A DNA stretch of 64,000 bases. Source: Basidiobolus meristosporus CBS 931.73. Its lineage: Eukaryota; Basidiobolomycota; Basidiobolomycetes; Basidiobolales; Basidiobolaceae. The notes beneath the pieces are model-generated. The model saw nothing but the letters and a program-made list of their open reading frames with translations, was not told the DNA's origin and ran no database searches. Position numbers and translations under genes: made by a program. The stretch is taken from NCBI GenBank assembly GCA_002104905.1, contig MCFE01000340.1:27854-91853 (forward strand). The letters run 5' to 3'. Within the stretch, counting starts at the first letter, position 1. Each line of letters begins with the position of its first letter. This document shows positions 1 to 64,000 of this stretch, piece by piece.

Positions 1-1139
1 CTGCTGGCATTTTTCACTGAAATTTTCAAGAGTAAATATCTCTGGACTCAGTGAGCTGACTGTTCCCAAGTTTGACCTGAGGATTACTCAGGCACAAAAA
101 CTTCAAAGGCATTTGTTTACTTGTCCTCAGCAAGGCTAGAGCTTTTATTATTGAAAGTTATAACTTTGAGACAAATTGGACTTCAGCTGGTATTGTGCTG
201 TCAGTGTGCTGGTCTTTGGTGATTTTTTTAGTGAATTACTTAGTGTGGGTCCAGAAAACCTTCAAGTATTGTTTTTTACACATTTCTGCAACGTATAAAT
301 ACCATACTTTGACACAGTAAACCAAAAGCTTGGCATATTTCAGGTCTTCTAGTTCTCCAACTCACCTCCGATATTCCTCAAATCTTGCAACGAGGTTCAT
401 GCAGTGTGCAAGTATGAACATTCAAGTTCCGTTGCCAAGTGTATCAAGTGCCAGTGATTGACTTGAGAATCTGGGACGTATCAAGCATGAGGTAGATACC
501 CAATACAACCACGACACAGTATACCGGAATACAATCCAACGTTAGCCCAGCCTTGAACACCACCGTTGTTCTGTGCACAAAATCTCAACATATCATTGCG
601 TAAGTGGGTTGGCTGGCGTTTCCGAACTCGAAAAATACAGGAAGATCTTCGGATTGCTTTGGTGAATTTTTTGGATTCAAAAAAGGACAATCTTCGTTGA
701 AATAGTGGCAACCGTTAATGTCAATGCACGTCAACTACTCATCAAGTGCTCCGCAATTTTCTAGGTGACCTACCACTGGACGAACGCCATGGATACCGGA
801 ACTACTTTGCATAGGAACCTCTCGCAAACAAAGATGAAAATTTTCACCCAATAAAAATTCTGATCGATGCCTAACCATGGCCCCTATGATGCTGCACTGG
901 CTCATATTATTGACAAACACTGGTCAAAAACAATCCACTGATTGTGATAGATTCTTTCAAAATACAAAGATCTTGACAATTTCAATCCTATTTACTGTAC
1001 ACAGTCTAATTGTAGTATTCGTTATTGAGCAAAGCTCGAGCCAGACTTTTTTGTAGCGACAACGAGGAGAGCCCTATCTGAGCGACACGTCTCCAACATA
1101 TCTGACACGTGTAACCACAACGGTTTTGTTTTATGTTTA
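1..1139. other. No gene recognised (left edge)
   Basis: I see only short scattered open frames on both strands here, with no recognisable domain, start context or splice pattern. It probably contains the 5' flank and promoter of the kinase-like gene that starts near 1140, but no specific promoter element could be identified. Confidence 0.4.
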
Positions 1140-4100
1140 ATGTTCGGGCATAGAGAGGATTTAGCTCGACGAGAAGGTATGAGGCAGTGATGTAGTCCCC
1201 GCACAAGATATCTTGCTTGTCACGGCCAGCTGCGTCTAGCTAGACAGGCTTGGTTTGAAGTGGTGTCACTGATGCACTAGACTTTAGGTGTTTCCAGTAA
1301 AAAGAAAAGGTCCGCAGAAACCCCACCAGGCTCAGAAAAGACACCTAGAAGCCAGGAGAAGGGAAGAAATTTTGCGGCGATCCTTAGCGCGTTGTCCCCA
1401 TCGAAGAGAAGTCTTTTCGAGAAGCGAGGTGTCATACGTTCCGCGCAAAAGATCCCTTTCCCGGAGTCCTTTGGGCAGAGTGAAAAATCCACCCCAAAAA
1501 AGAAGAAGAGAAGGAACACAGAGCCCAGTGTAGGTAAGGAGGCATTCTGTTTGTTGGGCCGTTTGTTCAAAGTGCAGAATATCAACCAACTCTAGAATCA
1601 AGTATAGGCATCCCCGTAACACCTCTCAATGTTGACGAAAATGCCAGCTGCCGGGAAAGGAATAAGCTCCACTGTAGAAAAAGGGATACTATAGAGAAAG
1701 GTAGCAACACCCAAGGGAGCAATAAGTGTGTAAGCGCAGGTAGTACCTCTACTGTCTACCAAGCCACTACAATCGACACATCAAAAGCAGCAAACGATTT
1801 TAGCATCTCTAAGAAACCCTTGTTCAAAACCGGACGTACGAAAAAGCCAAGTGGTGATACTATACCGATGATGAATGGCGGAAAGCCATCCAATCCTTCT
1901 CAAGCTCGAACTCCGACAACACTTACCGCCCCCGTAGGTCACACTGAGGTGGAATCGGGTAGAAAGAAGACGCTTTTCGAGAGTTTCAAGGGGAAAAAGG
2001 TCGTCCAAATGGGCCCTAGCACCAATGAAAGCATCGAGAGCTCTCTAGTGGAAGCTGTTGACAAGGCTAGCCAGATTTCTGTGAACTCTTCCCCTCTGGA
2101 TCTCAAGAGCAAAGATTTTTGCCATACACGCTCGGAGGAAACGCGAGTCCCTGCCAATACTCCGTCCCAAGAGCCGAAAAAGAAAAGGAGAAAGAAGAAA
2201 AAGAAAAAGAACGGTTAGCCTTTATGGTACATGTACAATCACCTTATTCTTACTAATGCATATCTCAGTTGAGAATTCGAACGGCGCGCCTACACTTCCT
2301 GAGAGTCGCGGCTCTCAAACTACCATGGAGGTCACATCAAGTACGTTAGAGGCTGAAGCTGTCCCTGAAACCACATCCTTGGACATCCTTTCTGAAAAGA
2401 GTAATCTTGGCATCGACGACAGCGCGTTGCTTGCTGAAACACAGAGCCAAGAGGTCATTCCTGAAACGGATTCGCATACATTTAGCGGCAAACCGGCCAC
2501 CGAAGAGACCTTGGAGCAAAGTTTTCCACCGAAAACACTGGAAGAGCGTGGGGAACAATCCAAAGATTCCGAATTGATCCATTCGACACCCAACTCGTTG
2601 TTCAATTCGGTGACTAGACTCTCCGCAACCTTTGACAACGATCATAACGAAGCCGCAATCGCCTCATCTCACACTCCCCTTCTGCACTCCAACACACCCT
2701 TCTCATTTGGTTCCCCAGCGACAGCAAAGAAAAGTGCAGATTCTTTAATGATGGAAAGCGACTGGTCGATCAACCCCATTCCTGAAGCGTTACCAGGAGA
2801 AAGCCCTTCTTACAGACGTGAAGCGGGCGGTGATTCTTGTTCTACGCCAGTCATCGAGTCCGGCTCTCACGCAGTCCCTTCATCACCTGTCCATTCACCA
2901 GTCTGCGATGCCGGGCTTCAGCCTCAACGTCTGCCGATCAAAGAAGAAAGCCCCCAGCACACGAAAGTAGAGCACCATTCGTTTCCCCTGACCGAATTTC
3001 CGGATCTTGAGTTGTTCCGTAAGGCTACATATGTTCTGGACAAATTGTTCCCCAGGTCCATAAGTAGAGCGTTCATCTCATCGGAGGGCACAACCCATCT
3101 TTACAGACCAGTGCCGGATGGTCTGACTCTCGCCAGCATAGATCGGAAGCTTTGGTCCGGAAGATACGATTCGTTCGAACAGTTCGTGCAAGATCTGGGG
3201 TGGATCTCGGAGATGGTCAAGATCAACTACGATGACACTGATGAGATCTACTTCATCTCTCAAGATTTCATCGACTATTGCGAGAGCATTGCGAAGGATA
3301 TGCGGGGATGTCCTTCCGAGACACTTGCGGCGTTGCAGAAACGAGAGGTGTCCCCGTTCGAGGTGCAGGATCTGGTGGATGCAAAGAGAAATCACAAGTG
3401 CAGCCCAGACAGCACCTTCTACATCGTGAAGCTCGCCACCCCTGCCGAGATAGAGCGCAGCAGTCTTGAGCTATTGGAAAAAGAAACCTTTGCTGCGGTT
3501 CATTGTCCGGTGTTTGATAGTTTTGGAAGTACTGCAGATGTGCTATCGAACCCTGAGAGCACCCTGCTTCCTACAGTTCTGAGGATATTTGTATCATACA
3601 ATCGCACGGTGTTGGAGATGGCCAGAGATGAGGTTGACGGATACCTGCTGGTGTTTTCCAATGTCAGGGGAAGCAAGGTTCCGACCAAAGGGCGCATTCG
3701 ACTGCAGGCAGATTGTTTTGTCACCAAACCCATTGGGAAACGGCATGACATCGAGGATGTAGACATCTTGCAATGCCTAGACTCCATGAAATCCTGGATC
3801 AAGGTGGCGGTAGTCAAAGCATTCAAGTTCGATGCTGAGGTGCCTAATAAATTTCGTTCCGCGCATCTTAGTAAAACATTTCGGCCCGTGAAGTTCGACC
3901 CACGGACTATGGAGGAAGGCCAATTGGCGCGGGTAATTATGGAAGCGGAGAACTACTGGGACCCGAAGGTAGTGGAGCAGCACCTCGCAGAGATGCATAG
4001 GGTGCCCGCTGATGTTGTAGAAAGGCATTCCACAATGGTAAATCGTATGGCGACTACTGCAGGGAACAACATCACCAAAAATCTGGTGAAGGATGACCCT

Positions 4101-5602
4101 GACGAGATTCAATCCATCCCCTCCGGGAATGCCACCGGGCTACTGAAAGACATCACGATCACAGAAGACTCTGACGCAGACTTGCACATCCCGGAGTCTC
4201 CCCTTGCAACTACTACGTCGCACAAGTACATTGTTGGTCCCAGCGCGATGGCCGGCGAGGATACCGAGCTAGACGAATACTTTGAGGAGCGTGTTTCGTG
4301 TAGTATCTCTGATGACTCAGTATCCCATCCAGAAACCCACGCTCAGCAGATTATGCGCGGTGCATCCCAATCAGATCATGCGGACAGTGAATTTGTGTTC
4401 GAAACTCAATACGACGACAGCATCCGGACGCTCCGCGAGCTACCGGTCGAGGAGATTCAAATCTGCAACGAAAGCCTATTGCCGTGCGAGGCGAGCGGCA
4501 TCTATTCCAAGCTTAGGGAAATCGGCCTTGAGCTCGGGGTTGAAATCAACAATGTCAAGGCCGTATTGCCACAAAGCTTATCGCAGAATCCAGTTGTTGG
4601 CCAGTTCAAGAAAGTCCACATAAGCACTAGTGACCCGTCAACAGTAGTCCAGCTATACAAAGACGTCGGGGAGGAGTTTATGGAAAGCCGCCTGATGGAG
4701 TTGGTGTGTCTGTTGAAGCTGCGAGGCATGAAGCGGGTTGGGGAAATTCTTTCGATCCTCGAGAGCGAAAGTGGCAGCCCAGTCGGGCTGACTATGACCC
4801 GCTATCAAAAGACCTTGAAGGAGTATCTGCACGTTCGCCACAAGATCTCTTCTCACCAAAAGTACAAGCTGATGCGTGATATGATCGCCGCAGTCAAGAT
4901 CCTGCACGAGCATGGTATATCTCATCGGGACTTGTCGGAGGTCAATGTGATGGTAAATGAAGTTGATGGCGTTTACCTGAAGGACGGGACGCTTCGACCC
5001 AAAGTCATCCTTATTGATTACGGAAAAGCGCGGCTTACGCAGAAAGAAGAGATTCAAAAATGGTATCTTAGGGCGCTACCGCCTGACGAAGAGGAGCTTT
5101 TGCCGCGAATCAGGACCGTTCCCGATCACGGGTACAAGCGCTACAGGTAACGTATTATCCCTGGAGACGATACCCAACATAGATTGATCCTTTTGTGTGT
5201 AGATCGATCAACACTCTGCCGAGAAGCAAGAAAGACTGGGACATCTTGCCACACAGCATCAACCCCTTTGCTGAAGATATCTACTCGCTCGGGATACTGC
5301 TGTGGCGGACCTTTACCCAGCAAAATCCATGGGCGGGGGTTTTTGACGACGACATCAAGGGACTCCGACACATCGTCGGGGATACCGTGCGGCTCCGTGC
5401 TGAGATCTGCAAAGCTATCCCTGGCCAGAAATGCCGGGAGCTCTTGTTTGGGTGTCTTACTGTCGATGATGCTGATCGCTGGGACATCAACCAACTTTCG
5501 GAATGGATCTGGAACAAGGAGAATAGGATGCAATTGATCTCCGAGTTCGACCAAGACTTCAGTGGCAGGCACTCCATCCGCAGATCTATGGCAAGGGTGT
5601 AG
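1140..5602 (+). CDS. Bromodomain-like and protein-kinase-like fusion protein (FunK1-like)
   Basis: Proposed exons are 1140-1176, 1288-1533, 1596-2213, 2269-5146 and 5203-5602, giving 1392 residues; all phases agree. The last three introns are 55-62 nt; the first (111 nt) and the ATG at 1140 are least certain. The N-terminus is basic and low-complexity, with a lysine run ending exon 3. Residues about 541-647 resemble a bromodomain: a PVPDGLTLASIDRKLWSG stretch, then YDSF, a helix with D, and an INYDDTDEIY segment. Residues about 1084-1390 are a divergent kinase fold: candidate ATP lysine in VVQLYK, an ESRLMEL helix, HRDLSEVN catalytic loop near 1185, DYG in place of DFG (IDYGKA), and DIYSLGILLW. 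This resembles the fungal FunK1 group, whose substrates are mostly unknown. A nuclear, chromatin-linked role is inference. It converges with the gene on the minus strand ending at 5966. Confidence 0.75.
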
Positions 5603-5965
5603 CGTAGGCCGTCTAGTCCAAATCCCCCGTGTGCCTTGCCCTCCAGGGCTGCCCTTCGTTTAGAGTCCCGTGTAGATTTCGCTGTATCTATTTATTGTTT
5701 CTTTTACCAAACCTCCAACGCTGATATACCATATGAAAAGCCTGACCTTGTAGCTAGCCCCAAAAATAGACTAATAAATGCTGTCCATTCGACAGCTGGG
5801 CACGTCCGTATCGACACCAACAGCAGATTCCACGACCAAGGGTATGCGAAGTCTTTATTAGGAGTAAATAACAGAGGGCTCGGGTGGCGCCTCGATAGAT
5901 GCGATTCACAAATGTTGCTGCAACGGCGGACTAAACATTATCCAAGTTTGATGCTCAGGTACGCG
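5603..5965. other. Convergent intergenic spacer
   Basis: This 363-base interval lies between the stop codon of the kinase-like gene (+) and the stop codon of the spectraplakin-like gene (-). It should hold both 3' untranslated regions. An AATAAA-like stretch (actaataaatg, about 5769-5780) could serve as a polyadenylation signal for the plus-strand gene. The long plus-strand open frame crossing 5636-6184 is antisense to the last exon of the minus-strand gene. Confidence 0.4.
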
Positions 5966-8900
5966 TCACGCTGCTGTGAGCCTGGTCGTTATCGCGGGCT
6001 TTGCCTGAGCAGTTTTCCCCATGGGAGTCAATTCCGTATCGGTTGGGCCCGTTGTCCCACTGTTAGCGGGGAGGGTGGGGGTGTCCGCTGCGGTTGCGCT
6101 GCTACCACGATCAGCTTCCTTTTGGGAAGAGGCCCACTCCATGCTGATGGCTATGAATCTACGCTCAAACGAATAGTGCTCTAGGTGGATGAATATATTA
6201 GTGTGTGATGGACAGGTCTCACGCATACATGTAGCCTTACCTGACAAAAACCTTATTGGATAATGCGCAGCGAACGAGGTCAGTGTAAGTTGATGGCAGC
6301 ATGATAACGAAGACGCTTACCTCGATAGCTCGGCCCAACCACCTCCGACCCGCACCATGACCATTTTGGTGATCAATAGTCGGCAGTAACAAAGCTTTGG
6401 ATAGATTTCGCCAATCCAATAATGACCTTTCTCGTTCGCCCGGATTACTTTGATGCTTATCGGGCAGCTGTTGACGACCCTTCCAATTTCCACATCAAGA
6501 GGGTCTTTCGGGTCAGAAGCGTAGGCGTTAGGTGAGCTCGACATCATCTTCGTAGGTATGGGAGGCAACGGGCTTTGGGTATCGGGGCAAGCTTGCAGGG
6601 TTTTTTTGATTTGGCTAAGGCTGGGTGCAAGAAGTGATGGGGGTGCGGTGCCTGCTGGTCTACGAAGCCACTTGAAAGATTGGTTTGCAGCAGACATCTT
6701 CGATAGCGAGGCCTTCGTGGGCCTCATGTAGCTCCCAGTAACAGGGCTGGTTGGCCGCCAGGTAGACTTCGAATCAGTTAATTTGAACTGCCAGGTGATG
6801 TGTGGCGACATCGACCTTGATCGGGTTGGTAACCGCTTGCCAGTGGCGACTGAAGACAAACCGGTTCTTGGACTTTTCCTTTTCATCAGATCTTCCAGCT
6901 CCAGTAGTCGTGTGGTAATGAGAATCTTCATCTCCTCCCACTGCTCTGGTAAGATCTCCAGTCTTTCCTGAATATCCCAGTCATCCATCCCTTCGGCTAA
7001 CGAGATGGCCTTCTCGATTTCCAATGGGATGCTTTGGGAAAGCATATTGTAGGAGGATTCTAGTTCCTTTAAGGCTGCATGAGTTGCCTCCCTCCCTTCG
7101 GGGTTCTGCTCGATCAAGTCTAGTGAAGAGCCCATCGCATTGTCGATTCTATTGACCAGTTCATGGAACTCCTGGGCGCGCTCAAATTTTCCTTTCAGCT
7201 GAGCCAGAGATGCCTGAAGCGACTTAGCTCGCACTTCCACGGTCTTCCGCTCACTCTGAAGCTTTTCGTCTACTTCGCTGGAAGTGCCAAATAAGCCATC
7301 GAATTGTTTGAATCTTTCCATGATGGTCTTGGTAAGAGTGGACTCCGCTTTTTTGAGTTCGCCCTCTACATCGACTGATACATCATCGTTCTTCTTGATC
7401 GTATCGATCTTACGGTCGAGGACATCGAGTTGACTGCATATGGATCCCAATATCTCCTTACCCAAAGCATTCCTCAGTTCATATGGGGCCAGGTCCAACT
7501 TGGCCAGCCTTGCTTGAATGGAGGAGTAGCGTTGCTTGAGCGAGGGAAGGTTCGGATGAAGGTTCTTTGACAAAGAGGACCAGTGCGGATGCTCAATGAA
7601 ATCAACCCCAGAGCGGCATTTCTCTTGCTCTTGCTCTATATGTTTCTCTTCTTGATGCAGATCGATTTCAGCTACTCCCAACAGTCGCTCTAACCGAGTC
7701 TCGACGGCGCTCAGGGTTTTCTCCGCTACCCGGAGTTGTTGATGCCATTGGACATGGAGACGCAGCAGTTCTGCCTCTTTTTTCATTCCATTATACATCT
7801 TAGAAAGGCTGGTCCATTCAGACTCGATGCTGTCCTGAGTTTGGCCGATCTTATCCGCACTGTCTGGTGACTGCGCCAAGATCGTGAAGTAATATTCGCG
7901 CAGATGGTCATAGCGGGCAGTATGCCCCCGAAGGCTTAATTCCAGGTCCAAGTAAGCTTGAGCGAAGTGCTCGAGCTGCAATTCGTCATCGGGGTACGAC
8001 TCGCCCTTTATGACGTTGAATGTGTTTCGAGCACTCGCTATTTCTTGGTGGCGGCTCACCAGTGCGCATCGGAAGTCCTCGGCGTCATCAAGATACACCG
8101 CCATGAGCCTGGAGTTTTTCATGCTGGCCAAGAATGCGGCCAGGTCCACTTTAATCCGACCCAACATGGCCTCGGCGGCCGCGTTCTCTCGCTGTAGAAA
8201 GTCCGTATGCTCTGGTGAGCAATGCTCTCGCGCAGCAGCAAACGCACTGCTCGTTTCTTGCTCCACCTCATCGAGCTTCTCCCGCCAATTCAGCACAGTC
8301 TCGTTGGCAATCATGATCGGATCAGCCGACTCGATCTCGCTATGGATCCCTCCAAGCACTGAAGACAAATTCTGGGTGGCGACTACAAAACGCAAGTACA
8401 TGAGTTTCGATTGCAACCTAGACGTGACGCTGGCGGAGAGCTCTTTCAGGCTGTCCCATAATATATCCAGCTCCCGACCGGAATGAATCATAGCTTGCAA
8501 CTCAGTAGAGGAGTCTGGGCTCTTGGAATATTTTTCATACTCAACGCGAAGTGTGTCGAGGGCGAGAAGCATGACGTGTCTCTCTGAGATGTCACTATTT
8601 ATCTGTAGAGTATCTTTCAATTGTGCCTCCAAAGAAGCAACACCATCAGAAATGTCTTCGGTGCTTAATAGGTGCATTGTTTCGCCAATCCATACGGTCA
8701 AATCGTGGTAGAGCTCCAAGTATTCATCATGTATTCTGTCTCTATGTAAAAGATCACGCTTCTGGGTAAACTCGGCGGAAATGGAACGTCTGGATTGCAC
8801 AAGGACTTCGTATTGAGAGATGGCTGCCTGTAGTGCCTCTAAGCTGGATTTCTCGATATCTCCGCCAGCTAGAAATGCCTCCATTTCTGGAATGATGCGG

Positions 8901-11900
8901 ACCTGGCTACCCAACTCCTCTAAACCCTTTTCCAGTAGCTTGAGTTTCGATTCTATAGTGGTGTTACCACTTTCGCTATACACCACCAGGCTATCTAGTA
9001 GATCTCTGACCTCATCTATGCTGGCCTTCAGGTTCTTTGCCATACTGAACACCTCCACAACCGACGCTGATTGCAGTATCAGAAGTGTCCCTCGTTCCAT
9101 TGTGCTACGTAGGCTTTCGTATTTTGCCAGGGCTCTATCCCGCTCCTCCAGTATGCGAGTCCTCTTCTCTGCAATGCTTGTATGAGGACTGCTTTGTAAC
9201 AAGTCGATGACCGTTGCAATGGATCGGGAATGCCCGATGATATATTTCTTCTTAATATCAGTCAGCTGCTGATCCAATGCCTCGTACTTGGCTTGTAGTA
9301 GGGAAACATCACTCAAAGCGGGCGACCATTTGGCTTCGCGGATTAGCTGCACAATCTCAGCATTCTTGTCATCAAGTAGAGCATTCAGTATTTTCAGACC
9401 GTTCTCCATGGGAAGAACCTCACCCAAGATCCCTAGTAACTCCGAATTGTTTCTTAGATTCCTACGAAGATTAGATACACGTAACTGAATATCCTCGAAG
9501 TCAGCTACGATCCTATCCATATCTTCAGGCCTTTCTTCATCCGGTAGGCAGTCCAGAGAATTCTTGATATAGGCCAGGTGATCCAGCTCTTTCTTTTCGA
9601 ATTGCTCAAGGTTCAAATCACCTTCCTTTAATTTGAGCAGAAGCGAATCTACGCGTGACTGAGTCGTTAGCTCATTAAATTGGGTCGTCACCGAGTCGCA
9701 CACCTGTTCAACCCCAGTGATAATGACCTTGGCTGCTCCGGCCTGACACCACCACTGGTTTGAGTTGCTTTCCTTCAAGGACTCAATCAGATAATTTCTG
9801 GTGTATTCATACGTATCTTCAAGCTCGGCAAGTCTCTTGGCGTAAACATCATCATCGGAATTGAACAGCTCTCCAAACTCCAGGCTCAAATGCTCAATCT
9901 GCTGCTTAAATGTAAGCAGCTGGGACTCTGCTTCATTACGAAGTTCTTCTTGATCCACTATCTTTTTAGCTAGTAGTCCAATATCACTCATCTTCATCTC
10001 AAGCTTGTCAGCTAGCTTCCCAAACTCAAAGCCTCTCGATATCATCCTAACCTCCTTTTTTCGTCGCTCCAGGCTCTCTTGGACCTCTATCCACGAGCCC
10101 AATAGTACCTGGTGGATATTTTCGATGATAATCCGTATTCCAGAACTACTCTCCCCAAGCCGCTCGGTGGTTTGCATCTCGAACGAAGCCCAGGTGGCAT
10201 CTTTAAATGTAGAAATCTCTCTTTCGAGCTGGCCAATCTCCTGATGCAACTCGTCATGCTGCCTCGGGGTACATGAGAGGCCATGCGCCAATATTCTGGA
10301 AGAAAGTGTCGAGCGCAGCCTTTCCAGGACGTTTTCAATATCCTTTGCTGTGTCTTGCCAGCGAGTTGGCGTTCCTTTATTGTTCAGCTCCCCCCGCTTC
10401 TGCTCGTAGATAAGCTCGCTTTCTTTCAGGCTCTCCTCAAGCTGCGCATGCCGCTCTTGAGCAAGCTGGATATCCATGGCTTTCGCATAAATGATGGCCA
10501 TATCTTGAAACTTCTTTCGAAGCAAACGCAACCCATTTCCGGTTTGGGCCATGGCATGTTCGGCGCTCTCTTCATCCCAGCTGTCAATGTCTGCCTTAAT
10601 GGAGACAAGCTTGCTCTGCATGAGCTTTTCGATTTGAAGGTACTTGAACAGTTCTTCGAATCTCTGGATCTCATTGTTGAGCACGTTTAGCCGATCCTGC
10701 CACTTTTGCACCAAACTTTCTGCTGTACTCAACTTGCTTGGGATGTCGCACGCATCCGTCTTTCCTGGAAAATTAGATGGGCTAAGAAGTGCAGAGAGTT
10801 CGGATTCCATAGCTTTTAAAGAATTAAATGAGCTTTTCAGTAGTGCCTTTTGCTCGGACAACACTGTTTTGTACTTCCCGAAATCAAGTGCGCACGATAG
10901 TAGATTTGCCTCTACCTCAGCGATGCTGGCAGCCCCCTCTTCAAGCTTCGCTGTTGCCTCATCTAGTCGACTCAGAAGATCCTCGGTCGACTTGTCTTGC
11001 TTGAGCTGTAGGCTCTCCTCCGTGATAAGCGTCTTTGCAGATAACAAGGAGCAATTTAGAGACTCTTGGGCTGAATGAAGGTACGCTGGGCAATGCGTAG
11101 GCATCTCTTCCACAATCAGTATGATGGAATGCTCCAATTCTTCTAAATCGTGGCTAACACTTGATAGCAACGATGAACGCTCTCTTCGCGGTGTGTCAGC
11201 TTGGCGCATCGCTCTGAGCCTATGGATATCGCTTGTCAACTCATCGATTGCCTTTTCGAACACGCTGATTTCTTCTATCTTGTCAACAATGGCCTGGTGA
11301 TCTTTGCAGGCACAGCTAAGTTCCGAAATCGCCCGGCGAAGCTCTTCATACTCGGCTACCACTCTCTCAGATTGCTCTTTTACTTGGCTTCTGTAGACCT
11401 CTTCACATGTGTCGCCTTCAGCGGTTGATTTCTCTGCCATGGACACGAATTGCCGAACGTCTTGAGCTAGTTCGGCAGCAACACTCTCACTAGAAGTTAA
11501 CGTCACCCAATAGTCCCCAAGAGTGAGCCGACCCAATTCTGTCTTCAAGTCTGGTATTGCGGGGAGAGCTTTCAAAGATTGCTGGGCCTTTGAGATAAGC
11601 CTATCGCCCACAACCAAGGGGTCTTCTGTGTGGCGCTCGTGTTTCTTTTGAGCTCTGTCGATGCTGGACTCTGTGTGAGCTGCCACCAAAATGGTCTGTG
11701 ACTGCAGATCCTTGTGTTTTCTTGCAAAGATGGTATAGAACTGAGACACATAGGTCATGATCGACCTTTCATCCGGCAGCTTTACACACAAGAGATCTTC
11801 CGCATCCAGCAAAAGCGGGATGCCCATACTCTCGTGGGCAATTAAGAAGGCTTCGTTGAGTATGCCCTCCCATTCTTCACGACCTTTCTCGGCCCGGATC

Positions 11901-12688
11901 CGTACCAACTTCGGGTGAGCAATCGAGTTGGGGTCATGGCGATGAATTAGAGTGGAAAAGGCGACGCCATCCTTCCAGGATTCATGAAAATCCTCTACCC
12001 GGGGTCCAATTTCGCCATAGTTGGCGAGTTGGCTTTGAACCCACCGCATAAGCAGATCTTTGGTATCCATTCTGGCGGCGTTCTGCACCTGTTGATGAAT
12101 GGGTTAGTAAGGTTAACCGCACGACACCATCACTACTGAATGAATCCCAGTTCCCCTTACATTTTCTACATCTCCAGTACAGTGGCCGAATCCAGTTTCC
12201 GCTGGGTTAATCGGTCTCTCGTCGGCGATTTGCTGAATTTGAAATTTGAGAATTAACTGCCAAATAAGTTCAAGTAGGTGGGTGATATTCCCCTCTTCAA
12301 TATCCTTGCTGTTCAAGCAGGAAAGTGGCTCCCCCAACGTCTTTTCTAAAAAAAGTAGAGCGGTCTCTACGTTGGAACGGCCTTGGGTGGGGGAAGATAC
12401 ATCCTCAACCTTGGGAAGTGGCTGCTTAGAGAGAACCTCCAACAGCTTGAGCAAGCGTTCCCCGTCTCTAAAGCCCGTCTCTATTGAGGCAATATGGTCC
12501 TCTTTCAATGCTAGCTGGAAATTGATCCATTTGGTGAACGTTTTTCTTTGAATCTCCTCATACGTGGAGCTGAGAGTCAGGAGTTTGTCCGAGAATTTCG
12601 GCGGGGCACAATGAGTTTTCGTGCCGAGAGGTGGATTGGTGGATAGGCAAAATGAAGAAACGCTTCCTCTAAGTGTGGTCTGGGACAT
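5966..12688 (-). CDS. Spectraplakin-like cytoskeletal linker (CH-CH-rod-GAS2)
   Basis: Exons (minus) are 12688-12161, 12088-6321, 6251-6241 and 6180-5966, giving 2173 residues. CH1 is at about 40-145 (KWINFQLAL, FRDGERLLKLLEVL). CH2 starts right after intron 1, at about 183-285 (LLMRWVQSQL, FHESWKDGVAFSTLIH). A tandem CH pair of this kind normally binds F-actin. Residues about 300-1960 are nearly all helical and rich in E, L, Q and K, as in spectrin repeats or a long coiled coil. A low-complexity S/P/R stretch follows. The GAS2 (GAR) domain at about 2035-2105, with VMVRVGGGWAELSRFL, normally binds microtubules. No EF-hands are visible before it. The 11-nt exon at 6241-6251 is required to complete the GAS2 core (RFLS). 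Intron 1 (12089-12160) carries a CTTACTAAC branch site. The product is likely a cytoplasmic actin-microtubule crosslinker. Confidence 0.88.
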
Positions 12689-13210
12689 GGAAACGCTCGG
12701 TTGAGGTCTTTATTTGAAAATATATGCACAGCGGTCAGACAAATTAGAAATAGTATAAGGTATAAAGGAAGAAATCTACAAGGGAAAACTATGGTCGCCT
12801 CTAACAAGAACCCACTTAACCCTCCAGCCAGCTTCAAAGTCGAGCTCTTGATAGAGACGGCGGCCTCCTTGTTCCCATCCATCCAATAAGGGAGTGGTCA
12901 TTGCTATTCAAGAATTTAATTCATTAACCAGCATGCATGAATATGACTGCATCTTTCCATATGAATGCCATGCTAAATTGGTTCAATCCGCACAACAATC
13001 AAAACTCAGAATGCTGCGAATCCACTCTCCTGCTTCCCCCTATACATCTGGATTTCCTCACCCGAATGACTTGACATGGATCTTCATATCACGAAGAATT
13101 CGCACCATTGAATCAATCCTAAGTACTGCATGTAGCAGAAATTGATCCAATTTATTCCGCTTTGGTCGGCGCGCCATTCCGGAATATTAACTCCCCGAAA
13201 AATTCGCGCC
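12689..13210. other. Divergent promoter interval
   Basis: This 522-base stretch separates the start codon of the spectraplakin-like gene (minus, 12688) from the likely start of the PUS7 gene (plus, 13211). It must hold both promoters. The sequence is AT-rich, but I can assign no particular TATA box or factor site with confidence. Confidence 0.45.
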
Positions 13211-15192
13211 ATGTTAGCCATGTTGTTACCGAGGTGTACGGCTTCTTTATGGAGCCGACCACCACTCCGCTGGAGGCTCCTGTGCGACAAATCCTACGTC
13301 CTCTCTCGCCCATTCCTGGTACCTTCTCAATCTCACCCTAGGAGCCACCCCCCGATACGTTTGTATACGACCTCGCCTCCGGCAGATGTCTCTCTTCAAA
13401 GCTCTATTGAAGAGCCCAATCCCGGCGACAGCGAGCTAAAGGGCGAAACTTGGGGGGAGAAGGCAGTTGGAATCACCGAGTTTCTCCGAGTTCCTACCAC
13501 CAGCATTTCAGGAATCATCAAGCACCGGTATTCGGATTTCGTGGTCAACGAGATAGACTTGAGTGGAAGGCCTGTACACCTCTCCGATTTCTCCCTACCC
13601 AAGACAACTCCTTTGACACCGTCAGAAGTAGTTTCGCTTGAGGAGAGTGTCTGTGCACTGTTGGACCTGATCCACGACCCCGCTGTAGTCCGGGAAATCC
13701 AACGTCTCTTTGACACTAGGGGAGAGGAGCCTACTGCGGTGTACATCGACGGTATAGGTGGCAAAGCAGCACGACAAAGAATCCATCAATTTTTCAAGAG
13801 CGCCTTCGAACGTAAGCTGACCACGGACACCGTCGACGGCAGAGTCAAGGTCGAGTACGTCTCGGATAGGCCGAAGCCCAGGGACCGGTGGCATTGGCGG
13901 AAAAGCAAACCGTGGGACATTGCCGAAGGAGAGTTCTGCCAATTCGTGGTGCGCAAAGAAAACAGAGACACCGCTGACGTCGTCGGCGATATTGCCCGAA
14001 TGACCAAACTCAGTCCCAAAGTCTTCTCTTACGCGGGAACCAAGGACAGACGTGGGATCACTACCCAGTTGGTGACCGGGCATCATGTCAAGGCCGAGAG
14101 GCTCCTGGGATTAAACAAATCGATGCGGGGAGTTCAGGTGGGGGGATTCAAGTACACCCCCGACAAGATAGACCTGGGTGACCTAAGCGGGAACCGGTTC
14201 GTCATCACCATCAGAGAGCTGGAGGCAGAGTCGATGGAGATGGTCGACCGTGAATTGACTGCTCTAAGGGATAGAGGGTTCATCAACTATTTTGGTATGC
14301 AAAGGTTCGGTGCCCGCGCGGTGCCCACCCATGTCGTCGGCAAGCATTTGTTGCTGGGGAATTGGGAAAAGGCTGTCGATTTGATTCTCATGCCGCGTGA
14401 AGGCGAGACAGGCACCATCGCGGAAGCCCGACAGCAGTGGGCCAGCACGCGGGACCCGAGCCTAGTCGTCAGCCTCTTCCCTAAGCGATGTGTTGCTGAG
14501 GTCAAGGTGCTATCAACACTGGCCCAGAATGGACGGCGGCGGGATTTTTTGGGGGCCATAAGCACGATCCCTCGCAACCTTAGGTTGATGTACGTTCATG
14601 CCTACCAGTCGTTCATCTGGAACCAGATGGTTTCGCAACGCATCCGCATGTATGGTTCCGATAAGCCAGTCGCAGGAGATCTTGTGCTTGCTGAACGTCC
14701 CCTAGAGAAGGGTGGTGGCTGTGTGAAGGCTTTGACCTCCGCCGACTTGTCCCAGTATTCAATCTATGACATAGTAATGCCGTTGCCCGGATTCGACGTG
14801 GAGTATCCGGAAAATGAGATCGGTAAGAGATATCTTGAGCGACTAGGCAAGGATGGGCTGGATCCCAGAGGAATGCATAGGAGTGTCAAGTAAGTCGGAT
14901 GTGCACGCAGGCTTCCAATCGCATGCGCTAATCACTTCAATCAAGGGAATTCTCGTTGCCCGGGTCCTATCGGCCATGTGTGGTTAAGCCCATGGATACA
15001 ACCTGGGAGCTGTTAGGTTACTCCGACCCTGATGAAGATCTCCCTGCTGTTGACCATCAAGAATCAATGCAAACTCCTCCCTCCCTTAATGGCTCTTACC
15101 AAGCCCTTAGACTTTCGTTCTCTCTTGGCCCTAGTCAATATGCTACTATGGCCTTACGAGAGTTCATGAAGCTGAAAACACCTAGCGAATAA
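13211..15192 (+). CDS. PUS7: tRNA/mRNA pseudouridine synthase, TruD/PUS7 family
   Basis: Exons are 13211-14889 and 14946-15192 (641 residues). The 56-nt intron has a GTAAGT donor and a GCTAATC branch site. Exon 2 restores the conserved family C-terminus (FSLPGSYR, then LRLSFSLGPSQYATMALREF). The enzyme converts uridine to pseudouridine in tRNA and other RNAs. The catalytic-motif block SYAGTKDRRGITTQ has its aspartate near residue 278; the second signature, NYFGMQRFG, is near 358; KHRYSDFVVNEID near 105 is the usual N-terminal motif. I chose the first in-frame ATG (13211). The first ~60 residues are rich in R, S and L, have no acidic residues before D29, and contain RLYTTS, like a mitochondrial presequence. 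That is unusual for PUS7 and is inference; a downstream start would give a nuclear form. Confidence 0.93.
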
Positions 15193-15444
15193 TATTGGAT
15201 CTTCTTGATACACAATTCGTTGTTAAACTACATGGACGATTGCGCTTGCCTTGCAGGGATGGGATGTTCATCAACACTTTTTGGGTTCTGAGTATGTATC
15301 TTATCAATGAGGTCTGCATCACTACAGTTCAATATGGTTGAGGGGTATTGATGCCATGAGGATGCCATACAAAACCGCACTCTACCAGTAACTCCATTAA
15401 ACTCCACCATTCAATAAGCGTTTCTGCCCTAATGCCCTTCACTC
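15193..15444. other. Spacer downstream of PUS7
   Basis: AT-rich sequence with no supported gene. It leads into the first copia LTR-like fragment and the transposon island. Confidence 0.35.
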
Positions 15445-15760
15445 TGTTGTGGGAGTCTTGGAGATTTTGGAAGCGAATGGAAAACAAGCATACTGTGTGA
15501 TTGTCACTTGGTAATTTATTGAATGTAGAAGTGGTATTTATACTTTTAGACAGTCTAGGCACACTAAACGCTTAGAATCTGCTTAGGATGGTCCTAAGAG
15601 TATTTGTGCCAAGTTTGAGGCTCTTTGGACCACTTTGAGATTTTTCATGTCCAAATGTTGTGAGAATATACCTGCAAGCATTTCATCAGTAAGATTGTAA
15701 GATAGCATGGCTAAGTTACTCTCAATAGCTTCTCAGAGGGAATGATTCATGAAATCTGCA
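15445..15760 (-). mobile_element. Ty1/copia relic (LTR-like fragment)
   Basis: The segment starts TGTTGTGGGAGTCTTGGAG. It shares a recognisable order of short blocks with the two copia LTRs at 51358-51701 and 52087-52432: GGTATTTATAC, then GGTCC, then GTTTG, then GGACAACTTTGAG-like and GTGAGAATAT. It passes into a stretch (CTAAGTTACTCTCAATAGCTT) that matches copia internal sequence near 52565. The right LTR end is lost, so this is a degraded fragment. Confidence 0.55.
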
Positions 15761-15989
15761 TTCCCAGTTCTAGCATATAAATATGCACACCTATTCAATT
15801 TTGTACGTACTTGATTATCTTCAAATACAGTGGAATTAAGCTTGGGTCTTCAAAGAGCTTTCTTGGCTCTTTTTTTGTTCCATGAGTTTGCTACTTGAGA
15901 TTAAGATAGGTTTATCCTATTATATTATATTACTTTTGCTTTTATCCCAAGAGATGCTGACTACTATCCTATCAGTATACTCAAAGCTG

Positions 15990-17520
15990 ATATCAACAAA
16001 TGCATGAGCATTATCCTTTATTCAAATCAGCAAATGAATTTTGGGCCAGCATTAATATGCTGAGGAAGCTTCTAAAGAATAACAGAAACTATCAGAGGCA
16101 GAAAAACATGGGTGCCATGACTAAAAACCAGCCACTTCCTGAAGAGCCTGCTATAAGCAGGGTCAAAAGCCCTAAACAAGCAGCAGAGAAATGTCAGGTA
16201 GCTGGAAGAGTGCAGCTAAGGAACAAACAGGCAGAAACAGATGCACCAGTGCAATATTTAGCAAGCAAAAAGCATAGGTCCATTCAAGAAGCACTCAGTC
16301 AAAGTAGTAGTGTAGAACCTGGCAGTGCTAAAACCAACAGTTTCCTCAGGAGCCCATCACCCCATGGCTGAAAGCTCTAAGAAAGTGGCAAAGATATGTC
16401 AGGTTGCCAAAATAGTGGCAGCAAGGGATAAGCAGGCAGAAAAAGATATAGCAGCACAGCATTTATCTAGGAAAAAATGTAGTTCAATACAAGAAGGACT
16501 CAGATAAAGCAGCAATGAAAGACCTGGCAGTGATAAAGGAAAATCTGAAGGGCAAAAAGTCTACCCAAGCCTGAGACAGGTAAGTGTGGAAAAAAAGCTG
16601 CAGTTCTTACCAATTAATGCTATAAGCCCAGAACAAGCTGAATCTAATCATAGCCAAGCAGAGTTCCCAGGAAGACAACAGCTGCTTTCTCAAGAGTTGG
16701 AAGCACAGCCTGTTAAGCTACACTCCAGTGAGGTAGAGGAGTTTGCAGTGAAAGCCACCTTGTCTACCATAGCCTCCATATCCTCCATTGTAGACAGAGT
16801 GGAGATCTCACTGACAGCCAAAGCAACAATGTCAAGAACTCAGCAGACTATCACAATGCCTACAGTGAAATATTGGGCCAATAACAGGTACAGCAAAATG
16901 TTGCAGCACTAGTTTGAGAGCAGTGCTCATGAGAATGCACTTGAATATTGCAAGGATTTATTGCCAAGACTGGCAGATGAGGTGCTAGACCTTTTGGTGC
17001 TTACTGAAGACCTTAATGTATGGGAACCAGTGAATGGACAATGGCATAAAGCATTAGGGCTCCTGCCAAAGACATTAGAAATGGGCATTACAGCAGAACT
17101 ACTTATTGAATGGTTGATTTTAATGAAGTTATTATTGAGTGTAAGGCTGGGCTTAATGTCAGTGTTGGGTATAGGAGCTTGTATAGGCCTGCAAAACTGG
17201 CAAATAAGTTACAACTGAAGTTTCAACAGAAATAAACCAATTTGTTTGCATAAAAAGTAAGATTATTGTTTGAGTCAGGAAGTAGGGAGAGTGAAATAGA
17301 GGCAATAGCCAATCAATATGCACTGATGTAGCAGGTGATTGAGTGTCCAGGGTCAGAAAGTAACAGAATTGGCAGAGAACCAATTAAAAGCCACTTATGT
17401 ATTGTAATATTGAAAACTTTTGACCAAGTTTCTTGTAAAATCTGGGGTACAGTTTGTCTTAATAGTCTTTCATGGTGTCCCCATGGCATCAATACCACTT
17501 GATCATGGGATTTAAACTCT
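15990..17520 (+). repeat. Dispersed repeat R1, copy 1 (decayed ORF)
   Basis: This copy shares long blocks with 27876-29460 and 30780-32390. It encodes remnants of one protein: F-W-A-S-I near 16027, then LLKNNRNYQRQKN near 16070 and a lysine/glutamine-rich region. Near 16970 there is DEVLDLLVL, and near 17025 a VWEPVNGQWHKALG segment. Reading frames are broken by stops and shifts. I do not recognise the family; it could be an ORF of a retroelement or another transposon. No terminal repeats or target duplications were found. Confidence 0.6.
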
Positions 17521-17770
17521 GTGCTGGCCTTTTGAAGGGATTATCACAATCATTTTCACAGGGACTCTATATGAGACTCATGAAAGGTGAAGTATGGTTT
17601 ATTGTACTTTACATACCAAGCAAGATGAAGTAGAGAACTGAGAATAGATATAGTAGCAACAGAGATCTATATGTTCAGCTTTATGCTAACAGTCAAGCTG
17701 CTTGAATCCTAGCAAAAATTCCTGGCACAAAAGCTTCAAGTGTGCTATATTAGAATTGGTGATACACTAC
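17521..17770. other. AT-rich spacer, nothing recognised
   Basis: A short AT-rich interval between repeat R1 copy 1 and the chromovirus 3' LTR. No open frame or repeat end could be assigned. Confidence 0.3.
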
Positions 17771-18291
17771 TGTTATGAATAGACACAAGGCAGGAGGAAA
17801 AGCTAGGCACGGCAGGAAAGGACTTAGGTGTGGACCATCAAGGCAAGGCAGGATTCAAGGCAAGGCTTTTTATTCAAGACCTGTGTTTATCAGACTGAGG
17901 AATACTTAAGGGAGGATAGGACTATATATACCTTTTGGTTATACTGATGCCAAGAGATATTGGCTAATACTAATGGGGTTGTGGGGTGAGGCACAGCAAT
18001 GGTGCTGGGGAAAATGACATAGATGACACGGCACTGAGACAGGATGGGGAAGTGGATTAGGTCACCTGATCATGTGACTAAGTCATGTGACATGGTATTT
18101 CCATATATAGTACTGGACTATGAAAAATATGATGGGAAGCTTCCATGGAATGTTCCATTGTGTAACAGTGGTTTGGAAGGGTCAGGAACTTTCTGGAAGG
18201 TAGTAGAAGGTTCCAGAAGGAATCTCTTAGAAATTGAGCTAGGAAGCTGAAACTTGGCATGGGTGTTCATGGTTGTCATGTGATCATGACA
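17771..18291 (-). repeat. 3' LTR of the chromovirus
   Basis: On the minus strand it begins TGTCATGATCACATGACA, directly after the pol stop codon, and ends TTCATAACA at 17771. It is thus a 521-base TG...CA unit. Its 5' partner is not in the window. Confidence 0.7.
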
Positions 18292-21100
18292 CTATTCTCC
18301 TTTTCCAGGCAAAGCTCTGTTTCCCTTTGGGGCAGGTTTTGCAGGATATTGCTGGTGGAACCAGGTAACTAGTTCTTGACAATTAGTGAGATGGGTAGCT
18401 GGTTCCCATGTTTGGTCACTTGGACCATAACCAATCCAGTCTACTAAGTAGTACAGCTTTGACCGGATATACTTGGAGTCTAGAATCTGTTTAACTTCAA
18501 ATTCTTGATGTTGGTCAACCTGGATGGCTTGGGGCTTTGCTTCTTGCCAGTTTGGCAATGTGTTCCTACAATACGGCTCCAGGAGGGACACATGGAAAGT
18601 ATCATGGATTTTCATATTTGCTGGTAACTGTAGCTGATATACTATAGAGCTAAGCTTCTTCTTGATCTTGAAGGGACCAAGTTTCTTGAAATCCAACTTG
18701 TCACAAGGGCGGTTGGTGCTGATGTTTCTTCTGAGCAACCATACGGAATCTCCTTCATTAAGATCAGGGCTGGGATACCGTTTTAGATTGGCAAATTTCT
18801 TGTAGCTTTCCTGAGCTAAGGATAGCACTTCCTTCAGGGTGTTCTGGATGTCCTAGAATGCTTTGGCATGTTCAGCCGCATGTGGGCTCATTGGGTTTGT
18901 TGGAATATGGATATCAAACTGAGGGTGGAATCCATAGTTTGCATAGAATGATGTGAAACCGGTATGGTGGTGTATAGGTCCAAGGGAGAGATACGTCCAA
19001 CACTTCTCAAGTGTTTTGTGTGTGGGGTGTTCACTGGGTGCAATAACCTCTGGCAAAAGCTTGCTAGGAATACTTGGGTTCTGTTTCTAATCTAATGTGA
19101 AGGGGAATAAAGCCACAAGCTTGTCAAGGGAAAACTATTGAGCTACAATCCCCAACTTAGTTGGTGTCTTAACAAAAGTATGTGCTGGGTTCAGCGTCCT
19201 TTGAGATGACAATGTACTAAAGCTTCCAAAGTCAAAACAACTGTAAACTCCACCAGCAGGGACTTGATAAGAATGCAGCTTTGGTCAATAGTTACAAAAA
19301 CAGAAAAGTATCTTTGCCTGTACAAGAACAAACTTGGGAAAACAAACAAATATAATAAAAGATACCTACTCTGAGTATTCCTCACAAGTAGTGCCTCCAA
19401 GGTCAGTTGGCTGTCAGCGCGGTTTCCTGGGAGTGTCCTGTGGTCTAGGGTTGGAAATTCAGGTAGCAGCAGGTAGCAGTGATCACACTAATCAACAAGT
19501 CGGTATATTGATAAAAGGGATGATGATTTATAGTTGAGGGATAGCCTCCCTTATATACTTTTTTTCACTGGCTAAGCAATTACTAATCATGGTGTTCCAG
19601 AAGGTTCCGGAGATCAATCAAAATCTTAATGACATCAGAATGACCTAAGAATGTTCTAAGTAGGTGCCGGAAGGTTCTAAGAGGCATAGCACATCCAACC
19701 AATCAGGAATCAGTATTCTGAAACCTGTGTAACATGGGGATACCATATATGGTATGGAAATGATAGGGATGGTGACACAGGCTGATCATGTGTCACAGGT
19801 ACTGGCGCAGGTACTTGCCTAATATAGAAGTACTTATAGCTAGTAATCTCACATAAAGTGAGGGGTAACTTATGCAATAAGGTAAGCAGGTGTGATAGTC
19901 AACTGGCTTATGGGATAGGACTGATTGGGTAAGACAAATGGGATAAAACTAAAATAAGTGTAGTAGAGATATAGGGAAGTAGAAAATAAGGGAATGAGCA
20001 CATCTGTCAGTGGGTGTCACTGTCACCCCACTACACCGGTTGCACTATGGCTTGAGTTGTTGTAGGCAAACTCAGCAACAGGGAGTAGATCAACCCAATT
20101 GTCTTGCTGGTAATTGATATAGCACCGGAGGTATTGCTCTAGAATCTGGTTGATTCTTTCAGTCTGGCCATCAGACTGTGGATGGAAGGCAGTAGAGAGC
20201 TTGACTTGAACACCAAGGTATTGCATGAAGTGTTTCCAAAACTTGGACACAAACTGTGGGCCTCTATCTGACACAATATCACTGGGGATACCATGAAGGC
20301 GGAAAATATTCTTGAGGACTAACACAGCAGTTTCTTTTGCATCAGTGTTCTTTCAGCAAGGGATAAAGTGAGCCATCTTGGTCAGCCGGTCAGCCACTAC
20401 AAGTAGAGCATTGAAGCCACATGACTCAGGGAGGTCAGTAATGAAGTCCATAGATATAGATCTCCATTGGTGTTCTGGGATAGGCAGGGGCTGAAGAAGT
20501 CCATAGGGCTGGTGTCTGGCTGGTTTTGCACAGTTGCAAATATCACAAGTAAGAATGTACTCTTTGATAAGAGTTATCATTCTAGGCCACCAGAAATCTC
20601 TTTTGATAGCATTCAAGGTTTTGGCAGAACCAAAGTGACCTGCAGCCATTGAATCATGCCAAGACTTAATGATGTCTAGCTGGGTGGCAAGGTCTGGGAC
20701 ATAAAGCTGCTGCTTGTGGTAGATGAGGTTGTTTACCAAATGCAGGTTCTGGATGTTTGGGAACTTGGGAGGGGGCCCAACTGGGGATTCCAGATATTTC
20801 TTGACGGTGCTGGAAGTCATATCAGAGGCTTGGGATTTGGATATCCTTACTAGGAATGAAGGGATGACAAGACTTGAGGACTGGGTGGCAAGAACCTCAA
20901 AATGTTTCTTGCTCAGCAATGGGTGTTCCATTTGCCAACAGGCATCATCTCCCTCTTCCAGGGCATATTCCTTTTTTCTGCACAGGGCATCAGGCTTTCC
21001 TTGCTTTGCACCAGGTCTATAGGTGATAGTAAAGTCAAAGCTGGACAGGAAGAGTGACCATCTGGCTTGTCTCCGGTTTAGTACTTTGGAAGTTGCAAAG
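18292..21100 (-). pseudogene. Chromovirus pol remnant: RNase H end, integrase, chromodomain
   Basis: Minus-strand pieces, in order, begin with the RNase H C-terminal part (RWSLFLSSFDFTITYRPG, near 21010-21070). Next is the integrase HHCC zinc region (HFGSAKTLNAIKRDFWWPRM, CDICNCAK). The catalytic core follows (MDFITDLPES, DRGPQFVSKFW, HPQSDGQTERIN: all three acidic residues present). Last come the integrase C-terminus and a chromodomain (YYLVDWIGYGPSDQTWEP near 18420-18460), which targets such elements to heterochromatin. The frame is broken by a TGA near 20340, a TAG near 18842 and the nested insertion. It cannot be functional. Confidence 0.88.
18964..20034 (-). mobile_element. Nested insertion, probably a solo LTR
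   Basis: The 1071-base segment splits the integrase frame between S-A-T-G and F-T-S-F-Y. It is flanked by the direct repeat ACCGGT (18958-18963 and 20035-20040); the unbroken target contains one copy. On the minus strand it starts TGTAGTGGGGTGACAG and has a TATATAAGG promoter-like motif near 19550, as LTRs do. It has no coding capacity. A non-autonomous DNA element is the alternative. Confidence 0.6.
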
Positions 21101-21486
21101 TGTGAGTACTCAATGTAGTACCCACTCTTTGCCCAAGAGTTCTCCCAAGAGTTCCCTCCAGAGTCCTACCCGAAGTCCTCCAGTACCCTCCCTATGATTC
21201 CCCCACGCGTCCTCCCCTCCTATCCCTGCCCTTATCTAGTTAGAACACTTACCATAACAGGAAGGTGTTCACACCCCTATTTTATAACACATTGTCTATT
21301 GTCTAAGCCCCCCAAGTGATATATATATCTACCCAATTGAACCAGGAAGAACAACGAGATTTGGACAAAATAAACAGAAGTCTTTATTACCTTGCTACCT
21401 TCTATCGGAAGCTATTCTGAACCAAGTGGTACTGACTTGACCTACAAGCTCTCCCACTCACCAAGTACAGTCAGTAATAACCCACA
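21101..21486 (+). repeat. 5' LTR of the Ty3 element
   Basis: Begins TGTGAGTACTCAATG and ends AATAACCCACA (TG...CA). It is the same length as the 3' copy at 27490-27875, and all three observed differences are G/A exchanges. Confidence 0.95.
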
Positions 21487-21490
21487 TATT

Positions 21491-21507
21491 TGGTGCCGTC
21501 TCTGCGG
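21491..21507 (+). promoter_or_regulatory. Primer-binding site of the Ty3 element
   Basis: TGGTGCCGTCTCTGCGG lies four bases after the 5' LTR and begins with TGG, the complement of a tRNA CCA end. This is the expected position for minus-strand priming. I did not match it to a particular tRNA. Confidence 0.65.
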
Positions 21508-21527
21508 AAATAAGCACAAGTGAGGTA

Positions 21528-22400
21528 ATGACTACTACAATCAAACTAAAAACATACAAGGGAAAGAGAGAGAAAGCCCTTGAGTGGTTTGATAAGTTTG
21601 AGAGAGTTGCGGTTGATGCAGGATGGGACGACGATAAGAAAGTAAGAGAGTTCGCAAGACATATGGAAGGGTCAGCATGGCGATGGCATTATGGGTTGGA
21701 AGACGCAGTCAAAGACGACTGGGATGCACTAGAAGAAGCCTACAAGACACGCTTTCTATATGCCGAAGGATACCACTACGAAGCCCTTCTACTGTCCTCG
21801 CGGAAGAAAAGCAGTGAAAGCTATGAAGCCTACACTGAACTGTTTCTCCAACGAGTTTGATGTCTCCCAAAGGACAAAATCGCCAAACGACAGCTCATGA
21901 GGTATTACATCATGGGCTTAGACGACGAAATAAGACGTAGGGCGTCCGAAGAACAACAGGGATGTAAAACGTTGCAAGAGTTGGTCGAACAAGTACGAGG
22001 GGTCATCTTGCTATGGGGGCTACCCTATAGTGATACGAATGATTGAAGGACAGGTATCCCCCGTAAGAAAGGAAAAATTGCCTCCCCGAAAGACCGTCAG
22101 TTAGAGGAATTACGGCGAAAGGTCCAAGAACTCTCAATCAACAATGTCCAAGAAGTCCCCAAAGAAGGTGATAAACTCTGGGAAGCTGTCGTAGATCTAA
22201 AGGCCCAGGTTCAAGTCCTGACCCAACAGATGGAACAACCGCGACGACAGTATCCGTGTTATGTGTGTGGAGAAGTAGGTCACCGGGCCCATGAATGTGA
22301 AAAACGGTACGGAAGAGAAGCCGTACCGGACACAAAAGAGAAGAAGGCGTCAAAAGACAGAGTCCCTCGCCAGGAGGCCAACGGGACTCAGTCAATCTAA
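21528..22400 (+). pseudogene. Ty3 gag (capsid/nucleocapsid) with two TGA stops
   Basis: It starts at the ATG following the primer-binding site (MTTTIKLKTYKGKREKALEW). The retrotransposon gag core includes EFARHMEGSAWRWHY near residues 35-65. A CCHC zinc knuckle, CYVCGEVGHRAHEC, sits near 22257-22298. In-frame TGA codons at 21858 and 22044 split the frame, which ends TAA at 22398-22400. Pol continues in the -1 frame with overlap, so a -1 ribosomal frameshift was probably used by the intact parent. Both stops can derive from CGA by C-to-T change. Confidence 0.88.
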
Positions 22401-22423
22401 GCCCTCCGGTCAGGACAATCGAA

Positions 22424-25400
22424 GTGCGGAAGAAGAAGCATCGACATGATGCTTCTAGAGAGGAGGCAAAGGAACCTGTAGTAGAGGTTCTGTCAAAAGG
22501 AAAGAGCGCGGAATTAGGTGAAGAAGTACGGAATGAACCTTGGGAAGAAGTATTAAAGCGAACAAAGAACGCTAGCACATCTTCCCATGGCCTATTCCCC
22601 ATAATGAAGGTACTAGAGCAAACCAAGGCAACCCTCCCAATAACCAATTTACTAGGACTGGCCCCGGCTCTAGTCAAGGAACGGATAGAGGGATTGAAGG
22701 AGATAACAACCCTCCATGTCAACCAGACGGTCCTGCAAAAACCAAATAAAGGTACATACGTAAAGGTACGTATAGAGAATAAGGAGATTCTCGCCCTTAT
22801 TGACACAGGATCCTCTACGTTGATCATGTCAGAGTCATTAGCAAAACGTCTAAAACTAAATATAGTCCCCAACGACACCATTTGAGTACGGCTAGCAAAT
22901 GACCAACTGGATACAACGGTAGGTGTGGTGCCTAATTGCCCCATTTGGCTAGGTAACTTGATAATACGCCAAGATGTTGTGGTCCTACCCGTCGCAGCCA
23001 ACAACTTACTCATTGGCAAGAGTTGGTTTATCCAACATAAGATGGATATACTTTACAGTGCATCTGAACTCAGGTGGGATACCGAGAGTATCCCACTGAT
23101 TCATATCACCGATGAGAGCGAGGCGCGTAGCAACAGTGTGACAATCGAAGAGGTGGAACCGTTGCAGTCTCCGATCATCACACAAAAGGTGATAAAAATA
23201 CCACCCGCCAGTGAGACGGTGATCTCATTAGAAACACCAATAGCTTATTCAACGAGCGGAAGAATGATAACCGCAGCAAAAGCATCCGAGCAACTGGAAG
23301 GAATCTCAATCCCTAAAGTATGGATACCACCGAAATTTGAAACGCAAAGCCTGAAATGCTTAGTGGTTAACAACGGGCAACACACGGTGACATTGCCTAG
23401 AGGAGTGCCATTGTTAAACTTAGAGGAAGTCGACGGAAACGACCAAGGACCACCTTCAAACGAAGAACCAGAAGAAGAACTCCCCAAACTAGATGTGGAC
23501 CCCGGTCTACCGCCTACGTTACGAGACAAATTCCTAGAAGGAATACATCCGCTTGCCCGAGTATTCTCTAAGAACCAAGTAATTGGTCATATACCTGGGG
23601 TATATCACCAAATCCACCTTGCCGACAAATACCCCATCAAGCAAAAAGCCTATAGGAATTCGAAAATTGACACAGACTATATCAAAGAGACGATTGAAAC
23701 TTTATTAAAAGACGACATCATTACAGAGAGCCAGTCTCTGTGGGCCTCCCGCGTAGTGATAGTCCCAAAGAAAGACGGAAAGCAACGCTTTTGCATCGAC
23801 TACCGGAAATTGAACGCCGTCACCCGGAAGGACGTGTATCCGCTACCGCAAATAGACGACCTCTTGGACAGATTAATCGGAGCTAAATATTTTAGCTCTC
23901 TTGACTTAATCTCCGGGTATTGGCAAGTAGAAGTAGCCCCGGAAGATCGACCCAAAACCGCTTTTATAACATTGTTTGGATTATACGAATGGAACCGACT
24001 ACCCTTTGGCTTGTGCAATGCCCCCGCTACATTCCAAAGGATGATCAACAAGGTGCTAGGAAATCTACGATGGGAATGCGCTCTTGTGTATCTGGACGAC
24101 ATCACGATATATTCACCCAATGTAGAAGAACATATACACGACGTGCAACGTATCCTGACAGCCCTCCTCAAGAACCAACTCAAACTACATCCCAAGAAGT
24201 GCCATTTCCTGTATACAAAATTGTTGTTCCTGGGCCACGAGATCTCGGCAGATGGAATATACCCATCTACGTCACTCCTGAAAGCCGTTCAAAATGCACC
24301 TGCACCAAAGGACATTAATGCAGTGTTGGGATTCCTAGGATTAGCCGGCTACTATCACCGCTTTGTCAAAAACTTTGCGACGATAGCAGCCCCCCTATAC
24401 GAATTGACGCAAAAGGGCCAGTGTTTTGTATGGTCGGAGCCTCAAAAGAGAGCATTCGATCAGCTGAAACATTCCCTGACGTCACCGCCAGTGTTACGAT
24501 TTCCCAATTGGGATACGAGATTTTTTATTAACTGTGATGGAAGCCTCACCGGTATAGGCGCCGTACTGGGACAATACCACCAACCCGGCAAATTCCACCC
24601 GATTGGTTACGTGAGCTGTTTGCTAAACAAACACAAACGCCACTACCCCGTTACCGAGATAGAATGTCTGGCTGTTGTTTATTCAATTAAACAATTCCAT
24701 ACATACATACATGGTCGCCAATTCACGATAGTAACGGACCACAGCGCACTGGTCTGGCTGATGAAAACTAAAGACTTTACTGGCCAATTAGCACGTTGGG
24801 CCCTACGACTACAGCAATACGACTTTGAAATAATTCACTGCGCTGGCAAGAAACACCAGGACGCAGACTTCCTCAGTCGCTATCCCGTTTGCCAAATACG
24901 TGTCAGTGATGAGTACGAGGACGTAATCTGCTTTAAAAAGAAAGGGAGGTATCCCGAACACGTTGTTACAAACAAACAGAAGAGAGAATTTCAAAGGAAA
25001 TGGTGTCAGTACAAAGTACAAGAAAATCGACTATGGTTCCTCCAAGGACAGTCCAGAGCCGAGGTACCCCCACTAGCAGCCCGTGAAGAAATCATACGAG
25101 AAAGACATATGTCATTAGGACACGCTAACCCCCTAACGACCTATAAGATGTTAAGAAAAACGTTTTATTGGCAAAAAATGATGACCAACGTTACGAATAC
25201 GTTACGAAGATGCACCACTTGCGAAAGATTCAACCAGAGTCAGAAGATAGGGACAACCGCACCAATACCGGTTGACCTGCCCTTCCACCAAGTAGGGATT
25301 GACTTTGTTGGCCCCTTTATGAAAACAAAGAAAGGAGAACGATACATAATAATTGCTACAGATTATTTCTCAAAGTGGGTAGAAGCCCAAGCCGTCCGCA

Positions 25401-26144
25401 ATAAAGATCAGAAGACAACCGCCCGATTCATTCTAGAACACCTCATCTGCCGACACGGATATCCTCAGATACTCCTGTCCAACAATGGTGGTTCCTTCCT
25501 GAACAGACACCGTGGCCCACCTGTGCAAAATGATGGGCGTGAAACAAGTCTTCACGGCCGCGTATCACCCCCAGACTAACGGATTAACCGAGAGGATGAA
25601 CCAGACGTGTTGCCGCATACTGGAGAAGCTTCACTGGGAACTTCCCCAATCATGGGCCAAGCTGCTCCCACTGACACTCCTAGCAATGCGCACCACACCA
25701 AATAAAACGACGGGTTTCTCCCCATATGAAATCCTATATGGACGAAGACCCAAGTGGCAGGAGGAAGCTGGATTAACGATGGAAGGTGTCCCCCTGACGA
25801 CACATAACGACTATATAGAAAGGTTGATACACCGTATCGCCCACCTATACATAAAAGTATTCGAAAATGTCGACAAGCACCTTCCCCCTCCACCCAAAAA
25901 TGAGAAACTAACGAGACAAAAGTGGAAACCAGGCGATAAGGTGTGGTACAACCAAACCGTTGCAGGCCTCAAGTTCCGCCCACGATTTACACCCCAATGG
26001 ATTGGCCCATGCACCGTTATCAGTTCGGACCACGGACCAAAGTACACCATCACCCTGAATAATAAGACAATCAGCAACGTAGCGCCAGCCCATCTGAAAC
26101 CGTTTCATGATGATCCACCAATCATCACTGAGACCAAAGTGTGA
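22424..26144 (+). pseudogene. Ty3 pol: protease, RT, RNase H, integrase (broken)
   Basis: Domains in order: aspartic protease (LALIDTGSSTLIMSE, near 22790-22840); reverse transcriptase (YRKLNAVTRKDVYPLPQIDD; catalytic YLDDI near 24090); RNase H (INCDGSLTGIG; VTDHSALVWL); integrase zinc finger (HMSLGHANPL...CTTC); and integrase core (GIDFVGPF; HPQTNGLTERMN). Breaks: an in-frame TGA at 22883 just after the protease core; an extra base near 25507-25511, moving integrase into another frame that continues 25512-26144; and the second catalytic aspartate read as N (SNNGGSF). No chromodomain is seen at the C-terminus, unlike the minus-strand element next door. Pol is inactive unless complemented. Confidence 0.93.
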
Positions 26145-26273
26145 TTAAACGATTATCAGGACAAGGATAGAGGAAGACACGGGATACATTCGAAGTTTAT
26201 TAGAGGAGATTTTAGTCGATATAGGTACAAATAATATGCGCAAGGGAGTTCGCCCAAAGGGGAGAACAAAAGA

Positions 26274-27173
26274 ATGCATATGGAAAGCGCCAAAGGAAAC
26301 AGTTCACCCGAAACTGGCGATACCCCTCCCACTAGCGAGAACCAAGATGATATTGAAAACAAAACCGACCTGCAAGTGTTAAGAGATATGGTACGAGCGT
26401 TACGTACGACAAGAGCCACCTATGAAGAGTTGTTTGCCGGAGCAGTCACGCTAATACAAGACACAATCAGAGAGGGACGAGACAAGTTACCCACGCCGAT
26501 ACGAAGCATGGAGATACTACCCAAGAAGACCGTGTACCACCTAAGAGGAGGTTCCTTGATCATTAAGGAGAAGGACGCCGCGCTGATTCCCGTATCCATA
26601 CTGGACACAGTCAGACAGAAGACACAAGGAATCAACTGTCGCGCCCTCACGAGACCTCGAGAGCCCCCCTGTTTTGTTGCATACTTGCCATTAATAGGTA
26701 CCACGGTTGTTGAGGTATACGCAGACCTGGTACGAGCTGCAAGAGCACCAGAAGTAGAACTCCCGATCGAAGGACTCCTCCGAGAAATTTGCGAACATCT
26801 CGAACCACATTTCCAAGAAGGAACCATCTTAGAGAAGATACGCGAACGGATTAAATACACCGGCCAGTTAACCCATGCGATCCACCGAGTTGCTGTGTTA
26901 CAACTATTACAGTGGTTTACCATAGGACAACTCAGGAATCAGTACAAAGTCCAACTCCAAGAAGCCGAAAGAAACCGCCGCGGATTCTGTAGAAACCATG
27001 AGGCGAGTACGAAAGCGCCTCGATCGCGCCACAGTTTCTACGGAAGAACTACAATACATCTCGGAAGAAGCAAAAACTCGTTATTGACAACGGGAGACTG
27101 CCGACTGAGTGTACGCCCTCTTCAAAAGGTCCCCCGCCGTCATATTGAACACAAAAAGGACAAGCCCCGATAA
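26274..27173 (+). CDS. Third ORF after pol in the Ty3 element, function unknown
   Basis: A 299-residue open frame begins 130 bases after the pol stop, in the position of env genes or accessory ORFs of Ty3 elements. It is hydrophilic and mostly helical: acidic N-terminus, then LRDMVRALRTTRATYEELFAG, later ICEHLEPHFQEGTILEKIRE. I see no signal peptide, membrane segment or envelope-like cleavage site, so an envelope is unlikely. Near 26990 a shift to another frame gives a more protein-like continuation (VRKRLDRATVSTEELQYISE) that stops near 27079. This suggests the original ended about there and this copy is frameshifted. A further open stretch at 27203-27445 may be an old exon or part of the 3' region. 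Confidence 0.55.
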   Translation: MHMESAKGNSSPETGDTPPTSENQDDIENKTDLQVLRDMVRALRTTRATYEELFAGAVTLIQDTIREGRDKLPTPIRSMEILPKKTVYHLRGGSLIIKEKDAALIPVSILDTVRQKTQGINCRALTRPREPPCFVAYLPLIGTTVVEVYADLVRAARAPEVELPIEGLLREICEHLEPHFQEGTILEKIRERIKYTGQLTHAIHRVAVLQLLQWFTIGQLRNQYKVQLQEAERNRRGFCRNHEASTKAPRSRHSFYGRTTIHLGRSKNSLLTTGDCRLSVRPLQKVPRRHIEHKKDKPR

Positions 27174-27489
27174 CGTTCGCAAGATAAAGAAGCAAGACTT
27201 TATTGCGCTATTGCACCTTTTCTCGTTCTCCGACCCTCCCAGAGGAACTTACCCAGAACCCTATGGTTTGCCAACTATTTGGCTCTGTGGAAAACATCCC
27301 TCGAGCAACACAGGCCGCACCCCACTCTGCCGCCAAATGGTATCAGGTACTTGCCCGCAATCCCCTCGCAAGTGACAACCAGCAATGGTACTACGGTGAC
27401 TCCCCATGCTCCGTAAACAAAATCAATCCTGGAGAAGCAAGTTAGTCAAAGAACTTCGAGGACAAAGCTCCCACTTAACCCCCGGGATA

Positions 27490-27875
27490 TGTGAGTACTC
27501 AATGTAGTACCCACTCTTTGCCCAAGAGTTCTCCCAAGAGTTCCCTCCAGAGTCCTACCCAAAGTCCTCCAGTACCCTCCCTATGATTCCCCCACGCGTC
27601 CTCCCCTCCTATCCCTGCCCTTATCTAGTTAGAACACTTACCATAACAGGAAGGTGTTCACACCCCTATTTTATAACACATTGTCTATTGTCTAAGCCCC
27701 CCAAGTGATATATATATCTACCCAATTGAACCAGGAAGAACAACAAGATTTGGACAAAATAAGCAGAAGTCTTTATTACCTTGCTACCTTCTATCGGAAG
27801 CTATTCTGAACCAAGTGGTACTGACTTGACCTACAAGCTCTCCCACTCACCAAGTACAGTCAGTAATAACCCACA
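27490..27875 (+). repeat. 3' LTR of the Ty3 element
   Basis: 386 bases, TGTGAGTACTC to AATAACCCACA, over 99% identical to the 5' LTR by eye. Two of the three differences are CG in the 5' copy against CA here. Confidence 0.95.
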
Positions 27876-29460
27876 CACTGTACAGTCTTTGACGCACAAC
27901 AACAGTGCCCTAAGATAAAGCCCACCAGAAAACTATCACAGTGTGGGAGGGAGACAATGTGGTGTTTATACCAAACCCTAAAAATCAAAAGACATTGAAG
28001 ATCTGTGAAGCCACTGAGTGCAATAATGAAGAGTGGGCCAATATTCAAGGGGCTGTCAGAAGTCTAGCATGCCATCACCTGCATACCATCAGGCTGGCAT
28101 ACCATGGGACCAGCATGAACTCAAGGCCAAGCTGAATGCACTTGACTTGTTCCATGTAGCATTATTCTGGACTCAAATGGGCAAACAGATTTTGGGCCAG
28201 CATTGGTGTGCTAAGAAAGTATCTTAAGAATAGCAGAAACTATCAAAGGCAGAAGAACAAGGGTGCCATGGCTAAAAACCAGCAGCTTCCTCAAGAGCCC
28301 ATTAAAAGCAGGGTCAAAAGCTCCAGAAAAGTGTCAAAGAGGTATCAGGTAGCTGGAAGAGTGCCAATTAGGGACAAGCAGGCAGACATGGATGCACCAG
28401 CACAACATTTATCAAGGAAAAAGCATAATACCACTCAAGAAGCACCCAGTTAAAGTAGCAGTGAAGGACCTGGCAGTGATAAAAACCAGCCGCTTTTACA
28501 GGAGCTTGTCACAACTATGGTTGAGAGCTCAAAACAAGCAGAAAAGAAATGTCAGGTTGCCAGAAGAGTGCCAGCAAGGGACAAGCAGGCCAAAAGAGAT
28601 GTGTCAGAGCAAAATTTATCAAGGAGAAAATGTAGTTCTTTACAAGAAGCACTGACACAGAGTAGGAGTGAAAGACCTGGCAGTGATAAAGAAAAAGGTA
28701 AAGGGAGAAATGTCTACCAATAGACAAGGCTACAATGTCAAGAGCTAAAAAGACTATCACAATGCCTTTGGTGGAATTTTAGAACATTAGTATGCACACC
28801 AAGAGGTTGCAGCACTTCTTCAAGAGCAGTGCTCAAGGAAATGCACTTGAAATATTGTAACAACTTATTGCTAAGACTGGCAGATGAGGTGCTAGACCTT
28901 GCTGTGCTGGCTGCAGATCTGGATGTATGGGAACCAGTGAATATACAGTGGCGTAAAGCCCTAGGGTTCTGGCCAAAGTTGTTGAAGCAGAGTGTTACAG
29001 CAGAAATGCATATTGAGTGGTGGATTTCAATGGAGTTACTTTTGAGTGGTGGATTTTAATAGAGTTACTTGTTGAGTGTGAGGCTGGACTTAATGTTACT
29101 GCAGGGTATAGGGACTTGTATAGGTCAATACAATTGGCAATTGAGGTACAATTGAAGTTTCAATGGAAAAAAATTGATTTGTAAGCATGAAAAGTAACAT
29201 AAATGGTTGAGTCTGGAAGTAAGGAGTGTGAAAAAGAGGCAATAGCCAATCAATGCACACAAATGTAGGAGGTGATAGAGTGTCTGGGATCAGAAAGTGA
29301 GCAAACTGGCAGGGAACTAATCAAAAGCCACTTATACATTGTTGTGATGAAAAATTTTGACTAAGTTTTCTGTGAAATCTGGGGTGCAATAATTTTTCAA
29401 TGGTCTCTGGACAGTGTCCTGACAGGATCAATACCTCTTAGTCACAGGACTTTAACTTGG
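27876..29460 (+). repeat. Dispersed repeat R1, copy 2
   Basis: This is the longest readable R1 copy. Its remnants encode ICEATECNNEEWANIQG near 27990-28050 and LRKYLKNSRNYQRQKNKGAM near 28210-28270. Near 28880 they give DEVLDLAVLAADLDVWEPVN, and near 28995 TAEMHIEWWISMELL. Frames are interrupted. The Ty3 element abuts its left end, so the beginning of R1 is lost here. Confidence 0.6.
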
Positions 29461-30779
29461 CAACCAGTAGCAATAAGTCCTCAAGCTCCCATCACTGATA
29501 TTGATGGAAGAACACCACTTTACTAGCCACAACATTGCATCATTCACCAGTAAATGGATCACTGGGCTGACATGGCTCTATAAAGTATCCTTGGTATTTT
29601 TTAACTAGTGTGGTCTCATTGTATACTAGGATTTTGGGGGGCTTGAGAGGGGCCTGTGTGATGGGACTTAAAGTCACAATCTATCAGTGATCCTTCTATC
29701 TCAGAGCTATCATTGTATACTCCGTATTCAGAAGGCTAAGGTGGGCCAAAAGGTGTCACAAACTCACCTGACTCAGCTAGTTTAAGGTGACAAGTATAGC
29801 TAGGTACTGTCATAGAAGTATCAAGAGTCTGGCAAGATATTGTTGGTACAATAGTGACTGATGGATGCTCAAATATGACTTATGTGGCAAAACACTGGCC
29901 ATGATCCTTGTGATACCTCCTATCTCATCTGCATGCTTAATGGCTGAGAGGCTTGTTAAAATAGCTACATGGGCTTTCTTCTCTGCTATTACAGTGTTAA
30001 ATCAAGGTAGTCTGGTCCATGAAGCAAGCAGCCTGATACTCAACAACATAATACTACTATGGCACCTTCTGGGTAATACTGGTATGAACTTAATGCAGTC
30101 CTGCATTTGAGACATTAAGCCTGCAAGAATGTAAGATTTGATGATGACCCATCAATACAAGCTTAATTAATAAAGCGGTGGCACCTCATACATACATATA
30201 TTTAACACTATTCCCATATAGCTTGACTCACTTCCACATGTATGCTGCCAAATAAAAACAAAGTTGTCTGGTTCCTAACCAAGCTGCACTGCAGACAGCA
30301 GCAGAAGAATGGTTGGACAACAGCTTGCTCTGACATACTCTGCAACAAGTGGGGCTACATCCACAAAGGACATGTTAATAGTGTGCCCACTGAAGGTAAT
30401 ACTGTGGACTCCTCAAGCTCTCAGTCAAATAGTCAATTAAGAATCTCTGCCCTGCTGCAAGCTAATCATTATGCTCAGGCAGATAAAAATTCAGCAAATG
30501 CAGTACCTTTGGTGGAACACCAGCAAATGACTGTCATAACATCTCCACCACCAGTAGTAGTAAACTTGTTGCCAGCTCATACCAAAGCATCAATGAACCA
30601 ATCAGGTGCAGTGGCTGATAGGATAGATGCAATGGCCTAGAAAAATCCATAAATAGTCCAGAGACAGGATGAGCAGTTAATACATGTAGAACAGTCAATA
30701 CCTCAGGTAAAGAACACAGTCACTTTGTTGCAAAGAAGGAACATAAGTGGCTCAATGTCACAGACCAAATTGAGCCATT
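29461..30779. other. Repeat-island spacer, no gene assigned
   Basis: AT-rich sequence between R1 copies 2 and 3. The longest open frame (30242-30640, 132 residues, Q/S/H-rich) has no recognisable domain and may be the N-terminal part of the R1 ORF, since R1 copy 3 follows it. I assign no function. Confidence 0.35.
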
Positions 30780-32390
30780 TCCTTAACTTTGCAGCAGAGC
30801 AATAACATAAAGTGTTTGAAGCACAACAACTGCGCCCAAAGAACAGCCCACTGAGCAATCCATCACATCATTGCAGGGAGAGACTCCAATATATATACCC
30901 AAGCCAAAAAATCCAGAGACACTGAAGATTTGTGAAGCTGCTGAGTGTAATGATGAAGTGTGGGCTAATATGAAGAAGCCGCAAGAATTCTAGCACAGCG
31001 TCACCTTAAGGCTGGGATACCATGGGACCAACAGGAACTGAAAGGCAGGCTGAATGTGCTTGATCTGTTTCATGAGCATTATCCTGGATTCAAGCAAGCA
31101 AACAGATTTTGGGCTAGCATTGGTATGGTATGAAAGTATCTCAAGAATAGCAGAAACTATCAAAGGCAGAAGAACAAGGGTGTTATGGATAAAAATCAGC
31201 AGCTTTCTCAAGAGCTTGTCACAAGCAGGGCTGCAAGCACCAAATAAGTGGCAAAGAAATGTCAGGAAGCCAGAGGAGTGCTGGTAAGGGACAAGCAGGA
31301 AGATATAGATGTGCCAGTACCACATATATCAAGGAGAAAAAATAGTACTACACAAGCAGCACTTGGTCAGAGTAGGAGTGAAAGACCTGCCAGTGATAAA
31401 GGCAAAGGTAAAGGGGAAAGAGCCTACCCAATTTAGAAACAAGGAAGCACAAGAAAAAAGCTGCAGTTCTCACCAATTAATGCTGCCAGCCTGGAACATG
31501 CTGAATCTCATAATAGCCAAGTGGAACTACCAAGAAAGCAACAGCTATTGCAAAATGGTGGGAAGCATAGCCAGTCAAGTTGAACTTCAGTGATGTAGAT
31601 GAGTTTGCAGAGAAAGGCAATTTGTTGACCACAGCCTGCATATCCTCCATTTTGGATTGAGTGGAGATCCCACTGACTGACAAAGCAATAATACCAAGAG
31701 CTCAAAAGACTACTGCAATGCCTACAGTGGAGTTTTAGAGCATCAATTGGCACACCAAGAGGTTGCAGCACTTCTTCATGAGCAATGCCCAAGAATACAC
31801 ACATGAATATTGTAGGGATTTATTGTAATGACTGGCAGATGAGATTCCAGACCTTGCAGTGCCAGCTAAAGACCAGGATGTATGGGAACCAGTGAGTGAA
31901 CAATGGCTTAAAGCCATAGGGTTTCTGCCAAAGTCATAGAACAAGAGTGCTATAGAAGAAATACTTATTTAATGGTGGACTTTAATGGAGTTACTTGTTG
32001 AGTGTGGGGTTGGACTTAATGTTAGTGTTGGGTATAGGGACTTGTATAGGTCAGTACAATTGGCCATTGAGCTACAACTGAAGTTTTAACACAAATAAAC
32101 CTATTCATATGCATGAAAAGTAAGTGCATAGGTTGAGTCAGGAAGTAATGAGTGCAAAGAAGAGACACTAGCCAATCAATGTACACAAATGTAGGGGGTG
32201 ATTGAGTGTCTGGGATCAGAAAGTGAGAGAATTGGCATAGAACCAATCAAAAGCCACTTATGTATTGTTGTGATGAAATTTTTTAACCAAGTTTTCTATG
32301 AAATCTGGGGGTTGACTTTTTTAATGGTCTTTGTGTGGTGACCTGATGGGATCAATATCCCTTAGTCATAGGATGTTAATTTTGAGACTG
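30780..32390 (+). repeat. Dispersed repeat R1, copy 3
   Basis: It carries the same blocks as copy 2 in the same order: AAGCACAACAACTGCGCCC near 30820, the I-C-E-A-A-E-C-N-D-E remnant near 30930, the Y-Q-R-Q-K-N remnant near 31155, and the V-W-E-P-V-S remnant near 31875. The 3' block GGTCAGTACAATTGGCCATT is near 32047. All frames are broken. Confidence 0.6.
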
Positions 32391-32830
32391 CTTTCTGACA
32401 TGATCATCATAATTATATATCATATGCAGTGAATATGGGAGCCTGTGAACACATCATGGCATAAAGCTATAGGGATCCTGTCAAGGAGATTCAAGATGGA
32501 TGTTAAGCTGGAGGAACTCCTTGAGATGCAAGCTGTATGGAGCTACTAGCTGAGAGTGGCCCTTGGATCAGTATTAGTGAGCTGTACAAGGGATAGACTA
32601 GTTTGGTGTAAGCCACAGTAGAGGTGTGTTTGGGTATTCACCTCAAATAGACCAGTCATAATACAGCAAAGGTAGGAGCACTGATAGATTCAATGGGTAA
32701 GGCTGTGGCCAGGTTTTCATGAATATTTGTGGTGCAATTCTGTTATGATGGCCTTGTAATGTGCTCTGATAGTTTCACTACATCTTAGTCATGGGAACTC
32801 AGCTTTGTGATGGCTTTTAGACAGGTTATT
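32391..32830 (+). repeat. R1, partial fourth copy (3' part only)
   Basis: The stretch GGGAGCCTGTGAACACATC, followed by ATGGCATAAAGC and then AGGGATCCTGTC, matches the V-W-E-P-V-N...K-A-L-G region of the other copies but is more diverged. Only the 3' part is recognisable. Confidence 0.4.
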
Positions 32831-35800
32831 GTAGTTCTTTTTGTGCAGATAGTACACCTACTGAGTGTATTTCCTGGCCCCCCTTTCTGTAACTCAAAAC
32901 CCGTAAGTTCGCATCTCCACCGGTCACTCCAAATCCACAGCCGGGTGGCTAGCGGTGGTTGTCCATCGAGATGGTATCAAATCGGGGACATTTTTTAGAA
33001 ACGCTGGCTAAAAAAGGCCTCTTCCCTACGAATCACCCACAACCCACTTGGTCTCGTCCTATCGCCACTGCTGGTCATCGGCCATCCAGCATCCCTAATG
33101 AACCAAAGCGTGCACACGTCCCAGTAGCTAAGGTAGAACCCTCCCCTCCCCCGCATCGATCGCTCCGAACGAACGATCCCGAAGACGATTAGGAGATTTC
33201 CCAACGGTCAGCCACTGGATCGATCGAGACCTTGGAAGTGTGCAACGGACATTTCCATTGGGCAGGTGCCAAGTCGGACATAATAAAACCCCACATCTCT
33301 GAGCTGGCCAGAGTAAGGATGGTATTGGACCGACACCTTACATAGAAGGTGCCCACTCGAACCAGCCAGCTGCAATGGCATTTCACGAGCGGCATTACTT
33401 GGGGCCAGTCCAATGGCCAACAAGAGCAATACGCTCGAATCACCTAATATCCGCTCACAGCATGCTAAGCCGGCCACGGTTGCATACGCCCATATGTAGA
33501 GATCCAACCAGGTAGCTAGCTGGTGGGATCGATGAAGCAGTCAATCCACCGGGGATTACTTGGATCCTAGCTCGAGGGGCCCCTTTTCCTCGGAGCACCC
33601 GCACCAAAATCAGGTGTGCATAGGTGTGGGCCAAATATCATGGTGCAAGGAGTGCTCGCGCTTAGGGTAGGCCAGCAAGTCGGGGTGTAAAGCTAAAATT
33701 CTGAACCGCTCACTCCCTCCAATCCCAGATTGAATGTAAAAAGACCGGCAGACAATTAGTACGCACCAACTTTCCCCCCCCCAACCCTCTGATGACACAG
33801 CTACCCGCTCTCCAACCGCATTGGCGGTGTGTTGGGGGTGGGATTTACCGACTACGCCAGAGAAGGCATCTGGCACAAGTGAGTTGTCGGGACTGAACAG
33901 TCTAGAAAGAGAGTGATGTGACTCACTCGAGATGCGCGGCTGATAGTGGGATGTGGGATGTGGGATATGTGGTATTGGTGTATTTCCAGACTACGCAGGT
34001 GGATTAGATCCATACGAGAGGCAGGGGGTCGAACCAACGATTTCCCGCCTAGGCGATATGCAGAAACGGCCGCGCACCACAATGGCGTCCAACTTATTTG
34101 CGTGTATCTCTGAAGGCGGCAACCACCATAGAATCCGTCCAATCAGTGGCTTCGTCTGGCTCAGACATATGCAGCACCATTTCATTCGCGAGCGACGAGA
34201 TCGACCAATTCTCACCGAAGTTGGGGGCCATGGATGCAGGGCGCTACGATAACGTCAACCTGACGAAGATTGGCGAGTGATGGCTGTGGGGGGGGGAGGG
34301 AAGATGTTTCAGGACAGGCGAAATTTTCGGCATGCCCTTGTCTGCCTCCCGCCCCAGCAGATGTCAGACAACCGAAAGAACGTTAAGCATGCATTGTTCT
34401 CAAGGTTTCAGCTTGATGAGCTTAAAATTCGGATTTGCATCAGAAATTGAATTTCTGATGGGTGGCACTGGAGTTATTCGGTCGCACAAAGGACCATTGA
34501 GTACACACGCCGCACCGCTACTGCTACCGGCCCTCGGACGCAACTTCCTGCTGGAAGTACAATGTATCCAGATCCGGAAATAGGCAGGTATTTCTGGCCC
34601 ACCTGAAGCCTCGTGTCCTCAAAATAGAGGAGGAGCGGCACCCAAAACGAATGGGCATCCCCGATTCCCATAAATGGCATAGGTGAACCCTGGTGATTGC
34701 TCGCTACCCCATTGACAGCCACGAACTCCAGATCACTCCAATGGACCGAGGGACGGAAAAATATTTCTAGGCCGGGAGAGCATGACTGGCTATCTTGATC
34801 CAGGCTTCATCCCCACCGCCCCCTTTTTCCAGCCATCTCATTGAAGCATCCCCCCCTGCCGCCACACGTGGGTTGGTCTCTCTTGAGGAATGGTTGAGCT
34901 GTAGTGCGTTCGGCTCGGATCAATCGAAGACCTCGCAGATAACGTACGCGGTTGGGTTCACGCCTACCGCCTCTCCCGAGCCAACCCACACTGCTCCAGC
35001 ATCCATGAGACCAGGAACATCTCATTAGCCGCGGGATCTTGGCATGGAGTCGGCTGCTCAGGAGGGAATCCAGTAAGAATCATCCGGAGATGAGCCGCAC
35101 CTCCCAATCAACCCCCACCTGACAAGGGGGCCGGCTGGTGATCCCTGCCATTACCGTTACGTGGTTACCGTTTCAGGAGGGATGCGGGAAAGGGGAGAAC
35201 CGTTTTGGGGATTTATTTGATCTTGGATTCTGGCCCTGGGGGATCTAACCCTAAGTATCACCCTGCGTTGATGAGCTTTTCCCGACTCGGTATGGGATTT
35301 ATCCGAGGTCGGTTTACTCGGTCGAGAAAATTACGTGGGAGTGCAGTGGGGGAGGGGGGAGGGGGAGGGGGAGGGGGAGAGGGGAGGGAAGTCCGAACAG
35401 GGATGAGGATTAAGCATGGCCCAGGGTTGGATCCCTCGGGAACTCTTTGGATGATGCGCCCAGAGGCGACTATTGATGGCTTCAAGTGGGATGGTTACGG
35501 GCGCAGATTGAAGAGGGCGACCGCCTCGCTAGTTGCGTGGCCAACTAACCGAGGGTTGAAAAAGCCGACCTAACGTCTCTATGGTGGAAGACCTGGTGTA
35601 AGTTTTCGGGGTCTTTAATGCCTAGGCCAAGCCAAAATTCATGCGACAGGTGTGATGCATCAATGGTAGGGAATTTAAATACGGCTAGTAACCCAGATAT
35701 GGAAGAGTGGGGGAGCCATGGTTCGAGCGGGAAGGTGGATAGGGGGCCTTCGTGATCAACCACGCGCTCATCCGTTCAATGATGTGCAAGAGATCCATCG

Positions 35801-36049
35801 GTACCTAGGCTCACAAGGGTTCCCAAGGGAAGGCAGTAATATTCTAGTAGACAGAGATTGTGAAATACTACAATGAGGGGAAACGATTTAATTTGGGGGA
35901 GAATAAAGGGGAAAGTATTGCAAAGGAAGATGCCAGCACCACGTAAATCGCTGATGACTCAAGTGACCGTGTGTCGTGATGAAGAGGACAGTGAATGCTA
36001 CGGGGAAGCATCCATATAACTAAATACAACAAGGGGTGAACAGCATTTC
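32831..36049. other. Gene-poor, higher-GC interval
   Basis: No gene could be supported. One stretch near 34098-34277 reads like coding sequence (open, gene-like codon use, ending TGA) but has no known domain; it could be an exon of an unrecognised or decayed gene. A G-rich run of GGGGGA units lies at about 35348-35390. Confidence 0.35.
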
Positions 36050-38393
36050 TCAAGAGTTCAGTCTCTGCATGGTACTTTCAATGTCTTTCAAGATCCCCAG
36101 GTACCTAAAGCACTGGGCCCATTGCGCTTTTAGTTTGTCCATGGCACTGTAGTTGATGTCAAGGCACTGCTTGGCCGTTGTGCTGATTCGTTGATCTTTC
36201 GAGAACATATTCTTAACATGAATCCCGGCCGAGATGTATGTGATTAATGGTATGCTAGAGTGTACAAAGTACTCGGGTGTGGCTTGGATCTTGCTAAGGA
36301 TTTCGGTGATTCCGTTGGCGGAGGATATACAGCGATCGAAGGAAGAATTGGCAAATGTAAGGGACACCGGGAAGGTCGGGCCCGAGTCGGTACATCCAAT
36401 GTTGGATCGATGCAAGGTGATTAGGGCTGCGTAATACATCAGCCGTATCCATACAGCAAATCTTCCGTTGAGCCCGGGTGGCAAGGGATCGCCCGGGCCA
36501 AACTGAAACTTGGTGGGCAACGAAATATTCCATGAAACCAACGCGGCATCCAGAATGGCGAATTCGGCGTGCAAACTGGAGGGAGATCCACGGGATAACT
36601 TCAGCCGGTTTTGGAATTGGTATACACGCCCCATAATGGTAGTCAGGGTTACGAGATAGGCCAGGCCGCCTGGTGAGGATGAGCCAGGATCCGGATGGTA
36701 ATGGCTGTCCATTGCAGACGCCTGCTCACTACCAAGCTCCCAAGCGCGATCGTCGGAAGGAAGGATAACTTCGCATTCGTTCTCATCAATCACAGTTTGC
36801 CGGCCTGTTCCAATGGATATGATCCGCTCTAAGGCGTACAGAGACCACCATATCCTTCGGCATGTCTCCTTCTCCATCCAGCTGAATTCTTGGAAAACAT
36901 CGATGTCCGTCGCCTTCTCGTCCACGCGGTTCATGCCTATTTCTTGTGCCATCCTTTGAATGCCTCGTTAGCCACCGGCAAAAACACCTCCAGTCATGGA
37001 GAATCACTTACCTCGTCGCCATCCCTGGTTCCAAGGAAAGAACGATCAAAGAAACCTGCGTTTAGTGGCGATTCGTAGGAGAGCTAGAAGAAACAGGTCA
37101 CCTACCGGAATACAGCCAACCTCCGGACCCATGGCCACTGCCATACGCGTGAAGCGCCAGCAAAAATAGTGCTTGAACGTTGGAGATGGTGTGATCGTCG
37201 CAATACTGTCCCATGATTGATTTGGCCCTATTCGCAAAATAATCCCCGGCGGCAAAAGTATGCTTCGAATCAAGATTCCCGGGGTTGACATACCGAGCGG
37301 CAACTGCGTAGACGCAGTTTAGCAACAACTCCGATTGTCTTCCGCTTTCAAGATCCCGCATGAATTTCACCTGGTTCACAATTGGGTATTGGGGGTACAC
37401 CAGGTCAAAGTAGGCATTGATCAACCGCTCGGAGATCTCCGGATACGCTAGAGGCCTTGTAGGGCCTGCATCATATGGGTTGTTGCTGGTTGGCGTGTAT
37501 CCTTCGTCTTTAATGAATGTCCGCACCCGGTTATCGCTCACCCACGAGCGGGTGACAAGATTCACGAGAGTTTCAAAATTATCGCCGGTTGACACTGTGG
37601 CCTGCGGTATGTAGGGGTTGGAGTTGGTACTTGACGACAATACGCCAACCAGAACACTTTGCTTCTGGAGGGGCGCCTCGTTTCCATTCGAGTTGCCGTA
37701 GTGTTCGTTGTGAAGAATGGTGCCGCTGGCGTATCCAGCATTGGCTGGGTGAACTGAAGGACTGGTGGCGCCCAGTTTGGGGGAAACGGGCTCCGTCCGG
37801 GAGGGGTACTCCATATCCATCTCCCTCGAATATTGGCTAGGTGTATGGTCGTTGATGACTGTGGCAAGATATGATGAAGTAGATACAGATGAGTTTGTTT
37901 GAGGGGGGGCGTTTGGGGGTTGTGATTGAGTTTGAACTTGAACTTGGGCGGCTGTGGTTGGCGGTGACCTAGAACTAGAAGCCTCCGGGGACTCTGATCT
38001 GCCACTCCCTTCGGAATCAATATCTTGCATATCATATTCGGCCTTGCCCTCCATTTCGCTCGCTCCCTCTCCTTCGTTTGGCTTTAAGGGCTCTAGCAAT
38101 TTTTCCATCATATCCAGGCGTTTTTCTAGCTTCTCGATGTACCCTTGCCGAGGGCCACGTTTGTTGGTGCTCGGCACATAAGTACACTCAATGTTACGTC
38201 TAGCACAGTTGGCGCACGCTGGTTTACCTCCATCGCAACGCACCTTTTTCTTACGACAGCCTTCGCAAGCTTGGGTGAGTCTTTTTCTCTTAGTTAGCTT
38301 TGAAAAGTCGGTGACTTGGGGACTTGGGAAAGGGTTAATGTGGTTTAAACGGTTCATTTTCTCACCATGATAAGGGGTTTCCCCGGAGAACAT
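36050..38393 (-). CDS. Zn(II)2Cys6 transcription factor with Fungal_trans domain
   Basis: Exons (minus) are 38393-37106, 37024-37012 and 36953-36050, giving 734 residues. The Zn2Cys6 cluster at about 42-69 reads CEGCRKKKVRCDGGKPACANC and then C-T-Y after R-R-N-I-E; spacing is C-X2-C-X6-C-X6-C-X2-C-X6-C. It binds DNA with two zinc ions. A short dimerisation coiled coil follows (YIEKLEKRLDMMEKLLEPL), then a low-complexity S/P/Q linker. The Fungal_trans middle homology region starts near 310 (ISERLINAYFDLVYPQYPIV) and includes GSGHGSGGWLYSG and WMEKETCRRIWWSLYALER. The 13-nt exon 37012-37024 supplies the missing M-A-T-R before MAQEIGMNR; without it the frame closes. The product is a nuclear regulator; no target pathway is evident because no metabolic cluster surrounds it. 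Confidence 0.9.
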
Positions 38394-39034
38394 TCAGTGG
38401 ATAGTAATGCTATGGAAAGTCACTGTCGAAGCGTATCGAAGGACTAGAGGGGGGTCTGTGGAAAATGCAAACTTCTACACTAACGTTGGGGCTGTACGGA
38501 TTAGTAGGAGATAGGCTGGAACCGGTGACTTGGAACTGGCTGCGAATATATCGTTCGGCTATGAAGTTGGTCAAGATAAAACGGAGAAGAAAGAGGATGC
38601 GAAACAATATGCGCGATCAGAGTGAAGAAGCCCGATATGAATGCGACTGATAGTTGAAGGAAAATTAAGCGAGATTAGGGACTGACATCATATGTGTGGG
38701 GAGAATCCAAGATTCGCAAATGAACAAAAAATAGGCCCAATCTGTGTAATCGTTGAAAAGATTCCGATCCCGCAGCTCAGCGAAATTATCAGAGTTGGTT
38801 CGTCCTCAAGTAGGACAAAACCAATTTCCATGGACTGAATTAGTAACACTATTTCTATTGAGGTAGGGGATAAATGTACGGAATGGGAAATGCAGTTCCG
38901 ATAGAGCAGGAAGCCGACAACTTGATTTGACCATGTAACCGAAGTCAATGTGTCATCCAAATGAGTCCAAGGCGGCCCTCTGCCATTATGGAGGAAAACA
39001 ACCGCATCTCGGATTATCCAGCGCTCGTTGCGAG

Positions 39035-39082
<48 letters not shown>

Positions 39083-42000
39083 CTTCGGGCAGTGGTTGAG
39101 TGGCAAACACTGTAGCACCTGTGCTGCACACGGGCCTCCAAATTTGGCAGTCGCTAGGAGCACCTATGCAAGTGCACCTCATCGTATCCACGCTTCCAGA
39201 TCCCAACTGCCATTAGTCTGACTGGTATTACTGCCAGATGAATGGGCGTCCGACCGAGAATCCGTAACCGCCAAGAGAAAACTCTGTTGGAAACATCACA
39301 CCGGATCACTTGACCTCGAATACATATGCCATCAAGAGATGATTTCGGCACTTCTTGCTCCGCGGCTTCCGCTTGGCTGTCGATCATCTTGCGCATATAG
39401 CACTTCACCCAACCTGGGAACCACACCGAACACGCCTGCCCCAGAAATCCCCTGGCAAATTAACATTCAGTATGCTGGCCAAGAATAACCTCCACACCAC
39501 ATCGTATGCCAATCGCAAGTCTCACGAGAGTCCAGGAGGAATTACAATCCCCATTCAAGCCAATGGGGTGGCCCCTCTTAATCAATTCTAAGCTATGCAG
39601 TCTCAACAACCAAGTATCTCTCAGCGAATCTGGGCGAGCTAAATCTTAGTAAGCGGTACTTTTTGGCCTGTACTGAGCACACCTGGTCTCTGATCAGCCA
39701 ATCGGGTGATCCTGGCTGCTGGTATATCCGATATTAAGAGGCGGAATTAAGAATCTGATGTTTCCAGATAACGCTTCCTTTCCACAACCCAAGTGGTTGG
39801 TATGGTGGTTCAAGCCGGGGCAGGGCCTGGAGCTAATATGCTTCGCTCACTCAATGACGACATTAGTGTTTCAATCGGATAAACTCGTGCTCACCATTCC
39901 ATGCAGCTGATAGGCCAAGGGCGCTATATCCCTTAAATGAGGTGCCTAGGCAGCCCCCAGCAATGATACATGGTTCAATGCATGCGCCCTCCTTTTTCTG
40001 TTTCAGAGGATCGACTGACCTAACCAGGTCAGGCACGTGATAGTCAGCCCGACACGTCAGTCCATCCGGGGGATCTATCCTTTGTGTAGGCACAGCTAAG
40101 TGTCCGGAGCAGCCACCAAGACAAATGGCACTACAGGGTCAAACCATCGATACGCTCGCCCATTGGATCACTGGGCAATTCCCTGTAGATGGACAAGATG
40201 ATCCACTGCACCGCGTTTGCCATTGGCAGTTTAAGTTTGAGTTCAACGCACTGTGACATGGATCCATCAATGTGAGATAGCCGGACCCAATTACCCGACC
40301 ATGAGCAATCCGAAGGCTCAAGATGAAGCGCGGATTTCCTAATCCAGAGTGGTGATGGAGCAAAGCAGCAGCTTGCCCAAGAGCGAAAAGCTGCGCTAGT
40401 CTTGAGTGGCTGAATTAGCCAAGCCAACGTGTGACCTGGCCGAGAAGCCAAAAATAGCCCGGGCTGCGCAATGCATATTCTCATACAGAACTCTAATTTC
40501 GGAGCATTCTCATTGGGCCTATTTCATCGCTTTATTTGTGTTATCTCTGGGAAATTTTCCTTCCATGTATCCGCTGACAATCTCGTTCATAAGATCAAAA
40601 AGCGGCAGCTTTCCTTTTAGAGATGTAGCCGAAAAATATCCATATAAGAAATTATCCCGCCTGGGCGCTCAAGACGAGATTTCGATTTGAGGGCTTGCCG
40701 CTCGCGAGCATAAGTGTTTTAACGGAATCCCCAAGTCCAAGAGAAACTGATGGTCCTTGCAGTAGCGTTTCATTGATTCGATCTATAAGACTAGCCAATT
40801 ACTTATATGGTTAATATCATGATTACTGGGGCGCTTGTTCATTCATCCTGAGAAGTTATACAAACGTGGCACCAATATTGGTACCCAATCCGTTGAAGCA
40901 CTTAAGCTGTCAACCAAGGTATTCCTCTACATTCTTGTATATGCATCAGCTGAACCTGGGCCTTCCTTCCTGATGAATGCTTGAGACTCGCTTGCTCATC
41001 TACATACCACCCATGATCCCCCTATACATAGTCTGCCGAACAGATGAACCAAATATTTATGTCAAACACATTACTGCAAAATAGCACCCTGCCCCCTTTT
41101 TATTTTGTGCTATTGGAATGGTGTTTCCATGCTCTGCATTCAGCACCAGAAATACGAAATCCTGACCGAATCATGTTTACCAATTCCTTGGTCAATAGAT
41201 CTTGAGTACCTTACCATCTGCTGAAGATATCAATTCGTTCCAGGTTCCAGATCTCACTACAGATGCATCATTTCATTCGTTGCCAAATATATTCTGTTGG
41301 CATACTCTACCAAGTCCCTTCCCCCACTTGCTGCTTGGCTACAGAGCTAGTGAATAATGCCTAACACATGGTATATAAATGACAATTTACACATTGGCTT
41401 GCTCTTGCTCCATTACTGTCTGTAGATAATAGGAGCAGTATATCTTGTGGTAGCATTCGTCAGAGAATACATCGATTCATACTCTGAGTTGTGGATATAC
41501 TGGGAGATAGCAACACTCCCAACCCTTACACATATGTCTCAATAACATAATCCTTTGATTTTGCAAAACGGACCAACAGACATCAAGCCCACTGGTATCC
41601 TGACGCTCCCAATTTCTTTCCGATTCCTACTTACCTCAATGCAGTAGGCTGCTGACATATTGCGTTTCCCTAGTAGATATTTTTGATGGGTCTCATTAAA
41701 TCACCACATGTGAATCGGTAGAAATCAACCTTGGGTGATAAAGCAAGTGGGGCTGGGCACTTGAAAGGTATTTTGGGATTAATAAGAAAGCGGGGCTTTC
41801 ACTTGCTAGATTGTTGGATTGAAATGAAGTGTCTATACATTTAGAACAACGCGGGGAGGATCCAACTAGAAGCTCTGGAAAATTTACAACTTTAGGGGAC
41901 TCCCGCAATTTAGAACAAATAATCAAGGTCCTGCTGAAAGAGTGATGGAGGCTTGGGGATTATTTGGGGATTTAGAAAAAGTATGGTTTTTTGCTTACCA

Positions 42001-45000
42001 TATAGAAATGTACTCACAAGGTTTCGTTAATTTAATAAGAATGCTTTGATCAATAGCCCAACAGGCTGCGTACAAAGTCTGGAGTCATTTGGAGGTGTTG
42101 GAAATATTTGATTACTTCCAGTATTTCACAATATCCAAGAATCAGTGAACATCATGCAAAACTATTTTCAAGTGAATAGACATCAAATTCAATCAAAGTA
42201 GGATTTTTATGGTTTAAGGATGGTTGGGTGATAAGTTGGATTTTTGGAACATGCTTCATTCCAATTCAAAAGTCCTCAAGTGAAAACCACCCTTTCTTCT
42301 AAATGCTTGAAACAATATTCAATTTCCCACTGCCACCTTCAACATGAGTACCCCAGAAACCCAAGAAAGTTGCAACTTTGAAATTTAAAAGTTGGCAACA
42401 TTATTAAACTGGTAAACTCCAAAGTCGCAAACGCACTTCGTACTCATGAACCTACTGGTGACAGCCACTAAACTCCATATTCGGCCGAATGTATAGGGTA
42501 CTCATGACCAATGCGCTTAGAAACAACCAAACTTGTAACTCTGCCAATTGATGCCTATCATACAATCAACTATATTGAAGATCATCAGTCATGGATAAAA
42601 TGGCAGAAGGGACAGGATGTGACTAGACCAAAATAAAAGCAGTGAATATTTGACAGCAGTGGCCATTGATATGATCCGTACTAAATCTGAGCCAATGCGT
42701 CAAAAATGAGGTATTACATGATAGCCGCTTAATCTCACCAAATGTCTCTAATACCGCACCCAGCGCAACTTCCAAACACCAAGAGTCTTGGTCGGAGTTG
42801 CACAAACCGCGGTTGATAATTCACTAACAAACAGTCCTCTGCCTTCTCAATAGTCCAACCCACGTCCGTAACCCATTCTAATTTGGTTCCCTACTAGTTT
42901 AATAAAGGGGCCCTTGCTTTTCGTTTTGGTTAATTCCAGATCCCAATGGAATCCGGGATGTCTAGTCATCCAATAGGTTCCTGTTGGAAATTGTATCAAT
43001 GCTGGGGACTTGGGTGGCCAACATGCTTTTGTCTTGCACCAAGTGGCCCGGATATAGATACCCTCTCATCGGCCAGGGACTAGATTCGGAGCATATTTTG
43101 ACCGCTTGTTCAGGATTGTGGAGATGTGCACAAGATAGCTTTTGGGCGATTCTAGGAGTCCCCATCTTACGAAGACCGTCCACAGTACAACCCCAAGGTT
43201 AGTGTTACCAAATTATCAGCGCTGGCTTATTAAGAGGATGTCACCAGAACAGCTCGGTAAATCTGCTCAAATTGGGTAAAAAGTAGTGACCGACAATTTG
43301 TAAATGGATTCTAATCGAGTGGATTGTGTTACCCAAAGATTCAGCTTCAGCGATTCCTGGCGTGTTGAAATAGCCAAAAGCACAACGACCCAAAAGGTCG
43401 TTGCAGTCCCTAATGGGCAGGGCCCAAGGTGTATGTGCCGGAGATGCTGCTTGAGAATTTATGACGCAAGGTGTGAGCACCACAACGCCCGATGCATTCT
43501 AGCATGTGCCTTTCATACATTGTTACTACTCTGCCAGTATGCATACCACGAAACTGATGGGATTCATCTGGATCATAAATATACGAATCAGTAGATTTGG
43601 GTGCAAAATTTCCCCAGAAATCGCTATTTGTTCCATCGGAATCGTCGAATTCATCTTGCCCACCGCAATTCTGTGGTACAAGCTGACGAGGTGCTTTCCT
43701 TCTGTCACATCTTCATTTCCGAGTACAGCTGCAGGTGAACGCTACTTAGCCGATCACACTTCACCTTCACCTTCACGGCCTAGATTCTGTCAAACAGAGT
43801 TCATTCTATTGGTGCGATTCGGGTTAATCAGAGGATGCTTAACTGCCATCGATAGATATGAACTACATAGGCTATGCTTGCTTTTAGAAACAGGTCTAGC
43901 AATGTACGACACCATCCAAGCATCCAGGTAGCCCTACAGGCTTACAGCCTATAGGACAAGTACAGCGAGCATGTCCGGCCACTGAGAGCCGTCACTGATG
44001 TCTGGACGAGCGCACAGGACCTGATATAACGAAAATACTGAACTAGTGTGGAGACCACTAGAATCCAAAAGTTCCAGCTTTTCCCACCGGTTTCAACAGA
44101 GTTCCAAGAGCAATAGCGTCAGCATTTGTACCAGCTTAGCGTTGCGTAACTAACACCCTCAAATTCGGAGATCTCGATGAGATGAACCAATGAACAGTGC
44201 TTCGTCCCCACCAGACAATAGTGGCTCTTGCATTATTCAGGGCGTTTGATTGCTTGGATTCCAACACACCCACTGCGATGATGTGTATGGAACGCAACTG
44301 AGTGGGAATTTCCTGTCGTTTTCTTATTCTGACAGCAGGGCGTTTCGAACATGTACCCCAGACAAGAGTGCCAGCCCGGCCGATTTTTGCGGGACCAAGG
44401 TCCAGCGGTTGTGTCTTTGAATAACGGGACAAGATAATGCTTGGGTGCAATGCTGCCTAAAGAGTGCCCCATCCGGTTTCTATCTATGCCACTGGCCATT
44501 GGGTTGCCGGAAAACAGAGGTTGTGCCAAAGCGCATGCCCAACCAATCCAGAATTATAGATCCTAAGACATTGGTTCAGATGAGAAAATTCCACTCTCCA
44601 AAGTCAGTCTGATCCTAGGGCTTTCCGTAGCACTCTGAAATCGCAATTGCTCATCAGGAAGCCACTCACCGAAAAGGAAATCCTTGGCTCAAGTGTTTCT
44701 AGTGGTTTTTGTGGCCCAGAAAGGTCCCAGTTTTTTGTTGGGTTGTTATCGCGGACTGCAGGGGTAATGTGGAGCCCGTTGGTATCGAGTGACTACAGAG
44801 CGTTGCTTCAACTCTTCCTAGGCAGGCTCCAACAGGCAAAAGATCGCTGTGGATAACTCGATGTGGTGGGTCAGTCGCACCTCGGTGCAATCCGTAGTAT
44901 TTGTTGTTGACGGCGCACTCCAGCATAAGATTCATCATGGACAACGGCTCGTCACAGCATTGCCGAAGGGGTTTCGGTTTATTTACAGCTTCATGATTGG

Positions 45001-45457
45001 TATGTTTGGGCTGCGATCATCGCTCATGTGATCCGGATCCAACCTTAATCTTTTCGAAGATGCAGCCGGTTGATATGGGACACACGCGATTGGAATTTAT
45101 TAACTTATAATCATTTCCAGCCTTTAAAAGCTTACCCTCAAGCAATTAAGAGTTCTTTGGAATACTAGTTTACTTTGCCTGGAACCAGGAATATCATATC
45201 CTTAAGTGTGGTTTTCTTTGCTTCCTGAAGCGTTGGCCTTTGGTTGCATTTTGTTCTAATTTTATGGTATGTTCAGCCTAATATAAACCACATCTCTTCG
45301 GCAGAAGACCACTGCTTCAGCAAACTTACGCTGCTCTTTAGAACTGAAAACTTCGACATACTGAAATTCTCCATTTCTGTATACTCTGGCAAAATACCCC
45401 CACCTTTGGTGTTGACTACATATTTCTCTCTATCCTTGGGTTATCAATTAACAATAT
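38394..45457. other. 7-kb interval without a supported gene
   Basis: Only short open frames occur on both strands; none shows a domain or a consistent exon chain. The left end should contain the promoter of the Zn2Cys6 gene and the right end that of the FHA kinase. About 40700-42700 is AT-rich and looks like decayed repeat. Small multi-exon genes could be missed. Confidence 0.35.
39038..39081. repeat. (GA)n microsatellite
   Basis: A perfect run of 22 GA dinucleotides. Confidence 0.95.
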
Positions 45458-47305
45458 ATGGCTGATCAACAACTACCGTTCTCACTTGAAGATCCATTAT
45501 TTTCAAAGGGCTCCAGTATGATGGTAGATGAACTTCCCTTAATCGGTCCGCAAGTTACCTCTGATCCTTCGATTGGACAGAGCACCAATGAAGGCACGAT
45601 TCCCACGAAGCGAACTGATTCTCAAGCATCTTTCCTCAGGAAGGCGGAATTTTTGGTCTCAGAAAATGGCTCTACCGAGCCTATTGACTCAACTCCTTCG
45701 AATGATTCTTCTAGCCAAATTGAAGACACTCCTACGACGCATTGGGGGATTCTACAGTCTATTAACCCCGAGTATCCCACCGTTTACCTCAGCAAGACTG
45801 ATGGTCGGGGATATTTGTTGGGAAGACATAGCGAATGTGATGTCATTTTCACTCATCCGCAAATCAGTAACCGACACTGCTTGATTTTCAAGGAAAACAG
45901 AGTAGAGACCCAGACTGGGCCAGTGGACTGCATTTTTATTGAGGATTTGAGCACGAATGGGACCTACGTAAATGGAAAGAAAATAGGGCGTAACCAACGA
46001 AGACAGATCCGGCAAGGGGATTCCATTCAGTTGGCGCGTTACAATTCCAAGTTGCATGAGAAGTTCAACGATAATTTCTACATCTTCAAACAGGTCAGTC
46101 CCGAAACCAATGAACCTGGACTTACTATCAGCAAGAAGTACCTCATCGGCAATACGTTGGGAAGGGGTAATTTCGCCGAGGTGAAGTTAGCCACGGATAG
46201 AACCACCGGCAAAAGATATGCCGTCAAGATTATCAACAAGCGGAGATTCCTCAACAAACCCAAACTCAGCGAGTCCCTGCAGCGGGAGATTGCCATACTT
46301 ATGGCGATCAAACATCCATCCATCATATCAACGCACGGAGTCTACGACGAGCAGGATTTCCTTTACATAGTTCTAGAGCTAGTGGATGGCGGTGAGCTCT
46401 TCGACCTGATCGTCAAGAAACGGCGCTTCACGGAACCAGAAGCGAGAGTTATCTTCTATCAGCTCTTCCAAGCAATTAAATACTTGCATGACCGTGGAAT
46501 CACCCACCGAGATATGAAGCCCGAAAACATTCTCCTGGATCCGCGGGATCCACTGCGGGTGAAGATATCGGACTTTGGCTTGGCCAAGATCGTTGGTGAG
46601 GAGTCATTCATCAAAACCCTCTGCGGAACCCCGAATTATGTCGCACCTGAGGTATTGCAGCCGCCGCAACACCGACAATACTCGAAGAAAGTGGATCTCT
46701 GGAGCCTCGGGGTGATCCTGTATATCTGCTTGTGTGGTTTCCCCCCTTCTCCGGTAGGGCCGCTGTTGTGCATTAGCCCCGTTGATTGTTGCTAACTTGA
46801 GCTTGATGGTAGATGAGCTGGGACCACCAAACATGCAGTCTCAGATCAAAGAGGGAATCTACGGCTTTCCATCCCCGTATTGGGACAATATTTCTCCTGA
46901 AGGTTAGTACGAATTGGCCCTTGGATTGGTGCATTCATCCTAAAGTCTTCTCCAGCCATAAGCTTGATTAAGCAGCTGCTGCAAGTCAATCCAGAAAAGC
47001 GCTTGACGGTGGATGAGGCGTTAGAGCATCCGTGGATGAATGTAGGCAGGCTAGGCTGTTGAGGGCAATTGGTCCGTGTAGCTAACATCTTTCTGTTGCA
47101 GATGGAGAATCAGATGCAAGATGATGCGACCACCGCTCCGTTCTTCAACACTTTGAAGCAGGAGTTCACTCGGGTCCACACCACCTTGTCGCCAGAGAAG
47201 GGGGCAGAGGAGGCTCGGAGCAGCAGCAGTACCAGTTCGATGGCCAAACGTGAGCCTGCATCGCAAGAAGTCGATTCTCCTTCCAAACGGCCCAAAACCT
47301 CTTAG
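45458..47305 (+). CDS. FHA-domain checkpoint kinase, Cds1/CHK2-like
   Basis: Exons are 45458-46753, 46818-46902, 46956-47041 and 47102-47305 (556 residues, all phases consistent). An N-terminal S/T-rich segment is followed by an FHA phosphothreonine-binding domain at about 93-195 (GRHSECDV, ISNRHCLI, STNGTYVNG). The Ser/Thr kinase domain is at about 225-485: glycine loop LGRGNFAEV, AVKII lysine near 253, HRDMKPEN near 349, DFGLAKI near 371, and YVAPEVL. The tail ends SPSKRPKTS, a likely nuclear signal. Cds1/CHK2/Rad53-type kinases relay replication and DNA-damage checkpoints in the nucleus. An oddity sits at the first intron: the in-frame model uses acceptor GATGAG|CTG, which loses the usual F-S-D-E after GFPP. 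The more natural acceptor (AG at 46812) restores those residues only if one base is missing from the C6 run at 46741-46746. Confidence 0.92.
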
Positions 47306-47837
47306 GATTAATACATCTTGCCCACAAGCTCCAGCGGAGAGGGGCCTCTTTTCCGTGGCGTGTACAAGTAGCTTTATCACTCTATTTAAACATCTTTAAA
47401 AAGCATTTCGAGGGAAGTTGCTCCCGTTTTTCTGAATCACCTCCTCTTCCTGTACTCTATCTTGAAGTCTCTCATTTCATTCTACTCATTCACTCGGGCT
47501 GTGTGGTCGAGTTTCTACACTTGAAGATCATCACTGTTATTGTTGTGCTTCCTATGAAGGAATCTTTCGGCTATCAGTTGCCGCTTATGGACATCACTAT
47601 TGATTAAAGACGTACAATAGAAGTTCTGGTCTGGATGCATTCCGTATAGCAACTTTATGTCAAGCACGTTTCTCGCAAAACTGCAGCTCTTCAAGATAGC
47701 TAAGCACAGCGAAGGTTGAGGCATTCAAATAAACTACAGGTTCTATGTACAAATGAGGCAAGGCAGAGAAGGTACAGGCATCCATTTGTTTGTACAAGTA
47801 TCTCTGATCGCTTACTCCCTTCGATCCCATCGAGTTG
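47306..47837. other. Convergent spacer between kinase and SUMO protease
   Basis: This stretch lies between the kinase stop (+) and the protease stop (-) and should hold both 3' untranslated regions. I see no gene in it. Confidence 0.4.
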
Positions 47838-49800
47838 CTACTGCGCATACTCCTTTGCGGTGGCAAGGATAACCTCCCCGATGTTTTTCCTTAACGCCAA
47901 GGCTTCCGCTGGCCCTGGCCACACGTTAGGATCCGATTTCTGCGCCTTGATGCAAGCATGGGTAGAATGGGGTGCTCAGATGCTACGGGATTGCAGGTAA
48001 ACCTCACCTGACAGATGCTATAAAACCGGCTTGGATCCTTCAGGAATGTCTGGGCATAGCAGAGAAGATGGACTCCACAGTCCACAAAGTTCATCTGCTT
48101 CGGAGTCTCGGTGCGGTCCGGAAATTAGCAATCAAGTAGAGCGAAGCGAGCAATAGAAAAGTAGTTACCGCGACTGTTCGCCTGGAAATCTTGTTGTGCG
48201 GTTCACGTGCATACCTCAGGCGCGCCTCTGTTCTGAGATACTCCTCCAATTGATTGCATAGTTTAGTGTAGCTCCGCTTGGGCATCGAGTCGAAGATAAA
48301 GACCCAGGGCATCCTAGCAATCAAAGCGAATGTTAGAGGGGTGGGGCATAGAGGTAACGTCCGCTACAAACGATCCAGGGTTGTCTTGGTCGATGGCCTC
48401 AGTCGCGTTGTCAAGCTTTTCGAATAGCTTGCTGGCGTTACATATCAATGCCAATAGCCAATGTAGTCTTGGAAACTATACTTTTATGATCCATTTCATT
48501 GAAAATCGAGTGAACTTGGCTGCTTACTCCTTGTTGATTGGTATGAATACGAATTGCTTTTCAAAAATGTTCACATCCATGGTCCATCGACGCAGCTTGG
48601 CCTCAGTACATTTGCTAAGATGGAGAGCATTAGGAGGTAGCATTTGAAGAGTAGGTCTTGAGACGGGTACCTTGTTGTCGTATCAATGACGAGGCTGTAA
48701 AAGAAGGGGCTGAAGATGTGGACTTTGCTGGCTAATACAGGATCCGTTTCATGCAACTTTGCATAGAGGAGCCTTCAAGGCAAGAGGTCAATGCATGGCT
48801 ATTTTTGAGGACGGTAGGCAGCAACCCACCTCAAAAAGAATTCAATCACATTGTCGTTCAACATCTCGTTTTCTTGGACGCGTCGAAGGTCATTCAAAGT
48901 CACTGTAACCCCGCCAATTTGGTGAAAGGGATAGCTGAACAAGCTGAAATTGAAAGACCTGCATCAAAACCAATAGTAGTACTCACGTCTGCCGTAGAAG
49001 AAATATTACACAGTACTCTCGGTCGCCTGCGTGGTCGTGGTATTGTGCTTGACTGGGATTGCAGTGTTGGTCTCAGCCCGTGCACTCCTGCCAGTTCAGG
49101 TCAACAGGTGAGTGGCGGTATCAATGGACGCCCTGTTCGGGTGCATACTTTGCTGGAGGGGGTTGCTCACACGGCGGAATCTTTAACTTTATGATGTTTC
49201 TACCTCTAGGATTGCATTCTTCGGCTGAGCGTTTACCGACATCACACATGAAAGGCTAGCGGGTTACCTTCTAAACACTTCAATTTCATTGATCTGATAA
49301 ATCACCTCGCATGTAGGGATCAGTTGAAGGTCATCGGAGCTGTTCACGCGGTTTACCAGGTTAGCAATGTAGGTGGATCTGGCCGATGAAGAAAGCAATT
49401 GCCAACCGAGTGATCGTCACTTTCTTCGACTCGCACCAATTCACAAATTGCCCCATGTACGGTCGTAAGTGTCGCCCGTAGCAGCAATGCAGTTGTATTG
49501 CTGTACTCCTCGTACCCATGGACTGGGTATAAGCCGCCTTGAAAATCACAAATGAAAATGCTGATTGCGCTGAGCTCTACCAAGGCAGTTTGGTAAAGTT
49601 GGTTTTCGAAAGAATTTAAAGGCTAAGAACTCAACTGGGATGTACACTTGAAGTTCTCTGAGAGAAATGCGACCTCTATCCTCCTGAGTTGTATCGCATA
49701 CGTCTATTTGGAGATCACCATCTGGTTTGGTAAATGTGATTTCCCTCAAAACTATATCCCACAGGATATCCAGTGGTCTCATTAATTTCGTGCGCAATAG
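47838..49800 (-). CDS. Ulp2/SENP6-7-like SUMO protease (C48), many short exons
   Basis: Catalytic exons (minus), read from splice signals: 48943-48830, 48772-48671, 48614-48528, 48467-48372, 48313-48169, 48106-48008 and 47939-47838; phases agree. The chain reads YPFHQIGGVTVTLNDL, then ENEMLNDNVIEFFLR, VHIFSPFFYS and FVFIPINKE. Catalytic residues follow in order: His in HWLLALICN (exon 48467), Asp in WVFIFDSM, Gln in TPKQMNF, and Cys in DCGVHLL. It ends ALRKNIGEVILATAKEYAQ. The enzyme cleaves SUMO from proteins or trims poly-SUMO chains in the nucleus. Upstream coding pieces run to about 49800 (SDDLQLIPTCEVIYQINEIE near 49260-49340; DLQIDVCDTTQEDRGRISLR near 49640-49710), probably an N-terminal PH-like part. 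Those exon limits and the start codon are not resolved. Confidence 0.82.
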
Positions 49801-51357
49801 ATTCTGAAGTGAATCAGTAGCCCCCTATGAAAGAATTGGTGTCTAGAATGCTCGACTACAGAGGTACACGGCCAAAGGCAGTTTACCGTAAGCTGCTTGT
49901 TGAACATTGTCAAATGGATTTCGGTTTCGTCTACACTTTCTAGAAAGATTCGAAACATGAGATTACTCGATTGATAAGAGCCTTACTTGCTCATTCTACT
50001 TCGTTTCAATGAGTTTTCGGTCGAACTAGATACACTTGGTGATATCTGCTTGTTTCCGATCCTCAGAACTATCTACTTGGTAAGTATACATATTCGTATG
50101 TGTATACAGCGGTGCTGGCCTCACCCAAATCTCCTGAATAATCGGTCAGACAATAGGGAGAGATGTACAACTTTGAGGAGGTTCTCATGGTTTCAATAAG
50201 GTTTGAACTCTAGAAAAGCCAGGCTCAACTGGTGCCCTGAATATAAAACCTGCTTGAGTATTCACATACCAATGCAATTCGCATCTTGGGGCTTTTAGCT
50301 ACCAAGCGTCAGCAGCCACGAGTACTTTATATCTGGGCCATCAAGAAGTTTATCAATTGCTTAGTCATAGTGCTCTTCCAATGTAATACGCCACTATAAG
50401 CCACACATTCTTTCAAATGCAAGCCAAGCCCTAACATCACGAACAAATACAGTGCTACCGTATAGCTCGTAATGTATTAGATTTAACTTTTGATAGTGTG
50501 ATGTGTATAGCCTAACTGCTACTCTCCTAGAGTGCTGCGCTAACACTGAACGGATGTCATCAGATCAGGAACCGTGGCTAAAGTCCCCTACATAAAATGT
50601 GTGTACGAAAAGCAGAAATCGGGTCACTCATCAACATAAAATTCCATGTAAGCCCTTTTGTGGTTTCTGGCTGGAGCACAGTATAGATGCTTTAGCAGCT
50701 AGGATGATTCAAGCATAATATCGGAACAGCAGCAGCTACGAGAACTATTCATGCAGGTAACAAATAACATGTAATATAAAGAGTTGGTATCTAAATAATG
50801 ATCATATTGGCATACGGCTTGGGGTAACTTGGCTATGATATCATTTTGCGGGCAAGGTAGAGGCTGAGTATTAGCAGGTTTATGCTTATTTGGTGTTTTT
50901 GTCCAAGTGGGATGAAGACACTTCTTACACCTTGGGTCTGTAGATATAAATTAATTTGTTTATATCCTATCTGGAGACTTGCAGGGCATATATTTCATTC
51001 AAAGCTATACAAAAATATCCATTTAACTACTGCTACTATGGTTACCTGATGTTTTATATTCTGTGTTTTCATCTAAATGTTCCATTTACCTAGTCATTTT
51101 GCTCATAGCTTACAAGCTTACTAGGGCTAGGGGAGGGGACATTCACTAGAAGTTGTAATAATTATTTCCATAACTCAGTATACAGCAACCAAGTTCTATA
51201 TGAGTAGCTTTTTAACTGGGGGATTAGTGTATGGTGTAGGTGTTTTAGTAAGGACTAGGAAAAGGTTAGAAGAACAGGGGGTCTGGGGGATGCAGTCCCC
51301 TAGAGAAGAGAAAAGCAGGGGGTTTGGGAGGATACAGTCCCCCATACTGCTCCCATA
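49801..51357. other. Spacer upstream of the SUMO protease
   Basis: The left end may contain further 5' exons and the promoter of the minus-strand protease gene. Beyond about 50200 the sequence becomes AT-rich, with no gene or clear repeat end. A short tandem similarity is seen at about 51275-51350 (GGGGGTCTGGGGGATGCAGTC and a second near-copy). Confidence 0.35.
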
Positions 51358-51701
51358 TGTTGCAATATTCTGAGAAGTATTTGAAGTGATCTGGAGAACT
51401 AGTGGACTTACATGTTATTCACTTGTTGATTTATAGATCAAAAGTATGGTATTTATACTTTTGATAAAGTAGAGCAAATAAATGTGTAGTGTCTGTTAAG
51501 GAAGGTCCCAAAAGTACATATGCAGAGTTTGGGTCTTTTGGACAACTTTAAGAAAGATCATAATCTTGGTACCTGGCAATTTTGTGAAAATATTCTGAGT
51601 AAATTGCAACAAGAAATTTGGTTAGGAAAGAATGCTGATCACGGAATAAGATGTAAGTGACTAAATTAGCATGAATATTTTGGTGACAACTTAATAATAC
51701 A
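51358..51701 (-). repeat. Copia LTR, copy 1
   Basis: 344 bases, TGTTGCAATATTCTG to TTAATAATACA. On the minus strand it is preceded by a polypurine-like GAGTGGGAGTGT. It aligns in order with the LTR at 52087-52432, including GGTATTTATACTTT and GAAGGTCCC blocks. The internal region next to it (51702-52086) is too decayed to read. Confidence 0.65.
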
Positions 51702-52086
51702 ACACTCCCACTCTACATAATATTCATGAGTAATAAATACATATTGTGAGTGTGCAATCTGTAATAAAGCAAATAAAATTTAACTGTGTTGCATACTGGA
51801 CTGATATATTATCCAATGATATATGCATTTGTGCTCTACTTAATTGAACAAGTAAGTTGGGATTCAAAGTGCATACCTACTTAATAGTATGCCTAAAAAT
51901 CAGAATGATCTGATCTAAAATACTAGTTATCATCTTCAATTGATTGCATAGGCTTGAATAATAACCTGGGTGTGGTTGTTAGATGATAATAGTAATAGAT
52001 AGTCTCAGGGCTCTCCAATGCTTGGTATTTAAGCAAAATTGACCTAATTTTGCTTAAGTTAAGGGTTTGTTATTTATGGCAGATCT

Positions 52087-52607
52087 TGTTGTAAGAGTCT
52101 TGGAGATATTGAAAGTGAGTGGGAGAACAAGTAGATTATGTGGTTTTCACTTTATGATTAATTGAATGTAAAAGTAGTATTTATACCCTTACCTAGTCTT
52201 GGTATTACAGACAAGTAGAACAGGTTAAGGAAGGTCCCAAGAACATGTGTGCAGAGTTTGGGGCTGTTTGGACAACTTTGAGATTTTTCATTTGCTGGGT
52301 AGCTGGTATTTTGGTGAAAATATTCTAAGTAAATCCCAACAAGGAATTTGGTCAGTATTCCCAAGGATTTGAAGGTAATGAACTAAGAAACTAAATTAGG
52401 TGAATATTTAGGTGGAATTACAAATTTTTACAATACTCCCACTCAGCTAAATGCTCATACTGACAAGTCCTAATTTTGACCAAAGATATTCAAGCTTGTC
52501 TCTTGCTAATGGCTTGGTAAATATGTCAGCAATCATATCATCTGAAGGACATAAAGCCTAAGCTAACTAAGTTATTCTCTATAGCTTCATGTAAGAATCA
52601 AAGCTCA
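52087..52607 (-). mobile_element. Ty1/copia 3' end: RNase H tail and LTR
   Basis: Reading from 52607 on the minus strand, the C-terminus of copia pol is visible (SDDMIADIFTKPLARDKLEY, then LWSKLGLVSM) up to a stop near 52455. A polypurine tract (GAGTGGGAGTATTG) follows, then a 346-base LTR (52087-52432) running TGTAAAAATTTG to CTTACAACA on that strand. The rest of pol is missing: at 52608 the sequence switches to the telomeric LINE array. Confidence 0.8.
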
Positions 52608-52989
52608 TCAGGGGTAAATATAGAATTCAGGGGTTTTGGGGGAAGTACAAATTGTAGATGTTTCTGATCAATATAATCCAAGACTGGAACCCAGCCTGGG
52701 ATTAGGTGTAGTAGCAAAGGTGTGTGGACTTGTAAGTAGCTCTGCCACATAGATCTTAGATGGTCCTGTGCCAGTAGTCTTGTTTTCTCAGCTTTTTGAA
52801 GTTTTGAAGCAAGCTCTGTTACTACAGCAGAGCCAAGCAGGGTGTGCCAGCAAGAAGATTTTCAAGAGGAGTTAGATTTAAGCCATTGTTTGATAGAGGG
52901 GTTATGTGCTTTCTGAAGTTTCACTAGGAAGGAAGCACAGAGATAGACCATTTGGATTTGGTATGAGTAGAACCCAAAGGCTCCATTAG
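52608..52989 (-). pseudogene. LINE family A fragment (ORF2 C-terminus)
   Basis: Nearly identical to 56830-57212 of the large family A copy, from the CTCATCAGGGGTAAATAT block to the GAACCCAAAGGCTCC block. Its 5' end (right) joins TTAGGGTTAGGGGG directly. Its 3' end (left) is lost at the junction with the copia relic. This is the innermost recognisable member of the telomeric array. Confidence 0.85.
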
Positions 52990-53001
52990 TTAGGGTTAGG
53001 G

Positions 53002-53390
53002 GGAGGAAAGTCACCAAGTGGTGAAATCTTTATTTACTTATGACAAGTATCTAAAGAAGCCAAGTTAATCTGAAGTTATTCCTAGAAAGCTAGGTCTGAG
53101 AGATATCTTCCTGGTAAGCCAGGTCTGAGAGTTGAGAAGCTGAGTGGTACTATATTTCCTAGTTAGCTAAGTCTGAGAGTGGTTTCCTGGAAAGCTAGGC
53201 ATGAGAAGTGAGAATCTGAATATATCTGAACTAAGTTATACTGGTTTGCAGTTGCTGAATTGTGACCAGAATGGCCAGTGGACTGGGGGAACTGAGAGGA
53301 ATTTCTGGGCAATCACTGGCCAAATTTACTAGGCAAATCTGGCCAATTAGCATTTCCAGGATTTCAGCCAATCAGAGCCTGTACTTTGGG
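53002..53390 (-). mobile_element. Short non-coding telomeric element (SINE-like), copy 1
   Basis: A 389-base element with no open frame lies between TTAGGG units at 52990-53003 and 53391-53397. Its 3' tail is that of the LINEs (GGAGGAAAGTCACC, TGGTGAAATCTTTATTT and AAAGAAGCC on the plus strand). Near the tail are four imperfect repeats, each able to fold: CCTAGAAAGCTAGG (53081), CCTGGTAAGCCAGG (53110), CCTAGTTAGCTAAG (53158) and CCTGGAAAGCTAGG (53186), most followed by TCTGAGAG. It presumably uses the LINE reverse transcriptase. Confidence 0.7.
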
Positions 53391-53429
53391 TTAGGGGGGC
53401 AGTCACTCAGGGGAAGGAAAGGGTTAGGG
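53391..53429 (+). repeat. Interstitial telomeric repeats around a tiny 3'-tail relic
   Basis: TTAGGG-type units at both ends enclose about 27 bases (GCAGTCACTCAGGGGAAGG region) resembling the GACAGTCACCAACAGG tail of family B. Confidence 0.5.
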
Positions 53430-54314
53430 GAGGGAAAGTCACCAAGGTAGGTGAAATCTTTATTTGATTGCAGACAAGTCTAACTACAAATAAAGAAGCC
53501 AGCTGGGAATAGAAGATTCCCAAAGTAAACACTAAGTTGAATATGAATAAATCTAAGCTAAAGTTAAGGCAGTATCCCAGAGTACACTGGAGTTCAGGTA
53601 CATGGGGGAGTGAAGTAGATAAGCTTGAGAGATATAATAATCTTTGAGGAAGTGGGTAACAGCAGGTGAAGGGGAGCTTTTGATAAGTGAAGTGAATCTT
53701 GAGAGCAGAGATTCCTCTAATGAGAAGGTCTTGTAAACTGGAGAATCAGGAAACTCTTTAAAGGCATGGTCAGTAGGTTCAAGTAAAACTGGTCAGAGAC
53801 ATTTTGAGAGAACACTTTAGCAATACTTTTGTCAAGTACTACCTCCAGAGTGTGATTGTTGATAAATCTCATGTTAACAATCTTCGATAAATTGTAACCT
53901 TGTTGCTTGAGATACATCCTATGCTCAGATATAGGAATGAACTCCACATTGGCAAAGTAGCAGACAGCCCAGTCAGTAGCAGGAGGCAAATCAGAAGTAG
54001 CAGGAAACTTTCTTTTAGTCTTGGGAGGAGCAGTAGGATGTCTTGAGGAAGCAGGAACAGACTTTTTGACAGCTTCAGAGTAGGAAGAGTGAGCGGGAGC
54101 AGATGATTCTTGGGGAGTCTTGTTGACAGGAACAGCTGGCAGAGAGACAATAGATTCTTGCAGATCAGAGAAGGCAGAAAACAGCTTTTGAACTTGTTTC
54201 TTGAGTAAAGCATTTTCAGCTTCAACAAGTGCAAGCCTTTCCTCAAGGAAGGAAATCTGAAGGGAATGGAGTGAAGGCATAAGAAATAAGAAGAAGAGGG
54301 TTGGATGGGGTGGG
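53430..54314 (-). mobile_element. ORF1-only LINE derivative
   Basis: An 885-base element with telomeric sequence at both ends (TTAGGG 53424-53429 and 54315-54320). It has a 5' leader of about 34 bases, ORF1 (54280-53717) and the common 3' tail, but no ORF2. Its tail is closest to that of family A. It looks like a non-autonomous deletion derivative. Confidence 0.75.
53717..54280 (-). CDS. LINE ORF1 protein, shortened
   Basis: 187 residues starting at an ATG about 34 bases inside the element. The N-terminal coiled coil (FLEERLALVEAENALLKKQV) suits trimerisation of ORF1 proteins. A basic S/P linker follows, then a folded region near 105-165 (YFANVEFIPISEH, LSKIVNMRFINNHTLEVVLD) that matches the ORF1 of the family A copy (YFANVPWTTIS, SKIVNL, LEMIVD). 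The C-terminus diverges abruptly after about residue 170, where the internal deletion apparently joined new sequence. An RNA-binding chaperone role is inferred from LINE ORF1 proteins in general. Confidence 0.7.
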   Translation of the reverse strand: MPSLHSLQISFLEERLALVEAENALLKKQVQKLFSAFSDLQESIVSLPAVPVNKTPQESSAPAHSSYSEAVKKSVPASSRHPTAPPKTKRKFPATSDLPPATDWAVCYFANVEFIPISEHRMYLKQQGYNLSKIVNMRFINNHTLEVVLDKSIAKVFSQNVSDQFYLNLLTMPLKSFLILQFTRPSH

Positions 54315-54320
54315 TTAGGG

Positions 54321-54541
54321 GAGGAAAGTCACCAAGTGTGAAATCTTATACTTATGACAAGTATCTAAGAAGCAAGTAATCTGAAGTTATCTAGAAAGCT
54401 AGGTCTGAGAGATATCTTCCTGGTAAGCCAGGTATGAGAGTTGAGAGGCTGAGTGGTACTGTATTCTAGTTAGCTAGGTCTGAGAGAGGTTCTGGAAGCA
54501 GGCTGAGAAGTGAGAATGATATATCTGAGCTTAGTTATAGG
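54321..54541 (-). mobile_element. Short non-coding telomeric element, copy 2
   Basis: It corresponds to the inner 260 bases of copy 1, with the same hairpin repeats (54390, 54419, 54466) and the same tail. It is flanked by TTAGGG at 54315 and 54543. It differs from copy 1 mostly by shortened homopolymer runs (for example CTTTATTT to CTTAT, AAAG to AAG, CCA to CA). Confidence 0.7.
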
Positions 54542-54548
54542 GTTAGGG

Positions 54549-56672
54549 GGGAGACAGTCACCAACAGGTGAAATCTTTATTTCAGTTGAAACAAAGAAGC
54601 CAGCGCTACTGTTGTAGCTTTGATACAAGAGTGTGTAGCTGAGGGGAATTTGTAGGTAAGTTAATAAGAAGTGATGATAGTTCTTCAGTGCTCAAGACAC
54701 TGTTCAGTGGGAAGGGGGGTAGCAAGAGAGGTAAGAATGACTTGTGAACAACATTAATGAGGGGAATGTGATAAGGATTGATATTCATCATAAAGGGAGT
54801 GTGCTGCTGCAGATATTGCTGCCAAAGGTCTGTCAAGTACTTCAGGTAGGCCAGCTTGGGTTTTTCTGACTGCAGAATAATATGCAGCAAACTTCTTGAC
54901 TTCAGGATCTCCAAGTATAGTTCTCCAGCAGGAGTCAGGTGTTGTGTGGTGTGTTCTCTTCCAGGCCTTAATCAGTGGGTTGTTGCAGTTGTGAAGTCTG
55001 AGGTATAATCTGGTTCTAAGGTAGAGAAGTCTGATCTCTATAGGGCATAAACCCAAAAGCACCAAGAATAGCATGTCTGTAGGGGCATTCAGGCAAATGA
55101 GGCACCAAGGAGGTAATGCACCATACTGCAAACTTGTCAAGCTTAGTGCAGTCTCTAGAAGTAAGAGAGAGAAGTGGTAAGCCAAATTCCAGGACAGGGA
55201 AGACAAACTGCTTGAGTAGAAGGAGGCAGCTGGGAGCTGAAGTTGTAGGAGGAGTAACAGCCAGTAGCTTGTGGAGTGCCTGTCTTGCCAGGATAATTCT
55301 CTTCTTCAGGTGTGCTCCAGAGTCTAGTCCAGTAGGAAGGAAAGGAAAGCCAAGATATGTAGCAGAAACCTGAGCAGGTAGAGTGGAGTTCTCCAAGTTG
55401 ATGGGAGAGCCCAAAGGTACTGTCTTTGCAATGGAAAGCTGGAGATTATTCTTCTGCAGATACTGGTGGATGGTCTGGGAGTCTTGTTGCACATTGGAGG
55501 AGGATATTCTGATGTCATCAGCAAAGAGAGTAACCAGGCAGTCAGCTGAGAGTCTTGGGAAATCATTCAGGAAGATGGCAAACAGTATAGGACCAAGCAC
55601 AGAGCCTTGAACCACTCCATTAGGAACTGAGAACACAGCTGATTGCTCACTTGGGTGCAGAATTCTTGCTTGTGGATCCAGAAACAGAGACCTGACAAGG
55701 AGGGTGAGAGAGGTACTGGAGAAGCATTGCAACTTGGACCAAAGCAGATTTCTGTCAACTGAATCAAAGGCCTTAGTAATATCAAACAGAACAGAGGGAT
55801 ACTTGCACTGGAGAGAGTGATCTTGGCTAAGTATGACTGCATATTCCAAGGAGAGGCCAGGAACAAAGCCAAACTGTGCAGGATGAAACTTGAGGGAGTC
55901 AGAGTAGAGCTCCTGAGCAAGCAGAAGCTCAAACACCTTTCTGCAGGTGGGCAGCAGAGATATTGGCCTGTAGGAGCTAGGATCCAGGTGCTTTCCTTTA
56001 CCCTTGTACAGTGGCAGAACATTTGCAAAGGACCATTCCTCAGGAGTAGAAAGCTGGGCTGAGCATTGCTGAAACAGTGGAAGCAGAAGTGCAGACATGG
56101 CCTTGGTACTAGTCTTCAGAAGCTCATAAGAGATTGTGTCCACACCTGGAGCAGTAGAGTTGGGAAGCCTCTTGAGCACATTATGGATTCTCCTTTGATC
56201 AAGTGCAAGTGGGATGGGCAGAGTCTTGAAGTCAGGATGAAAGCCAGGAGTTGAGTACTGCTTGTAGAGAAGAAGATGTTAGCCAGCTGTTCTGTTGAAG
56301 GTAACTTCCTGGAAGAGGGCCTCATTGCCCTGTAGAGTCTTGATACTGTTCTTGTTATAGAGTTGGAAGATTGCAGAGGCAAGAACTCATAATATGATCC
56401 CAGAGCTGAGTATAGAGTGTGGTAATTGCCTTGAGTGGTGTATTGCTGTCAGGAGGAGTTCTCTGTTTTTGGGTTAGGAAACTCAGTAGCTTTGTTGCAG
56501 GCTGAAACAATGGATTCCATTTTCTTGAGTAACAGCAGTAGTCTTGATGCAGTGAGAGGAGGCAGACACAAATCAGATGCTTCACAAGAGCAGCATAGTG
56601 AGATCATCAGAGAAGTAGCAAATGCAAGCTTCAAGTAGTTCCAAAGTCTCTCTGATCTGTAGCTTGTAGGTG
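54549..56672 (-). mobile_element. LINE family B, 5'-truncated copy 1
   Basis: Telomeric units bound it (TTAGGG 54543-54548; TTAGGGG 56673-56679). It ends at 54549 with the common 3' tail. It starts (right) inside ORF2 upstream of the reverse transcriptase and carries about 0.5 kb more 5' sequence than copy 2. Confidence 0.85.
54606..56660 (-). pseudogene. Family B ORF2 (reverse transcriptase), frameshifted
   Basis: The intact block 56179-55016 has APGVDTISYELLK, SYRPISLLPTCRKVFE, FDITKAFDSVDR, NGVVQGSVLGP and catalytic FADDIRIS. Two small sequence changes relative to copy 2 break the C-terminal part: GATCTCTATAGGGC against GATCTTAGAGGGC near 55032, and AATAATATGCAG against AATAAATTCAG near 54885. 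Upstream of 56179 (QKQRTPPDSNTPLKAITTLY and related pieces to about 56660) several frames alternate, so that part is also damaged. It is not functional. Confidence 0.85.
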
Positions 56673-56760
56673 TTAGGGGAGGGAAAGTCACCAAGTTGGT
56701 GAAATCTTTATTTGAGTTAAGAACTAATCTAAGTACAAATAAAGAAGCCAATTAAGAGGT

Positions 56761-59610
56761 CTAGAACCTCTCTAATAAGTAATCTAATTTATGTTTTGTT
56801 TCATCTCTAATGTTTGTTTCAATAAAGTAAAGCTCATCAGGGGTAAATATAAAATTCAGGGGTTTTGGGGGAAGTACAAATTGTAGATGTTTCTGATCAA
56901 TATAATCCAAGACTGGAACCCAGCCTGGGATTAGGTGTAGTAGGAAAGGTGTGTGGACTTGTAAGTAGCTCTGCCACATAGATCTTAGATGGTCCTGAGC
57001 CAGTAGTCTTGGTTTCTCAGCTTTTTGAAGTTTTGAAGCAAGCTCTGTTACTACAGCAGAGCCAACCAGGGTGTGCCAGCAAGAAGATTTCAGGGAGGAG
57101 TTAGATTGAAGCCATTGTTTGATGGAGGGGTTATGTGATTTCTGAAGTTTGACTAGGAAGGAAGCCCGGAGATAGATCATTCGGATTTGGTATGGGTAGA
57201 ACCCAAAGGCTCCATTAGTTGCATGGATATAGGGAGATACTGGAAGATAAGGTACCAAGGATCTGATACACTGATGGAGAAATTTATCCAGGCGGTGAAG
57301 TTCTCTGGAGGTTAGGGGTATAATGTGGAGACCAAATTCAAGTACTGGCAGCACATACTGCTTCAGAAGTATAGGGATCTTTTGAATTGGAGTGTCTGGA
57401 GTGACTACTACCAGAAGCTTTTTGAGAGCCTGTTGGGCAAGACGGATCCTATTATTCAGGTGGAGCTTTGAGTCAATCCCATGTTGACAAAACGGCAGAC
57501 CTAGATATATTGCAGTTTGTTGTGGCAGAATGCTAGTGTTCTGTATAGTTGTAGTGCATCCAATTGGGACTGTCTTGGAAATTGAGAGTGAGAGGTTGTT
57601 GGCAGCCAAGTACTTCTCAATGATGGCAGTGTCTGCTATGGGATTAGGAGTAGCAATCTTGATATCATCCGCATAGAGAGTTAGTAGTGGATAGGGAGAG
57701 TCTGGTGAGGGGCCTTTTGGAAATAAAGGAAAGTCATGTAGGAATATCACAAATAGTAAGGGACCTAGTACAGATCCTTGGACTACTCCATTTGGAACCT
57801 CATAAGTCTCTGATGTACAACTTGGATGCAAAATTTTGGCTGAGTTCTCACAAAATAGAGAACGTACAAGAAGGGTCATTGGTAGTGTGGTAACTGCTAA
57901 TAGCTTTCTCCAAAGCAGAGCTCTGTCCACAGAGTCAAAGGCTTTAGTAATGTCAAACAGAATGGTTGGCAATGAGAATTGAAGTGAATGATCATGGCTT
58001 AGCACTACAGCCATATCCAAGGAGAGTTTGGGCAAGAAGCCAAACTGAGAAGGATGGAATGGATATAGTTGAGATTGCAAGGATCTTGCTATCATAAGCT
58101 CAAAGATTTTCCGGCAGGTTGGTAGGAGTGAAACTGGCCGGTAAGAACCTGGGAGTGAGTGTTTCCCCTTCCCTTTGTATAAGGGTATTACATTTGCCTG
58201 TGACCAGGCCTTTGGGGTAGTCAATTGTTGGGCACAGATAGAGTAGAATGGGAGAAGTAAGTGACTCATTTTGGAGTAGCACACCCGGAGTAGATCGTAG
58301 GTAATCAAGTCATGTCCAGGTGCAGTATTTGCAGGAAGCTTCTTTAAAATTTTCTCCAGAAGCTTTGCTGAAACCAAAATTGGAGATGTTGGACTGCTAG
58401 ATATGTTACCAGTATGGTAGAAAGGAGGAGTGGGATGCACGGTTGAATCAAAGAATATAGGGGCCAGTTTGTCTGGTGATGGTATACTCCTTGCTTGGGG
58501 TCTCATGGCTTTGTATACTCTTGATATGGACCTTGTGGTGGCATTCATATTTACTAAGGGCAAGGTATCCATGATATGAGCCCATAATCTAGTATGCTCA
58601 GTGATCTGTAGTGACTTGGAGTAGGAGATTGCGCTTTCCAGGAGGTTCTGTGTTTTTGGGTTAGGGAAACATAGGTAGCTGGAATTTAAGGCAGAAATGA
58701 TGGATTTCCATTTAAGTTGGTTTGCAGATGGCTTTTGGTAGGACTTGGTGGGCAGGGCCAGACAGCCAGTGATTATGATGAAATGCTGGTAAAATAGCCA
58801 TAATGCATTTATATCATCACAAATCCATGCAGGTAAGCTGGGAAATGCATATTCTGTAAGCAAGGATAGGTAGTTGGCAAAGTCCTGTGTCTGTGATACT
58901 GAAGCTTTGGCTGGCAGGATTGTAAATGGCTGAAGAAGGGTGCCAATTGGTAGGGTTTTTCTGGCAGAAATGATAATATGTATTGGCTTGTGATCAGATT
59001 TCTCTAGTGAACCACAGCTGATATCCTCTGGAATGCTTGTAACCTGGTGGATGTACTGTAAGGCAGCTGGAGTAGCTGTTACCCAGTCAACACAACGTTG
59101 AGCTTGCTGAGTGTTTACAGTGACCAGATGGTTTTGTCGGAGGAACTTTGTAAAGTGCTCCTCTCTGGTTCTAAGTCTGGATGAAATAGTGGTGATATTT
59201 TCAGGGTGGGGAATATTTATATCTCCCACTACCATACAAGGGATTGATGAGCTGTTAATGAATTCTGATGTGGCCAAGAAAATTGCCAGTGTTATGGAGT
59301 TAGACAGAGATGGAGGGAGATAGATAATAATGGCTACTATAGTTGGAAGTGTTAGAGCATAGCAGTAATACTCATAGATGATGGATACATTTGCTGAGGG
59401 TGCAAGCTTAGAAGATGAAAGAGCAACAAGTGCCATTGAGTGAGCTGGAAATCTTGGGTGAGCAGATGAATATGCATTCAGTCTAGAGGGAAGTTTTGGC
59501 AACTTAACATCAATTAGTAGGAGCAAGGAATATTCCTTTTTCAGTAAGTTTTCTAATTCAGCTACAGTTGGAGTGATGGAGTTGCAATTGAGTAAGAGTA
59601 TGTTTTGTAG
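56761..59610 (-). CDS. Family A ORF2: APE-type endonuclease and reverse transcriptase
   Basis: The frame continues without interruption from the ORF1 stop codon (949 codons and a stop). Its first residues already belong to the endonuclease (NILLLNCNSITPTVAELENL), so no ATG precedes the domain. Endonuclease signs: the N of LNCNS; YLPPS; VVGDINIPH; SDHKPIHI. The usual glutamate after the second strand appears as D (LLLIDVKLP). The reverse transcriptase has PGHDLITYDLL, SYRPVSLLPTCRKIFELM, FDITKAFDSVDR, NGVVQGSVLGP and catalytic YADDIKI near residue 610. No RNase H is visible. The product should nick target DNA and prime cDNA synthesis there. Apart from the stop before it, this ORF2 is open throughout. 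Confidence 0.88.
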   Translation of the reverse strand, partial: LQNILLLNCNSITPTVAELENLLKKEYSLLLLIDVKLPKLPSRLNAYSSAHPRFPAHSMALVALSSSKLAPSANVSIIYEYYCYALTLPTIVAIIIYLPPSLSNSITLAIFLATSEFINSSSIPCMVVGDINIPHPENITTISSRLRTREEHFTKFLRQNHLVTVNTQQAQRCVDWVTATPAALQYIHQVTSIPEDISCGSLEKSDHKPIHIIISARKTLPIGTLLQPFTILPAKASVSQTQDFANYLSLLTEYAFPSLPAWICDDINALWLFYQHFIIITGCLALPTKSYQKPSANQLKWKSIISALNSSYLCFPNPKTQNLLESAISYSKSLQITEHTRLWAHIMDTLPLVNMNATTRSISRVYKAMRPQARSIPSPDKLAPIFFDSTVHPTPPFYHTGNISSSPTSPILVSAKLLEKILKKLPANTAPGHDLITYDLLRVCYSKMSHLLLPFYSICAQQLTTPKAWSQANVIPLYKGKGKHSLPGSYRPVSLLPTCRKIFELMIARSLQSQLYPFHPSQFGFLPKLSLDMAVVLSHDHSLQFSLPTILFDITKAFDSVDRALLWRKLLAVTTLPMTLLVRSLFCENSAKILHPSCTSETYEVPNGVVQGSVLGPLLFVIFLHDFPLFPKGPSPDSPYPLLTLYADDIKIATPNPIADTAIIEKYLAANNLSLSISKTVPIGCTTTIQNTSILPQQTAIYLGLPFCQHGIDSKLHLNNRIRLAQQALKKLLVVVTPDTPIQKIPILLKQYVLPVLEFGLHIIPLTSRELHRLDKFLHQCIRSLVPYLPVSPYIHATNGAFGFYPYQIRMIYLRASFLVKLQKSHNPSIKQWLQSNSSLKSSCWHTLVGSAVVTELASKLQKAEKPRLLAQDHLRSMWQSYLQVHTPFLLHLIPGWVPVLDYIDQKHLQFVLPPKPLNFIFTPDELYFIETNIRDETKHKLDYLLERF

Positions 59611-60731
59611 TCAGGCAGACTCTGAGGTTGCCTGTTCCTGCTGAAACTCTTGCACTGCCCTTTGTAAATTTCCAGAATTATTCCACAACTCTTCAAATGG
59701 AGCTTGTGTAATGTCTTTCAGGATTCTAATTGCTTCCTCTTTCAAGAAGTAGGCCACATCATAGGTTGGAGCCTGTTTCTTAATGGCAGCAAAGAAAGCC
59801 ATAATTGCCATGTGAGCTGGGGCTTGTTGAATATTCCTGGCTCAGTGTCCATTGACTCTGGTGGAATGATTGTGAATTTGGTAGACACCCAGTTTAGATT
59901 TTTTGCCAGATACTTAGTCAATGCAGTGGAGAAGTTTCTGTCCACAATCATTTCTAGGATCTTTCCTCTTCTCCAAGCTAGGTTAACAATTTTTGAAGTG
60001 TCAATATTTAGAGAGCGGAATGTATGTCTGATGTTTGATATAGTAGTCCATGGAACATTGGCAAAGTATAGCAAGGACCAATTCTGGAGCTGAGGTAAGT
60101 TTGCTGGAGGCTTATAGGTAGACTTCCTGGCAGGTTGTGTGGTAGGCTTTAGTGTTTCCAAGGTAGCAAGTTGTGGTTGAGACTTTTTGGAATTACGTAT
60201 GACTTTGGAAAGAATTCTGCCAGCAACTGTGTCAGGAATGTTAGTACTCATTGATGGTGCAGGGCCTGGCTCCTGGTACTGCTTTTGTAGAATACTTGAG
60301 TATGTCTCTTTTTGTTTTCCTTTATCCAATGTGCTATGCCTTGGAATGGGATTTTGGGGAATAGAGACTTCAGGTATCAACTCTGGGGTCTGGTGATTGT
60401 CCAACATTGTTGCTTGAGCTTCCAGCTTTTCCTCTAAGATTTGAACTCTCTGCTTAAGCTCATCATTTGACGCTATAAGTGTTGCATTGTTTGGAGCCAG
60501 GTCAGGTGTTGAGTTATGAAGGCAGGTTGAGCAGCGTTCTAACTCCTTTGTTTGGTCATCCAACTTTTCTTCTAAGGTTTGAACCCTCAATTTGAGTGAA
60601 CCATTTGAGGTTAGAAGCTCCAAGTTATCAGCCTGCAACTTCTTTAGATCCCTAAATATCTCAAATATCTGTGCCTGCAAGTCTTTAGCAGTGATATTTC
60701 TGATAAGTACTATTTCCTCTAGGGGTTCTTC
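59611..60731 (-). pseudogene. Family A ORF1, coiled-coil RNA-binding type, one frameshift
   Basis: The open frame from the 5' end to 59742 encodes two coiled-coil blocks (LQADNLELLTSNGSLKLRVQ, then NDELKQRVQILEEKLEAQ), a basic linker, and the YFANVPWTTIS...SKIVNLAWRR...LEMIVD domain shared with the ORF1-only derivative. A one-base shift near 59825 moves the true C-terminus (MAIMAFFAAIKKQAPTYDVA to the end, SESA) into the frame that stops at TGA 59613-59611. With the shift corrected, ORF1 is about 380 residues. ORF1 proteins form ribonucleoprotein particles with element RNA; that is family knowledge, not shown here. Confidence 0.78.
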
Positions 60732-60743
60732 TTAGGGTTAGGG

Positions 60744-62403
60744 GGGGGAGACAGTCACCAACAGGTGAAATATTTATTTCAGTTGAAACAAAGAAGTCAG
60801 CGCTACTGTTGTAGCTTTGATACAAGAGTGTGTAGCTGAGGGGAATTTGTAGGTAAGTTAATAAGAAGTGATGATAGTTCTTCAGTGCTCAAGACACTGT
60901 TCAGTGGGAAGGGGGGTAGCAAGAGAGGTAAGAATGACTTGTGAACAACATTAATGAGGGGAATGTGATAAGGATTGATATTCATCATAAAGGGAGTGTG
61001 CTGCTGCAGATATTGCTGCCAAAGGTCTGTCAAGTACTTCAGGTAGGCCAGCTTGGGTTTTTCTGACTGCAGAATAAATTCAGCAAACTTCTTGACTTCA
61101 GGATCTCCAAGTATAGTTCTCCAGCAGGAGCCAGGTGTTGTGTGGTGTGTTCTCTTCCAGGCCTTAATCAGTGGGTTGTTGCAGTTGTGAAGTCTGAGGT
61201 ATAATCTGGTTCTAAGGTAGAGAAGTCTGATCTTAGAGGGCATAAACCCAAAAGCACCAAGAATAGCATGTCTGTAGGGGCATTCAGGCAAATGAGGCAC
61301 CAAGGAGGTAATGCACCATACTGCAAACTTGTCAAGCTTAGTGCAGTCTCTAGAAGTAAGAGAGAGAAGTAGTAAGCCAAATTCCAGGACAGGGAAGACA
61401 AACTGCTTGAGTATAAGAAGGCAGCTGGGAGCTGAAGCTGTAGGAGGAGTAACAGCCAGTAGCTTGTGGAGTGCCTGTCTTGCCAGGATAATTCTCTTCT
61501 TCAGGTGTGCTCCAGAGTCTAGTCCAGTAGGAAGGAAAGGAAAGCCAAGATATGTAGCGGAAACCTGAGCAGGTAGAGTGGAGTTCTCCAAGTTGATGGG
61601 AGAGCCCAAAGGTACTGTCTTTGCAATGGAAAGCTGGAGATTATTCTTCTGCAGATACTGGTGGATGGTCTGGGAGTCTTGTTGCACATTGGAGGAGGAT
61701 ATTCTGATGTCATCAGCAAAGAGAGTAACCAGGCAGTCAGCTGAGAGTCTTGGGGAATCATTCAGGAAGATGGCAAACAGTATAGGACCAAGCACAGAGC
61801 CTTGAACCACTCCATTAGGAACTGAGAACACAGCTGATTGCTCACTTGGGTGCAGAATTCTTGCTTGTGGATCCAGAAACAAAGACCTGACAAGGAGGGT
61901 GAGAGAGGTACTGGAGAGGCATTGCAACTTGGACCAAAGCAGATTTCTGTCAACTGAATCAAAGGCCTTAGTAATATCAAACAGAACAGAGGGATACTTG
62001 CACTGGAGAGAGTGATCTTGGCTAAGTATGACTGCATATTCCAAGGAGAGGCCAGGAACAAAGCCAAACTGTGCAGGATGAAACTTGAGGGAGTCAGAGT
62101 AGAGCTCCTGAGCAAGCAGAAGCTCAAACACCTTTCTGCAGGTGGGCAGCAGAGATATTGGCCTGTAGGAGCTAGGATCCAGGTGCTTTCCTTTACCCTT
62201 GTACAGTGGCAGAACATTTGCAAAGGACCATTCCTCAGGAGTAGAAAGCTGGGCTGAGCATTGCTGAAACAGTGGAAGCAGAAGTGCAGACATGGCCTTG
62301 GTACTAGTCTTCAGAAGCTCATAAGAGATTGTGTCCACACCTGGAGCAGTAGAGTTGGGAAGCCTCTTGAGCACATTATGGATTCTCCTTTGATCAAGTG
62401 CAC
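60744..62403 (-). mobile_element. LINE family B, 5'-truncated copy 2
   Basis: It is almost identical to 54549-56190 but truncated at TGCACTTGATCAAAGG, directly followed on the plus strand by TTAGGGTTAGGGG. The 3' tail (GGGGAGACAGTCACCAACAG on the plus strand) is preserved. Confidence 0.88.
60803..62374 (-). CDS. Family B reverse transcriptase, C-terminal 523 residues
   Basis: A single open frame covers the reverse transcriptase fingers/palm (APGVDTISYELL; YRPISLLPTCRKVFELLLA), motif A (FDITKAFDSVDRNLLW), motif B (NGVVQGSVLGPILFA), catalytic FADDIRIS near residue 220, thumb, and a C-terminal helical region (YLRTRLYLRLHNCNNPLIKA) also seen in family A. The endonuclease and ORF1 are lost by 5' truncation. 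The frame remains intact, so the insertion is recent; whether it is expressed is unknown. Confidence 0.88.
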   Translation of the reverse strand: MLKRLPNSTAPGVDTISYELLKTSTKAMSALLLPLFQQCSAQLSTPEEWSFANVLPLYKGKGKHLDPSSYRPISLLPTCRKVFELLLAQELYSDSLKFHPAQFGFVPGLSLEYAVILSQDHSLQCKYPSVLFDITKAFDSVDRNLLWSKLQCLSSTSLTLLVRSLFLDPQARILHPSEQSAVFSVPNGVVQGSVLGPILFAIFLNDSPRLSADCLVTLFADDIRISSSNVQQDSQTIHQYLQKNNLQLSIAKTVPLGSPINLENSTLPAQVSATYLGFPFLPTGLDSGAHLKKRIILARQALHKLLAVTPPTASAPSCLLILKQFVFPVLEFGLLLLSLTSRDCTKLDKFAVWCITSLVPHLPECPYRHAILGAFGFMPSKIRLLYLRTRLYLRLHNCNNPLIKAWKRTHHTTPGSCWRTILGDPEVKKFAEFILQSEKPKLAYLKYLTDLWQQYLQQHTPFMMNINPYHIPLINVVHKSFLPLLLPPFPLNSVLSTEELSSLLINLPTNSPQLHTLVSKLQQ

Positions 62404-62416
62404 TTAGGGTTAGGGG
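62404..62416 (+). repeat. Interstitial telomeric repeat
   Basis: TTAGGGTTAGGGG separates the truncated 5' end of the family B copy from the 3' end of the terminal family C copy. Confidence 0.9.
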
Positions 62417-63764
62417 TCTAAATTCTTTTATTGAATCTGATCAAGTATCGTAATACTATTTCAACTTGATTCAAGTTGAAAAGTGCATATTGTATAAAAA
62501 AGATATATCCATAGTAATGTGAAGGTAAAATACTGCTCAAGCTGAGTTGAGTTTTGGAAAGAAATTTGTCAACAAATCAGGCTAGAAAATGAAGTAAAGC
62601 TGGGAGTTATTTGAAAGCAAAGCACTAAGGGAAAGTGTAGAGCTATACTACCACTTCCTGAAAGGCAGGGATCTCACAGGAAGGCAGAAGCTCAGGTCTA
62701 ATTGCAGATATGATGGCAGAAAGTCTCTGGATGAGCTCCCTTTGTTTGTGAAATTGGAACAAAGATTGGGTATCTTTGAACCCAAAGCAGCTCTCTTCAT
62801 GAGAGAAGTAAAAATACCTGCTACAGTAGGGGCACCTGGAACCCAAGCAAAGTGTGTTCATCCTCCACCTTATGGCCTGGAAGGCAAAGAAGGAACTCCT
62901 GATGTAAAGGGATATGTCTGCTCCACTATGGGAATGTCTACTCTCATGAGAAATAAGTCCAACTCTGTCTTTTGAGCTAGTAACTATGGAGATATTCTCC
63001 AGCTTCCTTTTATGCATTGCTACAGAGAGAGGAATAAGCTCTCTAGGTGGCTTGGCACTGTTGGAGGCCAGATAATCTCTATAACCATCAGGAAAGTGTA
63101 TCTTCTTTCTCACCAATGACTTTGGGGTGGCTTGGACTAAGTTGTTAGTAATCTTATTGACTAAGATCTTCAAAGGATTATTGGGTGATGCTTTTGCATA
63201 GTGCTGCCCAAATCTGATACCTAAAGTCTCAAATCTGATTGGCACAGCCTCAATACCAGTCAGACTATGTATAAGCCTCTGATATTGCCTAGAATGGTAG
63301 TCAGAAGCATTGACTACCCAGCCAATAGCTTCTTGCTGCAGAGCTTGTAGCTTGGTAATGAGGTCAGGATCAGCAGCCAAACACATCATAGGAGCAGCAT
63401 ACTCCCAAGATGACCTCACAAAGGCCTTGAATAGCTGTAGCCTAATCAGAGGATGCCATCTGGCCCCTTTGAGCTGTAGGAATCTCAAAGTGGCAGAAGC
63501 CCTTTGAATACACTTTTCAGTGTAAGCTGCCCAAGAAATACCACTTTGACAAGTTGGGAGTCCAAGGTAGCTGTAAGAGGAAGGTTGAGGCAGAAGGGAG
63601 TTATTGAAGGAAATATTCCACTCTGGTGTGGGACCAATGTATGCTGATTTAGCAGTGTTTACCTCCATACCATTGGCAGTACACCATTGGCTGACTTTAC
63701 TCAGCAAACAATTAGCTTCTGAGAGACTCCTAGGCAGCAATTGGATGTCATCAGCAAACAACAG
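62417..63764 (-). mobile_element. LINE family C, 5'-truncated, terminal copy
   Basis: It is the outermost element; its truncated 5' end (CTGTTGTTTGCTGATGACAT on the minus strand) meets the telomere proper. Its 3' end (TTTAGACCCCTAACCC on the minus strand) lacks the CACC/GGTG hairpin tail of families A and B, so it is a distinct family. Confidence 0.85.
62643..63761 (-). CDS. Family C reverse transcriptase remnant with zinc knuckle
   Basis: 372 residues, open from the truncation point. It begins inside the catalytic motif (FADDIQLLP) and continues through the thumb (SYSYLGLPTCQSGISW; LQLFKAFVRSSWEYAAPM). A C-terminal zinc-knuckle-like motif is at about 307-327, spaced C-X4-C-X2-C-X7-H-X3-C (CPYCSRYFYFSHEESC). 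Everything 5' of the active site is missing, so it cannot act as a polymerase. The sequence differs clearly from families A and B; the long C-terminal domain with a CCHC-type motif fits other LINE clades. Confidence 0.85.
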   Translation of the reverse strand: MFADDIQLLPRSLSEANCLLSKVSQWCTANGMEVNTAKSAYIGPTPEWNISFNNSLLPQPSSYSYLGLPTCQSGISWAAYTEKCIQRASATLRFLQLKGARWHPLIRLQLFKAFVRSSWEYAAPMMCLAADPDLITKLQALQQEAIGWVVNASDYHSRQYQRLIHSLTGIEAVPIRFETLGIRFGQHYAKASPNNPLKILVNKITNNLVQATPKSLVRKKIHFPDGYRDYLASNSAKPPRELIPLSVAMHKRKLENISIVTSSKDRVGLISHESRHSHSGADISLYIRSSFFAFQAIRWRMNTLCLGSRCPYCSRYFYFSHEESCFGFKDTQSLFQFHKQRELIQRLSAIISAIRPELLPSCEIPAFQEVVV

Positions 63765-64000
63765 TTAGGGTTAGGGTTAGGGTTAGGGTTAGGGTTAGGG
63801 TTAGGGTTAGGGTTAGGGTTAGGGTTAGGGTTAGGGGTTAGGGTTAGGGTTAGGGTTAGGGTTAGGGTTAGGGTTAGGGTTAGGGTTAGGGTTAGGGTTA
63901 GGGTTAGGGTTAGGGTTAGGGTTAGGGTTAGGGTTAGGGTTAGGGTTAGGGTTAGGGTTAGGGTTAGGGTTAGGGTTAGGGTTAGGGTTAGGGTTAGGGT
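63765..64000 (+). repeat. Telomere, (TTAGGG)n
   Basis: About 39 units of the G-rich strand run 5' to 3' to the window edge, marking this as the right end of a chromosome. One unit is TTAGGGG (near 63832). Its true length is not visible. Confidence 0.98.

Follow-up and report, generated by a model that had tools for sequence, protein, structure and literature searches.

How does a row of LINE-type retrotransposons come to form a chromosome end that is nevertheless capped by TTAGGG repeats? The question is raised by the telomeric end of one contig of Basidiobolus meristosporus CBS 931.73, of which a stretch of 64,000 nucleotides (the window) was analysed. As summarized in Table 1, eight elements occupy about 11 kb of one strand, up to the terminal TTAGGG tract. 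We consider it reasonably probable, judging from the sequence, that the array arose from LINEs that retrotransposed onto telomeric ends which were short or broken, in alternation with the action of telomerase.

Table 1. Elements of the array and the terminal telomere (positions in the window).
Feature	Position	Strand	Details
E1: A-like LINE piece, ORF2 C-terminal region, without its own 3′ end	52576..52988	-	DNA 95% identical to positions 152-543 of family A
E2: element C (SINE-like), 5′ truncated	52997..53387	-	TTAGGG on either side
Possible micro-copy, about 26 nt, of some element's 3′ end (uncertain)	53394..53419	-	direct reading; flanked by two TTAGGG joints
E3: ORF1-only element	53425..54311	-	ORF 53717-54328, 203 aa; protein resembles F
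E4: element C, 5′ truncated	54318..54537	-	88% identical to E2
E5: family B LINE, 5′ truncated, broken frame	54544..56671	-	RT ORF 55016-56278; RVT_1 7.1e-26
E6: family A LINE, nearly full	56678..60731	-	ORF2 56761-59610, 949 aa, endonuclease + RT; ORF1 59742-60731, 5′ truncated
E7: family B LINE, 5′ truncated	60744..62403	-	ORF 60803-62440; RVT_1 1.8e-24
E8: family D LINE, 5′ truncated, terminal telomere as cap	62416..63763	-	ORF 62643-63764; RVT_1 6.8e-6, under Pfam cut-off
Terminal telomere (TTAGGG)n, reaching contig end	63764..64000	+	telomere repeat tract

An earlier note, made from the sequence alone, had described eight same-strand copies in a row, separated nearly everywhere by short TTAGGG tracts, and this description is borne out: besides the possible micro-copy, eight copies are present, and TTAGGG lies at all eight boundaries between neighbours when those of the micro-copy are counted in. 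That each 3′ end faces the centromere applies to seven of the eight elements, E1 having lost its 3′ end. The array ends at 63763, and its left edge is set by the A-like match at about 52576 and not at 52608. Of the 40 occurrences of TTAGGGTTAGGG in the window, 37 fall in the terminal tract and three at inner boundaries; 100 dinucleotide shuffles gave none. Elsewhere in the window, a DNA search (E 1e-3 over 1-52700) and tblastn against the whole window detected no further array elements. One weak 53-nt match lies at 51117-51168.

The elements fall into three LINE families (A, B and D), two ORF1-only types (E3 and F, the latter found at other chromosome ends) and the SINE-like element C, in agreement with the earlier count of at least three LINE families and two non-autonomous types: A, B and D bear RT, and C and E3 are non-autonomous. 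A protein of the F type is also annotated in Basidiobolus ranarum. Longer copies of family A elsewhere extend further 5′ than E6, full-length relatives of E8 exist, and E7 is 99.1% identical to E5 across 1.66 kb. A single 3′ module is common to A, B, C, E3 and F, and D has a different 3′ end. Because the hairpin stems of this module are nearly invariant across the five families, covariation in them is uninformative. Since C, E3 and F have the 3′ module of A and B, they are probably mobilized by the enzymes of these two families. On inspection by eye, element C shows motifs that resemble an A box and a B box, and it has a single 5′ end at three places; with regard to a possible tRNA-derived SINE, neither ARAGORN nor Rfam detected a tRNA at locus L068.

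Family A consists of ORF1 and of ORF2 with an N-terminal APE-like endonuclease and a LINE-type RT, the composition of an APE-type LINE. The endonuclease domain (ORF2 residues 1-218) has the R1/TRAS1 fold; a first AlphaFold model (pLDDT 47) was left out of the evidence. CX2C is absent from the 949-aa ORF2, as is CX2C...H...C from five relatives, and a restriction-like endonuclease was rejected on the absence of this motif. The earlier assignment to the APE type is upheld. Fourteen scored copies of A ORF2 are full-length and intact, and with pN/pS about 0.2 among them, selection on ORF2 looks purifying from the sequence comparison.

The same arrangement recurs on many contigs. The shared 3′ end is present in 1,486 copies genome-wide, 92% of them on the strand that holds 99% of the telomere matches; 1,235 joints have TTAGGG nearby, 331 show two repeats and 66 three. 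For each of the 30 family A copies on contigs of known length, the nearest contig end is at most 11.6 kb away, and 50 of the 52 A matches are on the minus strand, the two on the plus strand being no more than 2.8 kb from a left end. The search of other ends and internal regions proposed in the earlier note yielded copies near contig ends, in fixed orientation and with TTAGGG joints, rather than mostly internal copies without TTAGGG, and the suggested likeness to telomere-specific LINEs is supported by this association and orientation. The orientation of contigs in this assembly is oddly one-sided. Since contig ends also tend to hold repeats, general LINEs in ordinary subtelomeric build-up, or an assembly artefact, might be considered, but neither would lead one to expect a bias in strand, joints that mostly carry TTAGGG, or one pattern repeated across many contigs, and such an origin is very improbable.

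The inner tracts, measured in the assembly sequence at 75 joints, have a median of 9 nt and a maximum of 42 (a few reach 30-42 nt), and the terminal tracts are 189-240 nt long (n = 10; about 213 nt). At 17 of 74 joints the neighbouring DNA is unlike array elements, and the telomeric letters number 6 in the median there versus 9; at L068 and L046 the junction with DNA resembling no array element is almost direct. All 75 counted 3′ joints follow a G-run, and although the search pattern demanded at least two G, the 3′ ends of A, B, C, E3 and F as read all show it. Its length varies at the joints and hardly at all within elements, and sequencing noise was rejected as the main source of the variation. 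Joints of D have a constant two repeats at all three places, which may be templated.

The 3′ modules are intact, most copies are 5′ truncated at variable points, and the terminal tract directly caps truncated copies at L038, L039, L041 and L059. Flush 5′ joints show an overlap (microhomology) of at least 1 nt in 36 of 40 cases, versus 47% in simulation; filler or a misaligned edge is found at 13 of 53 traced 5′ joints, and p = 0.002 when these are scored as no overlap. The joints fall in all six repeat phases.

The 19 traced 5′ joints of A lie at 19 different reference positions and 74 of the 75 3′ joints are distinct, so that the single array duplicated once, named in the earlier note as a contrary outcome, was rejected. 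To judge from these joints, the copies are independent events, apart from the point shared by L038 and L039, where one A 5′ joint has the same filler and the 3′ sides differ. This shared joint, and one that occurs twice (L039 and L054), would suit recombination or break-induced copying between ends as the main route of array growth and spread, with transposition rare. Such a route is improbable, however, given the diversity of joints on both sides, and the low pN/pS of the intact A copies points to retrotransposition.

The anatomy of the joints fits priming of cDNA directly off the chromosome end. The primer would be the 3′-OH of the G-rich strand at an eroded or broken end bearing about one TTAGGG, and the template the element's RNA at its C-rich 3′ tail, ending in CUCCCC, perhaps with UAA. 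The RT would frequently stop early, and the new end would be capped by telomerase or by the next element. Family D would use the same ends via its different 3′ end. The observed orientation is that given by priming from the G-rich strand.

Alternatively, the elements may cut within normal telomere tracts and insert there, as TRAS and SART do, the longer inner tracts breaking later and the short ones remaining. The metal-ligand Glu of the endonuclease is replaced by Asp in A and B, but because A keeps GDxN, SDH and the TRAS1/R1-type APE fold, and D keeps the usual Glu, cutting would still be feasible. In MoTeR arrays, moreover, inner tracts are reported to break when they exceed three repeats, and stable ends to retain at most two (PMC7367193). 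The TRAS1 nick, however, falls between T and A of the repeat (PMC7265360), so that a 3′ joint after TT would be expected and not the joint after GGG. Microhomology in all six phases at the 5′ joints, the joints that follow non-array-like DNA with about one repeat and the truncation of most copies likewise speak against such insertion, which is rather unlikely. Compared with cutting in the interior of a long tract, priming at ends that are short or broken appears to suit the joints better.

Telomerase is encoded in this genome, with a Telomerase_RBD (telomerase RNA-binding domain) match over cut-off at C880, which rules out its absence; replacement of telomerase by the elements is therefore unsupported. 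We infer a role of the elements in chromosome end maintenance, as the earlier note had supposed: worn or broken ends were seemingly capped by elements and then re-capped by telomerase. It is possible, if doubtful, that the three LINEs, two gag-only types and one SINE-like element constitute a break-healing community, in which the RNA, with its C-rich 3′ end, serves as the equivalent of a telomerase template of one repeat and primes on G-strand ends of any kind that are short or broken, the endonuclease of A and B has become dispensable, telomerase finishes the cap and the arrays record past end losses. The arrays are a test case for the healing of broken chromosomes by LINEs without DNA cutting. 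With intact LINEs present beside a telomerase gene and TTAGGG caps, they are also a natural test of when ends are extended by telomerase and when by a retrotransposon.

Among known systems, HeT-A, TART and TAHRE of Drosophila attach to ends in one orientation, and ORF1-only elements stand beside RT-bearing ones, as in Basidiobolus, whose TTAGGG tracts and telomerase gene nevertheless set it apart from a host lacking telomerase or simple telomere repeats. Zepp (Chlorella), GilM/GilT (Giardia) and Tx1-1_ACar (anole) are listed as telomere-associated LINEs beside telomerase repeats (PMC10088271), a likeness by description. TRAS and SART insert at TT|AGG with poly(A) after TT, whereas the Basidiobolus elements have a C-rich tail and a variable G-run, with the 3′ joint after GGG. 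Only full-length copies are reported from silkworm telomeres (PMC4700185), and SART1 requires at least three telomere repeats (PMC7265360); the Basidiobolus copies are mostly truncated, their joints contain one to few repeats, and ORF1-only and SINE-like partners are present, unlike in TRAS/SART. MoTeR (Pyricularia) and FoTeR (Fusarium) share with Basidiobolus (PMC7367193, PMC12857005) a fungal host, TTAGGG joints, a 5′ end facing the chromosome end, and arrays with short inner tracts and truncated copies. These CRE-clade elements have a C-terminal restriction-like endonuclease, in contrast to A ORF2 with its N-terminal APE domain. Beside the fungal telomeric LINEs described in these papers, Basidiobolus represents an APE-type case from the phylum Basidiobolomycota, an early-diverging fungus in which several autonomous and non-autonomous families share one telomeric target.

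As listed in the table, the eight elements (E1-E8) lie in a row on the same strand, as the earlier note described, and its count of at least three LINE families and two non-autonomous types also stands, with families A, B and D present beside the SINE-like element C and the ORF1-only element E3. E5 and E7 are 99.1% identical across 1.66 kb, and E2 and E4 are 88% identical. Of six scanned ORFs, four contain RVT_1, the match in E8 being under the Pfam cut-off. The window is the final 64 kb (G000:C581:27854-91853) of a contig that is 91,853 bases long, in an assembly of 89.0 Mb in 1,311 contigs; the host belongs to the phylum Basidiobolomycota, and among the other ORFs of the window are some with fungal Zn-cluster and Fungal_trans domains. 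A further copy of the PUS7-like gene (P0110) exists in the same species, at just 55% identity.

Features of the window, with array elements ordered outward from the centromere side
Feature	Assignment	Strand	Position
PUS7-like ORF			13136-14893
LTR polyprotein	Gypsy-type, apparently intact; RT, RNase H, integrase domains		22886-25579
Possible decayed relic	weak 53-nt match to array element		51117-51168
E1	A-like piece, 3′ end lost	minus	innermost (centromere side)
E2	C	minus	after E1
Possible micro-copy	26 nt	minus	between E2 and E3
E3	ORF1-only	minus	after micro-copy
E4	C	minus	after E3
E5	B	minus	after E4
E6	A, nearly full	minus	after E5
E7	B	minus	after E6
E8	D	minus	outermost element, before telomere
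Terminal TTAGGG tract	237 nt		outward of E8

Family A encodes ORF1 and ORF2 (949 aa); family B encodes an ORF1 of 523 aa, in which a zinc-ribbon-like CPNCG stretch was recognized by eye, and an ORF2 of 922 aa (read in L066, a stretch from elsewhere in the genome). Family D has a 1,027-aa open frame that includes the endonuclease motif AETWF; ORF1-like frames lie upstream of it. The pN/pS of A ORF2 is 0.21 over all pairs of 13 intact copies and 0.28 for distinct mutations in 14 copies, values biased somewhat downward by the sampling of stop-free full-length copies only. E3 and the second ORF1-only element, F, each encode one ORF1-like protein, mutually 43% identical. Basidiobolus ranarum has an annotated 269-aa homologue of F (61% identity over 89%) on a contig of 3,087 bases. 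Because E3 is equally far (43%) from both F proteins, the divergence of E3 and F appears, from protein identity, to be older than the split of the two species. Element C (~520 nt) has A-box-like and B-box-like motifs by eye and the same 5′ end at three places; tRNA tools detected no tRNA in it. One 3′ module, with two predicted hairpins followed by a C-run and UAA, is common to A, B, C, E3 and F. The 3′ end of D is distinct, TTAGGGTTAGGGG adjoining TCTAAATT in all three distinct places. The 5′ region of F (L069:2900-3130) has, by eye, an apparent tandem unit of ~100 bp containing GGGTTAGGG, and a B copy (L058:4599-4948) contains a solo-LTR-like sequence of ~350 bp with 5 bp of B sequence duplicated at its edges.

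A search for these elements at other ends of the assembly, suggested in the earlier note, finds them there: all 30 A copies cut out as loci lie 0 to 11.6 kb from the right end of contigs of 12.8 to 251 kb, strongly one-stranded. With 48 of 1,279 candidates scored, A ORF2 gave at least 52 matches, 50 on the minus strand and two on the plus strand, the latter both lying no more than 2.8 kb from a left contig end; in the same scored set at least 14 span residues 1-949 without a stop, 11 of them 99-100% identical. Since the distance to the contig end is known for few of all matches, the placement rests on the 30 loci and the strand bias. The common 3′-end pattern has 1,369 forward and 117 reverse matches genome-wide (control, 0), and reverse matches of this pattern and of the patterns with one, two or three TTAGGG repeats lie within 18.4 kb of the contig start, among the matches listed for the first three patterns and in the full set for the three-repeat pattern. 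For D (110 of 686 candidates scored), at least 112 matches were obtained; the four with a measurable distance lie 2.9 to 11.5 kb from the end or at the telomere, in matching orientation, and a weak D-like match (contig C136:42620-42775, plus strand) lies away from any left end. These end-placement figures are raw, and repeats tend to break contigs. Assembly-wide, telomeres are nearly always at the right contig end (telomere pattern, 6,978 forward vs 73 reverse).

The 3′ joints, where element 3′ ends meet centromere-side DNA, were surveyed on the forward strand of 40 stretches (L001, L022, L032-L061, L063-L069 and the window; duplicate places removed; the reversed L063 contributes none). The 75 joints hold a median of 9 telomeric letters, GGG included (mean 10.6, maximum 42; at least 30 in three joints), whereas ten terminal tracts measure 189-240 nt (mean 213) and, if shortened by assembly, would make the true gap only larger. 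Genome-wide, 1,235 of 1,486 3′ ends have TTAGGG 2-12 nt away, so about one-sixth lack a perfect TTAGGG there; 331 have two repeats and 66 have three, by patterns looser at the right end and with a few places counted twice. The G-run at the joint varies from 4 to 8 in A (31 joints) and from 5 to 10 in B (20 joints). By contrast, G-runs inside the elements of these stretches are nearly constant (G6 in 14/14 for B, G5 in 25/26 for A); we read the variable run as slipping of the RNA C-run on a GGG 3′ end. DNA unlike the array elements compared precedes 17 of 74 distinct joints, and these have a median of 6 telomeric letters vs 9 in the other 57 (one-sided p 0.0045). In L068:1-1240 and the left flank of L046, truncated Copia-like DNA is followed by a single TTAGGG and then a C or A element; L068 ends in terminal telomere beyond its element, the pattern expected of a healed break.

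At the 5′ joints, where elements meet the next telomere repeats, 86 cases were examined (75 plus 11 to long tracts), 53 of them traceable to a reference running past the joint. Forty of the 53 are flush; in the remaining 13, filler is present or the edge is misaligned. The flush joints overlap by 0 nt (4), 1 nt (15), 2 nt (13), 3 nt (3), 4 nt (4) or 10 nt (1); overlap of at least 1 nt thus occurs in 36/40 vs 47% in simulated random joins (p 1.6e-8), or in 36/53 if the other 13 are scored as none (p 0.002). All six repeat phases are represented. The base C precedes 22 of 26 telomeres beginning with TTA, as a default start by telomerase would produce, though an RNA whose 3′ end carried one additional G would give the same picture.

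Three features favour a model in which an eroded or broken chromosome end primes reverse transcription and telomerase acts once the element is attached: inner tracts are very short, 5′ joints show microhomology in any repeat phase, and some elements are joined to non-array DNA. The main rival explanation is TRAS-like cutting within telomere tracts, with long inner tracts lost later; such inner-tract breakage is reported in the MoTeR work (PMC7367193). The endonuclease may well be active. Because a telomerase RNA-binding domain is encoded, in two pieces, on contig C880, the possibility that the elements substitute for telomerase is unsupported.

In the freely accessible literature searched, four papers mention both Basidiobolus and telomeres, none with a title or abstract opening on this subject, and no other title points to a telomeric LINE in Basidiobolus. 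Telomeric LINEs are known in fungi as MoTeR and FoTeR (PMC7367193, PMC12857005; further background in PMC4700185, PMC7265360, PMC10088271 and PMC10515909), and PMC7367193 also describes a truncated MoTeR2 to which a telomere was added de novo, with a T as the seed.
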